From positions 1-55,206 of the forward strand of contig JAKSYS010000407.1 in NCBI GenBank assembly GCA_022925895.1: 55,206 bases of DNA, read 5' to 3'. Below are positions 1 through 55,206 of this stretch, piece by piece. The stretch's first letter is position 1; the number at the start of each line of letters is the position of its first letter. The DNA comes from Fragilaria crotonensis (taxonomy: Eukaryota; Bacillariophyta; Fragilariophyceae; Fragilariales; Fragilariaceae). The notes below the pieces were generated by a model. It worked only from the letters and a program-made list of their open reading frames with translations. It ran no database searches and was not told the DNA's origin. A program made the translations under genes and the position numbers.

Positions 1-1
1 G

Positions 2-85
2 TACATCTTCTTCGCCGGCTGGTTTGAATCTTCCTCCTACAAATGCCAGTGGAACAACCCACCGTACAACATTCCGGCAACTTGA
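2..85 (+). CDS. possible 3' end of an unidentified gene
   Basis: Frame 2 is open from the window edge to a TGA at 83-85, giving 27 residues rich in aromatic and polar residues (for example FFAGWFESSSYKCQW). Nothing upstream is visible, so the product cannot be identified. The stretch CGGCTGGTTTGA at 16-27 also resembles the transposon terminal repeats found elsewhere in the window, so this could equally be non-coding mobile-element DNA. Confidence 0.15.
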   Translation, partial: YIFFAGWFESSSYKCQWNNPPYNIPAT

Positions 86-869
86 TACAATTTGCTTGGA
101 TTCCCCAAGTGGCCGGTTGAGGGTTATTGAGGACCTCACTTCCCATCATATGAAGGAGACAGAGAATGGCAGAGGACACGTGGCTATGTAAGGCAATTGA
201 CTTGTGTTGCTTGTTCCTTTGATCTTCGCGTGTATTGGTGTTGCTCACGAATGTATTCCTTCTGTCGTTTCTTTGTTGGCTGCTGTTAGATGACCATGGC
301 AACCTAGGTTTCAAACAACCTTCTTGTCCTCCAGTCTTGCATCCATAATATATGGTTGCACCTCCAACCCCAACATTTGTCATGTGATTTACTAGCTAGA
401 TACTGTGCTACAGGCAGCTCATTGTTCATTCTCAACAAAATCCTCGGGCTGTATTATTCTATGCGGCAGCCTCACAGTATGAGGCCTCGGCAACTTAGAT
501 TCTCCTACTAGTACACGTACTAATAACCTCCCAATAGCTAACCCAACATTGTAGATGGGTCACAGAGTCATCTGCATTGAGATGGAGACCCTCAATTCAC
601 CTGATTGATGATGGATTGAAAAAGAAACGTGAGGGGCTGATTTTGTGCTGGAGGATTATATTCTTAGCCATGTAGATTTTTCTACACCCATTCACTTTTT
701 ATACTGTACCGTATTGTGAGGTTTCTGCTATAGACGGCTGCAGGAGGCCAGTATACTTGTAGTAGAGGGGAATGAGTGTCCCCTCCATCACGACCCCTTT
801 TCACGGGGTTGTATTGACAGTGGAATAAAAACGGACTACTATCACAGTAAACGCGGAAATCATCTTGGA
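86..869. other. non-coding spacer before transposon copy A
   Basis: About 780 bases with stops in all frames. No gene, RNA or repeat was recognised. The left terminal repeat of transposon copy A should lie in or near this stretch, but no convincing TA-flanked match to TGGCAGGTTTCA was found. The only near match is CGGCTGGTTTGA at 16-27, which lacks the flanking TA. Confidence 0.4.
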
Positions 870-3800
870 AATGGGGTATGCAGAATGCAGAGTCGATATC
901 GCGACAAATGGCTCTCTGATGAAACATATTTTCGAGCCATGAAGGCTCAGTTTCCTTCTCTTGAGTCCCTTGGGTTTGATAGAGATGTCATGAACAGAGC
1001 AATTTCAAAAGGAGGCGGTATAATTCTTGATGATTTTACGGTATCGAATACAACTGGCCTATTTCGACGTCAAGCAAGGGGTCTCTGTCGCTTCAGCAAT
1101 GAAAAAAGGAACATTTGGGGCTACTATATCACAACACCAGGAGGTTTAGTTGAGCGTCCACCAGATGGAAAGACAAATTTCTTGTCGTTGCTGCAAGACG
1201 AGAGCATTAACGATCGATACAGCGTTGCGCGCGGCATGCCGGAAATTGTGGACTTGACGACGCAAATTTCTCAGCAATCAACTATCAAACAAAAGTTCAA
1301 GCCCAACTTCAAGCAGAGGACAAAGCAAAGAAGATTAAAAACGGCCCTGCATCATCCATGATTGTTGTACAGACGTATTGGGACAGTCCGGAAGCAAAAA
1401 AACTCTTTCTTGGAAGTGTGAGTGACAATCGCAATGTTGTCGAAGTCCTGCAGCAGAGGATTGAGCGGCTTCAACAAGTCAATCGAACAGTCGAAGGATG
1501 GCGAGACCTTGTAGATAAGCATGATAAAGACAATCTCTGTTCTGCTTATGATATCTTCATAATTAGACAGAGATCGTCAATCTTTGCTTGGCCTACACGA
1601 TGGCACTGGAGGAGATGAATTCGGCACGATGGGTCGAAGATTGTTGCATGCAAGCAATCTTCGATAGCAGCAAGATGGGTATTGAAGCTGCTGGCACTAA
1701 TGAACGTACTGTTGCAGGTTGGAATATACTATTGAGGGCGAATCGTGAGCGCTTTCCGCATCCGAACCCAAACATTCACAAGGCAAAGAAACCTCTTCCA
1801 GATTTATTGAATACTTTCAAGACGAGATAACCGTTCCGTGGCATCACTACTGTATTGAAAACCTCGCTGATCTCACAATTGAGTTCGCACGAAACGAGCT
1901 GGTGTCAAAGATTATCCCCGCCGCGTTCGAAGCAAGCAATAACATGATGAGTGGCGAGCAAGACAAACAACAAGAAGTCCGACAATGTGACGAACGCGAT
2001 GAAGACGATAACGACAACAAGCAGGAGACAGGTGACAGCAATAAGCACAGATTACAAAGAATTAGAGCCGACTGTCCACTGGGTGTTTACATAGACTCTC
2101 CAATATCCTTATCTACAACTTGGCGTTGGCTTCGTCGACTTGGATTCTCGTACGACTCTCGGAAGAAAACATTCTTTGTTGACGGCCACGAACGACCCAA
2201 CGTTGTCTTCCACAGGAACCAGTTCTGCAAGGACTACCTATCAAAGCTCGAACCGAGATGCCATCGCTGGATCCAAGTAACAAAAGAGACTGTCGAACGA
2301 TGGAAACATGAGAGATTGCCTTCGAATATGAACGCCAACGCCAAAGGATACTCTTACCTCTCGGACGATGGCATTGAGATGGTGGAATTTCACGTCGATG
2401 ATCACGACTTCCTTCATGACGTCGCAAAGGAAATGGGGTGCGGTTTGATGGGAGGGAACTTGAGTGTGAGCCCGAATCACCATCGAAACCACTAATGATT
2501 TTCGGTCAGGATGAGAGTGTCTTCAATCAGTACTTGCTTGGCAACCGCCAATGGGTAGGACCCAAGGGACAGCGGGCGCTTCTTCAAAGACAGATGGTTT
2601 GGGATTAATGTTGTCGGCCTTTCAATCACGTGAGACAGGGTTCGGTCTAAAACTAAGCAGCATACAACTCAGTGAGATAAACGAGAGTCGTCGCAACAAG
2701 AATTACGTTGATGTTGACGCAGCAATCGCAATCCATGGACAAGCAATGAAGAAAGACTTGAGGGACTCACCTTTTGTTATCTACTTTGAGCTCAGAGCAA
2801 ATAATGAAGGATACTGGACATACAATCACATGTCCATTCAGTTCGAAGATTGTGTCGATTGTCTCATGGTTGTCTTTCCACACTTCAATTTTGCATTCCT
2901 TTTTGATCATTCGCAAGGACACGCTAAGAAACTCTCTAATGTATTAGATGCGCACAGTATGAATAAGAGCTACGGTGGCTTGAGCGCAGCCGAACATGCA
3001 TGAGTCAATTATGAAACAGCATGACGGGTATTTTGGGATGCATTCACGTACCTTAGAAGTTGGCGACACTCAGACTTTTACATTTTCATCGGTCGACGAC
3101 GGGCCATTTTGGATGGATCATGCAGAGAGAGAACTCAACCGTCATGACCGAATCCTTCCTTCTCCTAGAGCTTGCACCATTTGACGTCCTGAATGATCGA
3201 CAAAATTATCGCCTTGTACTAGAATTGCAAGAGCACGCAAGAAACAAGGGAATAGAAACAAAAGTGCTGAGAATAAGAGAGAAGAAAGGTTGGGAGGGTC
3301 AGCCAAAAGGTCTCTTACAAGTTCTTTGGGAAAGGGGTTGGATCAATGAGGCACAGCATGACAAGTGTACTATGGATGTCGCAACGGATGGCGATGGTGA
3401 AGCATTGGAAGGTGCGGAGGACTGGAGTTTAAGTACCTCATGGCCAGTTGTCTTGATTTTGCTGAAGAAATGACTGCATTGCAGCATGTTGGCAGTCAAC
3501 TTGGCGTTTCAGTCATCATCACGCCAAAATTTCATGCCGAATTGGCAGGGGAAGGAGTTGAATACAGTTGGGGTGTCGCAAAGGGAATCTACAGAAGAAA
3601 GCCCTGAACTCTAAGAAAGCAAGGACGCTTTCAAAAGGTTAGTAAGTGATGTGACAAGCAGGGAAGTCCTCACAATTGAGACAGTCCGCAAGCTTTCAAG
3701 GCGAGCACGAGCATACATCTGTGCATATTATTCATTGTAGGAGAGTCAAAAGAAGGGAGATGACACAATAAAACTCACGCTTCCGCTTATCGAACGCCTT

Positions 3801-3905
3801 GTCAAGGCGTTCAAAACACACCGGGCAGCAATCGACTTTGATGCGGGCTTTGTTTACGGCTTTGTGCCGAACCTGAAGGATGGTGTCATCGTTATCGATG
3901 AGTAA
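870..3905 (+). pseudogene. DDE transposase, decayed and divergent (copy A)
   Basis: A broken transposase related to copies B, C and D in this window. Successive fragments lie in different frames: 885-1361 (SNTTGLFRR block), 1358-1618 (YWDSPEA and IIRQRSS blocks), 1588-1830 (FPHPNP block), 1902-2495 (TTWRWLRRLGFSYD and VDGHERPNVV), 2500-3003 (DES near 2511, then FLFDHSQGHAKK), 3060-3473 (PKGLLQVLWERGW) and 3480-3905 (FHAELAGEGVEYSWG, RRARAYIC, DFDAGF). At least six frameshifts separate them, so no functional protein can be made. The DDE order (D in QDES, D in FDHSQGH, E in the HAELAGEGVEYSW segment) is the one seen in the other copies. It is the most diverged of the four. The TAA at 3903-3905 fits the family C-terminus. 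Confidence 0.8.
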
Positions 3906-4021
3906 ATGTCGATCAAAAAGAAAGTGCGAGCGTCGATTGCAGATTAACTCCAAGAATTTTGGCATCAACTAAATCTTTAACATACTGAGCCTACATGCCC
4001 CTACTATATGTAGGTCCAGGA

Positions 4022-4035
4022 TGAAACCAGCCATA
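4022..4035 (-). repeat. right terminal inverted repeat of copy A plus TA
   Basis: TGAAACCAGCCA at 4022-4033, followed by TA at 4034-4035, is the reverse complement of TGGCTGGTTTCA. This differs by one base from the TGGCAGGTTTCA ends of copies C and D. It lies about 120 bases after the transposase stop. A second, weaker look-alike (AAACCAGCCACATA) sits near 4157-4170, so the exact end is not certain. Confidence 0.55.
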
Positions 4036-5613
4036 CGTAGTTTAGTCTAATCTGTGGACGGTCGTCTGCACATGCGATGCATGTACAGTACCTGGTACTA
4101 GTATGTTGTGTAACTGCTTACTCACAGCCTTGGCCTTCTGCAGTCTACGCATTAAAAAACCAGCCACATACAAGAATTGTCTCATGGGTCATGGGCAGGG
4201 TGTGCTAGCCAGTAAGTCCGCCAGTAGGTTTGACTACTAAAGTAGCCTACTAAAGCTAACTTTACTTGGATAACTAACGCACCTTATCCTTAGTAACAAG
4301 GTCAACTTACTAACAAACCTACTATTTTACTGTTGTGTTTTGTACTACTACCAGTCCTACAAACATGTAATGACGTGAGATGTGACAGGTGAACACCTTC
4401 ATTTCATCCATGTCCATTGTATATTTACAATCAACAGATTGGATGGTGAAGATGAAAATGTGCAAAACCAAATGGTTAGTTTAAGTATACCCTGCGTCAG
4501 AACTAATAGTGGGGAGGGGATTGTTCATTAAATTGCACAAACATCAATGGGCAGTGTGCAGAAAAATGACTAGAGAGTGTCATTCCAATTGAGACATATG
4601 ATCACGCCCTATAACACCATTCTTTGCATCTCTAAGCCAGCGCTAAGATGTTGTTTCTAAGTAGGAATCCTGCATCTACAAAAGTGGGGCAGGGAGTGTG
4701 GATTGCTTGCTCAAAAGTCAACGCAGGCATGTTTGATTGTATGATGAATGGTGTAAAGCCTCCTGCAAGAAATGCAACGGTAGAGAGCCAGCCATGATGC
4801 TGAAATGTGCTTCCAATGCATTTCATGGTGGTTTAAAGAGTGAAGCATTTACATGGATTCTTCCTCAGAGGCAGGCCTTAATTTAATGCTTGTATGCATG
4901 CCACCAAGTGCAGTACACCTTGACAATTGGTGCCATCCCTCCTGCACGGACTAATGACATTTTCTATGTTGGCTTACTGAAGCTGTGTAAGGGGTTGCTG
5001 TTCAATGAATGGCATGTGTAAACAGCACATGTAGCCTCTCATTTTTGCCTACCTTGAGAGACTTGACATGATGGCATCATTTTCAGTATTGCCACCAGAT
5101 GAATAGAAAACCTCCAAACCTAACTGCAAAGCAGGGATGCTAAACAAACTTGACCACAAAATAGATTTGCACTAGTTGTACATGCACACCTTCTGACTCT
5201 TCAATGAACCAAAATATTGTGAAGTTCAGCTGTAATTGCAAATGAAACAGCAATATAACAGTAAAATCCATGTTTATTACCCTCTATTCAAGCACAAAAA
5301 ATTTGATACATACTACATACATACCACTCGTATGTCATAAGTGACACATACTCACATTTAGTATGTGATATGCATACGTACAACATACAAGTACCAGTAC
5401 TGCATGACAGTACGCAGTGCCTGGTACCTATCGCTACAGTACTCCAGTCTCCATTATGTCGCTGTTCCAAAATAGTCAACGGATGCTAAACCATGTCTAC
5501 TGTTTACTGTTTGGCATATGCATACAGCATATGATACAGCGGTTCAAGGACCAAATGCGAACCCATCCACACTCTTCCTTAGAATATATTGGCAGGGCAG
5601 TTTGACGCCGACA
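4036..5613. other. gene-poor spacer with simple repeats and GTAC motifs
   Basis: No convincing coding region. 4200-4340 is a stretch of CTAACTT / AGTAGG-type imperfect repeats. 5300-5430 is dense in ATAC/GTAT and GTAC words with several small inverted repeats, for example CAAGTACCAGTACTGCATG and TGCCTGGTACC. The short minus-strand ORF at 4632-4826 has no protein-like features. The last 100 bases should contain the promoter of the prolyl hydroxylase gene, but no core element stands out. Confidence 0.5.
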
Positions 5614-7402
5614 ATGGTAAACGCCACAATGTGTCGACGACTCTCCAACTTACAATGGGTGTTGTTTCTCCTTTTGCTTGCTTCTTTGCAATCTTCAGTA
5701 GTAACGACTGCGGGTGCGACAGTTGGAGGAGCGAAAATGGAATCAGTTGAAACTGAATGCTCCGTCGATGGTACTTGCACCTCGCTCCCAAACAACGACG
5801 ACAACGCAAACAGTTGCAAGGACATGAACGAAAACTGCGAATTCTGGGCAAAGTCTGGAGAATGTAATGCCAATGCCAATTACATGCTGCGCAATTGCCC
5901 AAATGCCTGCGATGTTTGTTCCTTCATGATTTCGGGCGAATTGGATAAAGAGATCACAAAAAGGGCGAAGGAAAAGGAGCGGAAGGAAGAAGCATTGATG
6001 GATTTGACCGAAACGCCCTATGGCGTCGCACAAGACATCAAGTCGACCGACGTTAATACCCACATGAAATTGACAGAAATTGTGCAGAATATGACCGACT
6101 ACATGGAACAAATTGTCTTCAAAGATGAAGGACATGCCAAGGTCAAGAAAGAATGTAAAAATCGGTGAGTATTGAGGAGTCGCACATCACAGCCGCAGAG
6201 CCCCAGCTTGTTAAGGACGCACACTTACGATCCTGTTCTCGTTCGCGAATCGATGCACTGGATCGCTTTCGACACTTTGCCAATCCAAATTGCCTCCCGT
6301 CCAGCAACAAGAAATGCGCCTTGTGGGCCTACGAGGGCGAGTGTGACGCTGTAAGTACATACTAACGTGCACTCCTAAGTAGGCCAGTATTCTTGCTCAC
6401 TCTGTCCGCCTTTGCCACAAACCTTCATCTTCTCACACCGGGTGATACATCTACGGTGCAGAATCCTAGCTTTATGACCATTCAATGCGCTCCCTCTTGT
6501 CAAACGTGTCATCTGATCGATTTCGACACACGGTGCCCTTACAATGCGTCCGACCCTACAATCCTTAACCCAGGTGATTTGGATAAACTCTTCACTCGTC
6601 TCACCACGGACGAATATTACACGGTCACCTATCAAGCAACAATTCATAGCATGCCTAACCCTCCTCCTGCTATCGCATCATCTGACGGTACTGATACTGC
6701 CCCCCAAATCAAGGATGGGCCATGGGTCGTCACGTTGGAGAATTTCCTGACCGACGAGGAATGTGACCGATTGATTGAATTGGGTGGCAAACTTGGATAT
6801 GAAATCTCCAAAGACGTGGGGGCCCAAAAGTTTGACGGAACGTTTGACGGTTATGTCAACGATCGGCGTACGTCAACCAACGCATGGTGCACAAAAGATT
6901 GCTTTGCAGATCCGTTGACGCAGGAAGTGTTGCAGAGAATCGAGAATGCGACCGGCATCCCTGATGCCAATTCGGAATACTTGCAATTGCTACGTTACGA
7001 AGTTGGACAATTCTATAAGACTCACCATGATTACATTGCCTACCAGAGGATGCGACAGCAAGGAGTTCGAATTTTGACGGTAAGTTGGTTGCGTTGGCTG
7101 GTCTCAATCTTGAGGTATTCGCTCATTCATTGAGTTGTTGTGTCGCATTGGTAAAGGTCTTCTTGTATCTTAATGACGTAGAAGCCGGTGGCGGGACCGA
7201 TTTTCCCCGCCTTGGAATAACCGTTGCACCAAAACGTGGTCGGGTGCTAATATGGCCCTCTGTATTCAACGACGACCCCAACACCATGGATCCTCGCACC
7301 GACCATCAAGCTCTGCCAGTAGAAAAAGGAATTAAGTTCGGAGCCAATGCTTGGTTGCATCAACGCGACTTCAAAACTCCGTATGCGAAAACATGCCATT
7401 AA
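5614..7402 (+). CDS. prolyl 4-hydroxylase alpha-subunit-like, with two ShKT domains
   Basis: Fe(II)/2-oxoglutarate prolyl 4-hydroxylase, expected in the ER lumen, where it would hydroxylate prolines of secreted proteins. Four exons fit canonical splice sites and keep frame: 5614-6164, 6305-6350, 6462-7079 and 7157-7402 (introns of 140, 111 and 77 nt; intron 2 has a TACTAAC branch-like site). The product is about 486 residues. A hydrophobic signal segment lies near residues 14-30. ShKT domains follow at about 68-102 and 181-215; the second is assembled from exons 1, 2 and 3. The catalytic domain occupies the C-terminal half: metal ligands H387, D389 (THHDY) and H455 (RTDHQALPV), 2-oxoglutarate-binding K465 (GIKFGANAW). 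ATG 5629 is an alternative start. No frameshift is present. It converges on the next gene. Confidence 0.9.
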
Positions 7403-7716
7403 AGTGTGACGAACATATGTGTGACTTTTCGGATCATGCCGCAAATTGGGCACGCAGAGCCCGAACCCTTTCCGTAGGTCTGTCAAAAATTTCATTCATG
7501 TCCGTGTCAGTAAAGGTTTAGAAACTGATGTTTACCAGCTCGAGATCAGAGGATTAGACTCAACGTATTGACTGCTGACATGGCCATACAAATGGCTGTT
7601 CGGCGTGAGCTTCCACTCATAGCCACACATTGTTTGCTTGCTACTACCTCATGTGAAGCACCACCGACCGATGTAGTATATAGTACTCCTAGACTTCGGC
7701 TACTTACTGCTACAAT
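7403..7716. other. convergent intergenic spacer
   Basis: About 310 bases between two convergent genes, expected to hold both 3' untranslated regions. No gene or repeat seen apart from TAGTATATAGTACTCCTAG near 7674-7693. Confidence 0.5.
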
Positions 7717-8736
7717 CTACAATTCTTCGAGGCGCATCCTGATCGTCTCCAACGATGGGGGCTCGCCCTTAACATTTATGCAAGCGAAGTCCGTGTTTCT
7801 AGCGGAGTCCGTTTCGCATACTTGTGCGGTTATTTCCGCCAGTGTACTCCGCAAGGTATCTCCTAGCAACTCGTCCCCACGTCCGAGTTGGATGTCTTGC
7901 GTCGCTGCGTCCTTGTCCAGTTGGAAAAGAGTCCCGAGATAGTAGTTATTGTCATAAGGTCCACCAAACAGCTGTCCAGGTCTGATTATTGTATATGAGT
8001 AGCCCGACTCGTTTGCGCATTGTTGAACTGCATCTTCTCCAGCGGCCTTGGCATCCAGTACGCCGCAAGCATTGAGAATCGGAAAGGGCATACTATCGCG
8101 TCGTTTCACGCCGATCGAACTCAGCATGATAGCTCGCTTTTTGGGAACTTTGGCAACCTTCTGCCACGTTTTAACGATGTACTCGTTCGCCTTGGCATCA
8201 ATGTTGAACGGGGTGTTGAACCCTTGGTCGTCAAGGGCTTCGATCGCATCTGCCACCGAAAATTTGCTTGCAACCAGAGCTGATAGCACATTCCCCGCAA
8301 TCCCTTCTTCACCGGTGCGAGACCAAGCTTTGGTTGGGAATGCTGTGGTACCCGTACAAATAACAATGGCGTTGGCACCCTCCAACGCAGATAGCAAATT
8401 GCTGCTGACGCCAGGGCCTTTCATCTCGTCCAGCAAATCCACTTCAAAGAGCTTGATATTCGATCTACCATCGAAGAAAGACTTTAAGGACGATGCGTCC
8501 CTTGTGATCCCGTTCACGTTGTAGCTATCCGAGAGTCGCAGGGCGACAAGTTTCCCCACATTTCCAGATGCTCCAACGACTGCAACGGTATCACCCGTTT
8601 GAAGAGCATTCTTGTCGATATTCTTAGATCCCGCAACCGAAGAGGTCCCCTCCCAGGGCATTTTGGGCAATTGAAAGTCTCCGAACGAATAACATTGCTC
8701 GGCCAGGAGGAGAATCAGAAGGATACTTTTCACCAT
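7717..8736 (-). CDS. NAD(P)-binding atypical SDR (NmrA-like) with N-terminal signal
   Basis: A 339-residue intact frame. After a hydrophobic signal (about residues 3-17, then CYSFGDF) it has a Rossmann start, TVAVVGASGNVGKLVALRL, whose GASGNVG matches the GxxGxxG dinucleotide motif of atypical short-chain dehydrogenases. Further family-like blocks are VDLLD, AIVICTGTTAF, MLSSIGV and YTIIRPGQLFGG. Such proteins are oxidoreductases or NAD(P)H-sensing proteins; several plastid members act in pigment or photosystem biogenesis, but the substrate here cannot be told. The signal followed by Phe could be a complex-plastid presequence, though the context is not a classic ASAFAP. It lies convergent to the hydroxylase. 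No introns or breaks. Confidence 0.8.
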   Translation of the reverse strand: MVKSILLILLLAEQCYSFGDFQLPKMPWEGTSSVAGSKNIDKNALQTGDTVAVVGASGNVGKLVALRLSDSYNVNGITRDASSLKSFFDGRSNIKLFEVDLLDEMKGPGVSSNLLSALEGANAIVICTGTTAFPTKAWSRTGEEGIAGNVLSALVASKFSVADAIEALDDQGFNTPFNIDAKANEYIVKTWQKVAKVPKKRAIMLSSIGVKRRDSMPFPILNACGVLDAKAAGEDAVQQCANESGYSYTIIRPGQLFGGPYDNNYYLGTLFQLDKDAATQDIQLGRGDELLGDTLRSTLAEITAQVCETDSARNTDFACINVKGEPPSLETIRMRLEEL

Positions 8737-9322
8737 TGTCGTAAATCCTGTTGGTTGCAGTTTGCTGGTAACGCTGTGATATTGGATCCGATATCTGATC
8801 GCGGCACTGTCACTTACGTACTCCGACTAGTAGGGGGTACGCTAGTAGGGGGCACGCGTCTTAACGTCTTAAATACTGGAACTCCGGTACAATGTACGAC
8901 GTATTATATACTCGAGTTCCAGTTACAGTAGTAAGGTACTGTACATGTACACTATGCTCAGAGGTCGTTAGTGTACATACAGTATCACACGTTGTCGGTC
9001 AATGGTCAATGGACATATGCATGCACCGTAGTTCAATGCTCGAGTACCGTAATACAGTAGTCCAGGAATTCAATACTACGAGTACTAAAAAGTATGTATA
9101 AGGTGCTTTGACCTGTGATAGTTCCGGATTACCAGGTACTGTCGCATTGCTATTAAAACATGTTTATACATGCATATTTCCCATAATGAAATGAGTTGCT
9201 TGAATGGACGAGTTCATATGTGTTCTGTGTTACTAGCGTATGTACGTAGTACTATGCATTAGCGAGAGTACGAGTAACAGTAGGAGAGGTATCTTCATAT
9301 GATACTGATACTGTACTGTACA
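8737..9322. other. GTAC-rich spacer
   Basis: No gene recognised. 8828-8862 has a direct repeat of CTAGTAGGGGG. 8870-9060 and 9230-9322 are packed with GTAC words (for example GTACTGTACATGTACAC near 8936). It sits upstream of the minus-strand SDR gene and ends at the left terminus of transposon copy B. Confidence 0.5.
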
Positions 9323-9336
9323 TACAGCTGGTTTTC
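9323..9336 (+). repeat. left terminal inverted repeat of copy B with TA
   Basis: TA at 9323-9324 followed by CAGCTGGTTTTC at 9325-9336. The right end at 12873-12887 is its reverse complement with one extra T. The flanking TA dinucleotides fit a TA target-site duplication. Confidence 0.75.
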
Positions 9337-9424
9337 TGTTCTAAAATCCGGGCGCACGTCCCAGTATTAATTCTACGCTAGACCGATTTCACTGCCAATA
9401 TGACGTCACGAGGGCGGGACTTTG

Positions 9425-9455
9425 TCGTGTTGGAAGCAAGGCTTCCACAATGAGA
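9425..9455 (+). promoter_or_regulatory. conserved palindromic block in transposon 5' leader (copy B)
   Basis: TGGAAGCAAGGCTTCCA here is a perfect 7-bp inverted repeat with a 3-base loop. The same block, followed by CAATGAGATT or a near match, is found at the same place in copies C (about 32776-32806, reversed) and D (39762-39795). Its conservation outside the coding part suggests a transposase-binding or promoter site; the function is inferred. Confidence 0.5.
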
Positions 9456-9567
9456 TTTTCAAGCCGTCGTTTGCAACATTTCCATTCTAATCTATAGATT
9501 TACCTCCTGCAGTCACCTTCCTATGTAACTCAGTGAACCTACTGTTGGTGATAAATCTATAGATACA

Positions 9568-12500
9568 ATGGTTGACAAAGGTAAATATGCTATTTTGACT
9601 GATGCCGTCATGCTACTTCGAACAGACATCACGTATGGTCCGAGATTGTCAAATTGCTGGCTTCCTGCATCAACTTGGGCTGAAGCTTTAGGAGATTTGA
9701 TGTCAATGCGTCCCTTGGCGTCATTGATGTAAGAAGGTTCAATACAGGGATGTCCAAGTCGGCTTCTTTCGGAGAATTGATGCACCGATTTGATGGATCA
9801 AACACAACAGGAGTGTTCAGAGTCACATACAAGAACACATTCTATTACTACTTCACAGAGAAATCAAGGCAGATACGGTACCCATGTCCACTTAACAGTG
9901 CATGGAACGAAAAAGTAATGGAAGCAGCCGCAAATGTGCTAGTCATTCCAAGCACAAGATCAAGACCCGCTCGACACAATGATAACTACACCTGTCAACA
10001 CGGAGGCTACAACGGGAGGAAGGATCGGAGACATTGTTGAGCAATCACCGAGCAAACGAGCAAGGATAGGAGATACTGGTGCGGCCGCTGTAATGATTGC
10101 TGCTGATGCTTCTAGCTCAAGTTACTGGCCATGTAGCCCAGAGGCATACCGAGTGTTCAAACCACCAAAGAAACATGGGACAACGAATTGCGAGGATGGG
10201 AATGATACTGATTTCGATTCTGAAACTCCAATGGAAGCACTTCAGAGAAGGATTGTACTGCTTCAAAGCGTTCATGAGGAAGAAAATAATTGAGGAATGT
10301 TGTGCAAGGTAGAGATATCGACAACGTGTGTACCAAAGCTGAGATATGCGCTGTCAGGCAAAGGGCGACGTTTCTTTGTTATGCGTACCGATTGGCTCTT
10401 GCAAAATGAATGAATGGACGTGGCAAGACTGTTGCACTGAATCTTGTAAGGTATTGAACACTGTTGGTATGACGCAAGCAACCTTCTATAAAACCATCGC
10501 AAATTGGAACATTGTGTTCCGTAATTTTGAATGCTTCCCAAACCCAAACTTGTCTGTTCAGTGGGAAACGACCTCTTCCTCGAGTTCTCGAAGTGTTTCC
10601 ATGCGCAAAGGAGCAGATTGTTGCATTTGGCGTCGAGAACTTGTCACATCTTTCAATTGAAGCAGTCTATCAATTCGTTCATTCGTCTGTAATCCCAAGG
10701 CTGGCTGCGTTGTGGAAACGTGAATCGGTAGTAGACGAAGATACTGCAGAAACGTCAACATTGAGTACAAGTACTACAGCCATTAATCCTACTAGCAATC
10801 CTGTCGATGTCGATCAAGATGAGGATGATATTGCGCTATTCCTTCGCGCACATAGACTTAAAAACATGAGCTTCACAACAGCATGGCGCTGGATGCGATT
10901 ACTCGGATTCAAGTATGATACGAGAAGGAAGAGCTTCTACGTCGATGGCCATGAACGTGAAGATGTTGTCGCACATCGAAATGCATTCTGCAAGAACTAC
11001 CTTACCGTGCTTGAGCCACGTTGTCGGCGTTGGATTCAGCTTCCACTCAGTGAAGCTGCTACGATCAAGACCTTAGACACAGATTTCGGACATCATTACT
11101 ATGATATTATATCTGATGAGACTCGGGTTGAGTTTCACGTTGACTATTGGAAGAATTGCATATCAAGAATCAAAAGGGAGAAGAGGCAGCGCGAGATGTT
11201 GAAGCAAAACAAGCATACGAGTGTCATCATCAGTCAGGCCCTTGATGATTATTGGTCAAGATGAGTCTGTCTTCGCGCAGTATCTACTGTCCTCCAAACA
11301 ATGGGTTGGGCCAAAAGGACAAGTGCCACTTCTGCCCAAGTCGGAGGGCGATGGGTATATGCTTTCTGCGTTCGTGTCACGCGAATTCGGCTTTGGCAGG
11401 CAGATGACAGAGGATGAGTTACAAAGAGTGAATATGGCAAGGCAAACAGCAGCTCTCGGCGGTGGAAATTACCTCGATACAACAGCTGCGATGGAAATCT
11501 TGGGAACAACGAGGAAGCCGATTTTGTTGGAATCCCCCTTCGTAAAATACTTGTTCATCGGAATCAATAATCAGGGTTATTGGAATTCATACCACATGAG
11601 TCTTCAGCTTGAGGATGTGGTTGATTGCCTACGAATCCTATATCCAAGCTTCGATTTTGTATTTTTGTTCGATCATTCTCAGGGACACGCTCGCAAACGT
11701 GATGGTGCACTCAGTGCGATCAACATGCAAAAGAACTTTGGAGGATCAAAACAGCAGATGAGAGACACAGTCATAATGTCACAAGAGGGTTATCTGGGCA
11801 CACACTCACCAACCCTGGGCATCGGAGACACACAGTCAATGGTATTCAATACTGACGACTGTGGCCCATGGTATTTGACACCAGAGCAACGTGACTTACA
11901 ACGTCATGATCGAATAATGGGGAAAAGAAGCAAGCCAATTGAAAAAACAAAGAAGACCCTTCTTGAAGAGCTCAACGAAAAGGGTGTGACGCTCCAACAA
12001 AAACGCGGGTACACTAAAGCCGAACTTCAGGAATTGGCAAGAAACAATTCAATCGAAACTCACAAAGAAGTCGACAAAATCCTATCTGGATGGGAAGGAA
12101 AATCTAAAGGCATGCTACAAGTTCTGTGGGAAAGAGGACTGATTGATCCAAGTGAGTTAGATAAATACACTGTCGACGGAAAGAAAGACACAATTTCAGG
12201 GAAGATTGACTTACGGTATTCCCTACGCCATCTCATCGCAGAGTGTGCTGATTTCAAGGATGAGGAAACGGCACTTCAGTACCTTGGATCTCAGCTGGGC
12301 ATCACGGTACTTCTAACACCAAAGTTCCATGCCGAATTAGCAGGGAAGGCATTGAATTTTGCTGGGGTCACGCAAAGGCTTTCTACCGACGGGTTCCTGT
12401 ATCTCAAAAGAGGACGAGAGAATTTCAAACAACTTGTGAGAGATTCAACGTGTTCAATCAAGGAGTTGACCAAAGAAAGGATGGGAAAGTTTGCTTCGAG

Positions 12501-12743
12501 AGCACGCGCATATATTTGTACTTACCATCATCTTTTGAGAGTCAGCAGAGAATGAGGCAGCAAGGTCGTACCCACAACTTCATCGCCACAAGTATAACAG
12601 AAGATCAAGGACTTCTGTACTCCGAAATCCAACGCCTGATGAAATTGTTCAAGTCTCACAGGTGTGCATTGGACTTCGATCGTGGCTTCGTCAACAGTGC
12701 ACTCAAAGAAGCAAAGACAAGAAACGAGGAGGACGAGGTGTGA
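9568..12743 (+). pseudogene. DDE transposase of copy B, frameshifted
   Basis: ATG at 9568 starts the conserved N-terminus (TYGPRLSNCWLPA homologue). Frames then change near 9690, 9980, 10290, 10590 and 12345-12400, so this copy is inactive. Readable blocks in order: DGSNTTGVFRV, VLVIPSTRSRPA, SYWPCSPEAYRVF, FYKTIANWN, AWRWMRLLGFKYD, YVDGHEREDVVAHRN. The long frame 11221-12555 holds VFAQYLLSSKQWVGPKGQ, FLFDHSQGHARKRDGA and PKGMLQVLWERG. The first catalytic Asp is in GQDES (about 11250-11266), the second in FDHSQGH, and the Glu lies in the disturbed HAELAGK segment near 12330. The C-terminus DFDRGFV is in 12450-12743. Confidence 0.85.
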
Positions 12744-12872
12744 TCATCATGTCGACAGAGATGGATTTTTATGGTCGCAGGAGACAGCTGCTACTAAAAC
12801 TTGATAAAGGATATGGAAATAATATGCGTGCATGGTACGAATTGTACACAACCTACGTTCGGACGCTTCAAC

Positions 12873-12887
12873 GAAAAACCAGCTGTA
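12873..12887 (-). repeat. right terminal inverted repeat of copy B with TA
   Basis: GAAAAACCAGCTG at 12873-12885 followed by TA at 12886-12887, the inverted partner of 9323-9336. Confidence 0.75.
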
Positions 12888-13031
12888 CAAACTCAGCAAA
12901 AGGAACGATTTTTCAGGTTTCAGATTTCAGTTTTCACTTTTCACACCCTTCGAATTTCTATCTTGATTCTTCCATCGATCAACCTTCGAAGTCAACTCTT
13001 TTCTCTCCACGGTTCCCTTACATCAATCAAC

Positions 13032-13936
13032 ATGCGATTCATCACCATTGCTTGTTTGCCTGTTGTCGTGGCCTTTGCGGTCTCTCCTCGATCGCCAACA
13101 AAGGCAGTGCGAGTCAGAAAGCGGGGAGTGTTTCTTTCTGAGCGGGGACCAGTATTCTCACAATTGACACCACAACTCGAAACCATTCTTAACGATCTTC
13201 ATGGAAAGGTACTCTCGCCGCTCCAAGAGTTCGCCACAAAAGCAGCACATGAAGCTAAGGAGCGCCAAGATTACTATCGCCATGCCCCGCAAGAAGCCCT
13301 GGGATTGGCTACTCTAAGCCCTATACGAATAGTCCGCCTTTCTGTCGTTGCCTTGATTGTCGCGGAGCTTCTCGATTATTATGGTGTCCTGGAAAATCCA
13401 CTTGTAACAAGGGAGCGTATCGTCAAGGCATTCAAAGAGCATGCCAACGTTCCGAATCTAAAATCGAAGACTAAGAATTGGTGGGATAAGGCCAGGAGCG
13501 AAAATGGCATCTTAACGCGCTCCGTTTGGACTGATCCGTCGGCACTGTCCAAGAAAATGGCAACTTGGCAACCCAAACATCAATTTGCAGTTGGCGCATC
13601 TGTCGGGTTGATGATTTCACAGTTCTTCTGGTCGGTTGTGGGTAAGGGTTTGAAGCTTGGACTTGTTGTGTACGTCTTCTCGAACTCAACGAACTCGTCA
13701 AACGTAAGTCTGGTAAATCTGTGGTCGAGCAGATCGACAGCGAACACGCAGCGCGAGTGCAGAATGCCTTGAATAGAGTTCGGAGTGCCTTTCACCAGGT
13801 TTTGGACGATCCAACCTTAATCCGGGAAAATATCGCGGACATAGTAGAGTCAATCGTGCCGAGAGAACGGCTGCCGCCGCAAGGAACCATGGTCGGACTT
13901 CTGGCAGGGATTATGGGGGGTGTTGTTATTGTGTAG
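13032..13936 (+). CDS. putative plastid-targeted membrane protein, one apparent frameshift
   Basis: ATG 13032 opens a hydrophobic presequence ending in VAFAVSPRS, close to the AFAP-type signal/transit cleavage motif of complex plastids. A helical charged region follows, then a membrane segment (IVRLSVVALIVAELLDYYGVL), a Trp- and Lys-rich linker, a second membrane segment (AVGASVGLMISQFFWSVV running into LGLVVYVFS) and a helical C-terminus ending with a hydrophobic MVGLLAGIMGGVVIV at the stop 13934-13936. Near 13682 the frame changes: the sense continues as ELNELVKRKSGKSVVEQ, one base short, which looks like a single-base loss. Removing an intron at 13642-13751 (GTAAGG...CGCAG) would also restore the frame but would delete protein-like sequence. 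No family was recognised. Confidence 0.6.
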
Positions 13937-14539
13937 TATTCGGCTTGAAGAACTATTGCATTTGCATGTGCAGAAAGATGCTAGAATACTTGGTACCGAA
14001 TCCATCCTTTCTCTAATCCAATTATAATCGAAGGACGAAGTTCTCCTTCTTCGATAAGCGAACAGTTCTGTTGCCACCTGTGAAGATAGGCAGAACGAAG
14101 GTGGCCTCATACTAGCATGGAGTATGTTATCCAAAGCCATGAAAGCCCATCAGATGAGTTGTACTACCTTGCCACCTATGCGGTATCTTCGGAAGCCTTT
14201 TCACGTCCACTTAGAACATTGGCAGTACTGCGTAGTTTGAGAAAGGCGCGGACGTTGGGTAACACATTATTTTATATCTGGGTGGACCAAAATGTGTGTA
14301 TATCTTTATACGTGAAACATGATTATATGGTCGAATTATTATGACTTTTTCGAACTAGTCAGTGGTCATATATACATTTCTATATAAAAACATGTTATGT
14401 GCTCTGGCGAAACAAGGTAAATTGACGCACATTAACTCTCACAAGTTCGTTGGTGAGCCTTTACGCAGGAAAAACGATCATGACGATGATGTTCTGATGC
14501 GGCAAGATCTCAATGATAACATTGTTCATTAATTGCTAC
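13937..14539. other. spacer without recognised gene
   Basis: About 600 bases. A 75-codon frame at 14117-14344 has no recognisable domain and AT-rich C-terminal codons; it is more likely chance. No repeats noted. Confidence 0.4.
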
Positions 14540-17500
14540 GATGATTGCAATTTCAGCTAGCAAGCCACGTAGTCTAAGAAGAACTCGACCGATTGACATC
14601 CCGGAGAGTGTTGAGTTTCTACTACCAAGAAACCATTCAGATGTGATCCAAACTCAAAACAACGATGCTCCTGATAAAATGGATTTTCTTCGGGCTTAAC
14701 ATTTCCATGGAGTGTCAACAAGGGATAGATGAGGGCCTGCTGGTGAAATCATTTCCTACGGAGCTCTCCGTATGGTCGCAAATCGAATCGAGCAGGAAAA
14801 CGCGGGCAATCCAAAAATCTCATGGTGGGGGTTCGGCGATGGACTGTACTGGCCCAACGACGCCATTCAATTCTCTTGTACTTGTTAGATTCAGAGGAAA
14901 TCCAGATGATGTATCCAGAAGTGACGTTGGCTTCCTAGAAGTCGCCTTCAGGGAAACATATAATGATCTGATATCAACGATTTGCGACGATGAGGATCGA
15001 CTCGTTGTTCAAGCATCAGCTATACCTCAACAAGAATTCGAGGTCATTCGAAATGGGGGACTCTCTTATAGCATCAAGTTTGCTGTCGATTTAACCTATC
15101 GCGGGTGTGATAATAGCACCGCCAGTGCCTTTTCGCCGCCAAAGGGTTTTGACCCATACAGACGGAGGTTACACAACGCTTCTCAGACCAAAACTTCAGG
15201 CCTGAAGACGTCAGAGTATCTTGAGACTCATACCATCTTGACTATTGAAGCACTTGAAAAGGAGAAGTATGAGAAGAATCAGAGCGGCAAGGCTGGTAAG
15301 GTGGGAACGGAGGGCGGAAAGGGTGGGAAAAAGGGGAACCAAAAGGGAGAGGGTGGAATGAAGAATGGGAAGGGTGGAAAGGAAGCAGGAAAAAGAAAGG
15401 GAGGAAGCAGCAAGCAAGGAGCGGGGAATAATGGAATAACGGGGAAGGGAGGAGGTGGGAAGAAAGGAGGTGATGAACGACGCTATTACGGTCTGCAATT
15501 GTGACATCAAACCCCAGTTATGACCGCCAACTGAGCGCAAGTTTCAGACTGCTCTCGGGGCGAATCTCCAGGGAAGTATATCACGCAGACGACTTCAAGC
15601 GAAGAAGATTGACGTTGTCGATGTTGTGGAACTTGAAGAGTTGCCGTGCGCCAGTGAATTATCGGAATTCAAGACTTACGTCGCTGTAGAATTTGACGGA
15701 AATGCTCCATCTTCCGTCGATGACATAATTGCGCTCGAGCAAAGCTTTGTTGAAACCTATAACGGAATAAGTGACTTGCTGTGTGACCCATTCTTCCGGA
15801 GAGTAGAACAGCGACAATTGAGCAAGGATCACTTCTCCAAAGCAGTGTCCAGAAATACGTGTTTCGATACGAATAAGCGGAACATGTCGAGGGTGCGAAT
15901 TTGATTCCAATCTTTTCTTGAGTCAGTCCGAAAGCGATACCAAGAATGACCGTTCACGGCACCTTTCGGGCGCATCTCGCTCTCCTTGTAGCTGCCCTGT
16001 TTTTAACCCACCAAGCCAACCGCCGATGGAAGAAGACTTCGCATTGTCCTATGCAAAAGTAATCGACGATCTACGAGAGTAAGGGACAATACAAGAAGAA
16101 ACGTCCGTGCTCCAAGTGAAGGAGCTGGAGGAGGTTAAATGTCCTGGCAGCCTCAACAATTTTACGTCCGTAGTCGTTGTGGACCATGTGGTCGTTGATT
16201 CACCTCTTCCACAACAAGAGCAGCTTGACCTGCAAAATGCCTTCACCTCAGCTTACAACCGTATCAATGCCTGGAACTTCAACTCATGCGATTCTCTCTT
16301 CCGCACGGCGGTCAAAGATGTTATTGTGCTCCTTGACGGTCCTTCGAATCTCAACCGCCCATTGCCCAATGGCAAAATTAGGCTAACTTATGTGGTAGAC
16401 GGTGAATGCCGTGGATGCAAGTCAAGCACAGATTTATTTGATTCTCCCAACTTATCAGCACGTGTTGCAGACACTGGTCGGGCCCTGCAGACGTCAGACG
16501 ATCAGTGCTTTTGTCCTGCAAACTATGAAGTCAAAAGCGGGCCATCATCTCACGAGTTTCGTCGCAGCTTCGATGCAATAATTGAAGAACTTGCCGCCGC
16601 TGGCGTTCTTACCACCGTGGAAGATCCAATAAAAGTGACAGAGGTGAATGAAGCGGCATGCAGCATCTCCGTGAATTCGTTGACCTCGACTGTCTTCGTT
16701 GATTTCATTGCAGATACTGCGCTTGTGACGCCTACCGAATTAAACATCGTTTTCAGGGATTCTTACAATGATCTTATTGAAACCTTTTGCGATCCGATAT
16801 TCCGTAATGTACTAGAAGCACGAGTGTTGGAGGAAAATCTTCCGGTTTCATCCACGGTATCAAGGGTTCGATTCACATTCCATATTGACGGAAGGTGTCG
16901 AGGATGTGAGAAAGGCACCAGAATATTCGCTGCAGATGGTCGCGTCTCCAATGACGTGGAACGCTACCTTGCAGAGAATGATCTTTGCTTTTGTGCGACA
17001 GGTAACCTGCCCAGAGAAGCAAGGTGCAACTGTAGGCAAGTTTGAAATGCTGTTTGATCAACAAATTTGGAAGCTCAAGGACCTTGGAGAGCTGCAAGGG
17101 ATACAATCAGTGAAAAATGTGATTGAAGACATCCGTCCAACAATCGCGACTCCAACCTCTCCCGCCGCTCCTGTGTTTCCTTCAGCGGGTCCAGCAGAGC
17201 CAGTGTCCCCGGTTGCGTCTGGCTCTCCAGTAGCCATTTCCCGGCCTCCGCCTCCCAGCTCCTCTCCACAAAGCAGCTCAGCTTCAGCAGTGCCAATATC
17301 TCCGGTTGCTTCAGTCTCGCCAGTAGCCATCTCCTCTCCGTCTGGCAGCCCAATTTCAGTGTTTCCCCTTGGTACAGCTGCTCCGGCTGCTTCAGAGACT
17401 CCAGCAGCGCTGGTGTCCCCTGTTGCTTCTGTCTCTCCAGTAGCCATTTCCCCGTCTTCGACACCCAGCTTCTTCCCATCTGGAAGCTCCTTTCCGTCAC

Positions 17501-18036
17501 CAGGACCTTCGCTATCATCCTCGTCAAAAATAAGTTACACTCCAAGCATTCTCGGCTTCTCGACTGACATCCCGACAACATCACCAACCATCATGCCGAC
17601 AGATTCTCCAACCTCCTCACCAACAATTTCTCTCTCGGATGACCCCGGCTCCGAGGCTCCAAGCCTCGTTGTTGATGGAGCCCCACCTGTTATGGGCAAT
17701 GCAGATTCGAGTTCAACACCGAGTCAAAAAGCAAGTGCTTCTCTTCCCAGCAAACCATCAAGTACTTTTGCGCCCAGTCAAAGTACGAGTTTGACAATAC
17801 CCACTGAAATGCCAAGTTCGTCAATACCAAGCCCAACTCCAAGTTCTGATGTACCCAGTGAAACTCCAAGTTCGTCAATACCAAGTCCAACACCAAATTC
17901 TGGCATACCCAGTGAAACGCCAACTTTGTTTATGCCCACTCAAACACCGAGTTCATCAAAGCCTAGCACAATGCCAAATTCATCAGTGCCCAGTGAAATG
18001 CCAAATTTGTCACAACCCAGCCAAACACCAAGTTCG
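14540..18036 (+). pseudogene. secreted-type tandem cysteine-domain protein with Ser/Pro-rich stalk, broken
   Basis: At least four copies of one domain occur in tandem: about 14838-15200, 15600-15990, 16107-16530 and 16630-17010, with a partial fifth start at 17020-17130. Each copy shows an ELxxC start, an ETYNxLI / SYNDLI-type helix, CDPxFR, a V(D/S)GxCRGC motif and, before the next unit, CFC or CSCP. The first is followed by a Gly/Lys-rich low-complexity stretch (15270-15480). A stalk of about 300 residues at 17145-18036 repeats PSETPSSSIPSPTP-like units, typical of O-glycosylated wall proteins. The frame is broken: a shift near 15480, TGA near 15521, shifts near 15835-15880, TAA at 16079-16081 and a shift near 17010. 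The 5' end and any signal peptide were not found. S/T/P coding sense continues past the TAA at 18037. Function unknown. Confidence 0.6.
17145..18036 (+). repeat. Ser/Pro/Thr-rich coding repeats
   Basis: The DNA behind the stalk has degenerate repeats: VSPVASVSPVAIS-encoding units recur near 17190, 17290 and 17420, and 12-residue PSETPSSSIPSP-type units run from about 17805 to 18036. These are prone to slippage and may explain length changes. Confidence 0.6.
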
Positions 18037-18039
18037 TAA

Positions 18040-19259
18040 ATGCACAGTAAAAATATGTTCGTGAAACTCAGCCGATCGCCAATTCTTCAATACCCTGTCA
18101 AATGTCAAGTTTGCCAGTAATCACCGATACACCACTTCTTGCGGCTCTTTCAAAGTTGGAAAACGCCTCAAACTCTTGCATAGCATCCATGCCTCCTTAT
18201 CTGACGGCAGTGCGTCACAATCGTCGCAACGAAACAAAAAGAATCATTGCCAGACGAATTTGTGGCAATCATTGTATGTATTTTACAAATGTCATGTTGG
18301 CATATTAGTGCAGTAATCGTATAGGGACAAAGTCGCTGATGGACAAACTCGAAATTCCGAGGTACGAGTGGATCGAAGTCTTGTCGGATCCTTGCTTGAT
18401 ACGAACCGTAGTGGAAGATTCCACCGAGAACGTTGACTAATTGCACCTCGTTCCACAGAAAATCGAAGAGTCGGTAAGAGACAGGCGTGCTGCGACTCTA
18501 GGTGCACGTATGCGTGCTCCATGTGGCCACATGTGTTTGACATATAGAGTACATCACAGCGTACGACAACCTTCACTTTTCAAGACTTTAATTGACCGCC
18601 GTCCTAATTTTCAGTCCTTCACATGATGAATGCATGTATCGTTTGCTTTATTGTCGAGTACGGAGTACTCGTATGAAAGTACCAGGTACCCTGTGCGATG
18701 AACCATGAACACATATGAGCACATGAGGCACAGACAGCTGCAAGCTGCAAGCGCGATGCCCTTTGCTCCGGTTGTTCTTACTCAATTTGTGAGTGCGCGC
18801 AAACGGATTCAAGAATTCCACGGCATTCCTACAGTATATTAATACTGCACTGTACGGCTCCAATTAGGCGTAGCTAGCTCGGAGAAGTGGACCGACAACG
18901 TGGGCGAAGTTGAGCATCCAACCGAAGTGGACTGGAATACTTGAACTGTTGTACGAGATTTCGGACTCAAAGTACTACTAGTACTCCGTTAACACAACGT
19001 ACTTCTACTACTTCTGTAGACTTGTAGAGTACAAGTACGATAGTACTTGCGTAATTTGTTGTATCCGCAGAGGCGTCGGCGTCAAGTTTCAAACGGTGGC
19101 AAGAATGAGATGAATCCGCAACATCCCAAACAGGCTTCTCGTCATGCACCACTGAATCGTCTTATCATCACACCAAGTCCAAAATTGCATCATTCATAAG
19201 CAGCACTTCTAGGCTCATAATATTTTCACCATCCACTTCACAAACACAAAGCGAACGCA
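18040..19259. other. decayed coding tail and GTAC-rich spacer
   Basis: 18040-18120 still reads as Ser/Pro/Thr-rich sense in a shifted frame, so it is probably the lost end of the preceding gene. 18640-18700 and 18960-19060 carry GTAC/AGTACT palindromic words. The last bases before 19260 should hold the ATPase promoter; no core element was identified. Confidence 0.45.
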
Positions 19260-21492
19260 ATGGACGGAGGTGGCGATTCAGGCAGCGGCTTTGGCATTGA
19301 TGGTTTACAAACCATGGGCATTGTAAATGCCCTGAAAACGGGTGACATGAGAGTGGACATGGTCATCGCCATGTGTATCCCTTTCCTGTTACGGTACGTC
19401 TTTAGTTTAATCGGGAGTATCAATCAACATCTCGAATTAAGACACTGGATAACATGGTGGCAAACACGTCGTCGCAAGCATCAACGATTCATCACGTACA
19501 AGTCAACACAAACCTGGTATGGAGGTTCAACGAGTGTGGATAGTGACACCCAAAACAATGTGCTTATTAAAGCCATCAAGCTTTACCTTCACCAAAAGAT
19601 GAATCTAAAACTCACTACAGCACATATGGACCTGACGTCGCTAGATGATAAGAACAGCAGCCCATATGGCTCATACTACGACGACAATGGCGATGACGAC
19701 GACGAAGGACGCTCTCGACAAACACTTGTCGGCATCCTCAGCAAGTATAAGATTATCAAGAAGCCTCCACACGATGAATGGCATGATATCGGCCGACACG
19801 GCAACTCAACTCCACCGTTGAGCTCAAAATTGAGCAGAATGAAATTGCCTCCAACGACCAGCAGGAGGATCCAACAAGGGACAGACGGTCGTGGAGATGC
19901 ACTTTGTTTCGTCAACTCCCGATGCGATCGATGCTTTCATTGACAAAGCATATGAATGGTACATGTCAGAACTGCGGAAACTAGAGGATAATTCTCGTTA
20001 CATGTACGAGCTCCAGACTGGCTCTGGCTCTCGCGGGTCAGGAGGCGATGACGGCGACTCGAGTCAAGGAATGGTGTACGCTCGGTATCATCTCAGCGAC
20101 GAAAAGAAGTTTGACAGCCTCTTCTTCCAACAAAAAAGGGCATTGATGCAGTTGGTGGACCACTTTCAAAGTAAAACTGGAAAGTACGGTATCAGCGGCT
20201 ACCCCCACAAGCTTGGCTTGCTCTTACACGGTCCACCAGGAACTGGAAAGACATCTCTGATTAAAGCTCTTGCCCAGTACACTGGGCGATCAATCGTGAA
20301 CGTGTCACTATCGAAGATTACTACGAACACCGAATTAATGTCAGTATTTTTTGACAAGCGGTATCAAATCCAGGGTGAATCAGTGGCAATCAAACTTGGG
20401 ATGAAAAACGTTATCTTCGTGATGGAGGACATTGATGCAGCTGCTAACGTTGTAAAGCGACGTGATGGAAAGACTGGTGCAGATGTGGTTCAGCGTGACT
20501 ACATTGATTTGCCTGTTCCAAAGTCTATTTGGCTCATGATGCTGGAGAGCAACGACGAGAAATGCCGTACTCTCGTTAGAACACTCATGGAGAAGAGCGA
20601 CCGCCTCAAAGCTGAAGCAACCAAGCCGGAGGTATTGGTCGGTTTGTCAAAGCGAATGTTAGCGTTGCCAGGCTTGGGCTTGGTTGGCGCAGAAGGTGAC
20701 GCGTTGGCCGAGATTGGAGGCGAAGCCGTCAATTCAGCAAGTCGCTTAATGGATCAGTATGACACGGTCGATCGGTTCCTGGGAAACCACGCCGAAACCA
20801 TCAGTACGCTAGTAGATTCAGGGGCTGAAATCAACGATTCGTTCGTAGATCAACTCCTGGGCCTAGCTCCATTGACCGGCTCGTTCACTCCGCCCCGGGT
20901 CGGCATCTCTCGGCAAATTTCTTATACCAAGACCAACGCAGATGATTCAGAGATTCACATTGGACTCCACTCCAGGTCAACAAACAATGCCACGAATGTC
21001 TCGACTGAGGGTAATGTCAAGTCCAGCGGTGATTCCATAGGCGCTTCGTACTTCATGCAGAAAGTTGATAAGCTCAACCTCAGTGGCCTTTTGAACGTAC
21101 TGGATGGAGTCGTCGACACACCGGGTCGCATTGTGATTATGACTAGTAATCATCCGGAGCTTCTCGACCCAGCTCTAATTCGACCCGGGCGCATCGATAA
21201 GAAGCTCATGTTGGGATATATGAGGGCGGAAGATGTGGTTTGCATGCTTGAACACTACTTCCAGGTCCCATTGGACGAGGCACAAAAGAGCCGAGTCTTT
21301 GACGCAATTCAAGGTAATCCTCTCATCGGCACTCATCAGCTCAATTTGACTCCAGCCCAGGTGGAACAGCACACTGCTGAGCATGACGACCTTGAAGAAA
21401 TGATTGAAGTTTTTGAGGAAATGGGGCGCTGCAATTTGTCGAAGCTGGCACTTGGCACAGTCTCCAGCACCACGATCAATTACAACTTGTAA
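19260..21492 (+). CDS. BCS1-like AAA ATPase, two apparent frameshifts
   Basis: AAA protein of the BCS1 type, a mitochondrial inner-membrane family that moves folded protein (the Rieske subunit) in yeast; other relatives work elsewhere, so location is not certain. The N-terminal part (19260-19815) has a Gly-rich start, one membrane segment (MVIAMCIPFLLRYVFSLIG) and a BCS1-type middle region ending KKPPHDEW. The AAA domain from about 20210 has Walker A GPPGTGKT and Walker B FVMEDIDAA; LSGLLNVLDG, MTSNHPELLDPALIRPGRID and the arginine region follow. Between Walker B and LSGLLN lies an insertion of roughly 200 residues. Sense passes from frame 19260 to a middle frame (VELKIEQNEI) near 19815 and to the AAA frame (TVVEMHFVSS) near 19883. 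Each step is one base short, and no intron fits. The 3' end converges on the dehydrogenase. Confidence 0.8.
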
Positions 21493-21749
21493 ATTAGAGG
21501 TGTCGAACTATCTCTATCTCGTTGTTTCTTGCTTCAGTCAGATTACGAGATGCGGCAACAGGATACAAAAACTTAAAAAGACTCAACATAGTGCTGGAGT
21601 ATTGACTAGGAATTGACTTAATCACATTCCGCATACGACCCTTCATTCATTTACGACGCTTCGCCAATCGCACATCGATGGCATAGTAAAAGAATCAATG
21701 TTCGACAGCCGCATTTGAAGCTGTCAAGCATCTGCTCGTAACTAAGATT

Positions 21750-22844
21750 CTATAGCTTACTTGTGGACGGCTGATCGCCGCCATTGGTACTGAAGGTAGT
21801 TATCATCGCCATACCCAATGGACTCGTATGATCCATATTCATGAGGATTTGAGCTCCTTCTTCCAAGGAGACATAGCGTTCGACTAATTGAAGGGGATCT
21901 AATCGTCCGTCCGCGATCATATTCATCAAGATTGGTAGATCATCCGAGGAAAAGCCATGTGATCCCACGAGTTCTAGTTCTCGAGCAGCGACCAAACCCA
22001 TTGGTATCTGTGGTGGATTCCCACCAATGGGCAATCCCACTTGAATCATTCGACCTGCCCGTCTGGTGCAATACACCGCGTGCTCGCACGTGGATGGGAA
22101 GCCTGCCGCATCAATCGCAACGTCTGCACCTAGCTGATTGGTAATCTTCCAAACTTGTTCCCGCACCTCCGCTGCACCAGTCGCAGAGCTCAAGATTGTA
22201 TGCGTCGCACCAAGTTCCCGCGCCTTTTTCAACGCCGATTCCGAAATATCTACTGCAATAATGGGATGAGCTCTAATAAGTTTGGAAAATATGATGCAAG
22301 ACAGTCCCAAACCACCGCATCCAAAGATTGCCACAGATTGGTCCTTCTCGAGTCGTCCCTGCTGAAGGACTGCGCGATAGGCCGTTGTGAATCGACATCC
22401 CAAGGCAGCTGCTTGAGGAAACGTAACCGTGTCGGGAATCTGCTTGACATTCCTCGTTGCACGAGGAATGGCCACATATTCGGCAAAGGATCCCCACTGC
22501 GTAAATCCAGGTTGTTTTTGATCATGACAGACCGTTGGTTTACCGACGCAACAGGACGGACAGGACCCGCACGACAAGATAAAGGGAACAACGACTCGAT
22601 CGCCGCGCTTGTGTTGGAGGGATGTGGATTGAACGACAATGCCACTCAATTCATGGCCTGGACAAAAGGGCAATCCATGAGCCTTGATGTCACCGTCGTG
22701 ACCTTTCCATCCGTGCCAATCGGAGCGACAAATGCCTGTTGCTTGGACTTGGATCAGGACTCCGTCGCTAGGTGGAACAGGAGGAATGGCCACACGTTCA
22801 ACTTGAATAGGACCATGAAAAGAATGGTAAAGGGCAGCGTTCAT
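21750..22844 (-). CDS. zinc-dependent alcohol dehydrogenase (medium-chain)
   Basis: An intact medium-chain dehydrogenase/reductase. The start MNAALYHSF at 22844 matches the family N-terminus; the frame is open up to an ATG at 22949, adding 35 residues without family features. Catalytic zinc ligands are visible as C in GICRSDWHGW, the GHE motif (CPGHELSG) and C in ALGCRFTTAY. The structural zinc lobe is CGSCPSCCVGKPTVC. The Rossmann motif is FGCGGLGL, with VAIDAAG after it. The length of about 364 residues is usual. It should oxidise an alcohol or reduce an aldehyde with NAD(P)+; the substrate is unknown. Most likely cytosolic, as no presequence is clear. Confidence 0.9.
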   Translation of the reverse strand: MNAALYHSFHGPIQVERVAIPPVPPSDGVLIQVQATGICRSDWHGWKGHDGDIKAHGLPFCPGHELSGIVVQSTSLQHKRGDRVVVPFILSCGSCPSCCVGKPTVCHDQKQPGFTQWGSFAEYVAIPRATRNVKQIPDTVTFPQAAALGCRFTTAYRAVLQQGRLEKDQSVAIFGCGGLGLSCIIFSKLIRAHPIIAVDISESALKKARELGATHTILSSATGAAEVREQVWKITNQLGADVAIDAAGFPSTCEHAVYCTRRAGRMIQVGLPIGGNPPQIPMGLVAARELELVGSHGFSSDDLPILMNMIADGRLDPLQLVERYVSLEEGAQILMNMDHTSPLGMAMITTFSTNGGDQPSTSKL

Positions 22845-22949
22845 TGTCTCGGCGCGTCCTCTCGTACCATTGTTCGACGGAGGAGTTGGGGAATGCTCAT
22901 GATAGTACTGTACTGTTGTACTGTGTGCAAGTACTGGAGTACCTGCCAA

Positions 22950-23422
22950 AGTGTACTGTATGCATACTTAGTAACTAGAGCTGACAACCGTCTGACAGAC
23001 CGCGCGAAAACGCTACCAGTGGAGTCTACAGGTACATACACGGTACACGGTACTTGTACTGGTACTCTTATGATAAAAGGTACTACCTGGTACTACATGA
23101 ACGTGGTATATGTACCGTATAAAATAACCACTAATTCAACGCAATAATCGCGGACTAACACTGGGATCTTGTATACACAGGTGCTATGCCCGCGATCACA
23201 CAAACACGGTCTATTTCTCGATGACCCCTCTTGGGTTTCGACAACCAATACACTGCTGCTATTACCCTTGTTTATGAACGAAAGGCACTCACCGCTCACC
23301 AGTCGACTTTGGTTTTCTAAACTCTGAAATCAACCATTGACTTTTCATCCTTGTTAACATTCTCTCGGTTCCAGTTGATAGTATTTAGTGTTGAATTGCT
23401 GCACCGTCAATAATCTGTCGGA
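22950..23422. other. divergent promoter spacer, GTAC-rich
   Basis: Lies between the minus-strand dehydrogenase and the plus-strand mannosidase fusion. From 22905 to 23110 GTAC, AGTACT and GGTACC words recur densely, the strongest such cluster in the window. It probably contains both promoters; no TATA box could be assigned. Confidence 0.45.
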
Positions 23423-26400
23423 ATGTCGTCTGTCAAGCAACGACGGACTGGGCGTTCTAATGACTTTGCGACTACGAATATGACTGGCAGTCCTGTAGTG
23501 AGCGAAAGTTGCCTTTCAAATGATGCAGCCGAAGTGGTAATTGAAAGGTCGCCACGTCGAAGTGCTGCAGCGAAATCGAGTAAAAGCCGCAAGGGCGTTC
23601 CGTTGTCGGTATTCGCTGGACTTTGTTGCATGCTGGCAGTCTGGTTGCTCATTCCACTATACATGCTAGAATTTGGACTTTGGACAAAGTTGGAACTACA
23701 TGACATGATTCAATCCAATGTATCCGGGCTCCACGAAAAAGTCGAGATGTTACACGTCAACACCACAGCTCATGAAGATCATAATCCCAAGTTCCGGAAA
23801 CTGGAAACGGAAGTCATAGACATGCGCGTCCTGTCCGCTACTCTCCATTTGATGACCAGAAGGGAGGTGTTTGGGTGCAAGGTTGGGATTTGGATCCCAT
23901 AATACCATCTCCTGGCGATGAGCCTTTCAAGATATTCGTCATCCCTCATTCTCATTGCGATCCCGGTTGGATCAAAACTTTGATGATTACTTCCGTTCAC
24001 AAACTTCCGGAATTATCACCAGCGTCGTCAATTCACTGGCCAAGGACAAGCGCAGAAAATTTATCTGGGCTGAGATATCCTACTTTGAATGGTGGTGGAG
24101 AGAACAATCGCCCAAAATGCGAAACGTGGCAAAGAAATTAGTGCAAGATAGACAATTGGAATTTGTTACAGGTGGTTGGGTCCAACCCGATGAGGCGAAT
24201 ACGGAACTGTATGCCATGGAACTGCAATTGCAAGAAGGACATGATTGGATTCGCGAGACGCTTGGCGAGGAATTCATCCCGAAATACGGGTGGTCGATAG
24301 ATCCATTTGGATATTCCCCCACGATGGCCTATCTTCTGCACAAATTCGGGTTCGAAGGTATGCTGATTCAGAGGGTGCATTATGCCGTCAAGAAGGAATT
24401 GGCGTCCAAGAGACAGCTCGAATTCATGTGGAGGTACGTAGGGTCCTAGTTTGTGTGTCCATTATCGATTTTTTTGCTAACGACGATGCTATTCCATGTA
24501 CTTTATTCAATTCCGCCTGGGCGGTGCATGGCAAACGGTCGAGCAGGCAAACATGGGACAAAACTGGAGAACACGATATCTTTACCCATCTCATGCCCTT
24601 TTATTCGTACGATCTTCCTCATACCTGCGGTCCAGATCCATCCGTTTGTTGTCAATTTGATTTTGCTCGAATGCCTGGTGGAATGTATGGATTGTGCCCG
24701 TGGAACAAGAACCCCCAAATCACAACTTCCGCAAATGTGCACGAACGCGCAATGCTGTTGCTTGATCAGTACTTGAAAAAGGCATCTCTGTATCGAGGAA
24801 ATGCGGTCCTGATTCCAATCGGAGATGACTTTCGATATCGTACGCTGGCTGAAGCCGACACTCAATTCACGAACTATCAAGCGATATTTGATTATATTAA
24901 CAAGAATGTTCCCAATGTGCAGATTCAATTCGGCACATTAAGTGATTATTTCAAATCAGTTATTGGGACCTTTGAAACACCCATTTTGAAAGGATCATTC
25001 TTCACCTATTCGGATCGAGAACAAGATTATTGGAGCGGATATTTCACTTCTCGGGTTTCGATAAAGCACTAGATCGGAAACTCGAACGTGTGCTCTTTGC
25101 TGCGGAAAGTTTAGGTGCCACAAAGAAGGAGCTGCAGGAACCCCGACGAGCTCTATCCTTATTCCAGCATCACGACGGAGTGACCGGAACGGCCAAAACT
25201 ATTGTGGTCAATGACTATGCGGAACGAATGCACAAAGCAATCAATACTGTTCAGGCCTGGCTGCAAGCCAAGATTGCTCCCGAGGAAGGAGCAGGCTTTG
25301 GTGCGTGTTGGAAATCTGACGCACCCCGTGGTCTGTCGCAGAATCTATGCGCCGACGGCGAAGATGTGATTGTATACAATCCGCTTTCCTTCCCACAAAA
25401 TGTGGTGACATTACAATTCCGCGACAGTCGACAATGAAGGTGGAATACCCATGTGAAGAGGTACAGGCTTCAGCAGGGCCCTTGCCCACTTCAATGTTTA
25501 AATTCGACAAGAATGGCATGCTGACGGAACCGATTCAAGAAGAGTGGATGAAGTGGAAGGTGACCGCAGGAGGTGCCTACCTCTTCGTCCCGGGTACATA
25601 TGAGAAGTATTCACTTGCCCAAAGTACACAGCATGAAGGACAATGGGTCGTTTCGACCAGAGACTGGAAGAGAACGCTTGTGCAGCACGAGTACAGCGAC
25701 GAGTTCGGCAGGTCCGCGATTGTGTTAGATTTCGTTTACGAAACCAATCTGCAAGAAAACAATGAAGAATGGTTCGTCCGATTCACATCCAGCATTCAGA
25801 ACGGCGGAGTCTTTCACACCGACTTGAATGGCTTTAATTTCGATACGCACCACTACCGTGACGACATGCCTCTTCAGTCGCAAGTCTTTCCGATGCCGAC
25901 GTTGGCATCGATAGAAGATCGCAAGATGCGCATGTCCATCATCAGCGAACATGCACAAGGAACCGCCTCCCTCGAGACTGGCGCCATCGATATTTGGTTG
26001 GATCGTCGATTGTTCAAAGACGACGGCCGTGGATTGGGACAAGGTGTGCTGGATAACGTCCCGACGCGTACTAGACTCCGCGTTATGCTGGAGACAGACT
26101 TTCCGTCCGCTAAGGAGTTCGAAATTACACCCTTGTGTCGTCGCATGTGGGATGAACTCAATCATCCTCTCGAGGCCTTTGGAAGTTATGAGAAGAAAAA
26201 TGTCACAGCGGAGGCAGGTCAAGTTGAAAATCCTCCAAAGGTTGGGGGGAGTGTTTATGTCGAGAGACCTCTACTCCGTACAGAAAAACCGCGAAATACT
26301 ACGGAATTCGATACGGCGAATGTTGTTCCACCCACACCCATCGCCACCTTTGGAGATGAATCAACTCCCATTATTCCGTTTGTTATCATGGTATACAAGC

Positions 26401-27331
26401 GAGTTGAGTATCTGAAACAGTGCATTGATAGCATTCGCAAATCAGATTTCAACAAGAAACGAATACCAATCGTGATTTCGCAAGATGGCAACGTAAAGGA
26501 AGTTACCGACTATATTGAATCCCTCGCGGATGAATTTTTGATCCACCGTATCGTGCATCCCCACTCGTGTTATGATCACCCCGACGACTTTCCAGCCGAT
26601 TCGGCTGGTCGTCTTAACAAAGATTATGCTGGCGATTCCTATAAGAATCCACGAACTGGGAGCATCACGTGCTGCAAGCATCACTTCACATGGCTAATGA
26701 AAACAGTCCACTCCAATCTAACCCTTGCTGGTGGTGCAGGGGCCTCAGATCGTTTTTTCTTTCTTGAAGAAGACTACGTTGTCGCTGCCAACGTGTACGA
26801 AACTATAGTGAGTGGCGTCGGCCTCTTTGAACAAGTGAAAGCGCCCGAGGGACAAAGCTCCGACGATTACGTGTTTGGTCTCTTGTTGGATCCCGCGAAT
26901 GGCAACTCCCGACGTCCTTTAAGGAAAGATGGTTTCTACGCAACACTGTTTTTGACCGGACCCATGGTTTTGAGCAAGTCGGCCATTGGGAAAGTCATCA
27001 AATACGCCAGGGAATACTGCGAATTTGACGACTACAATTGGGATTGGAGCATCGTCCACCTCATGTCAAAATTTTCTGATTTCCTCGCATCTGTCTAGTT
27101 CCGACCCAGCCTCAAGTGAAGCACATTGGTGTCAATGGTGGAATGCACAAAATTGATCCCCTGAAACGCGAAGAAATAAAGCTCGTAGCACTGCCAACTG
27201 ACTTTCATCCCAAGGAATTTCTATCCACGCAAGTGGAATATCGTGGCGATCGGAAGGGATTTGGGGGTTGGGGACATCCAGCTGATCATGCGCATTGCCT
27301 AAACATACTTGGTAGTCCTACCAGTGGTTGA
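23423..27331 (+). CDS. Golgi alpha-mannosidase II fused to N-acetylglucosaminyltransferase II
   Basis: A type II Golgi protein: Arg/Lys-rich cytosolic tail, membrane anchor at about residues 59-80, stem, GH38 mannosidase, then a GT16 (GnT-II) domain. GH38 marks: PHSHCDPGW, nucleophile Asp in [64 protein letters not shown]. The mannosidase ends about 40 residues after this, without the usual last beta-domain, and runs through a Pro-rich linker with no stop into [18 protein letters not shown]16 marks: [35 protein letters not shown] and a plant-like [12 protein letters not shown] end. These enzymes act one after the other in making complex N-glycans. One intron fits: 24434-24546. Frame shifts, each one base short, lie near 23853, 23984, 25055, 25430 and 27088, so the copy is either mis-assembled or decaying. 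Confidence 0.8.
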
Positions 27332-27926
27332 TTGTTCGTGGCATTGGAGTACATGGGCAATCGGAAGTGGTACGAAAAATCGATGTACATTACGGAATCG
27401 ACAGCTGTTTCAACATCGAACACGCTCGCTCATAATCTGAGTATATGGTCTTATTCAGCTCATAACAAGGAGCATGTTGATCCTTGTACTCTTGCCATTA
27501 CTCATTCTAAGAAAAAGAGCACAAGTCAAAGTGATTGGCAGTGATTCAAGCGGCCTTTTGTTGATTTCCTACGAAGAGTGTAGACGCATGATTGCGGAAC
27601 GTTCCGATATTGGCTGTCTTGAGATGTTCATCAAGCAACCACGAACTACACACGACCTTTATAAATCAAATTGAATAATTCAACGCATTAAATCTTGACT
27701 AATGCGAGTAATTGCTATCTGTCACATTCACATGTTTCGTGCCGACCGGAAGAGAAAGTTGGGGCTTCCACGCGGATTTCCTAAATAAACTTTTGTATAC
27801 TACTGGTAGTTGATTGTGTGCTTCAACAATCGGTTCCGGAACTATGTGTCGAGGAATAAAGGAACAAACGCTACTCTCTAATGGGGATGTAAGGAATGGC
27901 AATTGAAGGACTGGAGCATATTTTCG
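27332..27926. other. convergent spacer
   Basis: About 600 bases between the ends of the fusion gene and the plastid protein gene. Small open frames here (27332-27544, 27474-27674) have no protein-like features and probably fall in the 3' untranslated region. Confidence 0.45.
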
Positions 27927-28706
27927 TTACTTTTTCGTCAGCCCTCCAAAGATTGCACTGATCATGAACCTCCAGGTGATTAGCACCGTTAGAGAATCAA
28001 AAATATAATCCACATCTGCCTTGGTAAGTCCACCGACCGACGAGGGCGATGACGATCCGAGGAAGGCATCGCTGGCATAGGCGAGGACGCACATTCCCAA
28101 GGTCGTCAAGAGCCATGTCTTTCCGGTGACGACAAGCATGCGGGTGATGTGACATTCCAACGTGTTGCGCATCAAAAAGGCACCAGACCACCAGCCGCTG
28201 AGGAGCCAGCATGTGGTGAGAGCGATCGAGGCAATGCCTGCCGTCTGCAAGATAGGGGCGTAATTGATATTTGGGATTGAGAGCAATGCCAAGAGCTGGT
28301 TTGGCGGCAAGAGTGTGTGAACGTGATCGAACCAAACTGGAAGGGTGTGAGCTCTAGCGCCGAATTCATCCAGCGGATCGAGCGATCGAGTAGAATCCAT
28401 TCCAGCCGATAGCAGTGCGTCCTTGTACATGTCATTCATGGAATGATCCAAGAATGAGTATAGAAACAGAGCAACTACGTCACCTGACATGGTCAATTGA
28501 TCTTCCGGAGGAGGAGGCAAAATGCCCTTGTTGTCGGTTATTTCCAAGTATAGGCGCGTCGGCTGTCGCCGGAGAGCTGTGGCATGGGGAGGGGCAAAGG
28601 CTGCGACGCCATAACGGGAGGCCAACGCAATTATTCCGATGGATGCAAGCAGCGACTGCCGACAGACACTTCGATAGCAACGACAACGCATTGGCTTGAG
28701 GGTCAA
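27927..28706 (-). CDS. plastid-targeted membrane protein of unknown function
   Basis: A 259-residue intact frame. The N-terminus has a basic start, a hydrophobic signal (LLASIGIIALASRYG) and VAAFAPPHATALRR, a good match to the AFAP cleavage motif used for import into four-membrane plastids. The mature part has a Pro-rich start, a DALLSAGMDSTRSLDPLDEF segment and two or three membrane helices (about 155-176, 190-210, 238-255). No catalytic motif was recognised. An alternative start is the Met five residues in. A thylakoid or envelope location is likely from the presequence and helices; the role is unknown. Confidence 0.7.
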   Translation of the reverse strand: MTLKPMRCRCYRSVCRQSLLASIGIIALASRYGVAAFAPPHATALRRQPTRLYLEITDNKGILPPPPEDQLTMSGDVVALFLYSFLDHSMNDMYKDALLSAGMDSTRSLDPLDEFGARAHTLPVWFDHVHTLLPPNQLLALLSIPNINYAPILQTAGIASIALTTCWLLSGWWSGAFLMRNTLECHITRMLVVTGKTWLLTTLGMCVLAYASDAFLGSSSPSSVGGLTKADVDYIFDSLTVLITWRFMISAIFGGLTKK

Positions 28707-29300
28707 CCGAAACTTGATGTTTTACTCGAATCAACTATCAAAGCAAAGACAAAATGCACTCAGGCATGGGATTGTATGCATCGATTGATACAGTAGACTG
28801 CAGATTGTAGTACAATGCACAATGCACCTGGTTCACGTTGAGTGGTGAATGATGATTAAAAGTTCCGAATGCTCACAGATGACTCGGTGTCATGATTCTC
28901 ACGAAGCATAGAGCTACTCCAGTAGACTTCGAGTAGGAATTCGAATCGCAGCTGCCTCTCTCACTCACGTCTCGCAGATTTCACACCCTCCAACCTCCAA
29001 CCACACTCATGCAGGTCTACGACCTGGTACTCGAGTACTTGTACCTGGTACAGCATAGTTGTGTATGTAGCATGCATATAGAGCAGCAGATATGCGTGCG
29101 CCAAGCATGTTCCCGAAGAGATGTCGCATTTGTTCTGTACGAGAACTTCTTCGTAGCAGCATTGAAGCAAACGATCTCCGGGTTGTCCTAAGCCAAACGT
29201 TCTCACAGCCCGACGCCGTCTGACTGTCGTTACTCGTTACATGTGTGTATTCATACAGTACTAGTACACGATGCATACGAGGACTGACTCCAGTACAATG
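28707..29300. other. GTAC-containing spacer before transposon copy C
   Basis: No gene recognised. 29024-29053 (GGTACTCGAGTACTTGTACC) and 29258-29270 (GTACTAGTAC) are palindromic GTAC clusters. The open frames on both strands at 28961-29321 are short and overlap each other, so they are taken as chance. Confidence 0.45.
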
Positions 29301-29314
29301 TATGGCAGGTTTCA
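29301..29314 (+). repeat. left terminal inverted repeat of copy C with TA
   Basis: TA at 29301-29302 and TGGCAGGTTTCA at 29303-29314. It pairs exactly with TGAAACCTGCCA at 32893-32904, which is followed by TA. Confidence 0.85.
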
Positions 29315-29523
29315 CCCTCAACCTTCTTTTGGTAGGTATACGTACAATCGATACCGGGCATACAAACTTGTAGAGTAAAATTCTGTAAGATCTCCGCGTG
29401 CGAATTCACTGCATCCACGATCATCATCAGAAAAGATCTCTCAAGTATACAAAATTCTAGAGTAAAAATCGGAAAGAGTGTTCTGCACACGAGCTCACAT
29501 CACAACAATCATAATCATTCAAA

Positions 29524-32500
29524 TCACTCTTCTTCATTCTTTGTCGGTGGTGCTTCTCCTTTCAACTCTGAATGGATGAAGCCCAGATCGAAGTCAAGGG
29601 GCGCACCGGTGCCCTCTTAATGCCTTTGACAGCCTCTCAATCTGTGAGAAAAGAAGTTCCTGCTGTTTTGGTGATGCGTTATTGTCCGAATTCTGGCTCG
29701 CAGCACGTTGTTTCTGTTGCTCCAAATGATGGTATGTACAAATGTATGCTCTTGCTCTTGCTGCGAACTTTTCAATTCTAACTTTTGTTAGCACGGTTTC
29801 AGGGCAGGTACAGTCTCGAACCAGCTGCTTGAAGTTGTCTCGGCCTTTCTTCTGTGAGATGGGGAGACGTCGATATACGGACTTCGAATGAGCCCAACTG
29901 TATTCTACACCTTCCCCGGCAAGCTCTGCGTGAAACTTGGGCGTGAGCGTTACTGTCACACCAAGCTGAGTGCCCAAGTACTCAAGCGCTGTTTCTTCAT
30001 CCTTGAAATCATTGCAATTAGCAAGTATGTGGCGCAGCGATGATTGTAAGTTCACTTGACCTGTGATAGGATTTTTTCTTCCCTCCAATGTGTACTGCTC
30101 TAACGATGATGTATCGATCAGCCCCCTCTCCCACAGAACCTGCATCAGACCCTTCGGTCGCCCTTCCCATCCCTGATTGATTAACTCTTTGTCCTCATAA
30201 AGGTCAACACTGTTTTTTGTCGCAAACTCCTGAAGCTCTTTCTTGGTATGGTTGCGTTGCTGCTGAAGTGTGACACCTGCTGCGGTAAGAGCATCGATAA
30301 GCATCTTCTTTGATCGTTCAACAAGTTTCCTTTTTCCCGTGGCTCGATCGTGTCTTTGTTGCTCTCGTTCTTCTGGTGACAAATACCATGGTCCGATATC
30401 TTCAGGTTTGAAGATCATGGATTGTGTATCTCCAATCCGCAAGCGAGGTGAGTATTTACCAAGGAATCCTGTGTCCGAAAGAATCGTTGTGTCTCTCATT
30501 AACGGTTGCGATCCTCCAAAGTGTTTAGACATGTGAAGTGCGTTAAGAGCCCCATTTCGTTTCCGTGCGTGTCCTTGGCTGTGATCGAAAAGGAAGACAA
30601 ACTCAAACTCTGGATACAGTACCAATAGACAATCGACTACGTCTTCAAATTGAAGACTCATATGGAAGCTATTCCAAAACCCCTCGTTGTTTGCCCCAAT
30701 GTATAAGTACTTAACAAACGGTGATTCGGTGAGGAGAGGTTTTTGATCGGTCTTCAATATCTCGTTGGCTGCTTGAACATCTATGTAAGTCTTCCCCCTT
30801 CGTCGCTCGTTGTTTATCTTCATCAACTCATCTGCCGTTAACTCTCGTCCAAATCCCAGCTCTCTTGATACGAATGCCGACAGCATGTAGCCCTCCCCTT
30901 CCGATTTAGGAAGAAGCGGTCGTTGACCTTTGGGTCCGACCCATGTCTTCGAACCCAGAAGATATTGCGCGAACACGCTTTCGTCCTGACCAACTATCAT
31001 GATTGGTTTTGCTTGCGATGACATTCGCCGGATGCTCATCGTTGCTTCTCGTCTTAGGCCTGCTGCTGCTGCTGTTGCAGAGAATCGATTCCAGTAGTCA
31101 ATGTGGAACTCGATTTTTGAAGTTCCAGCAACTATGTCTTCATAATGATATCCGAATTGCACATCGAGATCTTTGATGGTTGACGCCTCCTCCTTCGAAA
31201 TCTGAATCCATCGACGGCAGTAGGGTTCAAACTCGGTGAGATACTGTCTACAAAACTTGTTTCTATTCTCAACAACATCCTCACGTTCGTGTCCATCCAC
31301 ATAGAAGCTCTTCTTTCGGAATCATACTGAAACCCGAGCAACCGCATCCACCTCCATGCCGTGGTAAGACTTAATGATTCGAGGCCGTGAGCAACGAGGA
31401 AGGAGTCTATGGGATCCTGCTGGTTGTCAGCACTCGTTGTGGCTGTATCATCTGTGGTGGAAGGAATGGCAGCCGACGCTTCAGTAGATCCTGTGTTCGC
31501 ACTCTGCCAAATAGTGATAAGCCTTGGAATAACTTTCGATATGATAAAGTCGTGAACCCGCTCTATCGTTAACTTTGATAAATTCTTGATTGCGAATGAT
31601 ACAATCTCATCTTTAGCATCAGGAAACATTTCAAATAGTCGCGGCAGTGGTTGCTTTCCACATTGCACGTATGGATTCGGGTGCGGGAAACCTTCGCTCT
31701 GTCGGTAAGTCATGTTCCATGCTGCGACTGTTTTGTAACATGTTGCCTGCATCATTCCCAAGCTATTAAACTCATTACATACCTCCTGGCAGCACTTGTA
31801 CCAAGTCCATTGGTTCATATGTTTCAACGCCAATTGGTACGCCCGACACAAAAATGTAGATCGCTGTCGAATCTCAAAAATATCTGCTTTTGTACAGAAG
31901 TTGTCAATATCCCTTCCTATAATGACATTACGCCAGCTGTCTTCACGTTTGTGTACAGACTGTAGAACTTTTATGCGACGCTCAAGTGCTTCCTGCGGAG
32001 TTTCAGTGATGCTCCTCTGGTGATGAGAACCCTCGCCACTGATCATGCTGTCGTGTAGTATTTTTGACGGGCGAAACAAATGATATGCTTCTGGGCTACA
32101 CGGCCAATAACTGGAACCGATGGACCCCCCCACACTAGTACCAGTCCTTTGTCGCTTCGGCGGTGACTCTACTCCAGCAGATTCACCTTCCTTCGCATCA
32201 AAACTTTCACTGCCACCACTGACAGGCGTTGGTAGTATTGGTGTTGAATCGCCAATACCTGCAGGTCTTGCTCGCGTTGACGGGATATGCAGCACATTTG
32301 CTGCATATCCCATCACCATTTCCTTCCATGCTTGGTTCAAAGGGCTTGGGTACTTAACCTGCCTTGTTTCTTGCGTGAAGAAATAAAAATGTTGGTGCTG
32401 GAAACTAACACGGAAACGCCACTGTTGTTTGATCCATCAAACCGTGTCATCACGGATCAAATAATGGTGCCCTTGACATTGCTGTGTTGAATTTTCGAAC

Positions 32501-32680
32501 ATCAATTGAGAGGGAAGCATCAATGTGACCAGTCTTCTGTAGTGCTTCTACCCATGTTGCTGCAGGGAGCCAGCAGTTTGACAATCGAGGTCCGTATGTG
32601 GGATCGTCGCGAACCAACGTTACAGCCTTCACCAAAATGGTGTAAAATCCTTTGTCAGTCATCCTAACTATCAACCTCAC
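29524..32680 (-). pseudogene. DDE transposase of copy C, nearly intact
   Basis: A transposase of roughly 1050 residues when read through. Frames: 32680-32450 (N-terminal TYGPRLSNCWLPAATW), 32340-31132 (VLHIPSTRARPA, SYWPCSPEAYHLF, DIFEIRQRSTFLC, CYKTVAAWN, AWRWMRLLGFQYD) and 31300-29594 (VDGHEREDVV, GQDESVFAQYL, FLFDHSQGHARKRNGA, PKGLMQVLWERG, FHAELAGEGVEYSWAHSK, RARAYICTYHHL). The stop is at 29524-29526. Single-base losses near 32455, 32420 and 31315 and one extra base near 29605 break it. The catalytic triad is predicted as D of QDES, D of FDHSQGH and E within GEGVEYSW, in the order of IS630/Tc1/mariner DDE enzymes. A DGHER motif before a DDE core also occurs, from memory, in uncharacterised fungal transposase-like proteins. 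Confidence 0.85.
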
Positions 32681-32775
32681 TTGGTCAGATCGATTCTAAT
32701 GCGTGTAACGAAGGCAACGGTCAGGGTCAGGTTGATAGATAGGAGTGCAATTGTTGAGAACAACGGTGCGCAATC

Positions 32776-32806
32776 TCATTGTGGAACGCTTGCTTCCAAC
32801 ACGAGA
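32776..32806 (-). promoter_or_regulatory. conserved palindromic block in transposon 5' leader (copy C)
   Basis: Reverse complement of the block at 9425-9455; here TGGAAGCAAGCGTTCCA, with outer arms TGGAA/TTCCA kept. It lies about 100 bases inside the right terminal repeat. Confidence 0.5.
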
Positions 32807-32892
32807 AATTCTTCCGCGTATGATAGCAGACCTTAATTTCTATTGGCTGCATGTACATTTTGTACTGCATTCTAGCGCAAGGAAATCTGAGA

Positions 32893-32906
32893 TGAAACCT
32901 GCCATA
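32893..32906 (-). repeat. right terminal inverted repeat of copy C with TA
   Basis: TGAAACCTGCCA at 32893-32904, TA at 32905-32906; exact inverse of 29301-29314. Confidence 0.85.
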
Positions 32907-34884
32907 CAGTACCGGACCTGTCTGCGTAGAAGGCATGGAATTCGATTACAAGTACATACAGTATGGACAGACATGGAAAGGGAAGGATTCCTGACAGATG
33001 CAGCCTTGGAAGCTTCAAGAAGGATGATAATGATTGGAGATGAGAGTATGATGATACAGACATGGAGATGAGATTCAGACATACATGAAGCTAGAATCAA
33101 AGGATTTTACTTTCGCAGTAAGAAATTATGGCTGAGATTAGAAACTCTTTGTAGGAATTTCCTTCTGAACATCAAGATTTCATTCCAAACAGATTTTACT
33201 ACCATGGGTTGCAGCCTGACTATGTTAGAGTAGTAACTGTATGTTGTGTTAACATGCATGGGGAAATTGAGGCTTTGGCAAGTTTGAAAATGGAAAGGGG
33301 AAGTCTTCCACTTGTCATGTCTCGGGCTGAGCGCAACAGACCATTGGGTTCTGAAGGAGTGTACCAGCCAATCTGTCCAAACACTGTACAATGTCTCTAC
33401 CGATTCCTGAAAGGGAAAATGAAAGCGTGCACTATGTCATTCAATCTATGGTGGACTCTCACATAGCTAGTGCATGCTTTTTTCATCATTGTTCCAAGGA
33501 TTGGTAGAGATGTTGTTGAGAGAGGAAACTCCAGAAAAACAAGCGTTAACAACAACTACTAGACTTTGTTGTACACACCACAGAGAGGAAGGGCCAGAAC
33601 AAGGCATAAGATTCATATCTGACTTTTTGTTTGATCCAACCAATCTTACCTCATAAAGTCTGGAAAGAGACCAAATATACATAACAGTCTAAAATCAATG
33701 TTGAAGCCATAACTCTTCTCAAGGCAGCTAAATTTTGGAGTTATGCTGGGTAATGCATTCAGGAGCAATATGTAGGCCTCTATCTCAGGGCAGGTAGTAT
33801 TGCAAGGCTTCATTCAATGAGATTTTTAAGGTTTTGTAAAGACCTTGTTGATGTTTAACAGGAAAAGGTGGTAATCTTTCCACTATTCGTGCATTGTTCC
33901 AACATGGCAGCACTAATGCTACTGAGGCATGGAGTGTTCAACAATTAACAAATCAAGGCGGGTGGTGATAATGTTGTCATTGTTGATTATGATGATGCTC
34001 CTGAAGGAGAACTAGGCAACAAGATAGACAACATTATACAACTTCCTGAAGGGTACAGCAGCAAGAGGAGGAGCAGGACAAGCAACCTGCAGCACATGCT
34101 GGCAACACTTCACTGATGATCCGGAGCCACTTAAAGGGACTAAAGGTGAAGAGTACTCCGAGTTCCTGAAACTACTAGTACATGATGTTTGAGGTGACAA
34201 CAGCGCATCTGCTCGTGATTGGGAGAGGAGGATGCCAGATGCCATTGATGCAATTGAAGGGGTGTTTTACAGTTCCCGGAGCACGATGATACACCAGTAC
34301 TCGTTCACCGTATCGTTGACATCTGTAGTGCACAAAATGAAGATTATACGCGGAGACTCTCCCAGTACTATCAGAATTCTTGAAGGAGTGCAGGCACCAA
34401 ATTTCAAATTATAGGAAATGAGAACAAACCGAGTAATCAGAAACGAAGGATTAAATTCACGCATGTCCATCCCTTTAGGTACTCACTCAACGGTCTCAAG
34501 AGCCAAACGAGCGCGCCTATGCCGGAATGCATGTATACATGTTTCCTTACAGACCAGCGCAATGAACAAATTTGGAATAGGCATGTGCATCCGACAAGTC
34601 TCGCATTGCCATCCGACGATACATAGAGACATGTTGAAAAGCACTCGCTGATAATATTCTAGTATAATAGCCTCCAGACTCGATACTCACCTCGCTCTTC
34701 TTTCAGTCTTGACTCTAACCTGACTCGTGTGTACGTCCCTTCGTCCCATCTATGCAATTTTACATGAGCTTAAACGTGATGTTTAGAAACTTCAGCCAAG
34801 TGGTACTGCGACCACCGTCAATTGCAATACACCTGGTACTCCGAGCTCCGAGTACTCCATTAGGCAACATAATCAACAAGCACG
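32907..34884. other. two-kilobase spacer with possible decayed coding scraps
   Basis: No intact gene. Protein-like scraps exist in short frames: 33209-33466 (VYQPICPNTVQCLYRFLKG), about 33960-34110 (DNVVIVDYDDAPEGELG) and about 34040-34195 (CSTCWQHFTDDPEPLKG). They suggest an old degraded gene or mobile element on the plus strand, but no family was recognised. 34795-34865 has GTAC-rich words just upstream of the next gene. Confidence 0.35.
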
Positions 34885-36690
34885 ATGCGAAGGCTTCTGT
34901 CTCAGCTCCTCCTCCTGCTGCTGCTCTCGCTAATACAGCTGCCCGGATCGCATGCCCTAGTTCGTGGTCATCGTCATGAGAGAACCGGTGCTGGAAGAAG
35001 TACGAGACGATTCCTTCAGATGAACAATAACGGCAACAACGATCCCAACGATCCCAACGATCCCAACGATCCAGATAACAACAACGACGTGCCAGGAGGA
35101 GACACTGCCGAGCCAAGTCGCAAACCACCTCCTGCTCCGGTGACCGTGGCCCCAGTGACTTCCCCCTCGGCTTCCCCCAGCCTCAAAGCCGCAATTGCAA
35201 CGACAAGCGCACCAGTCGCAGAAGGAAATGGCAAGAAATCTCCGACAAATGCCCCAGTTCCTTCGCCAGATTCTGCACCCCCAGTGGTTGTCAATCTAGT
35301 GCCCTTTGTCGTCTCTGCTGAATCCACCGCATCTCAAGGGGATGTAACAGCTTCTCTGGATCTATTCTTGACTGAAGAACTCAAGAGCGACTTTGATTCC
35401 TTGATTTCAGTTGATCTTGTTCTGCAAACACGCACACAAGTATCAGGACGACGAGCGCTTTTAGACGAACTTACCTATACAGGAACCGCATCCTTTGATT
35501 CCGACGTGTCGGACCAGGCCGTCCGTGACGCTCAAATTGCCGTTCTTCAAGATTCCGCGGCGGTGCAAGAGGCCGTGCCGAGTGTCACATCGATTCAGAT
35601 TGCTGCGGATGACAATACTGCGACCAGTGCACCAGCACCCTCCTCCGGAACATCCATGGGTCTCACCATTGGCGTGAGCATTGTTGCGGCTGTGGCTGTG
35701 ATTGTTGCTGCCTATTTTGCGTATCGTTACTATTCCACTCCGCCACCACCGCCGCCGCCGCCGCTTGCGAGTAAGGATGCTTCCAAACGAGCACCGAGGA
35801 GCTCGTCTGTCCCGAAATCACCGTACGCGTCGGACGATGCGGGAAGTCAATCAGCGTCTGGATATTATACCGGCGATGGCCACAGCGTAGAAATTGATGA
35901 CTACTCTCTGGATGGATTTTCTGCGCAGGGATCGGAGGCGGGTCTGGATAAGACCGAATTGTATCTTTTGCAGAGATACAAGGCCAAGAAAGAGCGAGAC
36001 AATCAACAATCCTTAATGGCAAACCCGAATCAACCACCATCCGACTATTATTTCAATAATAACAATCATGATGATGATGGCGACCAATCCGACGCGGGGT
36101 TCAGTTACGAACAGGTAGGAAGGAAGGGAGCGGAATCTGATGATGATTTGTATACTACTACATCTTCTGCAATTGAAGTCAGCTTGGATGGAAGTGCGAC
36201 CTTCATGACTGGTTACTTTGGAGCGTTGGGCAGGGGAAACCGCGATGGCGCAAATTCAACCGAGGCAGCGACGAAGAAGACGACAACTCCAACAACTAGA
36301 ACACCGGCGGCAGCAGCACCAGCAATAAAAACAACCACAACTCGGGTCAAACGCGAGGTGAACGAAATTCCATTCGATGAATCGTCCGTGGATCGTCCCT
36401 TTGACGAAACGCCTCCAGTCAAGAAGGCTTTGCCCGCTCCGGCATCAATACGAGCTGGAGAACAAGCCAGAGTTATTGCCAATCAAGTTCAATATCAACG
36501 AGATAGTGGCAGCATTGATTCCGACGAGGACTTTCCTGTTGGTCGCTCAAGATCAGGCAACAGTCGCAAATCAGCCGATTCTGACAAGGAAGATCTGTCG
36601 TCATTTCTCCGAGATCGACGCCAGGCCAAACGAGCAGCTCGGAAAAGCCGAGAGTTACGCAAGCAGCCGCCTGTATCGATGGAGGTGTAG
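34885..36690 (+). CDS. RxL/TM membrane protein family, member 1 (601 aa)
   Basis: Type I single-pass protein with no break. Signal peptide about 1-24 (Leu-rich), RxL site R42-F-L44, then an Asn-Asp-Pro repeat (NDPNDPNDPND) and a Pro/Ser/Thr/Ala-rich linker. A shared luminal domain follows at about residues 133-243 (LVPFVVSAEST, ELKSDFDSLISVDL, YTGTASFDSDVSD, RDAQIAVLQDSAAV). The membrane segment is about 258-280 and ends AYRYY, with a poly-Pro stretch after it. Tail motifs: EIDDYSLDGFS, SEAGLDKTELYLLQR, FSYEQVGRKGAESDDDLYTT, VDRPFDE, and a C-terminus SMEV. Three paralogues lie within 18 kb. The order of parts resembles diatom silica-deposition-vesicle membrane proteins (silicanin, SAP types), but sequence identity to them is not claimed. 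Convergent with member 2. Confidence 0.8.
   Translation: MRRLLSQLLLLLLLSLIQLPGSHALVRGHRHERTGAGRSTRRFLQMNNNGNNDPNDPNDPNDPDNNNDVPGGDTAEPSRKPPPAPVTVAPVTSPSASPSLKAAIATTSAPVAEGNGKKSPTNAPVPSPDSAPPVVVNLVPFVVSAESTASQGDVTASLDLFLTEELKSDFDSLISVDLVLQTRTQVSGRRALLDELTYTGTASFDSDVSDQAVRDAQIAVLQDSAAVQEAVPSVTSIQIAADDNTATSAPAPSSGTSMGLTIGVSIVAAVAVIVAAYFAYRYYSTPPPPPPPPLASKDASKRAPRSSSVPKSPYASDDAGSQSASGYYTGDGHSVEIDDYSLDGFSAQGSEAGLDKTELYLLQRYKAKKERDNQQSLMANPNQPPSDYYFNNNNHDDDGDQSDAGFSYEQVGRKGAESDDDLYTTTSSAIEVSLDGSATFMTGYFGALGRGNRDGANSTEAATKKTTTPTTRTPAAAAPAIKTTTTRVKREVNEIPFDESSVDRPFDETPPVKKALPAPASIRAGEQARVIANQVQYQRDSGSIDSDEDFPVGRSRSGNSRKSADSDKEDLSSFLRDRRQAKRAARKSRELRKQPPVSMEV
35036..35085 (+). repeat. 9-bp coding minisatellite (Asn-Asp-Pro)
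   Basis: The unit AACGATCCC, read as Asn-Asp-Pro, repeats about four times behind the RxL site of member 1. A different repeat sits at the same place in member 4 (51023-51145). Confidence 0.7.
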
Positions 36691-37078
36691 ATTACAAACT
36701 GCAGGTAACTCACAGCATAAATTAAAGCCACTTGTTTGTCACGAGATCAGACTACTACCGTAGAAAATTTTAAACATTGTACAACCAACTCATAAAGCGA
36801 TATATGAAATCAATGTTAAGAATCAAAAGTGAGCGTGTAACGAATTGTGTCCCAATGATCGTATCTACGTGCCACAACGGTGCCATCGACGTGAAGTGCG
36901 CCGAAAGTACGACACATTCTTAGACGATGTCATACCTGCATGACGAAAATGAACTATCTCCCGCACGCGAATGACGCCGTCAAAGGATTTCTAACTTCAC
37001 AATCAAGTCCCAACACTTGAGAGCTGCCCCGTCGACCGAAAGAATTGGAATTATGTACATGAATCAGCAACACTGCAC
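36691..37078. other. convergent spacer between members 1 and 2
   Basis: About 390 bases, probably two 3' untranslated regions. No gene or repeat recognised. Confidence 0.45.
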
Positions 37079-38383
37079 TCAACGGGCACCAGCGGATGCC
37101 GCCATCCTGGCCTTGTGTAGCTTCCATCGCCTCAGCGGCAAGTGCTTCTCAGACTCCTTATGCTCGGAAGGTTGCTCTGAACCGGCTACCGACATTTCGT
37201 TGTCAGTAAGGTACAAATCCTCGTCGTCGGATTCCATGAATTTCTGCCATTCGAAATCATAAGAGAATTCGCCATCGAATTCATACAAGCAAAGCGGGTC
37301 CTGGGGCGCCAACATCGCCAGCTGGTGCTTTTTCTCCTTCTCTTTTAGTCGCCTCGCAAGATATAGCTGAGTGGGATCTAGGCCGGCCTCCGAGTCATTC
37401 GTCGACGCAACGGAGTTGTCGTCGGCCGGTGTGGGCCTTGTCGCTGCCTGATGGGAATTATCAAAACCAGATTCCGAATTGAGGATGGACACACCACCGA
37501 GTGAAAGGTCATCATTCTCCATATTCATGCCATAGCTGATAACGGATCGGCTATAATCATCAGGTTGCTGACTTTCGTCTAGAAAAACTGATTCGGGAAT
37601 ATCTCTGGGTGAGTTGGCACTCGTGGCTTCGTCGCTGCTGCCACCCTTGGTAGGTTGTGTCGTGTAGTATTTGCATCCAAGGTAGATGGAAAGACCAAGA
37701 ACGACTGCCCCTGACACAATCACGCCAATAATTGGCCCCAACAAGGAAGGTGCATCGGATGTAGGCAGTTGCTGAGCTGGAGAAGCCACTGGCGCGGCAG
37801 GCTGAGCTGGAGAAGCCCCTGGCGCGGCAGTGGTGGTTGTTCGGGAACCCATTGTGATGGAAATCACATTTGGGGACGAAACGTTGAAATTGCCTAGGTC
37901 CACAAGAACGCGTGTTTGTTCGTCGTCAACGTCAGCGACGGGTACCACTACGGCAAATGTCGCTCGCCCAGAATAATGAAGTTCATCCGTAAGGGCTGGT
38001 CCCGTGTTCGCGCTGATGAAGTTGAGCTGAACAACAACATGCAATAACGACTCAAATTCCTTTTTGAGTTTATTCGCCAAGAGAGCGTTCAAGTAGCTCG
38101 TGACACCCGTAGCATAGGTGCTGTTGGTCATGGTTACAACAAAGTCGAGAAGATCAACTTCGTAGCCCAGATTCCAGTTGACGGGAGCGCTAGATGGCGC
38201 AATCGTGACCTGGGACGGAGCTGCTGAGGTTCCCACAATGCCCGGGCCGTCCATCAAGAATCTACCACGACTATTCCCTTTAACTTCAGCATGATTGCGT
38301 TGACCTCGATAGTACGCTTGCACAAGACAGGTTGACAACAACAGGTTCAAAAGCAATTTCGGAAGCAGCGGTAAAGGAATCAT
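37079..38383 (-). CDS. RxL/TM membrane protein family, member 2 (434 aa)
   Basis: Intact. Signal peptide about 1-23 (PLLPKLLLNLLLSTCLVQA), RxL site R41-F-L43, a short Pro/Ser linker and a luminal domain (VDLLDFVVTMTNST, NKLKKEFESLLHVVVQL, YSGRATFAVVVPVADVD). Two tandem Pro/Ala-rich units follow (SPAQPAAPVA), then a membrane segment about 214-237 ending GCKYY. The tail keeps ENDDLSLGGVS, NDSEAGLDPTQLYLARRLKEKE, FSYDFEWQKFMESDDEDLYLTDNE, but has no RPFDE and no SxEV end. It is the shortest member and has no Asn/Asp repeat after the RxL site. Function unknown; a secretory or wall membrane location is predicted from the parts. Confidence 0.75.
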   Translation of the reverse strand: MIPLPLLPKLLLNLLLSTCLVQAYYRGQRNHAEVKGNSRGRFLMDGPGIVGTSAAPSQVTIAPSSAPVNWNLGYEVDLLDFVVTMTNSTYATGVTSYLNALLANKLKKEFESLLHVVVQLNFISANTGPALTDELHYSGRATFAVVVPVADVDDEQTRVLVDLGNFNVSSPNVISITMGSRTTTTAAPGASPAQPAAPVASPAQQLPTSDAPSLLGPIIGVIVSGAVVLGLSIYLGCKYYTTQPTKGGSSDEATSANSPRDIPESVFLDESQQPDDYSRSVISYGMNMENDDLSLGGVSILNSESGFDNSHQAATRPTPADDNSVASTNDSEAGLDPTQLYLARRLKEKEKKHQLAMLAPQDPLCLYEFDGEFSYDFEWQKFMESDDEDLYLTDNEMSVAGSEQPSEHKESEKHLPLRRWKLHKARMAASAGAR

Positions 38384-38742
38384 GGTGCTTTTTCTTGGAA
38401 AACCGCAGAAAGTGATGAGCTTGCATTCATACCTAGGTAATTTCCTGCGTTCTCATTCTTCTTTTATTTATTGGACTCTCCTGTACTCCGAGTACCGGGT
38501 AGGCAACTTGATTCATGTGATGCTCTGTCTGCGTCTATGTATTTCAATTTTTCTCATATCTGACTTGACGTGAATTGCGTTCATTGGTATCCGTTGATAC
38601 ATGTAAATATTCAGTCACTGATAAAGTATATAAAGTGTCCATGTAGACATGTGTTTAATATTTCGTGGGATTGTCTCAAATATTAAGTACCGTTCCTTTC
38701 AACCCGGTAATCCGAGTGGAAATACATCTGGACTCAGTGTAG
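38384..38742. other. spacer upstream of member 2
   Basis: Expected promoter region of the minus-strand gene. Contains CTCCGAGTACCGGGTA near 38486. Nothing else recognised. Confidence 0.4.
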
Positions 38743-39668
38743 TACAAGCATAAACATAGTACCTGGACTAGTAAAATTATTCGTTGTGTCGGGACACTTC
38801 ATACACAACTTCTAACGGCACCAAATTGTAGATCTCACAAAAGGCTTTCTTTTCAGCTACATCAAAGCCGTGATAACATATGTATTGATGGAGTTATGAG
38901 TGGTCTAATTTTATTTTTCGAGATTTTTTTAAACATAGTACCTGGACTTTCAGTCACTAGTGTGGCAAATTGAGTCCCTTTTGACAATGTCAAGTTGGAA
39001 CAAGTTTTTTTTCACGTTACAAATATATCACAAGGGCCTATTCTACAATTCTGCCATCTTGAAATTTATGTATTCAGCAATAAATACACTCGGATTGGCA
39101 TTGAGATGGACAGCAGTAAAATTTCGAAGTTCGTAATGAAACTCTTGCTTTGTATGCGATTAAATTAGTAGCATGCAATTTTTGTATGAAACATATGGAA
39201 AGTGCCGTAGGATTAAAAAATTGCGACGTTGACGCACTTCAATGTTCAAAATTGACTTTGACCATGTTGATTTTGCAGTGGCCGTCAGAAATGCAAAGTA
39301 AGTTATGTGACTGCAAATTTGACCGGACATTAGAATACCGGCATACTAACAAGTAACAACAGTGTCAAAGAAGCACTACTGTCGTTCTTTGCATCTGTTG
39401 ACATGCTACAAAAATGTGCAATTAAATTACGAAGCAAAACTTTACATTCGCCAAAAAAATCCAAAATTTTAACTCGCCGCATCTTTTGAACTGTCCCACC
39501 TCACCACAAACAAGCTACAGTAACCCCATATGTTTGAGGGCATAGGACAATTCTCTAGTTACTGAAATGCACAATCTTCGTGCATGAATGTGGTGAAATG
39601 AGTGGTTTAAAAATCCGTCCAGCTACTCTCGTAATTTTGGTCGTCCAGATACTATGTTTATGCTTGTA
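38743..39668. mobile_element. MITE-like element, about 0.92 kb, 26-bp terminal inverted repeats
   Basis: The left end 38743-38768 begins TACAAGCATAAACATAGTA; the right end 39643-39668 is its reverse complement at 25 of 26 positions. With TA counted as the target duplication, the element is 38745-39666. An internal partial copy of the end (AAACATAGTACCTGGAC) lies at 38931-38947. The inside is AT-rich with no coding capacity (the frame 39150-39356 looks random). Its right TA (39667-39668) is also the left TA of transposon copy D, so the two elements abut. Confidence 0.75.
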
Positions 39669-39680
39669 TGGCAGGTTTCA
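39667..39680 (+). repeat. left terminal inverted repeat of copy D with TA
   Basis: TA at 39667-39668 and TGGCAGGTTTCA at 39669-39680, identical to the copy C end. Confidence 0.8.
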
Positions 39681-39761
39681 ATCGCAAGAGACTTGGAGTA
39701 GCACCCGGCACAAAGTGTACATGCAGCCAGAAGAATTTTACGTCATCAAATGAAAACTCTC

Positions 39762-39795
39762 TCGTGTTGGAAGCAAGCATTCCACGATGAGATTG
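39762..39795 (+). promoter_or_regulatory. conserved palindromic block in transposon 5' leader (copy D)
   Basis: CGTGTTGGAAGCAAGCATTC and the following CCACGATGAGATT match the blocks of copies B and C; the TGGAA/TTCCA arms are kept. Confidence 0.5.
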
Positions 39796-39913
39796 CATGT
39801 TATCGTTCGCAACCATTGGACTCTCTTTAAGCTACCCAGCCCCCACAGTTCACTTATAACTACCTTCAAGTATTGAACTGAGTGGGTTGGGTAGCTTGTA
39901 ACGATATCTGACA

Positions 39914-42900
39914 ATGGTAACTACACCAAAGTAATTGAATAAAGGCTACGATGCGCTGCTTCAAAATGACCCAACGTATGGACCCTGATTGATGAATTGT
40001 TGGCTGCCAGCTGAGACTTGGGTTGAAGCACTGCAGAAGACTGGCCATATTGATGCTGCTCTGGCCATTGACACCCACAAATTTAAGGCAGCTTTTACGA
40101 AATCAGGGTCCTTTGGATTCTTGATGGCAAGGTTTGATGGATCTAACCATATTGCTGGTGCCTTTCACGTGAGGTATCAGCATCAACAATAATGCTATTT
40201 CACTGAAGAAAAAAGGCAGGTATCCTCTCCAATTCCTCTGATTACAGCATGGAAGGACGAAGAGTACTTGAATCGGCCACAAATGTGTTTTCAATTTCAT
40301 CGACGAGCAGCAAAGCAAGACCGACTGCAATCGCAATTCTTACTCACGACAAGACTGAATCCAACAATGTTGATTGCAACACCAGTGACCCACCATCACC
40401 AAAGAAAAGCCCCAGGATTGAAACTAATGAAGAGCCTGAATCAATAGCTCAGCAGATGTAGTGGTCTGATAGCCGTGAGGCCCGCAAAGAAGTCTTCAAG
40501 CTGACATCAAGCAGGACTGCCAGCAGAATTAGAAGAGGTGCTGCTTCTGGTGTTGGCAATGGCAACAGTAGTAGTGTTGTTCTGCTGGATGATGAAACTG
40601 CAAAGGAGGCACTTGAGCAAAGAATCACAATGCTGCAATTGAGGAATGTACTACTGTAATTCTCGGTTTAGTAGTACCCCCCAAATGTACATCAAAACTG
40701 TCCGAAGGGTACAAGTCACCGAGGAAAAAAACAATGCGCATAACAGTGAAAAACTTGAAAACAAAGATTTAAACTTATCACTTGATCATTGAAGTTATAC
40801 GTGTAAAAATAGGTTTCGGCACGAAGAATTCAAATGACCTGACGTTTCAGCGAAATGCCAGAATTTGCTCTGCAAAAGGATCTAAAAAGAGCTCACTTTT
40901 TGGAGTTGAGTGGGTCAAAAATGTACATCAATTTTCGGCCAAGGGTACAGGAATCCGTGGGGTACAAAATTCCGAGAAATACGGTAGTCATGGGGAGGAG
41001 GGACATTGACAACTACTGCAGCAAGAAGGTTGACATTTTTGAGATTCGACAGCAATCGACATTTTTATGTTGTGCATACAAGATGGCTCTGACCAATATG
41101 AACAAAGTCACATGGCATGACTGTTGCAAGAGAGCATGCCAGGTTTTGAATAGCCTTGGCCTTAAACAGGCTGCCTTGTTCTTCAAGACCGTCGCCAACT
41201 GGAACAAAGTCTTCAGAAAGTTTTAGTGCTTTCCACATCCGAACCCATGCACCCAGTGTGTAAGCAACCTTTGCCAAAAATGCTTGAATTCTACCTGATG
41301 CAAAGTACCAGATAAATTCCTACAGTATCAAGGACTCCTTAACAACACTTACCCTAGAGAGTGCGCTTGACTTCATTTCTACAACTAGTACAGTTCCAAG
41401 GCTGACATCGACAGGGAACAATGAGCATGTTGGCATCCCGCAAGCAACAGATTTGAGTGAAAACACCGACAACAAAGCAAACAAAGCAATTAATTCATTT
41501 TTGAATGCTCATGGATAGGAGTCCATGAGCTTGACTGAAACTTGGAAGTGGATGTGTCTCCTTGGATTTTGTTAGGATACTCGTAAGAAGAGCTTCTACG
41601 TTGACGGGCGGACACAAACGTCACAATGTTGTAGCATCTAGATCTGCTTTTTGCAGATGCTACCTCACTGAATACGAACCATATTGCAGACAATGGTTAC
41701 TCGTATCAGTTGTTGAAGCAAAGGCTATTATTGGTATTAATATTGAGTTTGGATTCCGATATCATGGTGACATGGAGACTGACACCAAAATGGTGGAGTT
41801 TTACGTTGATTACTGGCGTAGAATCACAACGCCAGGCAACAAGGATTGCCGACATGCTGAGCAATGCCTCGAACGCAAGGAAGCAACAACCTTCATTTTG
41901 TATCTTTGCAAACGAGGCCCCTCTCATGATCGTTGGGGGACAAGATGAGAGTGTGTTCGCTCAGTATCTTCTCGGGTCTAAGCTGCGGGTGGGACCAAAA
42001 GGCCAGCGTCCCTTGTTGCCCAAGTCTGAAGGCAACGGCTGTATGCTGTCTGCCTTTGTGTCTTGTGAGTTTGGTTTTGGGCCAGAGCTGTCAAAGGCAG
42101 AGTTAGACAAAGTCAATTTTGAAAGGCAAGGAGCAAACAAACCTTACGTTGACAAACACGCAGCAATCAAAATTTTGAAATCCACTCAAAAATCACTACC
42201 AACTGAGTCACCATTAGTTCAATACCTCTACATTGGAGCAAACAACAAAGGCTTTTGGAACAGCTTCCATATGAGCTTGCAATTTGAAGACGTTGTGGAT
42301 TGCTTACAGGTTCTGTATCCAGACTTTGATTTTGTGTTCTTATTTGATCACAGTCAAGGCCATGGCAAAAAGCGGGATGGCGCACTCAGTGCAATGCACA
42401 CGTTTGAATGTACGGAGGAGCACAAGCAATCATGAGGAACTCATTCATCACAACAACAGAAGGGTTTCTTGGTCCTCACTCTCCAAAGCTAGAATGTGCC
42501 AACACTCAATACTTGCTGGTGTTCAAACCGGAGGACACTGGCCCATGGTATCTCTCCAATGGGCAGAGAGTTGCACAACGCAAAGACCGAGCAACAGGAC
42601 GGCGAAGGCGTGTCGAAATTTCCAAAAAGCTGCTCACAATAGCTCTGCTGGACGCTGGAGTTGAACTTCCACGGCATCAGAATTTAACAAGGAAAGAACT
42701 CCAAACCTTTGCCAATAGAAATGGCATTAATGTTTTTAAAGACAAGCTACAAATCAAACCAAGATGGAGGGACAGCAAAAAGGCTTGTTACAAGTTCTCT
42801 CGGAAAGGGGTTTCTATCAGAGGCAAGCAATGTTAGAGAAGTACACACTTGACGGACACGAAGATGCAATAACCGGCGCCATCAACTTACAGTTTTCACT

Positions 42901-43425
42901 ACGCCATCTAATGTCAGAATCCAGTGACTATAAAGATGTAGAAACAGCACTGCAGTATCTACTAGTGAGTCAGCTTGGCGTAAGAGTTCAGCTGACAACC
43001 AAATTCCATGCCGAACTTGCCAACAAAGGAGTTGAGTATAGTTGCGCACATGCAAAATCACACCACCGTTGAGTTCCGGTGTGAAGGAAGCGAGGACAAG
43101 AGAATTCCAAGGAACTTGTGGGCAAAGAATGTACATGTCCTGTTGAGGCATTGTACAAGCTTAGAATTGAAAAGTTTGCAGAAAGGGCGAGGGCATACAT
43201 TGGCACTTACCATCACTTGGATCAGCAGCAGCAGATTGATACTGATGTCACCGCAGCAAATTCTGATGCTGCCGCTCCAAAGAAACAAGAACTCCTCCCC
43301 TACAGTCTCATTGAGAGAAAACGGAAAGCCTTCAAAGGAGGCACAGATGTGCCCTTGATTTCAACAATGGCTTTGTGAATTTGCAGTTCATTAAAGTGGT
43401 GGATGAAGACGACAATCGTGGATGA
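39914..43425 (+). pseudogene. DDE transposase of copy D, decayed
   Basis: ATG at 39914 aligns with the starts of copies B and C. Fragments in several frames: 39989-40192 (NCWLPAETWVEALQKTGHID), 40249-40461, 40990-41226 (RRDIDNYCSKK, FEIRQQSTFLCCAY), 41562-41800 (YVDG, then RHNVVASR), 41710-42435 (ESVFAQYLLGSKLRVGPKGQ, FLFDHSQGHGKKRDGA), 42408-42836 and 42764-43072 (FHAELANKGVEYSCAHAK), with the end at 43425. There are several internal stops and frame changes. In the last catalytic block the usual Trp is replaced by Cys (VEYSCAH). Inactive. Confidence 0.8.
40651..40987. mobile_element. short MITE-like insertion inside copy D
   Basis: Between RNV and VMGRRDIDN of the transposase, 337 bases without a counterpart in copies B and C are inserted. 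Ends: CTACTGTAATTCTCGG at 40651-40666 and CCGAGAAATACGGTAG at 40972-40987, inverted with 14 of 16 matches; GTACCCC follows close inside both. The reading sense resumes at once after it, and a GTA/TA at both borders fits a TA-type target duplication. Confidence 0.65.
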
Positions 43426-43813
43426 AAAATTACTAAACTCTTCTTACATGTTTATCAGATGTCTACTTGTAGGCAGCTGCAATTCATGTTGCTGGCCTCT
43501 CGGGCGGGCGGATGTTGAAGTGGCTGGTTTGACTATTGTGTGGCTAATACCACACGTTAGTCAGTCTGAGTGAGCCTGGGCTGGAAGACACCCACTCGGG
43601 TTTGTGAAGTACTGTCGTATCGGTACTTGTTGTAATGTCGGTTGGTTGATGATCATAGCACCCGTGCGGACAGTAGTAGGATGGGGCAGAGGAGCAGGTG
43701 CAACGTCTGTCACATATGGAAAATAGTTGGACATCATTTGTTGTCGGAACCTTGCGATGTTGCATGGGATGTTGCGAGTCTAACGAGGCGCAACCACCGT
43801 TGTTTTTGGCTTA

Positions 43814-45170
43814 TCACGAAGAGTCTGTCGTCCAGTGGCACATTGAAGTAGCTCTGAAGGATGGGGAGAACGTGTCTTTGAGATCATACATTGTGGTGAT
43901 CTTGTGATGTAGTTGGGCGTGAAGGATGGCGGCACTTGCTTCAGTGTTTGCATGGAGCTTCATTTCTACTTTTCCTAATGGAGAGGGAGTAGTCTTGGAG
44001 AGCTCGGATGACCACTGCCAGATGATTGATTGTTGGGATGGATTGCCTTGCCTCTTGTCGTTCATGTGGAGGGCCGTCGGAAAACAGTGTTCCCCAGGAG
44101 AAGCTAATGAGACCTCTAAATAGATGCAACCAACCAATGTCAGATTGGGATTGGACAGCGCGATCAATAGCCAGCTGATAGCCACTGAGACACGACGGGA
44201 GAGTTGGTAGCTCCATCGGATGGAGGGTCCATTGTGTGACTGCACAAAAATGGAATTGCCACCAACGCTGTCGCCAAGTGCCTTCTTCAGAACAACTGTG
44301 GCATCACATCGAGCCGTCATCGCCTGAGGCGAGCGGCAGCTTTGGAGGTGCTCAAAATCTTCTGAAGAGGCACAGTACGGGCACCCACGGAGCGTATATT
44401 GACGAGCGCTTTCGTGTTTTCCACTTTGAACTCCTAAGTTCAACCAGTTGTGAACGAGCTTAGAGCGTGTCGGTGCGTTATCCATGCGTGTACGATGGCC
44501 ACATGACGAGAAAGACTCCCATGCAATGGCCGACATGGTACTGTCTTCCCAACGATATTTTTGTTGAAGGAAAAGTTGATGCCTGCGGGAGGTTATTTCA
44601 TCTCGAAGGTATGGGATGTAGCGCGAAGATATGTTTTGCTTTCCAAGGACAACTTCCACTGGTAGATGGAGCGGACATGGGGAACAAGATTGAGTGCTTT
44701 CCTTGTCGTTGTTTCGACCTTGACGTTGAAGGTGAGTTGTGGCCATCCCATCACATAAGGTACGCAGCTGCACCGCAAATGGAAGGCGGTCAAAAGCTAT
44801 TGTGGTATCCTCGGCATGGCTTTGTACGTGATATAGGAGGCAACGGTGTATGATGTCCGGAGCAGCCCTTTTGTACTTAGAATATGGGCGTTGTCGGCAA
44901 ACCTCCTCGTGGGGATTTGATCGCGAATGGAGGAGACTATCTTTACAGCGCTGGCGCTCTTCGCGTAGAATTTGAATTTGCACCGAATGGACCACGAGTG
45001 ATAATTGCTGAACTCTTGGAGGTATAGAGTCACGGACGCAATGGCAGTTACTGCACTCCGAAGGGAGCTCTGGCATTTGTGCCAGCCATCAACCGGTCCA
45101 GTATTTACGACCAGCTGCTCTTTTCCAGGGGTGCAAATAATCCATGAGAAGGATCCTCAATGGTTTTGCC
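43814..45170 (-). pseudogene. retroelement fragment: RNase H-like end plus C-terminal Cys/His region
   Basis: On the minus strand, about 45170-44800 reads (in one frame) as an RNase H-like domain of a reverse-transcriptase polyprotein (GSFSWIICTPGKEQLV, SLRSAVTAIASVTLYLQEF, FYAKSASAV). Then, in the 43814-45076 frame, come QSHAEDTT, DRLPFAVQLRTLCDGMATTHL, KYRWEDSTMSAIAWESF, RSKLVHNWLNLGVQSGKH and a Cys/His cluster CPYCASSEDFEHLQSC. This order (RNase H, W-rich helix, HNWL, CPxC...H...C) is common at the end of diatom and algal retroelement proteins. No reverse transcriptase domain is left, and frames shift near 44850. It is nested in transposon copy D. Confidence 0.65.
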
Positions 45171-45438
45171 TTCCTCCACTTGTACCAATGTACAGTGTGC
45201 ACTCAAGTTGGAGGTACTGTAGTAGAGTCTGCTCAGCATCGCAAGCTGACAAGGAGATGGTTGAGAGCAAACTAAGTTCCGCCTCCGGAAGGCGTGGATG
45301 AAATATAGTAGTGGTGCTTTTTATGAAGATCGGGGAGTGCGTTTTAGATCACAGAACAAGAATCATAAGAGAATTTTACTCTGGAATATTGTATTCATCG
45401 TAAAATAATAGGGAAGTGAAAGCAAGGACGGTCACGCA

Positions 45439-45452
45439 TGAAGCCTGTCATA
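45439..45452 (-). repeat. right terminal inverted repeat of copy D with TA
   Basis: TGAAGCCTGTCA at 45439-45450 followed by TA; 10 of 12 positions agree with the inverted left end. Support comes from the copy C-like 3' leader just inside it. Confidence 0.65.
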
Positions 45453-45578
45453 CAAGTACCTGATGCAACTACAGTAGTATGGTGCTTGTATTTGTACTTG
45501 TCCTTGTACTTGCGCTTGGAGCTTGATAATTGTTTTTGGAGTTATATAACGCATCTTTGGAGTAAGGCTACAAGGACA

Positions 45579-45803
45579 GCATAGCTTAGGAGTGCTTTTT
45601 GCAGTGTGGTGTGAATTTTGGAGTTTTGGGTTAATCTCAACAAGAAACAAGGGCAGCATAGCTTAGGAGTGCTTTTTGCAGTGTGGTGTGAATTTTGGAG
45701 TTATGGGTTAATCTCAACAAGAAACAAGGGCAGCATAGCTTAGGAGTGCTTTTTGCAGTGTGGTGTGAATTTTGGAGTTTTGGGTTAATCTCAACAAGAA
45801 ACA
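45579..45803. repeat. 77-bp tandem repeat, three copies
   Basis: Units start GCATAGCTTAGGAGTGC at 45579, 45656 and 45733, spacing exactly 77. They are nearly identical; the second has GAGTTATGGG where the others have GAGTTTTGGG. The last unit ends in CAAGAAACATGTG. Not coding in a consistent frame. Confidence 0.9.
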
Positions 45804-47903
45804 TGTGAAAGTCATTGCTTAGTAATAGCCTCAAGTGGTTTTTGCGTTTTCGCGTTTTCGCTTCTTTTGAAGACCTCGCACCCTTTGTGGGGCTCTTATG
45901 AGGGACTGAGGGCCACATTCGTTCGTGACAACCTCAGCCTGCATGCATTGGAGTGCAATTTCTCCATGTTTGAGCCTGTCCATTAAATAATTTGGATCTA
46001 AGCAATTAGTAGCTCAACAGTGCTCAAGAGGTTTCCAGGGCCAGATTTGTAGCTCTCTGTGGCTCATCCTAACAACAAGGCCTTGCATAACAGGGTGCGC
46101 TATAATGGGACAGTGGCTAGACAAACCGGTTGGATCCATTCTAGCTAGTAGCAAGTAGTAGTGGGAGCGAGTAATGGCTGCCACCTTACCAATATGTCAA
46201 GAAGTTGCTTCATCATCAGGAAGTTTGATAGTCAACTGCTCCTCCAACTCGTTTAAGATCAATCAAAAAAGAATCCGCCAAACAACTTGCAGAGCTTTTC
46301 TGTTCAGCAAATCAATTTTGCAAGGAGACGAAGCCATAGAAGAATCCTCTACCGCTGTACTGGTGGTGATTTACCCGGTTTTCTTACCAGCAGAGCTAAC
46401 AAGTTCTTAGCAGTACAACAGGGAAAGGGCTACAACAAAAGTCAAGCAAAAAGTATTGTGAGCTAATCATAAAATTACCAAAATGAGCCATTAATGAAAC
46501 CCAAGACCAAATTGAAAGATCAATGGTACCAATGACCAAGTTGATTGGTCATCAGCCAGCTCTCCCAAGACCAAGCTGATTGGTCATTAGCATTCACAAG
46601 ACCAACTCCATTAGTCTTTGTCTTCACAAACCATAATTGATCCAGGATCCTTGGACATTGCTATACATGGGTTATTCACCAAGGGTAATGGGTCATAGGT
46701 CAAAGGACATTCATTTATTGGCCATATCCAAGGGTCATTTGTCAATTGACATTCATTCATAGTTCATAACATTCATTCATGTTTTCTCATGATACCTCAC
46801 AGAACAAATGCTTGCATTGGCATAGAAATACAACAGTTGTCATCACATGTATTGCATCCCAAACCCAACTGAATGAGTGTGAGCACCAATAAGCACGGCA
46901 GAATGACCACCAGGAAGATCCAGCAGATAAATCCTTTGCAAGAAAGCAAGTGAGCAGCACTTTGATCCATATTTCTGTTCGCTAAATCGCATTGGTATTG
47001 CCTTGAGAACCTTCTGTTCAAGTTCATGCGGTTTATGATCGTTGAAAACAAACTGAGTTGTTGCCTGTCTGTGAAAGCATCTTGGAACATAAAGCTGTGG
47101 ATATTATGACTACAATGATATCCAAGTTATTGAACACTGTAGTAATGTACAAGGACTGAACTGAAATCGTAGGTTTGCTGCTCATGTAGCATAGATTATC
47201 AAGAATCAGTGTGATAAATCAGCAATGTTTGAATTTGGTGAACCTCTTGGAAGTCTTGTAACAAGAAAATCTCAAACCTCAACCTAGCAAGAACAGTTTG
47301 AATAGGTAGCAGGGTAGTGATGTTATTGCTGCGCTTTGAGTGCTGGCACTCCAACTTACACACGGCGCTTGGATTGTAAGGTAGAACCGATGAGCGTATG
47401 ATACAGCATCCAGACAACAAGGACTGTGTAAGATATTTCAGGACTCTCCACCGCGGTAGATTGCAAGCCGTCTTGGAACAATCTACTACCAACCTCTATT
47501 GATTGAAACTCATGCAATATTGTACCGTGTCTAGTACCATCAACCTTAATCTTTGCGTCCATTAGTCTTTGTCCTTGTTAAGTTCCCACATTCGAATGAA
47601 CATTCATAGGACATACAGTCTTCTTCAGATCACCCATGGCGGTTGGCGCTACTTTGTCGGTCAACACCAGGAAACACGATGGTTGAATCTCAGCGTTTTG
47701 CCTCATCAGTCTTGTCCCTCTACACCTTAGGACATGCGAGTATCTAACACGGGAGAGATTAACCAACCAATAACCGCCAAGAAAATCGGAAACACCCTAG
47801 TCAGTCCTCCTCTCCACAGGAATTTATCCAGCTGGTCTGAGGACTTACAAGTGCACTTACAAAGTCATTGCACATTAAGATATTTTAAATCTGGTAGGAC
47901 GGC
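45804..47903. other. gene-poor spacer with small palindromes
   Basis: No supported gene. 46174-46410 is a 78-codon ATG frame with no domain. 46533-46551 (TGACCAA, 5-base loop, TTGGTCA) and 46569-46585 are two neighbouring hairpin-capable GACCAA/TTGGTC units, followed to about 46780 by many GGTCAT and ATTCATT words. 47578-47766 (minus) has a protein-like scrap (LVLTDKVAPTAMGDLKKTV) that could be an old retroelement remnant; not proven. Confidence 0.4.
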
Positions 47904-49393
47904 TTAATGCTGACCATTGCGTCGCTCTCGTCTGAATGGTCTCGGACCGTTCCTGCCGACATCCACCGACTCTGTGGTTTTGCTTGATCTATTTCGAGCC
48001 CTATCCAGGTTACCATCCTTATCGGGCGGAAGCTCAACTGATACTTCGTCGAATGGACGACTGAGTTGCATGCGAGAGAACGGCGAGGGAGCCAATTCAT
48101 CGTCTTCTAGGTACTCATCCTCGTCTTCATCCTTCTTCCCGCCCAGCATATTGACGTAGCCATGGATGCTGGTTCTACTATCAGCTCTTGCGGCAGGGCC
48201 TTCGTTGTCCGTAGTGTATACGTCATCGTCATCCGATTCAATCCTTTGTTCCCGACGTTGCTGTAACTAAACTCTGCCTCAGAATCGTCGAAATGCTTTG
48301 CCATTCCGGACTTCAACAACCCAGGCTTCTCCTGCAAGACAGTTCGGGCATTCCTCGGATTCACAACTGGCATCACAACAGGCATTCGGGAATGATCATC
48401 GTCTGTATCATAGTCTGTGGAGAGAGCGACGTCTACAGAGTATTCATCTTCATGCATATATCGCCTTTGATGCGATTGGACGACATCATGATCTGCATCG
48501 TAATCGGCAGTGGAGGCATGGCCGAACGACGAATCGTCTTCGCTCATTTCTTGTCTTTTGTCACGTTGGTTGAAGTTATGACCTGCCTCCGATGCTGCTG
48601 TGGTAGAGAAATCATCTATGGAATAGTCATCAATCTCGGTATTGCGACAAAAGCTTAGACCGGAATGGCTCAAGCCATCTTGTGGAGACACTTCTTTTCG
48701 TGCCGAATCACCGTCGGTGCCTTCTTCCACCGAGGCTTCGGCGTGCTTTGATTTGTAGCGACGGTACCCGAAAAATAGTGCAGCAACAATCCCTATGGCC
48801 GATACAATCACGACGACGATCAATCCAGCGGGAGAAAATTGGGTCTCGGGATTTAACATGGAAATGGACACAACTTTGGGAGCGACTTCCTTTATTGTTG
48901 CTGAATCTTGGAGAACTTGTGTTTGCGCTTCGCGAACCTTTTCAGCAGAAACAAATCCGGCAAAGGTCGCTGTACCAGAAAAGGCGAGCACAGTCAACGC
49001 TGCTAGGCCAGTCACGGTTCCCGTCTGCGTGAGATCAACTGAGCGCAGAGAACTGAACGTTTTCGTGAGTTCAGAAGTCAAATGTGTATCCAGTTGCTTA
49101 GCCACGCTTCGCGAGTGCGTGCTGTCCTCCATGGACACTGTGAACTCGAGGAGTTCAATCACAAACGGAGAAGGATTTGCTACCGTGGTAGGGGCAACCG
49201 AAGGCGCTATGAATGATGTGGGAGGGAAGGAAGGAGACACAAAGTTGGAGTCACTGTTCTTGTCGTTCACCTGCTGCAGGAATCGACTGCGAATATTTCT
49301 GTTTCCCCTCCATTTTACACTTCGTTCCGCTTTGCAGTAGGCTAGGACCACGTTGACCAGCAGAAGTGCCAAAAGCGATAATGACATCTTCAT
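47904..49393 (-). CDS. RxL/TM membrane protein family, member 3, one apparent frameshift
   Basis: The start at 49393 (MKMSLSLLALLLVNVVLAYC) gives a clean signal peptide; the frame is open further upstream to 49480 without signal-like sequence. RxL site R37-F-L39 is followed by Q. A short Ser/Pro linker leads to the luminal domain (VIELLEFTVSMEDST, ELTKTFSSLRSVDL, FSGTATFAGFVS, REAQTQVLQDSATI) and a membrane segment about 187-207 ending GYRRY. Tail: EIDDYSIDDFS, SEAG, then DEYSVD repeats, FSYSNVGNKG, ESDDDDVYTTDNE, LSRPFDE. Near 48248 the sense moves to the 47904-48149 frame; one G is missing from AAAGGGATTG relative to the expected reading. The C-terminus is basic, without SxEV. Divergent to member 4. 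Confidence 0.75.
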
Positions 49394-50889
49394 TTCAGTA
49401 TTCTTCACAAAGGATGCCCACACGCGAGAATGAGCGGAAACGGCCGATGGTTGTGGCCCAAACAGGGCGAGAACAAGCACCTGCGACGACAGTCGTGATG
49501 TCGTGATACCTGGTACTTTTACCGGTAGTATCTTACATAGAAGTCGTTCGTGACGAAAACGTGTGAATCATTTTTTTGAATTTACTAATTAGGTCCCTAC
49601 CGTTGAAATGTTGTTTTCCGACACATTTTTGAGTTCAACTCCGTATGAAAGTGATCGTAACTCGCCGCACAGGACAGCTTCTTGCACAGCTCTGGAGCCA
49701 ATAAAGATACTACCGGTACTTGCTCAGTACTGTAGATGTTTCGGTGAAGTACGACTGACCCTCCTCAAGAATTGGAAATGGTCCAACCAAGACTCGATCT
49801 GGCGGGACTTCCCATCGTTTGTGAGCAAGCTTCATCTCGCAATTCAGGTTTCTACCTTCTCTTGAAAGGGATTTGGTGCGATGTAATGATGATTGACAGA
49901 TTCCGACCAGGGAAGATACTAGTAGGGGGACACAACCAGTGAGCATCCTTCCGCTTGTTTTAGTCAGGAATCGTTGGTAATTGAGACCTTAGCCTTCACT
50001 ATGCTATGCATAAAGGTACGCGCGACCCCAGTCTAAGACCTATGATTCTGTCAAGGGAACAATGCACCAATTCCCTGTGCTTCCAAAAGGATAGCGATGG
50101 TCCACAAGACGTTGTCATCCTACTCGCCCAGCAAGAGATACGAAGTGTCTCAAGTTGAAGCGCGGTGTGACAGAAGGCAAAGTCTGGTCGAAATATCGGA
50201 ATCCTCCGATCGCCAATCTATGCCAACACAGCATCCGATTCCAATCGCAGTCTATACTTGTATTGCCACCGATGCATTGCGGACACTCTCTATAACACGA
50301 AAAAGCTGCTCAAACAGAGCATCTTGGCAACTATTCGATATCCAACTGCAGTTTCCCTTGGAACCGGGACACACTTCTTTCTTGTGCATTTTGGTCGCGG
50401 GCTCGAATTATACGAATCATCTGTCTATATATCACGAATTAATGATGATGATCATATGCACTTATGCGTACACTCGTCGGATACACATGATCCAGAACTA
50501 CTCCATTTTTAAACTGTGTTTACCTGAAGAGTATTCCTGTACGTAGTAGTTTCGAGTTCAGTGGACTACTAGCTAGTGGCTAGTGGCGAGGGTGCGTATC
50601 CCATTCTAAGTAGGAATGATCCACATGAAATTACTCGATCGGGCTCGCGCGTTGTTTGAGTCCAAGACTGATCTCATGGTGCACCATTTTCCTACACGAA
50701 AGTTCATTACCAGGTTACATATTTTAATTAACACGGAAATCAAGAACTCCAAGATATTCGCGTCAGGCAAGTTCGGTCCATTGCGATCGCACGATTCACT
50801 ACTTGTACCACCTTCACGGATGGATTCCCTATCCACAAGGTGTGACAGCGTCAAAGACAACCTCGAGGCGAAAAAGAAACAGCACCACG
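49394..50889. other. divergent intergenic region between members 3 and 4
   Basis: About 1.5 kb holding both promoters. 49505-49535 and 49910-49930 carry GGTACT and ACTAGTAGGGGG words like those at 8828. Open frames at 50097-50546 and 50258-50512 have no domains. No core promoter element could be assigned. Confidence 0.4.
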
Positions 50890-52470
50890 ATGACGACAAG
50901 ACTGGCGTTGCAACTCATGTTAGTATTGCTCGCAAACATTGCGCATGCAAACTACCGGGTTGATGCTCATGTGGCAGGTCTTGGAAGACCACGCGGAAGA
51001 TTACTCCAACCGACTTCGAGGAATAATGATGATGTGAATGGGAACACCAACGATGACATGAACGGAAACACCAACGATGACAGGAACGGAAACAACAACG
51101 ATGACATAAACAGGAACAGCAACGATGACATGAACGGGAACGACCTAAGCCAGCCTCCCTCTGCAGCTCCCCTGGCAAGTCAGCACACCTCTCCAGTTAA
51201 GGCCACTCTGCAATCCCAGTCGCCAGCTCCAAATTCTACTGCAATGGTCGTAGTGGTCGATCTCCTAGGTTTTGTTGTCCTTGTGGACAATAGCACTTTT
51301 CAAGATTTGGCGAGTGCATTCGAGGAACTATTGACTGATGGATTGAAGAAAGATTTTGATTCTTTGATCTCTGTCGACCTTCGACTGGAGACTCAGATGA
51401 TATCTGGGAAAACACGTCAATCTCAATTGGTCTTCTCAGGGACTGCTACCTTCGACTCCGCAGTGTCAGACCAACGCATACGCGATGCTCAAACGCTCGT
51501 TCTCCAAGATTCCGAAGCAGTACGACAGGTTGCGCCCGATGTGATTACGGTCACAATGTCCAACCCTGTTCCCGAAAAGTCGTCTACTAGCACTGCATCC
51601 CAAAACAACAATTCTGCTTTGATTGCTATTTTGGTGGTGGGAGTTGTCGTGGCCTTAGGGGTCGCCACATTCTTTGGGTATCGTTACTTCTGCCTCAGTC
51701 CAGGACTGTCTCGTTCCCCGCTGCGTCGCAGTAAGGGTCATGGCACGCGACACTTGCCCATCGTGACGATGCCGAGACCTAAATATTTCCAAGAACCTGT
51801 TCTTCAACAAGAAATGGCGCCACCGGAGCAAGTCTTGCGCAGCAACAGTATCATCACCAATGATGAGTATTCTCTAGATGGCATCTCTACAACTGCCGCC
51901 GATTCGGAAGCTGGTGGCGGTGTCGATACGACAGAAGCGTATCTCGCCAAACGACTCCAAGAAAAGGAACGCCAACTTGCGGCGTTATCGTCGGGGCAGA
52001 AAAAGGATAGTGAGAGCTTCGATGATACGGACGCAGGGTTTACCTACGATAATATTGGCCGGAAAAGCATAGTTGAGTCGGAAGATGATGATGATGATGA
52101 TGTGTACACTGCAGGTGCGGAACGCTCTGCGGATTTAGAGGCTGGCACTGAGCGAAATGCTGCTTATGCTGCGGATCACGTTGACCAATTCGAGTCGGCA
52201 TTTGATGAATTTTCCTTGGATCGTCCATTTGACGAATCAACCCTTCCTGGCGACGATGAGCAAGTAAGCAATCACAATGAGAAGTTCGTGGACGAAGGGG
52301 ACAAGCACATTGGGGCAGGTAAGAGCTCCGCGAAGACGGCAAGAAACGCAGTAAGCTATGAAGGCGTATCACTCTTCCTCCAGGGACGGCGCAAGGCCAC
52401 TAGAGTGGCTCATGACGACCAAGAGCGACACCCTGGCGACGTGGCACCCGCGACGAGCGTGGAAGTATAG
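50890..52470 (+). CDS. RxL/TM membrane protein family, member 4
   Basis: Start ATG 50890 (MTTRLALQLMLVLLANIAHA) is chosen because it opens directly into the signal peptide; the 29 upstream in-frame codons from 50803 look like leader. RxL site R37-L-L39, followed by Q. Then an Asn/Asp/Gly repeat (NDDMNGNT-like units) and the luminal domain (VVDLLGFVVLVDNST, DGLKKDFDSLISVDL, FSGTATFDSAVSD, RDAQTLVLQDSEAV). The membrane segment is about 242-264 and ends GYRYF. Tail: NDEYSLDGIS, SEAGGGVDTTEAYLAKRLQEKE, FTYDNIGRKS, ESEDDDDDDVYT, LDRPFDE and C-terminus SVEV. Closest in plan to member 1. About 526 residues, no break. Confidence 0.8.
   Translation: MTTRLALQLMLVLLANIAHANYRVDAHVAGLGRPRGRLLQPTSRNNDDVNGNTNDDMNGNTNDDRNGNNNDDINRNSNDDMNGNDLSQPPSAAPLASQHTSPVKATLQSQSPAPNSTAMVVVVDLLGFVVLVDNSTFQDLASAFEELLTDGLKKDFDSLISVDLRLETQMISGKTRQSQLVFSGTATFDSAVSDQRIRDAQTLVLQDSEAVRQVAPDVITVTMSNPVPEKSSTSTASQNNNSALIAILVVGVVVALGVATFFGYRYFCLSPGLSRSPLRRSKGHGTRHLPIVTMPRPKYFQEPVLQQEMAPPEQVLRSNSIITNDEYSLDGISTTAADSEAGGGVDTTEAYLAKRLQEKERQLAALSSGQKKDSESFDDTDAGFTYDNIGRKSIVESEDDDDDDVYTAGAERSADLEAGTERNAAYAADHVDQFESAFDEFSLDRPFDESTLPGDDEQVSNHNEKFVDEGDKHIGAGKSSAKTARNAVSYEGVSLFLQGRRKATRVAHDDQERHPGDVAPATSVEV
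51023..51145 (+). repeat. 24-bp coding minisatellite (Asn/Asp/Gly)
   Basis: Five or so degenerate 24-base units around AACGATGACATGAACGGAAA encode NDDMNGNT-type repeats right behind the RxL site of member 4. Confidence 0.7.
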
Positions 52471-52959
52471 CGAATGATGCGTCAGGTGGGATTGTCAATC
52501 CATAATTTGTGTTTGTGTGTTACCATGGCGTCAGGAAGATGAATGTTGTGAAGTCAAATAGGCCCACTTTTATTAATTTTTTAAACTTCTTTGAGGGATG
52601 ATGAGCTCTTTTGCAGTACGTTGGCTTCATCATTCATTTTCACAACGTAGTCCACGTGCTTCTGTACGCGAAAGTAGACACCTGAGCCTCTGAGTTCTGA
52701 GTTCCTTCGTGGTGAAAAATGAATCCTTTTTAAATATGTATTGTACACATGTGGATATGAAGTGTATATGTGATGTCGATGTATGCAATCCGTACGCCGT
52801 ACAACACGTAATTCTCTCGTTGATTGTTGTACTCCAAGGATCTCACAATTCCATTTCCTTTCAAGGAGATGTTGTCATCACACTCACGGGCACAGCGGTT
52901 ACCAGCAACGAGGGTTGGAGTCGATGCGTCAATAGCTCTATGGAAGTGAAATGCCATAG
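52471..52959. other. convergent spacer
   Basis: About 490 bases between member 4 and the minus-strand gene. No gene recognised; an AT-rich stretch at 52560-52590 may belong to a 3' untranslated region. Confidence 0.45.
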
Positions 52960-54816
52960 TCAATCGCGATTCCGACAAAGCTCCTCGAGGATTGATCCAA
53001 ACTCACCATTTCGAAATCGAGCGACCACATTTCCCCGCAACTTGCCGATCTTTGCCGTAATAAAGTTCACGCATGCTTGCCGGGATCTACCAGTGGGGTC
53101 AATGCGTGCACCGATCAAAGCCTCGACATAGGCAAATAAGGCATGGATGAAGACGATCAAGACTTCAGTCAACGGAAGTAGCTCTTGAAATGCGAGAGCA
53201 GCGAGGTCGCATCGCCTGGTGAATTCGGCGCGGTCGTTATCTCCTTCTTCTTCGTCGTCGCCATCATCATCGAAGGCCGCGTCCTCCAAAGCTGGACTCG
53301 GGTTGGCAACTAGGTCAATGTATGTGATCTTTGCCAGATCCCTTGCACAGGTTTCTGTGATGAGTCGGTATTGGCGAATCGCATTCGCATTTTGTGTCAG
53401 GACGACATCAGCAAAGACGTCAGCCCAATTCCCCATTGGACGATCAGGATCGTTGGGAGGTTTGGTGGAGTAATAATTTTGCAAGTGCTGCATCGCATCA
53501 AACAAATCACCATTTCCTATGTCCTCCAGCATGTCACCGTTGATTGATCGAAGAGCGAAGTGCGGTTGTGTTTGTTGGCGGAAATGTTGCTGAAGGGCGT
53601 TTTCCCACGGATTGTTCTCGTCGAGAAAACTAAAGTCAAGAAAGTCAGTTTCAATGAGCATTTCCATTGCCTGGGATAGTTCATCAGCAATTTCCTGCAG
53701 CTGACTTTCGGTTGCTCGGGTCTGTGATGATGCGATGAGGTGTGATGTGAGTACGTCGACGAGCTCGTCCACCATGCTTGAATGGAATACGACATTCGAA
53801 GGATACACCCCAGAGCTATCGGGGGGTTGTTCTTGAAGTTCGTTGAAGGAACATAGCACATCTGAGTACGGACAGTGCATGTCCTCCAACATACTTTGAA
53901 GCCTATTCATCAAAAGCATCGTTTCAGCCAATGATATACCCTCCTGATGGCGACTCGCCTCTCGAGCACTGTTGTCACGAAACGATTGCCTGATTCTTTC
54001 GTGCGTTTCTAGGGGCCATGCTTGATCTGCTTGTTTCAAGAGATCTTCAACTTCCTCGTTCGCCGTCGCCCCTGAAGCTACATCCCACGAGATGACAGGG
54101 CCAGCTATTTCGCCAGTGGCATCTCTGAAAGGACTCTTGAAACCATGTGCCTTCCGCCTGTACAGCCTTGCTATCCGCTTTTCGTTAACGAGGGCCTCAT
54201 GTTTAAGGTCGATTTCTGTCGTTGCGCCGAGAAAGCATTCCCAACAGAGAAAGAGACCGAAATGTGGACAAATTGTAGTCTCTGCGGATGAACAAGCCCG
54301 AGATTCGCACCTTGTCCCGTTCACGAGGCGTAAGAGACGCATGGGTGTTGGAAGGTGGATGGACGCTCTACTCGGGCCGTCACTGCCGGTATTGTGGGGG
54401 AGAGCCATTCGAACGACTTGGTTTGCTGTTCTTCTCGCCTGCCCCCCACTAAGCAGAGCACTGGTTACAACATGATCATGAAGGATACTAGCACGGATAG
54501 TTTTCGAACACATGGAGACAGGACACCACTCGTTCCGATAGCACGCGCTGCGAATCGGGCCTCCCAAAAGAGCTTCATCAACAGCGAACGGTGTCGACAG
54601 CATGTTTGACATACGATGGGATGGGCGAGATCGGTATGATGAACAGATGGAAAGAAAGTGCAGGACCAGTCCTTGGATAGCCGCCCTGTAAAGTACAACA
54701 TGTTTCGCTTTGTCGATACACCGCAAAACGAGAGAATGATTCCTCGAAACACCACGCAGTTTCTGCGGCGGAATACAATGGGATCCAGCGAACGCTTCGG
54801 GGCCCGTCAGAACCAT
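52960..54816 (-). CDS. conserved hypothetical protein with Cys cluster and acidic segment
   Basis: A 618-residue intact frame. The N-terminal 60 residues (IPPQKLRGVSRNHSLVLRCID) faintly resemble an F-box; this is weak. At about 160-195 there is PTPMRLLRLVNGTRCESRAC followed by CPHFGLFLCWEC, a CxxxxC plus CxxC arrangement that could bind zinc and that I associate with a widespread uncharacterised diatom family. The C-terminal half is helical and acidic (LQSMLEDMHCPYSDVLCSF, AFDDDGDDEEEGDND) and ends in helices with FIHALFAYVEALIGARIDP. No membrane anchor or signal is clear. The true start could be a later Met. If the F-box reading is right, it would be a substrate adaptor of an SCF ubiquitin ligase; that is speculation. 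Confidence 0.6.
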   Translation of the reverse strand: MVLTGPEAFAGSHCIPPQKLRGVSRNHSLVLRCIDKAKHVVLYRAAIQGLVLHFLSICSSYRSRPSHRMSNMLSTPFAVDEALLGGPIRSACYRNEWCPVSMCSKTIRASILHDHVVTSALLSGGQARRTANQVVRMALPHNTGSDGPSRASIHLPTPMRLLRLVNGTRCESRACSSAETTICPHFGLFLCWECFLGATTEIDLKHEALVNEKRIARLYRRKAHGFKSPFRDATGEIAGPVISWDVASGATANEEVEDLLKQADQAWPLETHERIRQSFRDNSAREASRHQEGISLAETMLLMNRLQSMLEDMHCPYSDVLCSFNELQEQPPDSSGVYPSNVVFHSSMVDELVDVLTSHLIASSQTRATESQLQEIADELSQAMEMLIETDFLDFSFLDENNPWENALQQHFRQQTQPHFALRSINGDMLEDIGNGDLFDAMQHLQNYYSTKPPNDPDRPMGNWADVFADVVLTQNANAIRQYRLITETCARDLAKITYIDLVANPSPALEDAAFDDDGDDEEEGDNDRAEFTRRCDLAALAFQELLPLTEVLIVFIHALFAYVEALIGARIDPTGRSRQACVNFITAKIGKLRGNVVARFRNGEFGSILEELCRNRD

Positions 54817-55122
54817 GTAGTAGGGTCACACAGAGTTCCGAAAGTGTATGATTAGTGGTGGGAAAATCAACCGATTGACGTCATATGGATATAGAAGCGC
54901 TCAGAGGTAAGTGCGTCGTGTTGTAGTGCGCTCCAAGCTCCAAGTACAACACTCAAGCTGAAAAATCGCAAGTAAGCGAGCCTGCTGTCCTGCCAAGCAT
55001 GGCTTATAATGCAATCCCCATTTTCTATGTACTCTGGTTGATAGATTAGACTCTCGGGCCTCACATTTACTTCAGCATTGAGACCCAAAGGTTGTCTGGG
55101 AGACAAGAGCTGCTCCATTCGC
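54817..55122. other. spacer at window end
   Basis: About 300 bases upstream of the minus-strand gene. Only short chance frames (54867-55118 minus). Confidence 0.4.
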
Positions 55123-55206
55123 CATGCGAACTGCCGCTGTCAGGGTCCAGCGCTGCAGAGTTCATGCTGCATACAATGTGTTATCCTTCCGTTTACATAT
55201 CTTCAC
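55123..55206 (+). CDS. possible 5' end of a gene cut by the window edge
   Basis: ATG at 55123 opens an uninterrupted frame to the last base (28 codons), beginning MRTAAVRVQRCRVHAAYNVL, basic and slightly amphipathic, as in an organelle presequence. Too short to identify. Confidence 0.2.

What the first reader, a model, noticed from the sequence alone, without database searches (positions are those of the whole stretch)
34885..52470. Cluster of four paralogous RxL-site, single-pass membrane proteins
Seen: members at 34885, 38383(-), 49393(-) and 50890 share signal peptide, R-[FL]-L at residue 37-44, a low-complexity segment, one luminal domain (SLxSVxL, GTATF, RDAQxxVLQDS), one TM ending in an aromatic Y-x-[YF]-like motif, and a tail with DDYSLDGxS, SEAGxD and ESDDDDxYT. 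Known: diatom silaffins and silicanin-type proteins carry RxL processing sites, and silica-vesicle membrane proteins (silicanins, SAPs) have a luminal part, one TM and a short tail. Inference: this may be an undescribed family of cell-wall or silica-vesicle membrane proteins.
Basis: partly seen in the sequence, partly recalled or inferred. Interest (0 to 1): 0.9.

Follow-up and report, generated by a model that had tools for sequence, protein, structure and literature searches.

The report
Four diatom RxL single-pass membrane paralogues
A silica-walled diatom carries a cluster of four related, undescribed membrane proteins with a compact folded head facing the secretory space and a long, strongly conserved tail inside the cell; they could sit on the vesicle in which the glass wall is made, but that location is a guess that still needs an experiment.

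Summary
Four single-ORF paralogues (34885-36690+, 37079-38383-, 48107-49393-, 50890-52470+) share a hydrophobic leader, R-[FL]-L at residues 37-44, one luminal domain, one TM and a tail. Six protein searches of the 62-Mb genome find these four and nothing else below E 0.03. Corrections: the tail is 192-318 residues, not short, and holds the most conserved window. The 38383 copy lacks five quoted motifs. In the 49393 copy ESDDDDVYT lies in another frame. The genome resembles the Fragilaria crotonensis draft and has silicon transporters. RxL is kept in 10 of 10 intact N-termini. The luminal domain is modelled as a ferredoxin-like fold next to the membrane; a SEA domain is among the best, tied, solved matches. 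No cysteine lies between RxL and TM, unlike diatom silicanin/SiMat7-like proteins; the conserved SAP segment next to the TM is not evident. Best reading: silicanin/SAP-like (by analogy) silicalemma or cell-surface membrane proteins with a sorting or scaffold tail. Wall location is inferred, not shown; taxonomic range is unknown.

The parts
34885..36690 (+). paralogue A (P0001, 601 aa), single ORF
35008..35016 (+). RFL of paralogue A (residues 42-44)
35284..35601 (+). luminal ferredoxin-like domain of A (residues 134-239)
   Evidence: AlphaFold2 model; conservation; coordinates
35644..35730 (+). TM helix of A (residues 254-282)
35890..35994 (+). tail core of A: EIDDYSLDGFS..SEAGLDKTELYLLQRYKAKKE (residues 336-370), holds the most conserved 15-residue window of the protein
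36100..36159 (+). tail element of A: FSYEQVGRKG-AESDDDLYT, Yxx-hydrophobic plus acidic cluster
37079..38383 (-). paralogue B (P0002, 434 aa), tail to tail with A; most diverged motifs
38255..38263 (-). RFL of paralogue B (residues 41-43)
37853..38164 (-). luminal domain of B (about residues 74-177), by alignment
37667..37756 (-). TM helix of B (residues 210-239)
48107..49393 (-). paralogue C (P0003, 428 aa as read), head to head with D
47904..48239 (-). stretch in another frame with family motifs at the end of C: ESDDDDVYTTDNEG ... QLSRPFDE ... stop (111 residues)
49277..49285 (-). RFL of paralogue C (residues 37-39)
48863..49171 (-). luminal domain of C (about residues 75-177), by alignment
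48758..48844 (-). TM helix of C (residues 184-212)
50890..52470 (+). paralogue D (P0004, 526 aa)
50998..51006 (+). RLL of paralogue D (residues 37-39)
51028..51141 (+). 24-base tandem repeat (4.8 copies) coding the Asn/Asp-rich NDDMNGNT segment of D
51250..51558 (+). luminal ferredoxin-like domain of D (residues 121-223)
   Evidence: AlphaFold2 model; coordinates
51601..51690 (+). TM helix of D (residues 238-267)
52039..52110 (+). tail element of D: FTYDNIGRKS-IVESEDDDDDDVYT
49394..50889 (.). 1.5-kb space between the heads of C and D, possible shared promoter
   Evidence: ORF coordinates; inference

Best explanation
These are type I membrane proteins of the secretory pathway, probably of the silicalemma (the membrane of the silica deposition vesicle), in this diatom and its relatives. 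Shown by sequence or model: a hydrophobic leader; a conserved RxL site; a stretch that is acidic or Ser/Thr/Pro-rich; a cysteine-free ferredoxin-like domain of about 105 residues, a low-confidence linker and one TM helix; and a long tail with conserved elements (D[DE]YSLDGxS-SEAGxD-TExYLxxR; FSYxx[VI]GxKG-ES[DE]DDDxYT; RPFDE, the last in the A and D clades mainly) and, in the A and D clades, a C-terminal S[MV]E[VI]. Inferred: the propeptide is cut at RxL in transit. The low-complexity stretch and the domain then face the forming wall. The tail recruits cytosolic sorting or scaffold proteins; its Yxx-hydrophobic motif beside a CK2-type acidic cluster is the pair that furin uses. The protein would so couple the vesicle membrane to the cytosol, as proposed for SAPs.
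For: Silicifying host: PF03842 over cut-off at 18 of 19 places (of 14 control genomes one rings, below cut-off). RxL in 10 of 10 intact N-termini, a site that PMC5647440 says had so far been found only in biosilica-associated proteins (Discussion part 1 read). Same order of parts as SAPs and Sin1. Luminal fold and TM in two models of two paralogues. Tail core at least as conserved as the luminal domain. A, B and D each have well supported relatives from other sources. Tyr motif plus acidic CK2 cluster as sorting signals in furin: PMC3743005, passages.
Against: No expression, tagging or proteome data. Nine relatives found, of unstated taxon, whereas Sin1 homologues are reported from 70 diatom species. 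Tail much longer than in Sin1; no SAP-like conserved segment next to the TM; at most one KxxK per row in the lumen. RxL specificity was not established in this genome: 2 of 8 other signal-peptide-like ORFs also have it, too few to judge. The Yxx-hydrophobic motif is in 8 of 13 rows only. The fold is a common one; PheRS domains match it as well.
Confidence: 0.4

Rival explanations
1. Plasma-membrane, mucin-like adhesion or colony-linking proteins: the low-complexity stretch and SEA-like domain stand outside the cell, where they hold mucilage or neighbouring cells, and the tail signals or anchors inside.
Confidence: 0.31
2. Cargo or sorting receptors of the TGN, endosome or vacuole: the luminal domain binds cargo, the tail cycles the protein by adaptors.
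For: Conserved tail with Yxx-hydrophobic motif (8 of 13 rows) and acidic cluster with a CK2-type serine (10 of 13 in the main frame, plus the second frame of C); both are sorting signals of furin (PMC3743005, passages).
Against: The three B-clade rows lack the hydrophobic residue (YDFE), P0013 has Phe for Tyr and P0017 lacks the motif; a cluster of four paralogues is unusual for a housekeeping receptor (inference).
Confidence: 0.17
3. Members of a larger diatom superfamily of RxL/SEA-like single-pass proteins with a general role, of which these four are a local branch.
For: From memory only: similar 'SGTATF'-type membrane-near domains and D-x-SL tails seem to occur in other diatom proteins. 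P0017, with 26-34% identity to the window copies over the aligned stretches, shows that diverged members exist.
Against: Six protein searches of this genome found no more distant copy, and three searches of 5.8 billion proteins found only nine further rows. Those searches are lossy: each scored only 8000 candidates, and one search did not list the query's own paralogue D.
Confidence: 0.12

Closest known systems
Silicanins / SiMat7-like proteins (Sin1)
   Same: Type I, signal peptide, RxL, luminal part, one TM; diatom multigene family
   Different: Sin1 has a 20-residue tail without known motifs and an NQ domain with 18 conserved cysteines, the SiMat7-like family eight conserved cysteines; here no cysteine between RxL and TM in 11 rows and tails of 192-318 residues
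Silicalemma associated proteins (SAP1-3)
   Same: Signal peptide, RxL, one TM, conserved cytosolic segment, paralogues in one genome
   Different: SAPs have a serine-rich luminal block and a 28-residue conserved segment directly after the TM, on the shorter side; here no such serine block by eye, and the first 45 or so residues after the TM are poorly conserved
Membrane mucins and other SEA-domain proteins
   Same: Low-complexity ectodomain, ferredoxin-like domain next to the membrane, TM, cytosolic tail (architecture recalled)
   Different: No sequence match to SEA, no GSVVV-type site between strands 2 and 3; RxL site after the leader instead
Furin-type TGN-sorted membrane proteins (tail only)
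   Same: Tyr-based motif near an acidic cluster with CK2-type serine
   Different: Luminal part unrelated; motif not in all rows

Membership tests
Silicanin / SiMat7-like | signal peptide, RxL, one C-terminal TM | tested here: met
   models 84 and 104; leader by crude hydropathy only, each of two rules missing one of the four
Silicanin / SiMat7-like | conserved luminal cysteines (18 in the NQ domain of Sin1 homologues; eight in SiMat7-like proteins) | tested here: not met
   No cysteine between RxL and TM in the 11 rows counted (P0009 and P0011 not in that count); definition from passages. Against a strict use of this feature: silicanin homologues of Parmales lack the NQ-rich domain
Silicanin / SiMat7-like | short cytosolic tail (20 residues in Sin1) | tested here: not met
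   tails of 192-318 residues in five rows
SAP | 28-residue conserved cytosolic segment just after the TM | tested here: inconclusive
   the stretch after the TM (about residues 291-335 of P0001) is poorly conserved within this family; SAP sequences themselves were not at hand to compare
SAP | serine-rich luminal block (e.g. 18 of 23 residues) | tested here: not met
   no such block in the four translations, by eye
SEA domain | ferredoxin-like beta-alpha-beta-beta-alpha-beta fold | tested here: met
   best solved matches include Gpr126, tied with PheRS domains; the fold is shared by many unrelated families
SEA domain | sequence match to the family profile (Pfam PF01390) | tested here: inconclusive
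   no match; the control genomes rang nowhere, so that search proves no absence
SEA domain | cleavage site GSVVV/GSIVA between strands 2 and 3 (not in all SEA domains) | tested here: not met
   strand 2-3 loops printed for 13 rows, none holds GS[VIL]; P0001 and P0017 have GS[VIL] elsewhere, in the tail
Biosilica-associated RxL proteins | RxL after the signal peptide | tested here: met
   10 of 10 intact N-termini
Biosilica-associated RxL proteins | found in or on silica | not testable with these tools
   needs tagging or proteomics

The most novel reading that the evidence does not exclude
A silicalemma receptor family whose membrane-near SEA-like domain ties luminal wall matrix to the membrane and can be pulled or cut apart, while its long conserved tail brings cytosolic scaffold and sorting factors to the silica vesicle: a direct link from cytosol to silica pattern that is unrelated in sequence to silicanins and SAPs.
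Probability: 0.18. Interest if true: 0.78.

Novelty: new variant of a known kind. Interest (0 to 1): 0.47.

Why it matters
How cytosolic pattern information reaches silica across the vesicle membrane is an open question (stated in PMC5647440), and few membrane proteins are candidates (silicanins, SAPs). A family with a long tail that stays conserved while the rest diverges gives concrete motifs to mutate and to use as bait for partners, in a freshwater diatom outside the usual models.

Tried and rejected
Pfam, NCBIfam and PDB sequence searches gave only matches below cut-off or weak ones, rejected. Weak places elsewhere in the genome: eight (C463, C329, C1, C86, C234, C162, C98, C213; E 0.039 to 3). 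The three looked at are not family members (C463 a 526-aa ORF that looks FHA-like by eye; C329 a 381-aa repetitive ORF; C1 a 144-aa ORF); the other five were not read. RxL specificity in this genome: only 200 kb of sampled contigs plus the window were used; 11 of 123 ORFs of 150 aa or more were signal-peptide-like by a crude rule that misses copy B; RxL in 5 of 11 (three are family members) against 16 of 112 others (R[FLY]L 5 of 11 against 4 of 112): too small to decide. SEA autoproteolysis: no site in the loop, rejected. A dibasic or RxL site in the strand 2-3 loop is in some rows only, not pursued. Plain Foldseek lists were never obtained; VIA-align 2 was used instead. The C-terminal S[MV]EV as a PDZ-type ligand is recalled, untested.
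Full report
Source. The window is contig C345, 1-55206, of a genome of 62,107,879 bases in 881 contigs; window GC is 46.5%. Size and contig number resemble the draft of Fragilaria crotonensis SAG 28.96 (61.85 Mb, 879 nuclear contigs, GC 47.4%; PMC9476933, part 1 of 2 of the text read). This is a likely identity, not a proven one. The genome is that of a silicifier: the silicon transporter family PF03842 matches at 19 places, 18 over the cut-off, with one open frame of 1456 codons holding three transporter units (of 14 control genomes one rings, below cut-off).

Observation. Four single ORFs: A 34885-36690+ (601 aa), B 37079-38383- (434), C 48107-49393- (428), D 50890-52470+ (526). A and B are tail to tail, C and D head to head, the pairs 9.7 kb apart with repeated elements between. 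With A (residues 1-538) as query the whole genome gives D at E 1.2e-40, C at 1.0e-20, B at 7.8e-12 and no other place at E 0.001. Five further protein queries, at E up to 10, find the same four; eight other places lie at E 0.039 or worse.

Motifs. B departs at five (SLLHVVV, GRATF, DDEQTRVLVDL, CKYY, DDLSLGG), keeps RFL, SEAGLD and ESDDEDLYL, and aligns with the others. In C the ESDDDDVYT stretch is not in the ORF; it lies in another frame at 48239-47904, with QLSRPFDE and a stop after 111 residues. This is a recent frameshift or an assembly error; reads would tell. No signal-peptide program was at hand; of two crude hydropathy rules each misses one of the four leaders (B, D), and the second also flags residues 113-138 of D, which the model shows as strand.

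Relatives. Three searches of 5.8 billion proteins gave P0009-P0017, nine rows. Each scored only the 8000 candidates sharing most words, and one search listed neither A itself nor D, so rows are probably missed. Their taxa are not stated. With the four window copies this makes 13 rows. The tree has clade A with P0009, P0010, P0011 (100/100), clade D with P0012, P0013, P0014 (96/99), clade B with P0015, P0016 (100/100), and C and P0017 on long branches whose joining is unsure; deeper forks have 81-89% support. The duplications giving A, B and D are thus older than the split of these sources. P0010 and P0016 each list 3852 bases as their longest contig, just enough for an A-B tail-to-tail pair; that they share one contig is inferred.

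RxL. R[FLY]L lies at residues 37-44 in 10 of the 10 rows with an intact N-terminus; P0009, P0011 and P0012 start downstream of it. Around it the sequence is poorly conserved. Shuffling residues 25-50 of five rows never gave the motif in all five in 20,000 trials. Retention points to a real processing site. Whether RxL marks silica proteins in this genome could not be decided. PMC5647440 states that RxL sites had so far been found only in biosilica-associated proteins (Discussion part 1 read).

Tail. By the cuts it is 318, 258, 216 and 192 residues in A, D, C (ORF frame) and B and 287 in P0017, longer than the luminal part counted there in each. The best conserved 15-residue window of the protein is in the tail (SLDGFSAQGSEAGLD, mean BLOSUM62 score 2.82, against 2.61 for the best luminal window; six rows). 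YS[LI] of the first element is in 10 of 13 rows (not in the B clade), Yxx-hydrophobic in the second in 8 of 13, an acidic cluster with serine in 10 of 13 plus the second frame of C, RPFDE in 7 of 13 plus the second frame of C, and a C-terminal S[MV]EV in 7 of 13, with SMEI in P0011. Furin uses a Tyr motif for TGN exit and an acidic CK2 cluster for retrieval (PMC3743005, passages). That these elements work alike here is inference.

Comparison. Not a silicanin or SiMat7-like protein as those are defined in diatoms: no cysteine between RxL and TM in the 11 rows counted against 18 or eight conserved ones (passages), and a long tail against 20 residues; but silicanin homologues of Parmales also lack the NQ-rich domain (passage), and no silicanin sequence was compared directly. 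By working analogy it resembles both.

Verdict. A real family in a silicifying diatom, not described in any paper that I saw listed by searches (one listed none); most of those listed I saw by title and abstract start only. Silica-vesicle location is the leading guess (0.4), cell-surface adhesion is close (0.31).

Noticed in passing
38742-39668: 927-base element with similar ends in inverted orientation and no open stretch over 78 codons; 15 near full-length and about 5 partial copies at 97-100% identity among the 40 of 451 candidates scored, so recently mobile and non-autonomous.
   Followed up: partly
43431-45291: 1.86-kb repeat with four further full-length copies at 91-93%; its - strand frame has a Cys/His pattern that looks like a retroelement end by eye.
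   Followed up: partly
24117-27098: Glycoside hydrolase 38 N-terminal domain in two ORFs, then one ORF with the GH38 C-terminal domain followed by N-acetylglucosaminyltransferase II (PF05060): possibly a Golgi mannosidase II / GnT-II fusion; stops between the ORFs may be introns or errors.
   Followed up: partly
G000:C97:29749-33762 and C771:21664-24330: Silicon transporter units fused in one frame: three in 1456 codons and two in 1008 codons.
   Followed up: no
45570-45803: Three tandem copies of a 77-base unit at 98%.
   Followed up: no
5518-6168: ORF with a ShK domain (PF01549, E 1.6e-7).
   Followed up: no
47904-48239: Second frame at the end of paralogue C that keeps family motifs: frameshift or assembly error.
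   Followed up: partly
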